From positions 1-21,164 of the forward strand of contig VERC01000005.1 in assembly GCA_018882825.1 (NCBI GenBank): 21,164 nt of DNA, read 5' to 3'. This document shows, piece by piece, positions 1 to 21,164 of the stretch; position 1 is the first letter of the stretch, and each line of letters opens with the position of its first letter. Origin of the DNA: Acidimicrobiia bacterium. Its GTDB lineage: Bacteria > Actinomycetota > Acidimicrobiia > Acidimicrobiales > Acidimicrobilacustridaceae. Under the pieces are notes generated by a model. The model saw nothing but the letters and a program-made list of their open reading frames with translations. It searched no databases and had not been told where the DNA came from. Made by a program: the position numbers and the translations under genes.

Positions 1-202
1 CGGGGACGTCGGTGACCTGGGCGCGTACGCGGCCCGGGGCCCCGGTGGCGGCGATGCGGTCGGCCACCTCGGTGAGCAGGTTCTCGCGACGCCCGCAGAT
101 GGTGACGTCCATCCCGTCGGCGGCGAGTCGGGTGGCGCAGGCGGCGCCGATCCCGGTGCCTCCTCCGGTGACGATGGCGCTACGGCCGGCCAGTGAGGTC
201 AT
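1..202 (-). CDS. Short-chain dehydrogenase/reductase, N-terminal part (runs off the left edge)
   Basis: Only the first 67 residues are in the window. The protein begins MTSLAGRSAIVTGGGTGIG, which is the first beta strand and the TGxxxGxG dinucleotide-binding turn of classical SDRs. The stretch TICGRR at about residues 34-39 ends the second strand; the Arg there suggests NADP(H) preference, which is inference. The catalytic Ser-Tyr-Lys lies outside the window, so the substrate cannot be guessed. The ATG at 202 follows the stop of the upstream amidohydrolase by 12 bp on the same strand, so the two are probably co-transcribed. The family call is secure; the role is open. Confidence 0.85.
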   Translation of the reverse strand, partial: MTSLAGRSAIVTGGGTGIGAACATRLAADGMDVTICGRRENLLTEVADRIAATGAPGRVRAQVTDVP

Positions 203-214
203 GTCCGCTCCTTG

Positions 215-1963
215 TCAGCGACGACCGCGTACGAGGCGGCCGGGTCGGGCTCCGGTGTCGACTCCGTCGATCCGGGTGGTCACACCGCTCACGATGGTGC
301 GCACGTACCCGGTCGATCCCTGCAGCAGGCGCTTGCCGTCGGCGGGGAGGTCATGGGCCATGTAGGGGCGACCGATCTCGAGTCGATCCATGTCGATGAG
401 GTTGAGGTCCGCCTTGCGACCCTCGGCGATCACGCCACGGTCGGTGAGGCCGTAGAGGGTGGCGGTGTCGTGGGTCTGCTTCTTGACCACGTACTCGAGG
501 GGGAGTCCCTCACCGCGGGTGCGGCCCTTGGCCCAGAACGACAGCAGGTAGGTCGGGTACGACGCGTCGCAGATCATGGCGCAGTGGGCGCCACCATCGG
601 ACAGACCGGACACACCGGCCGGGTGCAGCAGCATCTCCCGCACGGCGTCCTGATTGCCGTGCGAGTAGTTGAAGAACGGCACCATGGTCATGGCCCCGGC
701 TCCGTGCTGCGCGTAGGCGTCGTAGAGCACCTCGAGCGGATCGCGTCCGGTGCGGGCGGCGATGGCACCGATGGCCCGGTCGGGAGTCGGCTCGTAGTCC
801 GGCACGTCGGCCAATTCGTAGGTGCGGTCCACCATCATCTGCGCCAACGAGTTCATGCCGTCGAACAGCACCGACGGATCGGACGGCAGATCGGTCTCCG
901 ACAGGATCCGGGCCCGCACCTCGGGCGTGCCCAGCGCCGCGGCCAGTTCCTCGCGTCCCAGGGTGCGCGACAACTCGACGTACGTCGGTCGCTTGGAGAA
1001 GGCGTGGTGGCCCGGGAACCCGAGCAGCATGCCGAACGGTCGGGCCGCCACCTGCGGATAGATCGGCGCGCCGGCCTCATGGGCGGCGAGTGATTCGGCC
1101 ATGATCTCGCGCCACAACTCGGGCGCGGCGTCGACCTGGATGAGCGCGAACGACACCGGTCGGTCGATATCGGCGGCCAGACGTCGCATCCACTCCACCT
1201 CGGTGCGCGGGGCGACGATGTCCTCGCCGGCCGCACCCATCGGCGCCAGTTCGAACACGGCGCTCCCGCCGCGGGCCATGGCCCGACCGAGCCCGAACAG
1301 TTCGTCCTCGGCGGCGAAGGTGCCGGGCACCGGTTCGCCGTTCATGGCTCGATGACCGAGCGTGCGCGACGTCGAGAAACCGAGCGCGCCCGCCTCGACG
1401 GCCTCCTGCACGTGCTTGGCCATGAGGTCGATGTCCTCGGGAGTGGCCGGCTCGTTGCGCGCGCCGCGCTCGCCCATCACGTAGGTGCGCACCGCGCTGT
1501 GGGCCAGTTGCACGCCGTAGTCGATGGCCAACTCGCGACCCTCGACCCGATCGAGATAGGCCGGGAACGACTCCCAACCCCAGGTCATGCCGGCACTCAG
1601 CGCGGTGCCCGGGATGTCCTCCACGCCCTCCATCAACTCGATGAGCGCGTCCTCGTACCCGGGTCGCACCGGGGCGAACCCCACACCACAGTTGCCGCTG
1701 ACGATGGTGGTGACACCGTGCTGGCTGGACGGCTCCAGCAGCGAGTCCCAGGTGACCTGTCCGTCGTAGTGGGTGTGGATGTCGACGAACCCGGGAGTGA
1801 CGACCAGCCCGGTGGCGTCGACCGTCTCGGCCGCCTCACCCTCCAGCCCGCCACCCCGACGCACGGCCACGATGACACCGTCGCGGATGCCGATGTCGCC
1901 CACGAACCGGTCGGCGCCGGTTCCGTCGACGATGGTCCCGTTGATGATCTTCAGATCGAACAT
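215..1963 (-). CDS. N-acyl-D-amino-acid deacylase-type amidohydrolase (amidohydrolase family 3)
   Basis: 582 residues, a usual length for the D-aminoacylase/dihydroorotase-like group of metal-dependent TIM-barrel hydrolases. The N-terminal beta sandwich begins [16 protein letters not shown]. It is followed by [13 protein letters not shown] with the metal-binding H63-x-H65. GNCG follows with C92, matching the zinc-ligand Cys of D-aminoacylases, and the late metal-site Asp lies in SDGGAH (D456). The family removes N-acyl groups from D-amino acids or opens cyclic amides; the actual substrate here is unknown. An in-frame ATG exists at 2017, but the one at 1963 has a clear AAGGGGG ribosome-binding site and starts the conserved domain, so it was chosen. 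The gene is divergent from the P450 (52-bp gap) and probably co-transcribed with the downstream SDR. Confidence 0.88.
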
Positions 1964-2002
1964 GGAGCCCCCTTGTCGCCCCCGGACGCTACTACCTGCC
2001 CC

Positions 2003-2008
2003 TAGGGT
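2003..2008 (+). promoter_or_regulatory. -10 box for a leaderless P450 transcript
   Basis: TAGGGT fits the actinobacterial TANNNT -10 pattern and its last base is 8 bp before the P450 ATG at 2016. Transcription would therefore start at or next to the A of the ATG. No Shine-Dalgarno sequence is visible before that ATG and no good -35 hexamer is seen. The call rests on position and on the absence of an alternative. Confidence 0.5.
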
Positions 2009-2015
2009 CATCTCC

Positions 2016-3146
2016 ATGGCCCTCTACGACCCGGCCGATCCCGCCTTCTCGTCGGAGGCCGTCGAGCGGTACCGGCGGCTGCGCGACGACCATCCACTCC
2101 ACCGGGACCCCGACGGCCGTTTCGTGGCCCTGTCACGGTTCGCCGATGTGCGGTCGGCGGCGGCCGACTGGGAGTCGTTCAGCAACGTGGGCAAGCAGGA
2201 GTCACCTCACGTGAAGCCGACGATGAACTCGCTCGACCCGCCCCGGCACTCGAAGGTCCGGGCGCTGATTTCGCGTGGGTTCACGCCCCGTCGGGTGGGT
2301 GATCTCGAGCCTTTCGTGCGCGGGGTGGCCCGTGAACTGCTGGCCCCCATCGTCGAGCGGGGGAGCGGTGATGCCATCGCCGAGTACGCGGCGATCCTGC
2401 CGTCGGTGGTGATGGGGCGGTTGATCGGGTTACCCGACGAGATGGTTCCCGTGTGTCGGGAACTCACCGACCGGTTCATGCGGCAGATCGGTGCGCATGC
2501 CGTCGACGAGCCGGCGGTGCAGTCCTACGAGATCTTCCAGGAACTCATCGACCGCCGTACCGACGAACCCCGCGACGACCTCATGTCGGCGTTGATCGCC
2601 GCCGAGGTCGATGGCGAACGACTGACCAACGACGAACTGCTCGGCTTCGGTTGGTTGTTGCTGGTGGGCGGAAACGACACGACCACGAATCTGATCGGCA
2701 ACGCCATCGAACTGCTCGACCGTCACCGCGACCAGCGTCGGTTGCTCCTGGACGATCCATCGCTGACCGGCGACGCCATCGACGAGGTGCTGCGTCTGGC
2801 GTCGCCCACCAACGCGTCGCCCCGCATGACCACGCGTGAGGTCATGACGGCGCACGGTGCCATCGCCGAGGGCACGAGGGTCCTGTTGCTGTGGCGAGCG
2901 GCCAATCTCGACGAGCGGGAGTTCGTCGATCCCGAGCGATTCGACGTGCTGCGTCGGCCGGCCCGACAGGTCGCACTCGGCCACGGTGTGCACTACTGCT
3001 TGGGCGCGTCGCTCACGAAGCTCGAGGCCCGGGTCGCCGTGGAGGAATGGCTGACCGCGATGCCCGACTACGGACTCACGGCCGCGCCCGAGCATTTCAC
3101 GTCGAGCCTGTTCTACGGGTGGGAGTCCCTGCCCGTGGGCGTCTAG
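2016..3146 (+). CDS. Cytochrome P450
   Basis: 376 residues, slightly short for a bacterial class I P450 (usually about 400) but complete. The I-helix oxygen-activation motif is GGNDTTT (218-224), the K-helix ExxR is E257-V-L-R260, and the heme loop is LGHGVHYCLG (321-330) with the thiolate ligand C328. The heme loop begins with Leu instead of the usual Phe. SLDPPRHSKVR near residue 72 is the conserved C-helix region with the heme-propionate-binding residues. It should need a ferredoxin and a reductase encoded elsewhere. The ATG at 2016 was chosen because the longer in-frame reading (from 1773) is antisense to the amidohydrolase and low in complexity. Its TAG stop shares the palindrome CTAG with the stop of the convergent SDR. 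The substrate cannot be told from sequence. Confidence 0.93.
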   Translation: MALYDPADPAFSSEAVERYRRLRDDHPLHRDPDGRFVALSRFADVRSAAADWESFSNVGKQESPHVKPTMNSLDPPRHSKVRALISRGFTPRRVGDLEPFVRGVARELLAPIVERGSGDAIAEYAAILPSVVMGRLIGLPDEMVPVCRELTDRFMRQIGAHAVDEPAVQSYEIFQELIDRRTDEPRDDLMSALIAAEVDGERLTNDELLGFGWLLLVGGNDTTTNLIGNAIELLDRHRDQRRLLLDDPSLTGDAIDEVLRLASPTNASPRMTTREVMTAHGAIAEGTRVLLLWRAANLDEREFVDPERFDVLRRPARQVALGHGVHYCLGASLTKLEARVAVEEWLTAMPDYGLTAAPEHFTSSLFYGWESLPVGV

Positions 3147-3970
3147 GCGCCGGTCGGTACCGACCCGTCGAGGTTCCGGACCTCGACACCGAACTCGTCG
3201 AGGTTGTCGAGGCTGACGGTGATGCGGCCGGTCACGTCGGGACCGCAGTCGCACAGCACCAGCGTGCCCTCGACCATCTCCTCCATCGATTCGATCTGGT
3301 CGGGACGCAGTCGATCGCCGACGAGCGCCGCTGCGCCCTCGGACAGGACCGCGGCCCGGGGCTCGACCGTGTTCACCCGCACACCGGTGCCGTACAACTC
3401 CATGGCCAGCCCGTTGGTGATCCGGTTCAGGGCCGCCTTGGACGCGCCATAGGCGGCGATGTTCAGTGCCGTGGGTTCGAACGGCGTCGGGGGGCCGGGC
3501 CACAGATCGGCACTGCCGCTGGACAGGTTCACGATCCAGCCCTCACCGGCAGCGACCATGGCCGGTGCCGCGGCCAGCGCCAGATCGAGCGGGGCGTTGA
3601 CGTTGACCTCGAACATGATGTTGCGACGCTTCACGGAGAACCCCGTGAGAGGGGCCTGGATGGAGGCCGCGGCGTTGTTGACCAGGATCTCCACCGGTCC
3701 GCCCAGCGCCGCCGCGGCCTCGGGGATCACCCGGAGCCGGTCGACCGGATCGGTGAGGTCGGCCACGACGATGTGCACCCCGGTGCCGAAGCGGGCCAGT
3801 CGTTCCCGGGTGGCGTTGAGGCTGCCCTCGAGGTGCTCGTGCTGGTCGAGCGTGCGGGCGGTGAGCACGACGTCGGCGCCCTCGGCCGCCAGTCGCTCGG
3901 CGATGGCGGCGCCGATGCCGCGGCTGGAGCCGGTGACCACGGTGCGGCGCCCGGCGAACCGACGCGTCAT
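3143..3970 (-). CDS. SDR family oxidoreductase (third gene of the marR operon)
   Basis: 275 residues. TGSSRGIG (13-20) is the NAD(P) turn, NNAA (98-101) replaces the usual NNAG, and Y174-x3-K178 (YGASK) is the catalytic pair, with the partner Ser in NLSSGSA near 150-153. Compared with classical SDRs there is an insertion of about ten residues between Ser and Tyr containing PGPPTPF, and an unusual C-terminal tail (GRITVSLDNLDEFGVEVRNLDG). The SDR at 19502-20419 shares both features, so the two are paralogues of one subfamily. The ATG at 3970 overlaps the TGA of the upstream DegT-like gene (ATGA), implying translational coupling and a shared pathway. Substrate unknown. Confidence 0.9.
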   Translation of the reverse strand: MTRRFAGRRTVVTGSSRGIGAAIAERLAAEGADVVLTARTLDQHEHLEGSLNATRERLARFGTGVHIVVADLTDPVDRLRVIPEAAAALGGPVEILVNNAAASIQAPLTGFSVKRRNIMFEVNVNAPLDLALAAAPAMVAAGEGWIVNLSSGSADLWPGPPTPFEPTALNIAAYGASKAALNRITNGLAMELYGTGVRVNTVEPRAAVLSEGAAALVGDRLRPDQIESMEEMVEGTLVLCDCGPDVTGRITVSLDNLDEFGVEVRNLDGSVPTGA

Positions 3971-5205
3971 CGGGCCAGGCCCTTCTCGGCCACGAACCCG
4001 TCGATGCACTCGCCGATGTAGGCGCAGTCGTCGTCGGACAACGAGTGGTTGTTGGGCAGGATCAGTCCCCACTCCATCACCCGGTCGGCATTGGGAAGGC
4101 CGTCGGCGGGTACGCGGAACTCGCGACCGCGCAACATCGGCTGACGGGTGATGTTGCCCGTCCACACCATGCGGGTGTCGACCCCGTGCGACTCCATCCA
4201 CTGCTGCAACTCGGCGCGACGGATACCGGAGTCGGGCTGGATGATGAACGGGAACATGTGCCAGCCCGTCTCGATGCCGTCGGTGAGACGGGGCAGTACG
4301 AACAGGTGCGGGTACTTGGCGAAGTACGAACTGGTCAGTTCGAAATTCCGCTGGCGTCGAACGAGGTTGTCGGTCAACTTGTCGAGCTGCACCAGACCGA
4401 AGGCAGCCGACAGTTCGGATGGCTCGAAGTTCCAGCCGTTCTCGTCGAAGATGAAGATGTTGTCGTACTCGAGGCCGTCGTCGATGGCGCTGAAGAAGCG
4501 GTCCACCTTGCCCTTGAGCGAACCGAACAGCTGAAGTTCGGACCGTCGGCCCCAGCGACGGAACAGCAGCGCGCGATCGGCGAGGGCATCGTCGTCGAAG
4601 CACACCATGCCCCCGGTGCCGGCCGCGGTGATGATGTGCGACAGGGCGAACGAGGTGAGCGAGATGTCGGCCCTGGTCCCGGTCGACGTGCCCCGCAGCG
4701 TCTGGCCCAGCGCGTCGCAGGAGTCCTCGATGACGAGCACTCCGTGCTCGTCGGCGATCGAACGGATGACGTCCCAGTCCGGACAGTTGCCGATGAGGTT
4801 CGGTGCCAGGATCGCTCGCGTACGCGGTGTGATCATCTCCGCGATGCGATCGACGTCGATCTGGAACGTGTCGGGCGTGACGTCGACGAACACCGGCACC
4901 GCGCCCTTGCGCACGATCGGCGCCACATCGGTGGAGAAGGTGACGGCGCTGGTGACGATCTCGTCACCGGGCTGGAGGTCGATGGCTTCGTAGGCGAGGT
5001 AGAGCGCCGAAGAACCCGAGTTGCACATGACCCCGCGCTTCTTGGCGAACAGGTCGGCCACACGACGTTCCATGGCCTTCACGTTCTTGCCGATGCGCAT
5101 GGAGGTCGGCCCGCCACGGAGCACCTCGACCACCGCCTCGATCTCGGCCTCGTCGTGGACGGAGCCGGCGTAGTCGATCCGTCGTTCGCTGTTGATCCTG
5201 CTCAT
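3967..5205 (-). CDS. DegT/DnrJ/EryC1-fold protein with His in place of the PLP lysine (E1/ColD-like dehydratase candidate)
   Basis: 412 residues with the full fold-type I DegT architecture. GSSALYLA (64-71) is in the cofactor-phosphate region. EDSCDALGQ (160-168) carries the Asp that contacts the pyridine nitrogen. SFALSHIITAAGTGG (185-199) is where sugar aminotransferases have SFxxxK. The residue at the Lys position is H190. In the family this replacement is known in CDP-4-keto-6-deoxyglucose 3-dehydrase (E1, RfbH/AscC) and ColD, which use PMP to remove a C3 hydroxyl rather than transfer an amine. EDSCDALG and YDNIFIFDENGWNFEPSELSAAFGLVQLDKL (247-277) also resemble the E1/RfbH side, but I do not see the E1 iron-sulfur cysteine cluster. 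The start has GGGAG upstream. Both ends overlap neighbours by ATGA. Sugar deoxygenation is inference. Confidence 0.85.
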   Translation of the reverse strand: MSRINSERRIDYAGSVHDEAEIEAVVEVLRGGPTSMRIGKNVKAMERRVADLFAKKRGVMCNSGSSALYLAYEAIDLQPGDEIVTSAVTFSTDVAPIVRKGAVPVFVDVTPDTFQIDVDRIAEMITPRTRAILAPNLIGNCPDWDVIRSIADEHGVLVIEDSCDALGQTLRGTSTGTRADISLTSFALSHIITAAGTGGMVCFDDDALADRALLFRRWGRRSELQLFGSLKGKVDRFFSAIDDGLEYDNIFIFDENGWNFEPSELSAAFGLVQLDKLTDNLVRRQRNFELTSSYFAKYPHLFVLPRLTDGIETGWHMFPFIIQPDSGIRRAELQQWMESHGVDTRMVWTGNITRQPMLRGREFRVPADGLPNADRVMEWGLILPNNHSLSDDDCAYIGECIDGFVAEKGLAR

Positions 5206-5750
5206 GGTTGGCTCCCGGTGGTCGGTGTTCGAGGGGTGGGTGTTGGAGGGGTGGGTGATTGGTCGGTGCGCAGTGGTGTGGCCCGAAGATCGGCGACCAG
5301 TCGGTCGACCAGACGCACGAGTTCGGCGCGGTCGTGGTCCGACCAGTCGGCCAGGACGTCGGTCATCTGTTCGGTGCGCAGGGCCACGATGCGATCGTGG
5401 GTGCGGCGTCCGGCCGGGGTCAGCCGGGCCACGGCCAGACGGGCATCGTCGGGATCGGTGACCCGCTCGACCAGACCGGCGTCGACCAGGGCCCGCACCT
5501 GCCGGTTGGCGGCGGCCGGGTCCATCGAGCAGCGTCGGGCCAGTCGACCCATGGGCAGGTCGCCGTCGTCGGCCAGGGTGCGCAGGATGGCGAACCCGGC
5601 CCGGGTGACGTCCACGCCGATGGCCTCGGTCTGGCGGTGGTGGGCCGCTCGGTTGACCGTGAGCCGGAACAGTCGCTCGAGGGAGCGTTCGACCGGCATG
5701 ACCGTGTCGGTGCTGTCAGCGGTGTCAGCGGTGTCGGCGGATCCGGGCAC
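5202..5750 (-). CDS. MarR-family winged-helix transcriptional regulator
   Basis: 182 residues from the GTG at 5750. The centre is a MarR fold: RAGFAILRTLADDGDLPMGRLARRCSMDPAAANRQVRALVDAGLVERVTDPDDARLAVARLT, i.e. helix-turn-helix followed by a wing with the DPDDAR motif. The N-terminus (SADTADTADSTDT) is encoded by 9-bp repeats and the C-terminus is a Pro/Thr-rich tail (about 20 residues), both probably disordered. GTG 5750 was chosen because a promoter places transcription start on it (leaderless). ATG 5699 is an alternative giving 165 residues and keeping the whole domain. It is the first gene of a three-gene operon, its TGA overlapping the next ATG, so it most likely controls its own operon. 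Ligand unknown. Confidence 0.88.
   Translation of the reverse strand: MPGSADTADTADSTDTVMPVERSLERLFRLTVNRAAHHRQTEAIGVDVTRAGFAILRTLADDGDLPMGRLARRCSMDPAAANRQVRALVDAGLVERVTDPDDARLAVARLTPAGRRTHDRIVALRTEQMTDVLADWSDHDRAELVRLVDRLVADLRATPLRTDQSPTPPTPTPRTPTTGSQP
5231..5260. repeat. Two 15-bp direct repeats in the marR 3' end
   Basis: GAGGGGTGGGTGTTG is followed directly by GAGGGGTGGGTGATT (13 of 15 identical). They encode part of the Pro/Thr-rich tail of the MarR protein and look like a slippage duplication that kept the frame. Confidence 0.7.
5712..5738. repeat. Three 9-bp tandem repeats in the marR 5' end
   Basis: GCTGTCAGC, GGTGTCAGC and GGTGTCGGC stand in tandem and encode the ADT-ADT-ADS run near the MarR N-terminus. 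Unit length is a multiple of three, so copy-number change would not shift the frame. Confidence 0.7.
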
Positions 5751-5756
5751 GGCCGC

Positions 5757-5785
5757 ACCGTACGGAAACTTCTGGACTATGTCAA
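5757..5785 (-). promoter_or_regulatory. Near-consensus promoter of the marR-degT-like-SDR operon
   Basis: On the minus strand TTGACA (5785-5780) is followed after exactly 17 bp by TACGGT (5762-5757). The expected start site, six to seven bases further on, is the G of the GTG at 5750, so the message would be leaderless. This is the best -35/-10 pair in the window. Confidence 0.8.
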
Positions 5786-5790
5786 GGTTC
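5765..5790. promoter_or_regulatory. Probable MarR operator (imperfect inverted repeat)
   Basis: GAAACTT (5765-5771) and AAGGTTC (5784-5790) form an inverted repeat matching at 6 of 7 positions with a 12-bp centre. It covers the -35 box and the spacer of the marR promoter, the usual place for an autoregulatory MarR site. The assignment is inference from position. Confidence 0.45.
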
Positions 5791-5833
5791 TTCGGTTCGG
5801 AGCACTGACGGCCCAGCGAACCCGCGGCCCGAG

Positions 5834-5860
5834 TCGGGGTGGGGGATGACCCCACCCCGA
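5834..5860 (-). terminator. Strong hairpin terminator after the binding-protein gene
   Basis: TCGGGGTGGGG, loop GATGA, CCCCACCCCGA: a perfect 11-bp GC-rich stem. It lies 18 bp beyond the stop of the binding-protein gene (5879) and upstream of the marR promoter. No T-run follows, as is common for intrinsic terminators in high-GC actinobacteria. Confidence 0.75.
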
Positions 5861-5878
5861 CCGATGTCGGGGGTGGAG

Positions 5879-7273
5879 TCAGCTCGGGCTGGAGATCCGG
5901 TTGGCGTTCAACTTGGCCCGGTCGACCACGGCACCGGACAGCTTCACCAGGTACTTCGGGTCACAGGCCTGGGTGCCGATCGTGGTCGGGAGGACCTGCT
6001 CGAACGTGGTGCCGTTCAACTTGAGGACCATGGCGCAGTCGCCCGGCTTGTTCTCACCCGGGTTCGTCGGGGACTGCAGCCCACCGGCGTCGTAGGAGGT
6101 CACCTTCGACAACTTCTCCAACACGCAGGTGCTGGTCAGGGTCGAGCCGCACTCCTTCGCCCCCATCGCCCACAGGAGGAACGCAGCAGTGGCCTGCGCA
6201 CCGAGGAGGCTGATCGCACCGCCGTTGGCCTTGACCAACTCCATGTATTTCGCCGTCGCCGCGTGCTTGTCGGCCTGCTCGAACGGGTAGTACGTCATGC
6301 GGGTGTAGACGTTGTTGGCGTTGCCGCTGGTGTTCCACTTGGCGAACTGGTCGGTGTAGGCGTTGGCCTCGGTGACCCAGATCGGGTTCCAGTTGAGCTG
6401 CTTCGCCGCGTCGAGCACGTTCTGGAAGATCGGTGCCGGTGAACCGGAGAAGTACACGACCTCGGCACCGCAGTCCTTGAGGCGCTGCAGGAACGGCAGG
6501 TAATTCGCCTCCCCGGCGATGTTGTACTGGAAGCGGCACGAGTCGAGGAACGTCCAACCGGCCTGCGTGTAGGCGATCTTCGCCTTGTCGGCCGAGTCGA
6601 TCGTCGCTGCGAAGTTCCCCTCGAAGATGCCGGTCTTCTTGACCGCCTCGGGGAACTTCTGGGCGATGAGGAAGGCATTGGCCGCGTCGTAGTAGTCGAC
6701 GGGATTCGGCGTCGGCTGGATCATCAACTGTGCATTGGCGAAGTTCGGACTCACCGTGTAGGTCGGCACTGCGGCCAACTTGCACCCGACGCGGGTCGGC
6801 TCACCGGCGCCGTCCAACGCGAAGCCCGAGCCGACGAGCATGAACACCTGCGTGCAGGCCTCGGTCATCTGGTTGGCGTGGTTGAGGATCGCCGCGTCGT
6901 AGTACTTGCCCACGACCTGACGTCCGTTGATGCCGCCCTGGTCGTTGCACCACTTGATCATGGCCTTGATGGCGTCGCTGATCTCCTTGTTGAGACCCGG
7001 TGACGCGCTGTAGCCGGCGTCGTCGCCGTAGCCGATGGTGACCGACGTGTCGGTCACACCCTGTTGGGTGCTGCCCTTGGCGTCACCCTTCCCGCACGGT
7101 GACGGCATGGTGCCGAAATCGGTCGATGACGACGCCTTGGTGCTCGACGTGCCCGACTCCGAGTCCGATCGCCCGCCACCGCAGGCGGCGGCCACCAGAG
7201 CGATGGTGACCATGGTCGCCACAGCCATCGTCCACGCCTTGGTGCGACGCGGGCCGGATCTGTCCGGATGCAT
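5879..7273 (-). CDS. ABC transporter substrate-binding lipoprotein, branched-chain amino acid type
   Basis: 464 residues. The N-terminus is a lipoprotein signal: basic MHPDRSGPRRTK, hydrophobic MAVATMVTIALVAAAC with the lipidated Cys at 31, then a Ser-rich linker. The rest follows the periplasmic-binding type 1 fold used for Leu/Ile/Val, amides and aromatic acids (TDTSVTIGYGDD, INGRQVVGKYYDA, AEVVYFSGSPAPIFQNVLDAAKQLNWNP). It would sit on the outer face of the membrane and deliver ligand to a LivHM/LivFG-type permease, but no such gene is in the window. The ATG at 7273 was preferred over the one at 7294 because GGAGGAGGGG lies just before it. It is a single-gene unit, bounded by the hairpin at 5834-5860 and by its own promoter. 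Confidence 0.9.
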   Translation of the reverse strand: MHPDRSGPRRTKAWTMAVATMVTIALVAAACGGGRSDSESGTSSTKASSSTDFGTMPSPCGKGDAKGSTQQGVTDTSVTIGYGDDAGYSASPGLNKEISDAIKAMIKWCNDQGGINGRQVVGKYYDAAILNHANQMTEACTQVFMLVGSGFALDGAGEPTRVGCKLAAVPTYTVSPNFANAQLMIQPTPNPVDYYDAANAFLIAQKFPEAVKKTGIFEGNFAATIDSADKAKIAYTQAGWTFLDSCRFQYNIAGEANYLPFLQRLKDCGAEVVYFSGSPAPIFQNVLDAAKQLNWNPIWVTEANAYTDQFAKWNTSGNANNVYTRMTYYPFEQADKHAATAKYMELVKANGGAISLLGAQATAAFLLWAMGAKECGSTLTSTCVLEKLSKVTSYDAGGLQSPTNPGENKPGDCAMVLKLNGTTFEQVLPTTIGTQACDPKYLVKLSGAVVDRAKLNANRISSPS

Positions 7274-7298
7274 GTCCCCTCCTCCGTCCGTCACCGAG

Positions 7299-7314
7299 TG
7301 TGACGGCGATCACA
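7299..7314. promoter_or_regulatory. CRP/GlxR-type operator TGTGA-N6-TCACA
   Basis: TGTGACGGCGATCACA is an exact match to the TGTGA-N6-TCACA consensus of the CRP/GlxR family. It lies just downstream of the putative -10 box of the binding-protein gene, across the expected start site. Binding there would normally repress. The match is seen; the regulator is inferred. Confidence 0.6.
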
Positions 7315-7316
7315 GA

Positions 7317-7346
7317 AGTATATGACATCGTTATGTGAATTTCGAA
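7317..7346 (-). promoter_or_regulatory. Putative promoter of the binding-protein gene
   Basis: On the minus strand TTCGAA (7346-7341), an 18-bp spacer and TATACT (7322-7317). The -10 is good, the -35 poor, which fits a regulated promoter. The leader to the ATG at 7273 is about 37 nt and carries the Shine-Dalgarno sequence. Confidence 0.5.
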
Positions 7347-7350
7347 CGGA

Positions 7351-7367
7351 CCCGGGCTCGCGCCGGG
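7351..7367 (-). terminator. Weak hairpin after the amidohydrolase gene
   Basis: CCCGG (7351-7355) and CCGGG (7363-7367) pair around a 7-nt loop, 7 bp after the amidohydrolase stop. It may end the LLM operon ahead of the binding-protein promoter. Short stem and no T-run, so only tentative. Confidence 0.3.
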
Positions 7368-7373
7368 ATGTGC

Positions 7374-8540
7374 TCAGACGGGGGTCGGCAGGGGGTCGCC
7401 CATGCGGGCGAAGCAGTCGGCGATGTTCCCGCCCATGAACGAAGCCTTGAGGTCCGTCGGGGTCTCGACCATGAGCGCGTCGTAGTGCGCCGTCGGGGCC
7501 GGATTGCTCTCGTTGTGGGCGTAGTCCGAGGAGAACACGACGCACTCCGGGTACCGCTCCATCAGACGGAGCGGCGACTGGTGGGCCCGCGGCAGCGGCG
7601 TGATGCGCACGTTCCGTCGCACGAACTCGGCCGGCGTGAGGTCGAACCCGTAGGCGCCGAGGTACAGCGCCGTCTCGGGTTGGGCCGGCCCGCGCTGCTC
7701 CATGTGATCGACACAGCCCTCGAACCAGTGCACCCCGAATTCCGACAGGATCAGCGTCAGCTCGGGGTGGCGCTGGAACACCCCGCCGAACACCATGGCG
7801 TTGAGCATCAACTGGGCGGCCTGCGAGCCCTGACTGGCGCCCAACTGGCGCAGCACCGTGCCGTCATCGGTGTTGCACCACCCCGGGTCGAAGGCGTTGC
7901 AGCCGGCGCCGACGTGGACCTGCGCGGCCATGCCCAGATCGACGGCCGCGGCCCACACCCGGTCGAACCGCGGATCGTTCGGGGGAACGCCCTCGGCCGG
8001 AAGCGGCGAGACGAGGAACGTTCGGCTCCCTCGCTCGCGCATCCGGGTGAGTTCGGCGATCGCCCAGTCGATGTCACTCAGGTCGACGCTGGCCGCCGGC
8101 ATCAACCGGTGCGCGTTGCCGGCCACCTGGTCGGCGAGCCAGTCGTTGCAGGCGGCGATGGCCTCCCGGGCCAGATCGCGGTCGTCGAGGTACTTGGCGT
8201 AGCCGGCCCCTTCGAGGCACAGCACGTTGGTGATGTCGATGCCGACCTCGTCCATCCATGCCAGACGGGCGACGGGATCGGCGGGCGTGTGCATCGACGA
8301 GCCCTCGAAGCCGTAGCCGTCGGACTTCTCGATCCCGAGGATCGCCTTGATGCCCGGGGGGATGAGGGTGTCGTCCGATGGTCGGTCCGCCTCGGGCACG
8401 AAGCGCACCAGGTCACCGGCGATGGCCCGGACGGTGGCGACGGTGGTGGAGTATTCGGGCAGGCGGGCGCGCAGACCGGGATACTCGTCCAGCCACGCCC
8501 GACCCGGCTCGAAGTGGGTGTCGATGTCGACGATGCTCAT
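7374..8540 (-). CDS. Amidohydrolase-2 family metal-dependent hydrolase (ACMSD-like TIM barrel)
   Basis: 388 residues. D7-T-H9 (DIDTHFEP) is the N-terminal metal motif of the amidohydrolase-2 group. AQVHVGAG brings a barrel His (H209), LTLILSEFGVHWFEG is the typical strand-7 region, and VVFSSDYAHNES holds the metal Asp (D339). This group includes decarboxylases such as ACMSD and gamma-resorcylate decarboxylase and C-C or ester hydrolases acting on ring-derived acids. In actinobacteria such proteins often accompany LLM monooxygenases. The start has GAAGGAGA before the ATG. It is the last gene of the operon LLM, NTF2-like, amidohydrolase, 11 bp after the NTF2 gene. The reaction here is not known. 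Confidence 0.88.
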   Translation of the reverse strand: MSIVDIDTHFEPGRAWLDEYPGLRARLPEYSTTVATVRAIAGDLVRFVPEADRPSDDTLIPPGIKAILGIEKSDGYGFEGSSMHTPADPVARLAWMDEVGIDITNVLCLEGAGYAKYLDDRDLAREAIAACNDWLADQVAGNAHRLMPAASVDLSDIDWAIAELTRMRERGSRTFLVSPLPAEGVPPNDPRFDRVWAAAVDLGMAAQVHVGAGCNAFDPGWCNTDDGTVLRQLGASQGSQAAQLMLNAMVFGGVFQRHPELTLILSEFGVHWFEGCVDHMEQRGPAQPETALYLGAYGFDLTPAEFVRRNVRITPLPRAHQSPLRLMERYPECVVFSSDYAHNESNPAPTAHYDALMVETPTDLKASFMGGNIADCFARMGDPLPTPV

Positions 8541-8551
8541 GGCGGTCTCCT

Positions 8552-9037
8552 TCAGGGCCAGGGGCGCATCCGGTCGGCGACCAGAGCGGAGGAGCGGAAC
8601 TCGACCGATTCGGCCGAGTCGAGGACGGTCTCCTTGCGGAGGATCCGGTAGCCGTCGTCGGTCCGCCGGAGGGTCCAGCGCGAGATTCCCGTCGACATCA
8701 CGTCGGGGCGTCCGCTGGTGATCCGACTCACGACGAGATACCCGGCGAGGTCGATCTCGTCGCCCCGCTCGGCGACGACGTGGAGGTTGGTCTGGTTGTG
8801 GCGCAGTGGATAGGGACTGTGTCGACGGTGGTCGATCGTCCATGCCAGTGAGGCCTCACGGCCGTGCTGGTCGGAACGGATGAAGTCCTCGTGCGGGTGG
8901 GTGCCCGTGTCGGTCCGTGAACTCGAGTGCACCTCGTCGTCGAGCAGCGGAGCCAGTCGATCGAGATGGCCCTCGTCGTAGTCGAACCACCAACGATTGA
9001 CGAGCTCGATGGCGGCCCGGTGGTCGTGGGCGGTCAT
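8552..9037 (-). CDS. NTF2-fold (SnoaL-like) protein 1
   Basis: 161 residues. The start, DHRAAIELVNRWWFDYDEGHLDRLAPLLDDEVHSSSRTDTG, is the helix-rich entry to the cone-shaped alpha+beta NTF2/SnoaL fold, also used by ring-hydroxylating dioxygenase beta subunits and ketosteroid isomerases. It aligns without difficulty to the protein at 14241-14711: WWF.YD, R.DTG, AW..DHR..SP.PLRH, N.HV. The two are paralogues. No catalytic assignment is possible; small cyclase, isomerase or dehydratase roles are typical. The ATG at 9037 follows the LLM stop by 4 bp, so translation is probably coupled. Confidence 0.82.
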   Translation of the reverse strand: MTAHDHRAAIELVNRWWFDYDEGHLDRLAPLLDDEVHSSSRTDTGTHPHEDFIRSDQHGREASLAWTIDHRRHSPYPLRHNQTNLHVVAERGDEIDLAGYLVVSRITSGRPDVMSTGISRWTLRRTDDGYRILRKETVLDSAESVEFRSSALVADRMRPWP

Positions 9038-9041
9038 CGAC

Positions 9042-10262
9042 TCAGCCGGCCATGGCGGTCACGGGAAGACGCGTCGGCCACTCGACGTCGGGGAGTGGCT
9101 GGGAGAACCGTTCGTATCTGGGCTCGGCGGTGGCCCGGTAGCGATCGGTGCTGTGCGTGCGGTCGGGGTCGTGTTCCGGGATCACCCGGTCGCCGAAGAC
9201 CTCGAGCAGTTCGATCAACTCGTCGCGGTGCATGTCCTGTGGGAAGCCGAAGACGAGTTGGTCGCACCCGACGGACTTGTAGGACTCGAGCTGCTCGGAG
9301 ACCTCCTCCGGATTGCCGACGAGCATGTACCCGCCGGCGATCATCTGGTCGAGGAACTCGTCGGGATCTCCGGTGCCGATGACGTCGCGCATGGAGACGG
9401 GCGCCGCCGGCCACGTAATGGCGTCGGGTGACTTGGGCATGGTGTCGTGGTACAGGTTGACCATCGTCACGAGGTAACCGCTCATGCGTTCGAGCGCGAT
9501 GGCGCGTGCCCGGTCCCGGTCCTCGAGGCAGATGACGCCATTGGTCATCATCACGTTGTCGTTCTTGAACTGGCCGAGCGGTTCGGAGCAGTTCGCCACG
9601 GCTTCCTTGTAGGCGTCGATCCGACCCTTGAGGTTGTAGATCGGTTCGAAGTTGAAGGCGATGGCGCCGATTCCGAGCTCGCCGGCCCGGGCGAACGTCG
9701 GCGGATTGCCGCAGGCCACCCAGATCGGTGGATGGCCGGGACCGTAGGGCTTGGGCAGGACGTTGTGCGGAGTCGGCACCGTGAAGTGCTCCCCGTGGTG
9801 CACGTAGTCGACCTGCTCCCACATGCGCGGGATCTCGCGGACGACCTCCTCCCACTCGGGCTTGGTGGAGTCCTTGTCGAGGATGTTGAACGACGCCATC
9901 TCGTGACTGCCGGCGCCGCGACCCGTGCCCCACTCGAAGCGACGATCGGTCACGTGGTCGAGCATCGCGGCGCGCTCGGCGTAGCGCACCGGGTGCTCCT
10001 TGCGCGGGGAGAGGCTGTTGATGCCGGTGCCGAGGTGGATGTAGTCGGTCTGGGCCGCCACCCAACCCATGACCACCTCGGGTGCCGACATGTGGCTGTA
10101 TTCGACCAGGCAGTGGTGCTCGCCGAACCACGCGTACTTCCAGTTGTGCTTGTCGGCGATGACGGCGTACTCCGCCTCGCGCATCAACTGGCGGTGCTCC
10201 CAGCCGGTGTCATGGGCGCCGGGTCCCGGGATGTAGCCGTTCAGGAAGATGCCGAATTCCAC
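9042..10262 (-). CDS. LLM-class flavin-dependent monooxygenase (luciferase-like)
   Basis: 406 residues. The start is the GTG at 10262, with AAGGGGGAA at the right distance and the fold beginning at once (VEFGIFLNG, strand 1 of the luciferase barrel). WFGEHH (45-50), INSLSPRKEHPVRYAERAAMLDHVTDRRFEWGTGRG (81-116) and PPIWVACGNPPTFARAGELGIG are diagnostic of bacterial-luciferase-like FMNH2-dependent monooxygenases. An in-frame extension to 10754 is antisense-like overlap with the next gene and was rejected. Such enzymes hydroxylate or cleave hydrophobic or cyclic substrates using reduced flavin from a separate reductase, not seen here. It is the first gene of a three-gene operon whose promoter carries operator A. 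Confidence 0.92.
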   Translation of the reverse strand: MEFGIFLNGYIPGPGAHDTGWEHRQLMREAEYAVIADKHNWKYAWFGEHHCLVEYSHMSAPEVVMGWVAAQTDYIHLGTGINSLSPRKEHPVRYAERAAMLDHVTDRRFEWGTGRGAGSHEMASFNILDKDSTKPEWEEVVREIPRMWEQVDYVHHGEHFTVPTPHNVLPKPYGPGHPPIWVACGNPPTFARAGELGIGAIAFNFEPIYNLKGRIDAYKEAVANCSEPLGQFKNDNVMMTNGVICLEDRDRARAIALERMSGYLVTMVNLYHDTMPKSPDAITWPAAPVSMRDVIGTGDPDEFLDQMIAGGYMLVGNPEEVSEQLESYKSVGCDQLVFGFPQDMHRDELIELLEVFGDRVIPEHDPDRTHSTDRYRATAEPRYERFSQPLPDVEWPTRLPVTAMAG

Positions 10263-10290
10263 GTGATTCCCCCTTGGTCGTGGATCCCGA

Positions 10291-10307
10291 AATGTAACAG
10301 CGGTATC
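10291..10307. promoter_or_regulatory. Operator A (shared 17-bp motif) before the LLM operon
   Basis: On the minus strand GATACCGCTGTTACATT, one of five copies of the motif GATAACGnCGTTACATT in this window. It ends 28 bp before the GTG at 10262. Its TACATT end can serve as the -10 box, so a bound repressor would block polymerase. Assigned to the TetR proteins encoded nearby by inference. Confidence 0.7.
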
Positions 10308-10335
10308 TGACCGCCGCTCGGACGGACTCGGATGT

Positions 10336-11487
10336 TCAGACGAACGACGAGTCGGCCGTGAGTCCCCGCTCGGGGAACTCCCCGTAGACCATCGGCTGCC
10401 AGTTGCCGATGCCGTGACCCCCGGCCGAGTCGGTGACCCGGACGACGGTGTCGCGGATCTGGTGGACCCGTCGGGCCGTCTCGGGGTCTGAGCAGTCGGG
10501 GATCCACTCCCCGTCGACGGCGAGATCGCCCATCCACTCCCCGTGATGGTGTCCGTCGAACCCGAAGTACTTCCCCGTGCCCAGATGGAATCCGGTGTCG
10601 GAAACGACCTCGACGTCGAGGCGCCGGGTCGAACCGTCCTCGAGGGTGAGTCGGACCGAGCCGCCGAGCAGTCGGCGATTCCGCGTGTCGTAGCGCAGGT
10701 CGGGCTCGGCGTTGACGAACTTCTCGAAGCGACCGTCCGCATGTTCGATGCCACCCATCACCGTGCGCGACTCGAAACCGGGGCCGGACATGAAGCCGAA
10801 GTTCAGGAAGATGCCGTACCGCTCGCCGTTCGGTCGCTCCAGCAACATGGGCGACCACGCGAACTCGTAGGAACCGGGAATCGTGGGCCGGGGCTCCATG
10901 TCGACGGGTTCGACGCCGACCCCGTAGCGGACACCCCACGAGTGATCACGCGTCGCCACCCACGAGCCGTGGTCCATCTCGTGGCGCTCGCCGTCGATCT
11001 CCACCCAGCCCGAGCACAGGCCGATCTGGTGGAAACGGACGAGATCGGCCGACACCCGGTAGCCCGTGCGCTGGTGGGTGCGGTCCTCGGTGCGACAGGG
11101 GAGCACGCCCTCGAACAGCCAGTCGAAGGCGATCGGTTGGGTTTCGTTCGGCTCCAGGACGAACCGGATGGCGTGGAGCGGTTCGACGATCTCGTAGCGG
11201 ATCGGTCCGATGACGGTCAGTTCCGGTTCGGGATCGAGCCGTCGGCTGGCCCGCACGGTGATCTGCTCGACGCCCCGCGAGATGCCGGCGTAGGCGTCCA
11301 TGACGTTGCGGTTGGTGTACTTCCCCAACCCGAATCCCAACTGCAGCGAGCCGTCCTTGGCCGCGGCCATTGCGCACACCTTCTCCGTCCAGGCCGGATC
11401 GGACACGCCCGTGTTGGCGAACGTCTCGGTCACCTGATGGCAGAACTGCTCGTCGGCGGCGATGAGCGGGCCGATCACGTGTTCCAT
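10336..11487 (-). CDS. CrtC/AttH-like beta-barrel protein of unknown function
   Basis: 383 residues. No catalytic motif is certain. The body is rich in beta strands with many Trp and His, including GSWVATRDHSWGVRYG (174-189) and DGHHHGEWMGD near the C-terminus. These recall the two-lipocalin-domain fold of hydroxyneurosporene synthase (CrtC) and AttH-like proteins, which act on hydrophobic lipids. There is no signal peptide. The ATG at 11487 has GAAGGGAG before it and overlaps the 3' end of the APH-like gene by 13 bp. It is the third gene of the operon SDR, APH-like, this protein. A role in binding or hydrating the same hydrophobic substrate is inference; otherwise it remains a conserved unknown. 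Confidence 0.6.
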   Translation of the reverse strand: MEHVIGPLIAADEQFCHQVTETFANTGVSDPAWTEKVCAMAAAKDGSLQLGFGLGKYTNRNVMDAYAGISRGVEQITVRASRRLDPEPELTVIGPIRYEIVEPLHAIRFVLEPNETQPIAFDWLFEGVLPCRTEDRTHQRTGYRVSADLVRFHQIGLCSGWVEIDGERHEMDHGSWVATRDHSWGVRYGVGVEPVDMEPRPTIPGSYEFAWSPMLLERPNGERYGIFLNFGFMSGPGFESRTVMGGIEHADGRFEKFVNAEPDLRYDTRNRRLLGGSVRLTLEDGSTRRLDVEVVSDTGFHLGTGKYFGFDGHHHGEWMGDLAVDGEWIPDCSDPETARRVHQIRDTVVRVTDSAGGHGIGNWQPMVYGEFPERGLTADSSFV

Positions 11488-12608
11488 GGCGGACTCCCTT
11501 CGGTCGGCTGCTCGAGGCCGTCGAGGAGCCGGGTCAGTGTGGGTAGCGGGTACAGCAGTGCCTCGGGGTCGTCGGGAGCAGTCGACTCCCCGAAGGCGAT
11601 CGAGCGGTCGGTGGTGCGGATGGCGATGACGCTCTGATGGAGCGCCGTAAGGGTCACGAACCAGTCGAAGGCGCGCAGTGTGGTGCCCGCGGCCGCCTCG
11701 TAGCGACCGACGACGTCGTCGCGACGCAGGAGCGTCGGTACCCCGGGGAGCCCCCGAGCCTCGGCGCTGCGTTGGAACGACTCGGCGAAGTACACGAGCC
11801 ACGCCACATCCAGCTCACGGGGTCCGACCGTCGTCATCTCCCAGTCGACGACACCGACGGCACGCCCGTCGCGCCAGATGATGTTCCCGATGCGCGCGTC
11901 GCCCCACAGGAGGACGTCGTCGTCGACGGCGGGCATCGAGCGCGCCACGATCTCGAACCCCCGCTCGATTGTGGGGAACGACCGACCCTTCGCCGCCCAG
12001 TCGAAGTGGCGGCGCACCGCCCCCACGTGACGTTCGAGCGCGCTGGTCTCCGACCCCTCGCTCCCGGCGCGCGCGGCGGCGACCAGACCCTCGGTCGGTG
12101 GCGCCGAGTGGATGGCGACGAGGACGTCGACGGCGTCGTGGGTCATCGTCGCCAGTCGGTCCGCCGGCAGTTCGGTCACCCAACTGCCCCAGGTGTAGGG
12201 CATGACGTCGGGCGGAACGTCGCCGTCGATGCGTTCCATCACGAAGAACGGGACCCCGATCGCTTCCCCGGTCGAGTCGGACCACAGGATCTCGGGGACC
12301 GGTGCGGTGGAGTGGTGGCGCACGACCTGCATCGCTTCGACCTGTCGGGCGAAGTCGTACGACTCGAAGATGGGAAAGGCGTCGGGGGTCGGCGGGAGAC
12401 GCAGCACGACTCGTCGCGAGTGCGGCGCATTCGACGTCGACCAGTGGAGATCGAGCAGGAGCGAGTCACTGGAGAGACCGGCGCCGCTCGGACCCCCGTG
12501 GGACACGAGATGCGGTGGGTCCTCGGAACCGACCTCGCCCTGGAACCACACGCCGAACGCCTCGAGGACCTCCTGCGGGTCGCGGGTCGAGGTGCGCGGT
12601 CGGAGCAT
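11475..12608 (-). CDS. Aminoglycoside-phosphotransferase-fold kinase-like protein
   Basis: 377 residues with a complete APH/choline-kinase fold. RRVVLRLPP (65-73) is the ATP-lysine strand with Arg at the Lys position. PFFVMERIDG (120-129) is the hinge. LLWGDARIGNIIW (233-245) is the catalytic loop with D237 and N242, Trp replacing the usual His of HGD. VVDWEMTTVGP (253-263) is the metal loop. In actinobacterial lipid-degradation clusters relatives are usually annotated as phosphotransferase/ACAD10-like, phosphorylating hydroxyacyl compounds rather than antibiotics. It starts 3 bp after the stop of the SDR, so the two are coupled. Not evidence of drug resistance. Confidence 0.85.
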   Translation of the reverse strand: MLRPRTSTRDPQEVLEAFGVWFQGEVGSEDPPHLVSHGGPSGAGLSSDSLLLDLHWSTSNAPHSRRVVLRLPPTPDAFPIFESYDFARQVEAMQVVRHHSTAPVPEILWSDSTGEAIGVPFFVMERIDGDVPPDVMPYTWGSWVTELPADRLATMTHDAVDVLVAIHSAPPTEGLVAAARAGSEGSETSALERHVGAVRRHFDWAAKGRSFPTIERGFEIVARSMPAVDDDVLLWGDARIGNIIWRDGRAVGVVDWEMTTVGPRELDVAWLVYFAESFQRSAEARGLPGVPTLLRRDDVVGRYEAAAGTTLRAFDWFVTLTALHQSVIAIRTTDRSIAFGESTAPDDPEALLYPLPTLTRLLDGLEQPTEGSPPWNT

Positions 12609-12611
12609 GGG

Positions 12612-13385
12612 TTACTTCTGCATGCCGCCGGAGACGGAGATCTCGTCGCCCGTGACGTACGAGGACGCGTCACTGGCCAGGTACAGCACCGGTCCGACGA
12701 TCTCGCGGGCGTCGGCCACCCGCTTCATGAGGGTGCCGTTGGCGATCATGTCGGTGAAGCCCGGACGCACGCGTTCGGCCCCCTGCACCATCTCGGTGTC
12801 GAAGGGGCCCGGACACAGGGCGTTCACCCGGATGTTCCACGGCGCCCACTCCTGGGCCATCGACTTGGTGAGATTGATGAGCCCTGCCTTCGAGGATCCG
12901 TAGGCGCACACGTTGGAGCCGCCCGAGTACGCGGCCATGGTGACGATGTTGACGATGGAGCCGCCACCGTGGTCACGCATGACGGGTGCCACCTGTTGGG
13001 CCATGCGGAGCGGACCTTCGAGATTGACGGTGAACATCTTGCGCCAGTACTCGAGCGTCATCTCCGACACCGTGGTGGGGGCCGGGTTGATGCCGGCATT
13101 GTTGACGAGCACGTCGATGGTGCCGAAGCGCGCCACCACTGCGTCGACGAACGCCGGTATGCCGTCCCAGTCGCCGACGTGGCAGGCGAGACCGAGCACC
13201 TCGACGCCCGTCGACTCGGCGACCTCGGTGGCGACGGCGTCACACAGTTCCTGCTTGCGCGAACTCACCACGACCCTGGCGCCCGCTTCGGCGAGACCCT
13301 GCACCATCGCCCGCCCGATGCCCTTGGTCGAGCCGGTCACGACTGCGACCTTGCCGGTGAGGTCGAGCAGTTCCTTCGCGGTCAT
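12612..13385 (-). CDS. Classical SDR oxidoreductase
   Basis: 257 residues, the full length of a classical SDR. TGSTKGIG (17-24) binds the dinucleotide and NNAG (95-98) follows. YGSSK gives the catalytic Y162 and K166. At the position 13 residues before the Tyr, where most SDRs have the catalytic Ser, there is T149 (NIVTMAAYSGG). CPGPFDTEM is the substrate loop and YVTGDEISVSGGMQ the C-terminus, as in FabG-like 3-hydroxyacyl or hydroxysteroid dehydrogenases. It is the first gene of an operon with the APH-like and CrtC-like genes. Operator B lies 30 bp before the ATG. Likely oxidises or reduces a hydroxyl group on the cluster's substrate. Confidence 0.92.
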   Translation of the reverse strand: MTAKELLDLTGKVAVVTGSTKGIGRAMVQGLAEAGARVVVSSRKQELCDAVATEVAESTGVEVLGLACHVGDWDGIPAFVDAVVARFGTIDVLVNNAGINPAPTTVSEMTLEYWRKMFTVNLEGPLRMAQQVAPVMRDHGGGSIVNIVTMAAYSGGSNVCAYGSSKAGLINLTKSMAQEWAPWNIRVNALCPGPFDTEMVQGAERVRPGFTDMIANGTLMKRVADAREIVGPVLYLASDASSYVTGDEISVSGGMQK

Positions 13386-13415
13386 GGGCGTGCTCCGATT
13401 CGATCGTCCCGGTGG

Positions 13416-13432
13416 GATAACGACGTTACATC
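13416..13432. promoter_or_regulatory. Operator B (shared 17-bp motif) before the SDR operon
   Basis: GATAACGACGTTACATC, with the palindromic core TAACGACGTTA. It ends 30 bp before the SDR ATG at 13385. It overlaps the stop codon of tetR1 (13431-13433), so the regulator gene ends on the site it presumably controls. The frameshifted second tetR has the same arrangement. Confidence 0.72.
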
Positions 13433-14120
13433 ACGACCGGCGGGGACGGCGCTCGACGCCGACCTCGCGAGGTGTGAGCAGGAGCGACTGGCCGAAGCGG
13501 GCGGCCAACTCTCCCCACGACTTCTTCGAGTGCGGCTCGATCCCGAAGGCCTCGAGCACGCCCAGTCCCACCTCGACCGCCCAGGTGTGGAGGACGGCGT
13601 CGTGGATGTCGACCGACGGATCGATCCCCAACTGGTCGCGGTTCGCCTCGTAGCCGGCGATCCATGCCTCGAGATGCACGAGTTGCTCGTTCCGCACCTG
13701 CTCGCGAGTCTCCGGATCGGTGTGGGAGGCGGCCGCGCCCTCGACGATCAGTGCCCGCATCTGGCGCCGCTTCGGGTACTCGGCTGCCAGCATGCGCAGC
13801 GTGTCGACATGGACGGGCCCGTCGCCCGTGGCGAACTGCCGCGACTCGAGATCCGTCGTCGTCCGCAGTCCGATGGCCGCGGCGAGGAGATCGGCCTTGT
13901 TCCGGAAGTGGCCGTAGATGGCGCCCGTCGTCATCGAGGCCTGACGGGCGACGTCGCGGATCGAGGTCTGGGCGTAGCCGCGGTTGGCGAACAGTTCGGC
14001 GGCGAGACCGATCAGGGCGCGACGGGTGGCCTGCGCCTTGTCGCTCGGACGCTCGGCACGGGCTCGGTTGGCCGACTCGGTGGTCGGCCCGGTGGTCGAC
14101 GTCGACTTCTTCGGTGGCAC
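13431..14120 (-). CDS. TetR-family transcriptional repressor (TetR1)
   Basis: 229 residues from a GTG with GAGGAG before it. The choice matches the GTG start of the paralogue at 19432 and gives gap-free alignment. Residues 29-75 are the TetR helix-turn-helix (AQATRRALIGLAAELFANRGYAQTSIRDVARQASMTTGAIYGHFRNKADLLAAA). The rest is the helical ligand and dimer domain. The N-terminal 20 residues are basic and Ser/Thr-rich. Operator C lies upstream, in the divergent gap with the NTF2 gene, and operator B overlaps the stop, so the protein probably represses itself and the cluster. Ligand unknown, but acyl-CoA or ring-degradation intermediates are typical for such TetRs. Confidence 0.9.
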   Translation of the reverse strand: MPPKKSTSTTGPTTESANRARAERPSDKAQATRRALIGLAAELFANRGYAQTSIRDVARQASMTTGAIYGHFRNKADLLAAAIGLRTTTDLESRQFATGDGPVHVDTLRMLAAEYPKRRQMRALIVEGAAASHTDPETREQVRNEQLVHLEAWIAGYEANRDQLGIDPSVDIHDAVLHTWAVEVGLGVLEAFGIEPHSKKSWGELAARFGQSLLLTPREVGVERRPRRS

Positions 14121-14194
14121 GGGCACTCCTCGTGGTGCGATCGTTCCCATCTTCGTGCACCCGGTCGCCGTCGTGCAGGACCTCGCTCGGCGAG

Positions 14195-14211
14195 GATAAC
14201 GCTGGTACATT
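14195..14211. promoter_or_regulatory. Operator C between tetR1 and NTF2-like gene 2
   Basis: GATAACGCTGGTACATT, fully intergenic in the divergent tetR1/NTF2 region. It ends 29 bp before the ATG at 14241 and 74 bp before the tetR1 GTG. TACATT faces the plus-strand gene and TTATCC faces tetR1, so one site can hold the -10 of both promoters. Confidence 0.72.
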
Positions 14212-14240
14212 CCCGCTCCGGTCGATCCGAAGGGGGAACG

Positions 14241-14711
14241 ATGATCTCGAGCGCCGACGTGCAGGGACTGCTCAACCACTGGTGGTTCGCCTACGACAAC
14301 GCCCTGTTCGACGAATGGAACGACATGTGGACCAGCGACGCGCACTTCTCCTGCCGCAGCGATACGGGGAAGACGGCGTTCGAGGAGTTCGTCACCGCCG
14401 ATGCGCAGGGCCTCGATGCGGTCATTGCGTGGCAGACCGATCATCGGCTGCGCAGTCCGCATCCTCTGCGCCATGGCGGCGAGAACATCCACGTCACCAG
14501 CGCCACCGTCGCGGGAGCGGACTTCCGTTCCTACATCCGGGTCAGTCAGATCGTGGGTGGCCAGGTGTCGAACCTTTCGACCGGCATCGTCCACGGTCGG
14601 GTGGCGATCGAGGACGGCCGGTTGAAGATCGCCGATCTGAACGTGGTGCTCGACACCGAGGACTCGACCGTGCTGGCGACGAAGGGGATCGCACCCGGAA
14701 CCCCGTCGTGA
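14241..14711 (+). CDS. NTF2-fold (SnoaL-like) protein 2
   Basis: 156 residues, a paralogue of the protein at 8552-9037: shared WWFAYD near residue 13, CRSDTG, AWQTDHRLRSPHPLRH and NIHV. The fold is the NTF2/SnoaL cone, with no assignable active site. The start ATG is preceded by GAAGGGGGAACG, a good ribosome-binding site, and by operator C. It is the only operator-controlled gene read to the right from tetR1. Its TGA overlaps a GTG (GTGA) that opens a 43-codon frame. A catalytic isomerase or dehydratase role, or a ligand-binding one, is possible. Confidence 0.82.
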   Translation: MISSADVQGLLNHWWFAYDNALFDEWNDMWTSDAHFSCRSDTGKTAFEEFVTADAQGLDAVIAWQTDHRLRSPHPLRHGGENIHVTSATVAGADFRSYIRVSQIVGGQVSNLSTGIVHGRVAIEDGRLKIADLNVVLDTEDSTVLATKGIAPGTPS

Positions 14712-14839
14712 GCGAGCAGTCGGACGCCGACAAGGCGCTCGCGCTCGAGAACATGGAGGCGTTCCGGACCGCTGATCAGCCCGAGTTCCGTCCGTCGTCG
14801 GCGCGCTGGTACCAGTCGGTGGTCGGTGCGATCGTGTAG
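14708..14839 (+). CDS. Short reading frame coupled to NTF2-like gene 2, possibly a gene fragment
   Basis: 43 codons opening with a GTG in a GTGA overlap with the NTF2 stop. The first part, VSEQSDADKALALENMEAFRTADQ, reads like a natural soluble N-terminus. The second half lies antisense to the end of the convergent oxygenase-like gene (from 14776) and looks like a shadow. It could be the stump of a gene cut by a rearrangement near 14776, or chance. I recognise no family. Confidence 0.25.
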   Translation: MSEQSDADKALALENMEAFRTADQPEFRPSSARWYQSVVGAIV

Positions 14840-15849
14840 GTCGACAGCAGCGTGCGGATGAACGACTGGTCGTGGAACGGATCGTTCTCGTCCGGGGTCT
14901 CACAGGCGACTCCCCGACGGGCCAGATCCTCGAGGAACGTCTCGATGATGCGATCCCGGGTGATGTCATCGGAGTGGTCCATGACCTTCTTGGCCTCGTC
15001 GCGGTCCATGTAGACCTCGGCGTTCCAGTGCACGAGGAAGCGGATGTTGGTCGGCTCGTAGGTGCGTACGACCTCTCCGTCGGTGGTGATGGCCCAGTCG
15101 TCCGTCGCTGGCCGGTAGCCGAACATCGAGCGGTGGGCCAGTCCGGTGATGTCGCGCTCGTCGGGTCGGCCCACCGGGTCACCGCGATGGAACATCAACT
15201 CGTTCTGGACGACGACACCCTTGTTCCACATCGGGTGCTCGATCCGAGCAGGTTGTCCGTGGGGACCGTCCGGCCAGTAGGTGAAGGTCCCCTCCTCGCC
15301 CAACCAGAACCAGGTGATCACCTGGGCCATCTTGAGGACGTGGTCGGTGAACAGCCCGGACTTGCCCATCAGGTTCTGGATCCACACGGGGGTGTCGGCG
15401 ATGGTCGCGCCCCGGAAGGACACGGCGTCGAGATGGGCGTTCAACCCGCTGTGGGCCGGCCCTCCGATGTTGAACAGCATCAACGTCGGCTTGGCGTAGT
15501 CGGCCCCCCAGTAGCGCTTGGCCCTCTCGATGAAGTCCGGGTTGTAGAAGCAGTCGTGGATCTCGGGATACCAGCAGCACGAGTTCTCGGCGAGGAACCC
15601 GCGGAAGTTGGCGGTGGCGATGTCGTCGAGCGTGAGGCCGTGGTTCTCCGGCACGATGCCGCTCGACGTGGCGATGAGCTCCTCGACGGTGGAGAAGTGG
15701 TGGGCCGTGATGGTGGGCCACGGACCGTGATCCTTGACCACACCGAGGAGACGGGAGTGCTGATCGGCCGTGTAGGGCGCGTCGAACACCACCGGAGGAG
15801 CGGCGGGTCGGAGCACGGCATTCAGGTCGAGCGGCTCTGCGGTGGTCAT
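14776..15849 (-). CDS. Putative non-heme Fe(II)/2-oxoglutarate-type oxygenase
   Basis: 357 residues, not confidently placed in a family. NAHLDAVSF has H139-x-D141 and MFHRGDPVG has H221, which together make the HxD...H facial triad spacing (about 80 residues) of cupin-fold Fe(II) oxygenases. Arg residues follow (R222, R228) that could hold a co-substrate carboxylate, somewhat as in phytanoyl-CoA dioxygenase relatives. Many Trp and aromatic residues line the middle (TWFWLGEEGTFTYWPDGPHG). ATG 15849 has GAGGAGG before it. Operator D lies 31 bp upstream, shared with the divergent VOC gene. An oxygenase in the same pathway is the inference; a structural cupin-like protein is the alternative. Confidence 0.55.
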   Translation of the reverse strand: MTTAEPLDLNAVLRPAAPPVVFDAPYTADQHSRLLGVVKDHGPWPTITAHHFSTVEELIATSSGIVPENHGLTLDDIATANFRGFLAENSCCWYPEIHDCFYNPDFIERAKRYWGADYAKPTLMLFNIGGPAHSGLNAHLDAVSFRGATIADTPVWIQNLMGKSGLFTDHVLKMAQVITWFWLGEEGTFTYWPDGPHGQPARIEHPMWNKGVVVQNELMFHRGDPVGRPDERDITGLAHRSMFGYRPATDDWAITTDGEVVRTYEPTNIRFLVHWNAEVYMDRDEAKKVMDHSDDITRDRIIETFLEDLARRGVACETPDENDPFHDQSFIRTLLSTYTIAPTTDWYQRADDGRNSG

Positions 15850-15880
15850 CGGGCCTCCTCGGGCGGACGGACGACGTCGA

Positions 15881-15897
15881 AATGTAACGGTGTTCTA
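15881..15897. promoter_or_regulatory. Operator D in the oxygenase-like/VOC divergent gap
   Basis: On the minus strand TAGAACACCGTTACATT, the most diverged of the five copies in its left half. It ends 31 bp before the ATG at 15849 and 10 bp before the ATG at 15908. It also touches the VOC -10 box, so it can act on both genes. Confidence 0.62.
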
Positions 15898-15901
15898 CCA
15901 T
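15896..15901 (+). promoter_or_regulatory. -10 box for a leaderless VOC transcript
   Basis: TACCAT, then six bases, then the ATG at 15908. No Shine-Dalgarno sequence stands before that ATG. The box overlaps operator D by two bases. Confidence 0.5.
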
Positions 15902-15907
15902 GGGGCC

Positions 15908-16297
15908 ATGTCGACACGCATCGGGAACGTGGCGTTGTGGGTCTCCGACCTCGACCGCTCGGAGCGATTCTGGACGGAGGGGCTCGGTCTCGACGTGCAG
16001 GCCCGGATCGACACGCCCGACGTGCGGGAGGTGCTGGTGGGCTCGCCCGAGGGGGGCTCCCAGGTGCTGCTGTCGAAGGCGACGATGGCGACCGAGGAGA
16101 ACCGCCCCCGGCCCGACGGCATCTGGAAGGTCTTCCTCGACGTCGACGACGTGCACGCGGCGTTCGACCGGGCCCTGGCCGCCGGCGCCACACCGGACCA
16201 CGAGCCGTTCGTCCTCGAGTTGCCGACGCTGACGATCACCCTCGCCTTCGTGCGCGACCCCGACGGCTACCTGATCGAGATGGGGCGCCGGGTCTGA
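15908..16297 (+). CDS. Glyoxalase/bleomycin-resistance (VOC) superfamily protein
   Basis: 129 residues with two beta-alpha-beta-beta-beta modules: NVALWVSDLDRSERFWTEGLGLDV (7-30) and WKVFLDVDDVHAAFDRALAAGA (from about 73), ending in VRDPDGYLIEMG. VOC enzymes usually carry four metal ligands. By motif alignment the first His is N7, the first Glu is Gln in GSQVLL, the second His is Trp in GIWKVF, and only the last Glu (LIEMG) is kept. It may therefore be a metal-free or binding member. The promoter seems leaderless and is touched by operator D, which links it to the oxygenase-like gene. Substrate unknown. Confidence 0.85.
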   Translation: MSTRIGNVALWVSDLDRSERFWTEGLGLDVQARIDTPDVREVLVGSPEGGSQVLLSKATMATEENRPRPDGIWKVFLDVDDVHAAFDRALAAGATPDHEPFVLELPTLTITLAFVRDPDGYLIEMGRRV

Positions 16298-16368
16298 CGC
16301 CGGGCGCCCGTCGCTCGGACGCCGACTACCGTTCGGGCGTCGACTGCAGGGGGAGCGGGAGGAGCGCG

Positions 16369-16953
16369 ATGCACGATTTCGAACCTTCGAGGACCTGGAC
16401 GGACTACGGGCCCTACCTGGCTGCGGCCGCCACTGCTCGTCAGCGGCGCATGTTGACGCTGGTCCAGGCTCACGCCCGGGCCGAGGTCGAACGCGACCTC
16501 GACGGGCTCATGGCCACCTTGGTGGCCGAACCGTCCTATCGCTTCTGGATCATGGGCAAGGACCTCGGCCCGAAGGGGTACGACACGGTGCGCGGGTACT
16601 ACGCCGACTACGTGGCCGGTGGCGGTGCGGTGCTGGAGTCGACCATCGAACGACTGGTCGTCGACGACTCGGTCGTCGTGCAGGAGGGGTGGATCCGCAA
16701 CCTCCTCCCGGCCGCCGTGGCCCGGCGACGCGGCTACCCGGTGCCCGACGATGTCGAGCATGTGCTGGTCCGGTTCCGCAGTCTCGTGCTGTGGCCCTTC
16801 GACGACGGCGACGACGAGTCGTGTCTGTTGATCGGTGAGGACTCCTACGCGCCCCTCGACCTCGAGGCGTGGGAGCCGGTGGCCGAGGCCGATCTGCCGC
16901 AGTACTACCTCGACTACCTGGCCGAGATCGGTCTGCACGCCGGGGCGAGGTGA
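16369..16953 (+). CDS. NTF2-fold (SnoaL-like) protein 3
   Basis: 194 residues, more distant from the other two NTF2-like proteins. QRRMLTLVQAHARAEVERDLDGLMATLVAEPSYRFWIMGKDLGPKGYDTVRGYYADYV (27-84) is the helical entry and first strand pair of a SnoaL-like domain. ERLVVDDSVVVQEGWIRNLLP starts the sheet. The C-terminal 40 residues are acidic and rich in Tyr. No signal peptide. ATG 16369 was chosen for GGGAGGAGC just before it; a long in-frame extension is antisense to the oxygenase-like gene. The stop overlaps the exporter's GTG (GTGA), so the two are coupled and may handle the same small molecule. Confidence 0.75.
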   Translation: MHDFEPSRTWTDYGPYLAAAATARQRRMLTLVQAHARAEVERDLDGLMATLVAEPSYRFWIMGKDLGPKGYDTVRGYYADYVAGGGAVLESTIERLVVDDSVVVQEGWIRNLLPAAVARRRGYPVPDDVEHVLVRFRSLVLWPFDDGDDESCLLIGEDSYAPLDLEAWEPVAEADLPQYYLDYLAEIGLHAGAR

Positions 16954-18539
16954 ACTCCTCGGTCCCCACCGAGGCCCGAGTTCCGACCGAAGGTTCGGTG
17001 CCGGCCCGCGCCGGGTTGGTGCTGGTCACACTCATCACCGTCGCCACCGTCGCCAACCTCAACCTCTCGGTGGCCAACATCGCCCTGCCCGACATCGGTC
17101 GACACTTCGACGCGTCACAGGTCGAACTCAACGCCGTCGCCGTCGGCTTCTCCCTCGGTCTGGCCGCCACCGTGCTGTGGTTGGGCGCACTCGGTGATCG
17201 CTACGGCCGTCGATCGATGCTGCTCGGCGGGCTGGTGCTGTCGGTGCCGGCCAGCCTCGTCGCCGGCTTCGCGCCCGATGTCCTCGTGCTGGCCATCGCC
17301 CGGATCGTCGGCGGTGTCGCAGCCGGAATGGCCTTCCCCACCACCCTGGCGTTGATCACCGCGCTGTGGTCGGGTCCGGCGCGGACCCGACCCATCGCCC
17401 TGTGGTCGGGGATCGGCGGGGCCACGATGGCGTTCGGGCCGCTCGTCGCCGGTGGTCTGCTGCTCCACTTCTGGTGGGGATCGGTCTTCCTCGTCACCAT
17501 CCCGCTCGCCGTCGTCGCCTTCGTCGCCTCGCTCCTGCTGCTACCGGCGCACGTCAACGAGTCCTCCGGTTCGGTCGACAACGTCGGTGGTGTGCTGTCG
17601 GTGGTGATGGTCGGCGCGGCGGTGATCTCCATCACCATCGCGCCGGAGCCCGGCCTGCTCACGGCATCGGCCGTGATCGCCGTGATCGCCGTCGTGGCCG
17701 TCGTCCTGTTCGTGCGGCGGCAACGTCGCGTGTCCGAGCCCCTCTACGACCTCCGGGTGGCGGCGCGTCGCACGTTCTGGGTGGCCGCCGTGGCGGGGAT
17801 GTTGGTGTTCGGCGCGTTGGTCGGGGCGATGTTCATCGGACAGCAGTACATGCAGAACGTGCTCGGGTACTCGACGTGGAGCGCCGGGTTGAGCGTGCTC
17901 CCGGCGGCGGTGTTCATGGTCGTGGGGGCCCCCGTCTCGGCCCGGTTGATCGAGTGGAGGGGCTCACGAGACGCACTGTTGGTCGGGTTCGTCATCGCCG
18001 GCCTCGGGTTCGTCGTGATGATCCTGCTGTGGCGGGACACCGCCTCGGCCGTGGTGGTCGGTCTCGGGTACTCGTTGCTGGGACTCGGCGTGGGCATCGC
18101 CGGGCCCCCGGCGTCGCGGTCACTCACCGAATCGGTTCCGGTCGACCGGGCGGGGATGGCCTCGGCCACCGCCGACCTGCAGCGCGACCTCGGCGGCGCG
18201 ATCCTGCAGTCGATCCTCGGCGCCATCCTCACCGCCGGGTACGCCGTGGCGTTCCGGGCCCAGATCTCCTCGGCACAGACCACGATCTCCGACGCCGTGA
18301 CCACCCAGTTGACGAAGTCGTACTCGGGCGCGGCGACCATCGCTGAGCAGTACCCGCAGTACGCCGACCAGATCATCGCCGCGGCGCGCCAGTCGTTCGT
18401 CGACGGCCAGCACCTCGCCTATGGCGTGGGCATCGTGGCCATGGTGATCGGTATCGCCGTCGTGTGGTTCGGCTTCCCGGCCAAGGAGCGGGAGAACGAG
18501 ATGGTGTCGGACTACGACCGAGCCGACGCGCCCGCCTGA
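16950..18539 (+). CDS. MFS drug:proton antiporter, DHA2 (14-helix, EmrB/QacA) type
   Basis: 529 residues. LNLSVANIALPDIG (37-50) is helix 1 with the DHA motif, LGALGDRYGRRS (78-89) is motif A, and SGIGGATMAFGPLVAGG (153-169) is the antiporter motif C. The hydrophobic segment pattern continues to about residue 515, and a large loop (SSAQTTISDAVTTQLTKSYSGAATIAEQYPQYADQ) precedes the last helix, as in EmrB/QacA exporters. It would expel small hydrophobic compounds by proton exchange. The GTG start overlaps the stop of the NTF2-like gene. Context suggests export of a substrate or toxic intermediate of the cluster. It ends 24 bp from the convergent P450 relic. Confidence 0.92.
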   Translation: MNSSVPTEARVPTEGSVPARAGLVLVTLITVATVANLNLSVANIALPDIGRHFDASQVELNAVAVGFSLGLAATVLWLGALGDRYGRRSMLLGGLVLSVPASLVAGFAPDVLVLAIARIVGGVAAGMAFPTTLALITALWSGPARTRPIALWSGIGGATMAFGPLVAGGLLLHFWWGSVFLVTIPLAVVAFVASLLLLPAHVNESSGSVDNVGGVLSVVMVGAAVISITIAPEPGLLTASAVIAVIAVVAVVLFVRRQRRVSEPLYDLRVAARRTFWVAAVAGMLVFGALVGAMFIGQQYMQNVLGYSTWSAGLSVLPAAVFMVVGAPVSARLIEWRGSRDALLVGFVIAGLGFVVMILLWRDTASAVVVGLGYSLLGLGVGIAGPPASRSLTESVPVDRAGMASATADLQRDLGGAILQSILGAILTAGYAVAFRAQISSAQTTISDAVTTQLTKSYSGAATIAEQYPQYADQIIAAARQSFVDGQHLAYGVGIVAMVIGIAVVWFGFPAKERENEMVSDYDRADAPA

Positions 18540-18562
18540 TCCGGGCCCGACTCGGTTCCGAC

Positions 18563-18688
18563 TCAGCTCAGCGGAGCAGGGTTCTTGCGGGCGCCCGGCG
18601 TGTAGGTCACCGGCATGTGCTTGACGCCGCCGATGAAGTTCGACCGCAGGATGTCGACGTTGCCGGCCAACTGCATGTCCGGGGCCAT
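18563..18688 (-). pseudogene. Relic: C-terminal tail of a cytochrome P450 behind an intact operator and start
   Basis: 41 codons. APDMQLAGNVDILRSNFIGG followed by VKHMPVTYTPG matches the end of class I P450s. It aligns to the tail of the intact P450 at 3146: MPD..L......S..F.G.....PV. The heme loop, ExxR and I-helix are absent, so it cannot be a P450. Yet it keeps an ATG, a GGGAG ribosome site and operator E 31 bp upstream, the spacing seen before intact cluster genes. An internal deletion that joined a start codon to the last 40 codons is the simplest reading. It may still make a microprotein. Confidence 0.65.
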
Positions 18689-18717
18689 CGAGTGCTCCCG
18701 GTGTCGTCGTGTCGTAC

Positions 18718-18736
18718 GAGATAACGACGTTATCTC
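18718..18736. promoter_or_regulatory. Operator E, a perfect 19-bp palindrome
   Basis: GAGATAACGACGTTATCTC has two perfect 9-bp arms around a central base. It is the most symmetric copy of the motif shared with operators A-D. It lies 29-31 bp before the P450-relic ATG and overlaps the end of the second tetR (stop at 18735 in the restored frame), exactly as operator B overlaps the end of tetR1. Confidence 0.78.
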
Positions 18737-19432
18737 ACGACCGCGACGCACGACGCTTCGACCGCGCGACCCCGACCTCCGACGGTGCCAGGAGGAGGGA
18801 GTGACCGAAGCGGGCCGCGAGGTCGCCCCACGACCTCTTGGAGCGCGGCTCGATACCGAACGCCTCGAGCACGCCGAGACCGACCTCGACCGCCCACGTG
18901 TGCAGGACGGCGTCGTGGATGTCGATGGATGGATCTTTTCGAGTTCCTCGCGGTTGGCCTCGTAGCCGGCGATCCACGAGCCGAGGTGCGCGAGCTGTTC
19001 ATCGCGGACATGGTCGCGGGTCTCGGGATCGGTGTGGGATGCCGCCGCAGCCTCGACGATGAGGGCACGGAATTGGCGCCGCTTCTGGTAGTCGGTCGCG
19101 ATCTTCCGGAGCGACTGGATGTGGACCGGTCCTGGACCCCTCGCGAAGACCTGTCCTTCGAGATCGGTCGCCGTTCGCAGTTCGATCGCCGCCGCGAGGA
19201 GGTCGGCCTTGTTGCGGAAGTGGCCGTAGATCGCCCCGGTGGTCATCGACGCCTGACGGGCGACGTCACGGATGGACGTCTGTGCGTACCCGCGGTTGGC
19301 GAAGAGTTCGGCGGCGAGCCCGATGAGGGCGCGGCGGGTCGCTTGTGCCTTGTCGGTGGGGCGCTCGGCGCGGGCCGACGTCTTCGACGCCTTCTTGTCC
19401 CGCTGTGTGCTGGTGGTCTTCGTCGTGGCCAC
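18735..19432 (-). pseudogene. TetR-family repressor broken by a one-base frameshift (TetR2)
   Basis: Starts at GTG 19432 with AGGGAGG before it. It aligns without gaps to TetR1; in residues 23-83, which cover the helix-turn-helix, only one residue differs (Ser/Thr). At codon 165-166 (GAAAAG, T-run 18936-18939 on the plus strand) one base is missing. Restoring it gives 232 residues ending at 18735, with the domain DPSIDIHDAVLHTWAVEVGLGVLEAFGIEP matching TetR1. As written, the frame departs and reads through operator E into the P450 relic, stopping at 18563 (289 residues). A sequencing error in the A-run cannot be excluded. Without its C-terminal half the protein would probably not dimerise properly. 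Confidence 0.85.
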
Positions 19433-19501
19433 GGGACCTCCCTGATGGTGGCGCCTCGACAGTCTCGCCGATGACCGTGGTTCTCTCGGAGTGGGTGCTC
19501 G

Positions 19502-20419
19502 TCAGGGCCGGGGGCTGTGTCGGCGACCGAACGAATAGGCGTCGGGCCAGCCGCTCTCCGCGAGGTTCTGCTCCTGCCCGGCGATCACCTTGGCGAGGTC
19601 CGAGGGCTGCCATCCGTCGATGAGGTCTCTGCCCGAGAGATCGCGGACCGGACGTTCGAATTCGAGAAGGAGTTGGAGACTGAATGCGATGCGTCCGGTG
19701 AGGATCGAGGGATCGCCGGTGCAGAGTGCGAGAGCGGCTTCCGCCATCGTCTCGAGTGGCTCGAACATGGGACCACTGATCCAACCGGCCTCGATGAGTG
19801 AGGGCGTGGCGATCGCGGCCTGCGGAGTGAGCGCGTTGACCGCGATTCCCTCGCCGTAGGTTTCACTCGCAGCCGCGACGGTGAGTCGGTTGAGGGCGGC
19901 CTTCGATGCGCCGTACTGGAACCCTCCGGTGGCGGGCTTGTTGCTCGGGAACGGCGGACCGGGAGGAAGTTCGGCGGCGAACGACGTGAGGTTGAGGATC
20001 CAACCCCGTCGGCGCTGGCGCATGCCTCCGATGACGCCCTTCATGAGTTCCCACGGTGCCCAGAGGTTCACTTGCAGGTTGCGCTCGAGGTCGTGCTGCG
20101 TCACTTGGTTGAACGGGACGTAACCGTTGACCGCAGCGTTGTTGACGAGGACGTCGACCGGTCCGAGTTCGGCCTCAACCCGCTCGACCAGTGTCGTTCG
20201 ACCTCCGTCGGGATCCGCGAGGTCGAGTGGGATGACGAGACAGGTGCCGCCGGCGCGCTCGATGCGGTCCCTCGTCTCCTCGAGCCCATCCACGCTGCGT
20301 GCGGTGATCGCGACCTTCGCGCCCTCGGCGGCGAGGCGCAGTGCGATCGCGGTCCCGGTGCCGCCCTTGCTCGCGCCCGTGACGATGGCCGTCACACCGG
20401 CGCATGCATCACCTCTCAT
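19502..20419 (-). CDS. SDR family oxidoreductase, paralogue of the SDR at 3143-3970
   Basis: 305 residues. The cofactor turn is TGASKGGTG (14-22), one residue longer than TGxxxGxG, and NNAA (93-96) replaces NNAG. The catalytic set is S146 in NLTSFAAE and Y169-x3-K173 in YGASK, with an insertion (PPGPPFPSNKPATGG) between Ser and Tyr. The tail GRIAFSLQLLLEFERPVRDLSG matches the SDR at 3143-3970, placing both in one subfamily. The start at 20419 overlaps the stop of the acyl-CoA dehydrogenase (ATGA), so both are co-translated and probably act in one beta-oxidation-like step series. The TetR2 pseudogene follows 69 bp downstream on the same strand. Confidence 0.9.
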   Translation of the reverse strand: MRGDACAGVTAIVTGASKGGTGTAIALRLAAEGAKVAITARSVDGLEETRDRIERAGGTCLVIPLDLADPDGGRTTLVERVEAELGPVDVLVNNAAVNGYVPFNQVTQHDLERNLQVNLWAPWELMKGVIGGMRQRRRGWILNLTSFAAELPPGPPFPSNKPATGGFQYGASKAALNRLTVAAASETYGEGIAVNALTPQAAIATPSLIEAGWISGPMFEPLETMAEAALALCTGDPSILTGRIAFSLQLLLEFERPVRDLSGRDLIDGWQPSDLAKVIAGQEQNLAESGWPDAYSFGRRHSPRP

Positions 20420-21164
20420 CGCGGGATGTCCTTCCACGGGATGTCCTTGTCGACCCGCGAATCCCCCGGAAGAGCGAGCACCCGTTCGCCGAGGATGTTG
20501 CGCATGATCTCGGATGTGCCACCCTCGATCGTGTTGGCGCGGGTCCGCATGAATCGGCCGGTCGCAGTCGTGCTCCATCGTGATGCTCGAGTCATCGGGT
20601 ACCCCTCCTCGTGCAGCATCCCGCGAGCGCCGGAAATGTCGACCACGCACTCGTAGATCCTCTTGGAGAGTTGTGCCGATGCAAGTTTCGTGACCGAGCC
20701 CTCTGGTCCGGGGTTGCCCGATACCGCCGCCGCCTTCGCTCGCAGATTCGTGAGTCGCACTACCTCGGCATCGATCCACAGGCGAGTGACGCGATCTCGA
20801 TGCACCGCTCGTTCGGCAGTCGCGAACTCGTGTTTGACGCTGAGCCATGTGTTGAGGAGATCGGCGATGTGGCCCGAACCCCGAGGAGCGGGCGGACCGG
20901 AGAGCGCGACGCGCTCGTTCATGAGCGTCGTGGTCGCCACTCGCCAACCGTCACCCTCTGCACCGAGACGCAGCGAGTCATCGATGCGCACATCGGTGAG
21001 GAACACCTCGTTGAACTCCGCCTCGCCAGTCATCTGGAACAGTGGTCGGATATCCACTCCCGGCGCGTGCATGTCGCAGATGAAGTAGCTGAGCCCATTG
21101 TGCTTCGCGACGTCGGGGTCCGTGCGGGTGAGCAGGAGTCCGTAGTTCGAGACGTGTGCGAGGG
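20416..21164 (-). CDS. Acyl-CoA dehydrogenase, C-terminal part (runs off the right edge)
   Basis: 248 residues are in the window, covering the end of the beta domain (LAHVSNYGLLLTRTDPDVAKHNGLSYFI) and the C-terminal helical domain. GDGWRVATTTLMNERVAL gives a Glu on helix G that lines up with the catalytic Glu of isovaleryl- and long-chain-type enzymes. The alternative MCAD-type site is Gly here (TIEGGTSEI). ANTIEGGTSEIMRNILGERVLALP is the FAD/dimer contact near the C-terminus. It oxidises an acyl-CoA at C2-C3 with FAD, passing electrons to ETF. Being FadE-like and coupled to an SDR, it supports a CoA-thioester catabolic pathway. The start lies outside. Confidence 0.92.
   Translation of the reverse strand, partial: LAHVSNYGLLLTRTDPDVAKHNGLSYFICDMHAPGVDIRPLFQMTGEAEFNEVFLTDVRIDDSLRLGAEGDGWRVATTTLMNERVALSGPPAPRGSGHIADLLNTWLSVKHEFATAERAVHRDRVTRLWIDAEVVRLTNLRAKAAAVSGNPGPEGSVTKLASAQLSKRIYECVVDISGARGMLHEEGYPMTRASRWSTTATGRFMRTRANTIEGGTSEIMRNILGERVLALPGDSRVDKDIPWKDIPR

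Follow-up and report, generated by a model that had tools for sequence, protein, structure and literature searches.

Genes and candidate operators at the locus

The window, i.e. the whole stretch of 21,164 nucleotides that was analysed, represents contig C99 of an Acidimicrobiia genome assembly of 2.25 Mb in 299 contigs (80% complete). It carries genes for a luciferase-like monooxygenase (LLM), two SnoaL/NTF2-like proteins, SDR and PLP enzymes, a dioxygenase-like protein and a substrate-binding protein, together with two TetR-type genes and a set of short palindromes that stand before start codons (Table 1). The operon boundaries were inferred from gene spacing, and an SDR gene at 19502-20403 lay outside the synteny comparison.

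Table 1. Candidate operator sites and genes of the cluster. Distances run from the site centre to the start codon; scores are those of the matrix built from the relatives' sites.
Feature	Position	Strand	Remarks
Site F	7319..7337, centre 7328	-	TATATGACATCGTTATGTG on the plus strand; 55 bp before ATG 7273, ABC substrate-binding protein; score 18.1
Site A	10291..10309, centre 10300	-	38 bp before GTG 10262, LLM; score 22.6
Site B	13414..13432, centre 13423	-	38 bp before ATG 13385, SDR2; overlaps TetR1 stop codon; score 18.5
Site C	14193..14211, centre 14202	+	39 bp before ATG 14241, NTF2-like b; in divergent gap to TetR1; score 22.0
Site D	15881..15899, centre 15890	-	41 bp before ATG 15849, 2OG-dioxygenase-like; the divergent VOC gene (ATG 15908) starts 18 bp away on the other side; score 18.6
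Site E	18718..18736, centre 18727	-	39 bp before ATG 18688, P450 relic; overlaps TetR2 stop codon; score 24.2
SDR1	3143..3970	-	Last gene of operon F
DegT-fold PLP enzyme	3967..5205	-	Operon F; His aligns with active-site His of a hexulose 3-dehydrase
MarR-type regulator	5202..5855	-	Operon F; start codon uncertain
ABC substrate-binding protein	5879..7273	-	Peripla_BP_6; first gene of operon F
Amidohydro_2 protein	7374..8540	-	Operon A
SnoaL/NTF2-like protein a	8552..9037	-	Operon A
LLM	9042..10262	-	Bac_luciferase 4.5e-44; operon A (LLM, NTF2a, amidohydrolase)
383-aa protein	10336..11487	-	Operon B; CrtC-like by the label of the first-pass annotation; no Pfam match up to E 0.01
APH-like protein	11475..12608	-	Operon B
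SDR2	12612..13385	-	First gene of operon B; 87-89% identity in eight relative loci
TetR1	13431..14120	-	Predicted regulator; 229 aa, GTG start; Pfam TetR_N; in relatives, its homologues adjoin the same palindrome
SnoaL/NTF2-like protein b	14241..14711	+	Target of site C
2OG-Fe(II) dioxygenase-like protein	14776..15849	-	Target of site D; no Pfam match up to E 0.001
VOC protein	15908..16297	+	Divergent from site D; membership uncertain
P450 relic	18563..18688	-	C-terminal end, some 40 residues, of a CYP125/142-like P450; remainder not found here
TetR2	18735..19432	-	TetR1 paralogue; 76% over query residues 4-170; frame broken near 18930

The first-pass annotation had described five of these sites as copies of one 17-mer, and a scan of the window with GATAACGNCGTTACATT and at most three mismatches found each of them in its place: 10291 on the minus strand (two mismatches), 13416 (one) and 14195 (two) on the plus strand, 15881 on the minus strand (three) and 18720 on the plus strand (three). 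The last was read on the minus strand too, so that the six rows of the scan represent five sites; shuffled windows gave a mean of 0.05 matches and a maximum of 1. While the stated distance of 28-31 bases from site to start codon proved correct on recounting, other details needed correction. The positions of the sites hold, but B and E had been written on the plus strand while the genes that they precede lie on the minus strand, and seven positions (2, 4, 6, 10, 12, 13 and 16) are invariant instead of the claimed eight, the earlier list itself naming seven. Likewise, all five sites are real, but a sixth one, site F, had been overlooked.

All six sites contain AAC-N3-GTT with at most one substitution in the six bases, and site E, a perfect 19-bp palindrome (GAGATAACG-A-CGTTATCTC), is the most perfect among them. 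Read by eye, the half nearer to the gene shows a clear TAnnnT hexamer in sites A, C and D, and no clear one in B and E. Since B and E both share bases with a TetR stop codon, they may stem from a single duplication and are hence not fully independent.

TetR1 contains a TetR_N helix-turn-helix (PF00440, 8.8e-16, 57.9 bits against a cut-off of 24). The two TetR genes had been said to share almost the same helix-turn-helix, and the region is indeed identical over 50 residues, but the frame of TetR2 is broken. The short frame after site E had eight homologues of 31-53 aa in a search limited to short proteins, and was at one point considered to encode a conserved microprotein; this reading was dropped since the longest homologue, P0241, and the frame of the window both align with the C-terminus of P450s. 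The damage to TetR2 and to the P450 gene may represent true decay or an assembly fault of this fragmented genome. For the dioxygenase-like protein, no PDB sequence match was found up to an E-value of 10, and the predicted structure gives the fold alone.

Extent of the palindrome in the genome

With at most three mismatches, the 17-mer occurs in nine rows, i.e. at eight places, in the 2.25-Mb genome, five of them in the window and three outside (P of about 4e-9 for five of eight in 21 kb, binomial on length), and the reversed 17-mer gave no match in the whole genome. A relaxed 15-mer placed six of its 11 matches in the window, with one match per strand for the control. By both scans, the sites are commoner before these genes than in the rest of the genome, so that the proposal of the first-pass annotation withstood the check that it had itself named.

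A large genome-wide regulon was considered and rejected, as the places on contigs C43, C117, C136 and C224 lie in coding frames (translations read by eye). Only one of the 15-mer places outside the window, on contig C152, is intergenic before a gene. It scores 15.2 (null maximum of 13.1 in 50 simulations), which is weaker than the window sites, and probably represents a seventh site of this genome.

Conservation in related genomes

TetR1 homologues with E-values of at most 1e-40 were present in 15 of 99 genomes, this genome counted, and the same palindrome adjoins many of the homologues in relatives. Further homologues, at 74-90%, are encoded on metagenome contigs (P0001-P0022). From GTDB genomes, including Microthrixaceae, Ilumatobacteraceae and Acidimicrobiales bacterium, 23 loci were taken; 18 of these were kept and combined with four longer loci into a set of 22. 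Left out were L043, which comes from the same assembly as L044 and holds half a TetR, and L047-L050, with matches of 54-73 residues from other groups; L013-L026 are shorter loci and by their coordinates partly the same places.

A symmetric matrix built from five window sites, with site B entered one base off, reached at least 14 bits in 20 of the 22 loci, which had been chosen through TetR1 and of which several come from closely related genomes. At this cut, 1000 mirror-symmetric column permutations of the matrix reached 2.3 loci on average and 19 at best, with none reaching 20; at lower cuts, 20 loci were reached by five permutations of 1000 (12 bits) and by 51 of 1000 (10 bits), so that the contrast hinges on the cut chosen. 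One of the two loci below 14 bits, L038 (9.9 bits), yet has CACATAACAACGCTATCAT before its dioxygenase gene. The other, L040 (8.2 bits), has no site in the 13.7 kb examined, although its TetR1 homologue (51%) keeps the usual recognition helix; this counts against TetR1 reading the palindrome. In L036 and L037 the matches are irregular (TAACGTTA), with the three-base spacer missing.

The 26 sites from relatives yield the consensus AAKATAAC-RNY-GTTATMTT, a palindrome of odd length in which the central base is free. A matrix built from them alone, and with site B in its correct place, ranked the six window sites at the top (18.1 to 24.2; Table 1), followed by a next match of 6.9 and compared with a null maximum of 14.1 in 100 simulated windows. 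As the relatives' sites had first been picked with the window matrix, this test is independent for site F only. Two held-out loci that were used in no matrix, from G204 and G173, were likewise scored with the correct place of site B; their top scores, 24.4 and 25.1, compare with null maxima of 12.1 and 11.0 (50 simulations each), and the top matches adjoin an amidohydrolase/TetR pair and precede a dioxygenase-like gene.

The relatives' sites stand before orthologues of the same genes, although the gene order differs. The palindrome is kept before such genes across genera and families. For site F, genes related to that of its substrate-binding protein have an upstream site in L034, L067 and L068, at 47-58% identity, and at 26% also in L032 and L033.

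The recognition-helix segment (T/S)(T/S)GAIYGHF occurs in 20 of the 22 TetR1 homologues. The homologue of L070 has TTGAIYAHF and keeps the usual type of site. L069 (genome G048) has VSVGAIYLHFKNK in place of the MTTGAIYGHFRNK of TetR1, and its site, AGTAGAAC-GCT-GTTCTACT, is altered in the outer bases. This joint change of helix and site is one case, in the direction that would be expected if TetR1 reads the site.

Distribution in the family and the order

Among 37 genomes of the family, the 19-mer (at most two mismatches) was found in 14, as was a TetR1 homologue (E-value of at most 1e-45), with 13 genomes common to both. Hence, the motif occurs in 13 of 14 regulator-positive genomes versus one of 23 negative ones (Fisher P 5e-8), with 0-3 matches per genome, and the reversed 19-mer in none of the 37. 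The remaining regulator-positive genome, G034, has a site with three mismatches. The motif-bearing genome on the other side, G033 (90% complete, 440 contigs), carries the motif three times along with two dioxygenase-like genes, but no TetR1 homologue up to an E-value of 1e-12. A dioxygenase-like gene is present in 15 of the 37 genomes, namely the 14 regulator-positive ones and G033, so that the motif tracks the gene set as closely as it tracks the regulator.

Across the order (397 genomes, with at most seven candidates scored per genome), seven of 13 regulator-positive versus 36 of 384 negative genomes had the motif (Fisher 1e-4). The latter figure is about the rate of the reversed pattern, which occurred in 34 of the 397 genomes (by row count), and the motif is thus no safe marker outside the family. 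Six regulator-positive genomes of the order have no match with up to two mismatches; five of them (G034, G041, G048, G173 and G204) hold a site by matrix score, and the sixth is G220. Similar palindromes, AAGTTAAC..GTTATCTT, were also seen in G250 and G045, in stretches without a homologue in the window.

Discussion

Local TetR regulons are common, and the first-pass annotation had read the present sites as one of them. The sequence comparison supports this reading, as the relatives tie the palindrome to the TetR1 subfamily, and very probably the sites are operators of this subfamily with TetR1 acting as repressor of at least five operons. A TetR1 dimer would bind the odd palindrome AAKATAAC-RNY-GTTATMTT at a position that overlaps or touches the -10 region and, by analogy to KstR and other TetR proteins, would keep RNA polymerase away until a ligand frees it. 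Bound TetR1 would thereby block the operons SBP-MarR-DegT-SDR1, LLM-NTF2a-amidohydrolase and SDR2-APH-CrtC-like as well as the genes for NTF2b and the 2OG-dioxygenase-like protein, and probably also the acyl-CoA dehydrogenase operon on contig C152. Judging from the family, its own gene is probably blocked too via the divergent gap with site C. The ligand that releases TetR1 would, again judging from the family, presumably be the pathway substrate or a CoA-linked intermediate.

It is very unlikely that a different regulator encoded in the cluster, e.g. the MarR-type protein, binds the palindrome and that TetR1 is a mere neighbour. MarR proteins also bind short palindromes, a MarR gene is part of the operon behind site F, and in G033 the motif occurs although no TetR1 homologue was detected. 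Of 33 loci compared, however, only three had a MarR homologue (L033, L041 and L045; many of the 33 span just 3-4 kb), versus 20 of 22 with the palindrome, and the sole TetR1 homologue with a clearly altered recognition helix is the one with an altered palindrome. Highly improbable, in turn, is the idea that the motif represents a shared promoter element, for instance of an alternative sigma factor, instead of an operator, and that the spacing simply reflects the promoter. Against this stand the two-fold symmetry, which is perfect across all 19 bp of site E and strong in the sites of L032 and L070, and the 0-3 matches per genome in the family. The constant distance from centre to start at five window sites (38-41 bp) and the -10-like TACATT in the gene-proximal half of A, C and D would suit a promoter, but in relatives the distance to candidate starts ranges from roughly 30 to 125 bp.

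One could lastly imagine that the sites are functionless copies from local duplication, with B and E having travelled with the 3' ends of the TetR genes and the others being due to chance. B and E have GATAACGACGTTAnnTCACGACC in common in addition to their overlap with TetR stop codons, and both TetR2 and the P450 gene that follows site E appear to have decayed. The other four sites, A, C, D and F, however, lie in different flanks, and the palindrome is kept across genera and families before orthologous genes, which makes this explanation scarcely credible.

If the sites are operators of TetR1, the mechanism would be that of an ordinary TetR protein, and the interest hence rests in the pathway that is marked. 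The first-pass annotation had proposed one inducible pathway for the genes. Sites stand before five operons, but none stands clearly before the VOC-NTF2-MFS genes, and site E precedes the P450 relic alone. More tentatively, and as a possibility that we would not yet call probable, a TetR subfamily present across several Acidimicrobiia families, with an operator that is kept despite changes in gene order, may control an undescribed catabolic pathway. Such a pathway would comprise an unassigned 2OG-dioxygenase family, the luciferase-like monooxygenase, SnoaL-like proteins, a highly conserved SDR, a DegT-fold 3-dehydrase-like enzyme, acyl-CoA steps and its own importer. The palindrome and TetR1 provide a predicted regulator-operator pair for a conserved gene set in uncultured Acidimicrobiia, in which the operator would mark genes that belong together, including a 2OG-dioxygenase-like family without Pfam match; if this is true, the operator could be used to gather pathway genes from uncultured genomes.

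With regard to characterised regulators, the best NCBIfam match of TetR1 is the ScbR family of autoregulator-binding factors (NF041196, 1e-17), in which membership was rejected as the 64.9 bits fall far short of the curated threshold (150). BioQ is a biotin regulator; no biotin gene was found among the 20 window proteins scanned, and no BioQ model is among the 18 NCBIfam families listed for TetR1, a library that may hold none. According to a mention in an excerpt of PMC9210681, a BioQ dimer of Corynebacterium glutamicum, also a TetR protein, binds the 13-bp palindrome TGAAC-N3-GTTAC, which has the AAC-N3-GTT core and its spacing in common with the window sites and differs in the outer bases (TGAAC versus ATAAC).

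KstR, the repressor of mycobacterial cholesterol catabolism, resembles the system proposed here: it is a TetR repressor whose palindrome covers part of the -10 region and stands upstream of the repressor gene itself as well as of many operons for lipid catabolism (PMC1995591, in excerpt). As the first-pass annotation had held, the window sites resemble the KstR site without matching it: by the same excerpt, the KstR core TnnAACnnGTTnnA has a spacer of two bases, whereas AAC-N3-GTT with outer ATAAC has one of three, so that the window sites were rejected as KstR sites. TetR1 was also rejected as a KstR orthologue (a score of 20.5 bits with the KstR model, against a cut-off of 280), and the 74-83 genes predicted for KstR compare with mainly one compact cluster here. 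The regulon had further been called undescribed, and among the matches listed in the open-access literature, outside which most subscription journals lie, there was indeed no account of this operator or regulon in Acidimicrobiia. Thirty mycobacterial TetR motifs are tabulated as logos in PMC4482099, as far as its excerpt goes. EdcR, an estrogen-dependent repressor of Caenibius, is likewise a TetR protein that represses a catabolic cluster, and its proposed palindrome overlaps the -10 box (PMC8700777, in excerpt); it differs by the palindrome itself (TnnCnnTACnAnTnGTAnnGnnA) and by belonging to a different phylum.

Predicted enzymes of the gene set

In the DegT-fold protein of operon F, the His of SFALSHIIT lines up with the earlier of the two His residues in the SFYPAHHIT segment of CDP-hexulose 3-dehydrase E1 (3bcx). 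This position is occupied by Lys in aminotransferases of the DegT family, and the protein is probably a dehydrase. Comparison of the relatives' loci revealed that L033 and L045 also carry the MarR-DegT-SDR1 set, with identities to the window proteins of 83% (DegT) and 80% (SDR1) in L033.

The dioxygenase-like protein is modelled with a 2OG-oxygenase fold. With an E cut-off of 0.001 it has 1090 homologues; the 120 of these that were listed all lack a Pfam domain, and most named ones among them are "hypothetical".

Coordinates of the features
Feature	Position	Strand	Remark
DegT-fold protein	window 3967-5205	-	alignment with 3bcx
Dioxygenase-like protein	window 14776-15849	-	
Orphan C-terminal tail, CYP125/142-like P450	window 18563-18688	-	
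TetR2 (TetR1 paralogue)	window 18735-19432	-	frame broken
Two divergent dioxygenase-like paralogues	L110 (G033:C203)		63% and 56%

Operator-like palindromes and TetR proteins

Two copies of the motif lie between the divergent paralogues of L110, in whose genome a homologue search detected no TetR1. Related palindromes (AAGTTAACGGCGTTATCTT at L116 5248; AAGTTAACGTCGTTATCCT at L117 7458) are perhaps operators of a different regulator. The stretches around them contain no window homologues, and the source genomes gave no TetR1 match.

A perfect operator immediately precedes the P450 tail, and a search of that locus did not find the remainder of the gene.

TetR2 has the same 50-residue HTH region as TetR1, although its frame is broken. 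By eye, the metagenome proteins P0002 and P0006 appear nearer to TetR2 than to TetR1.
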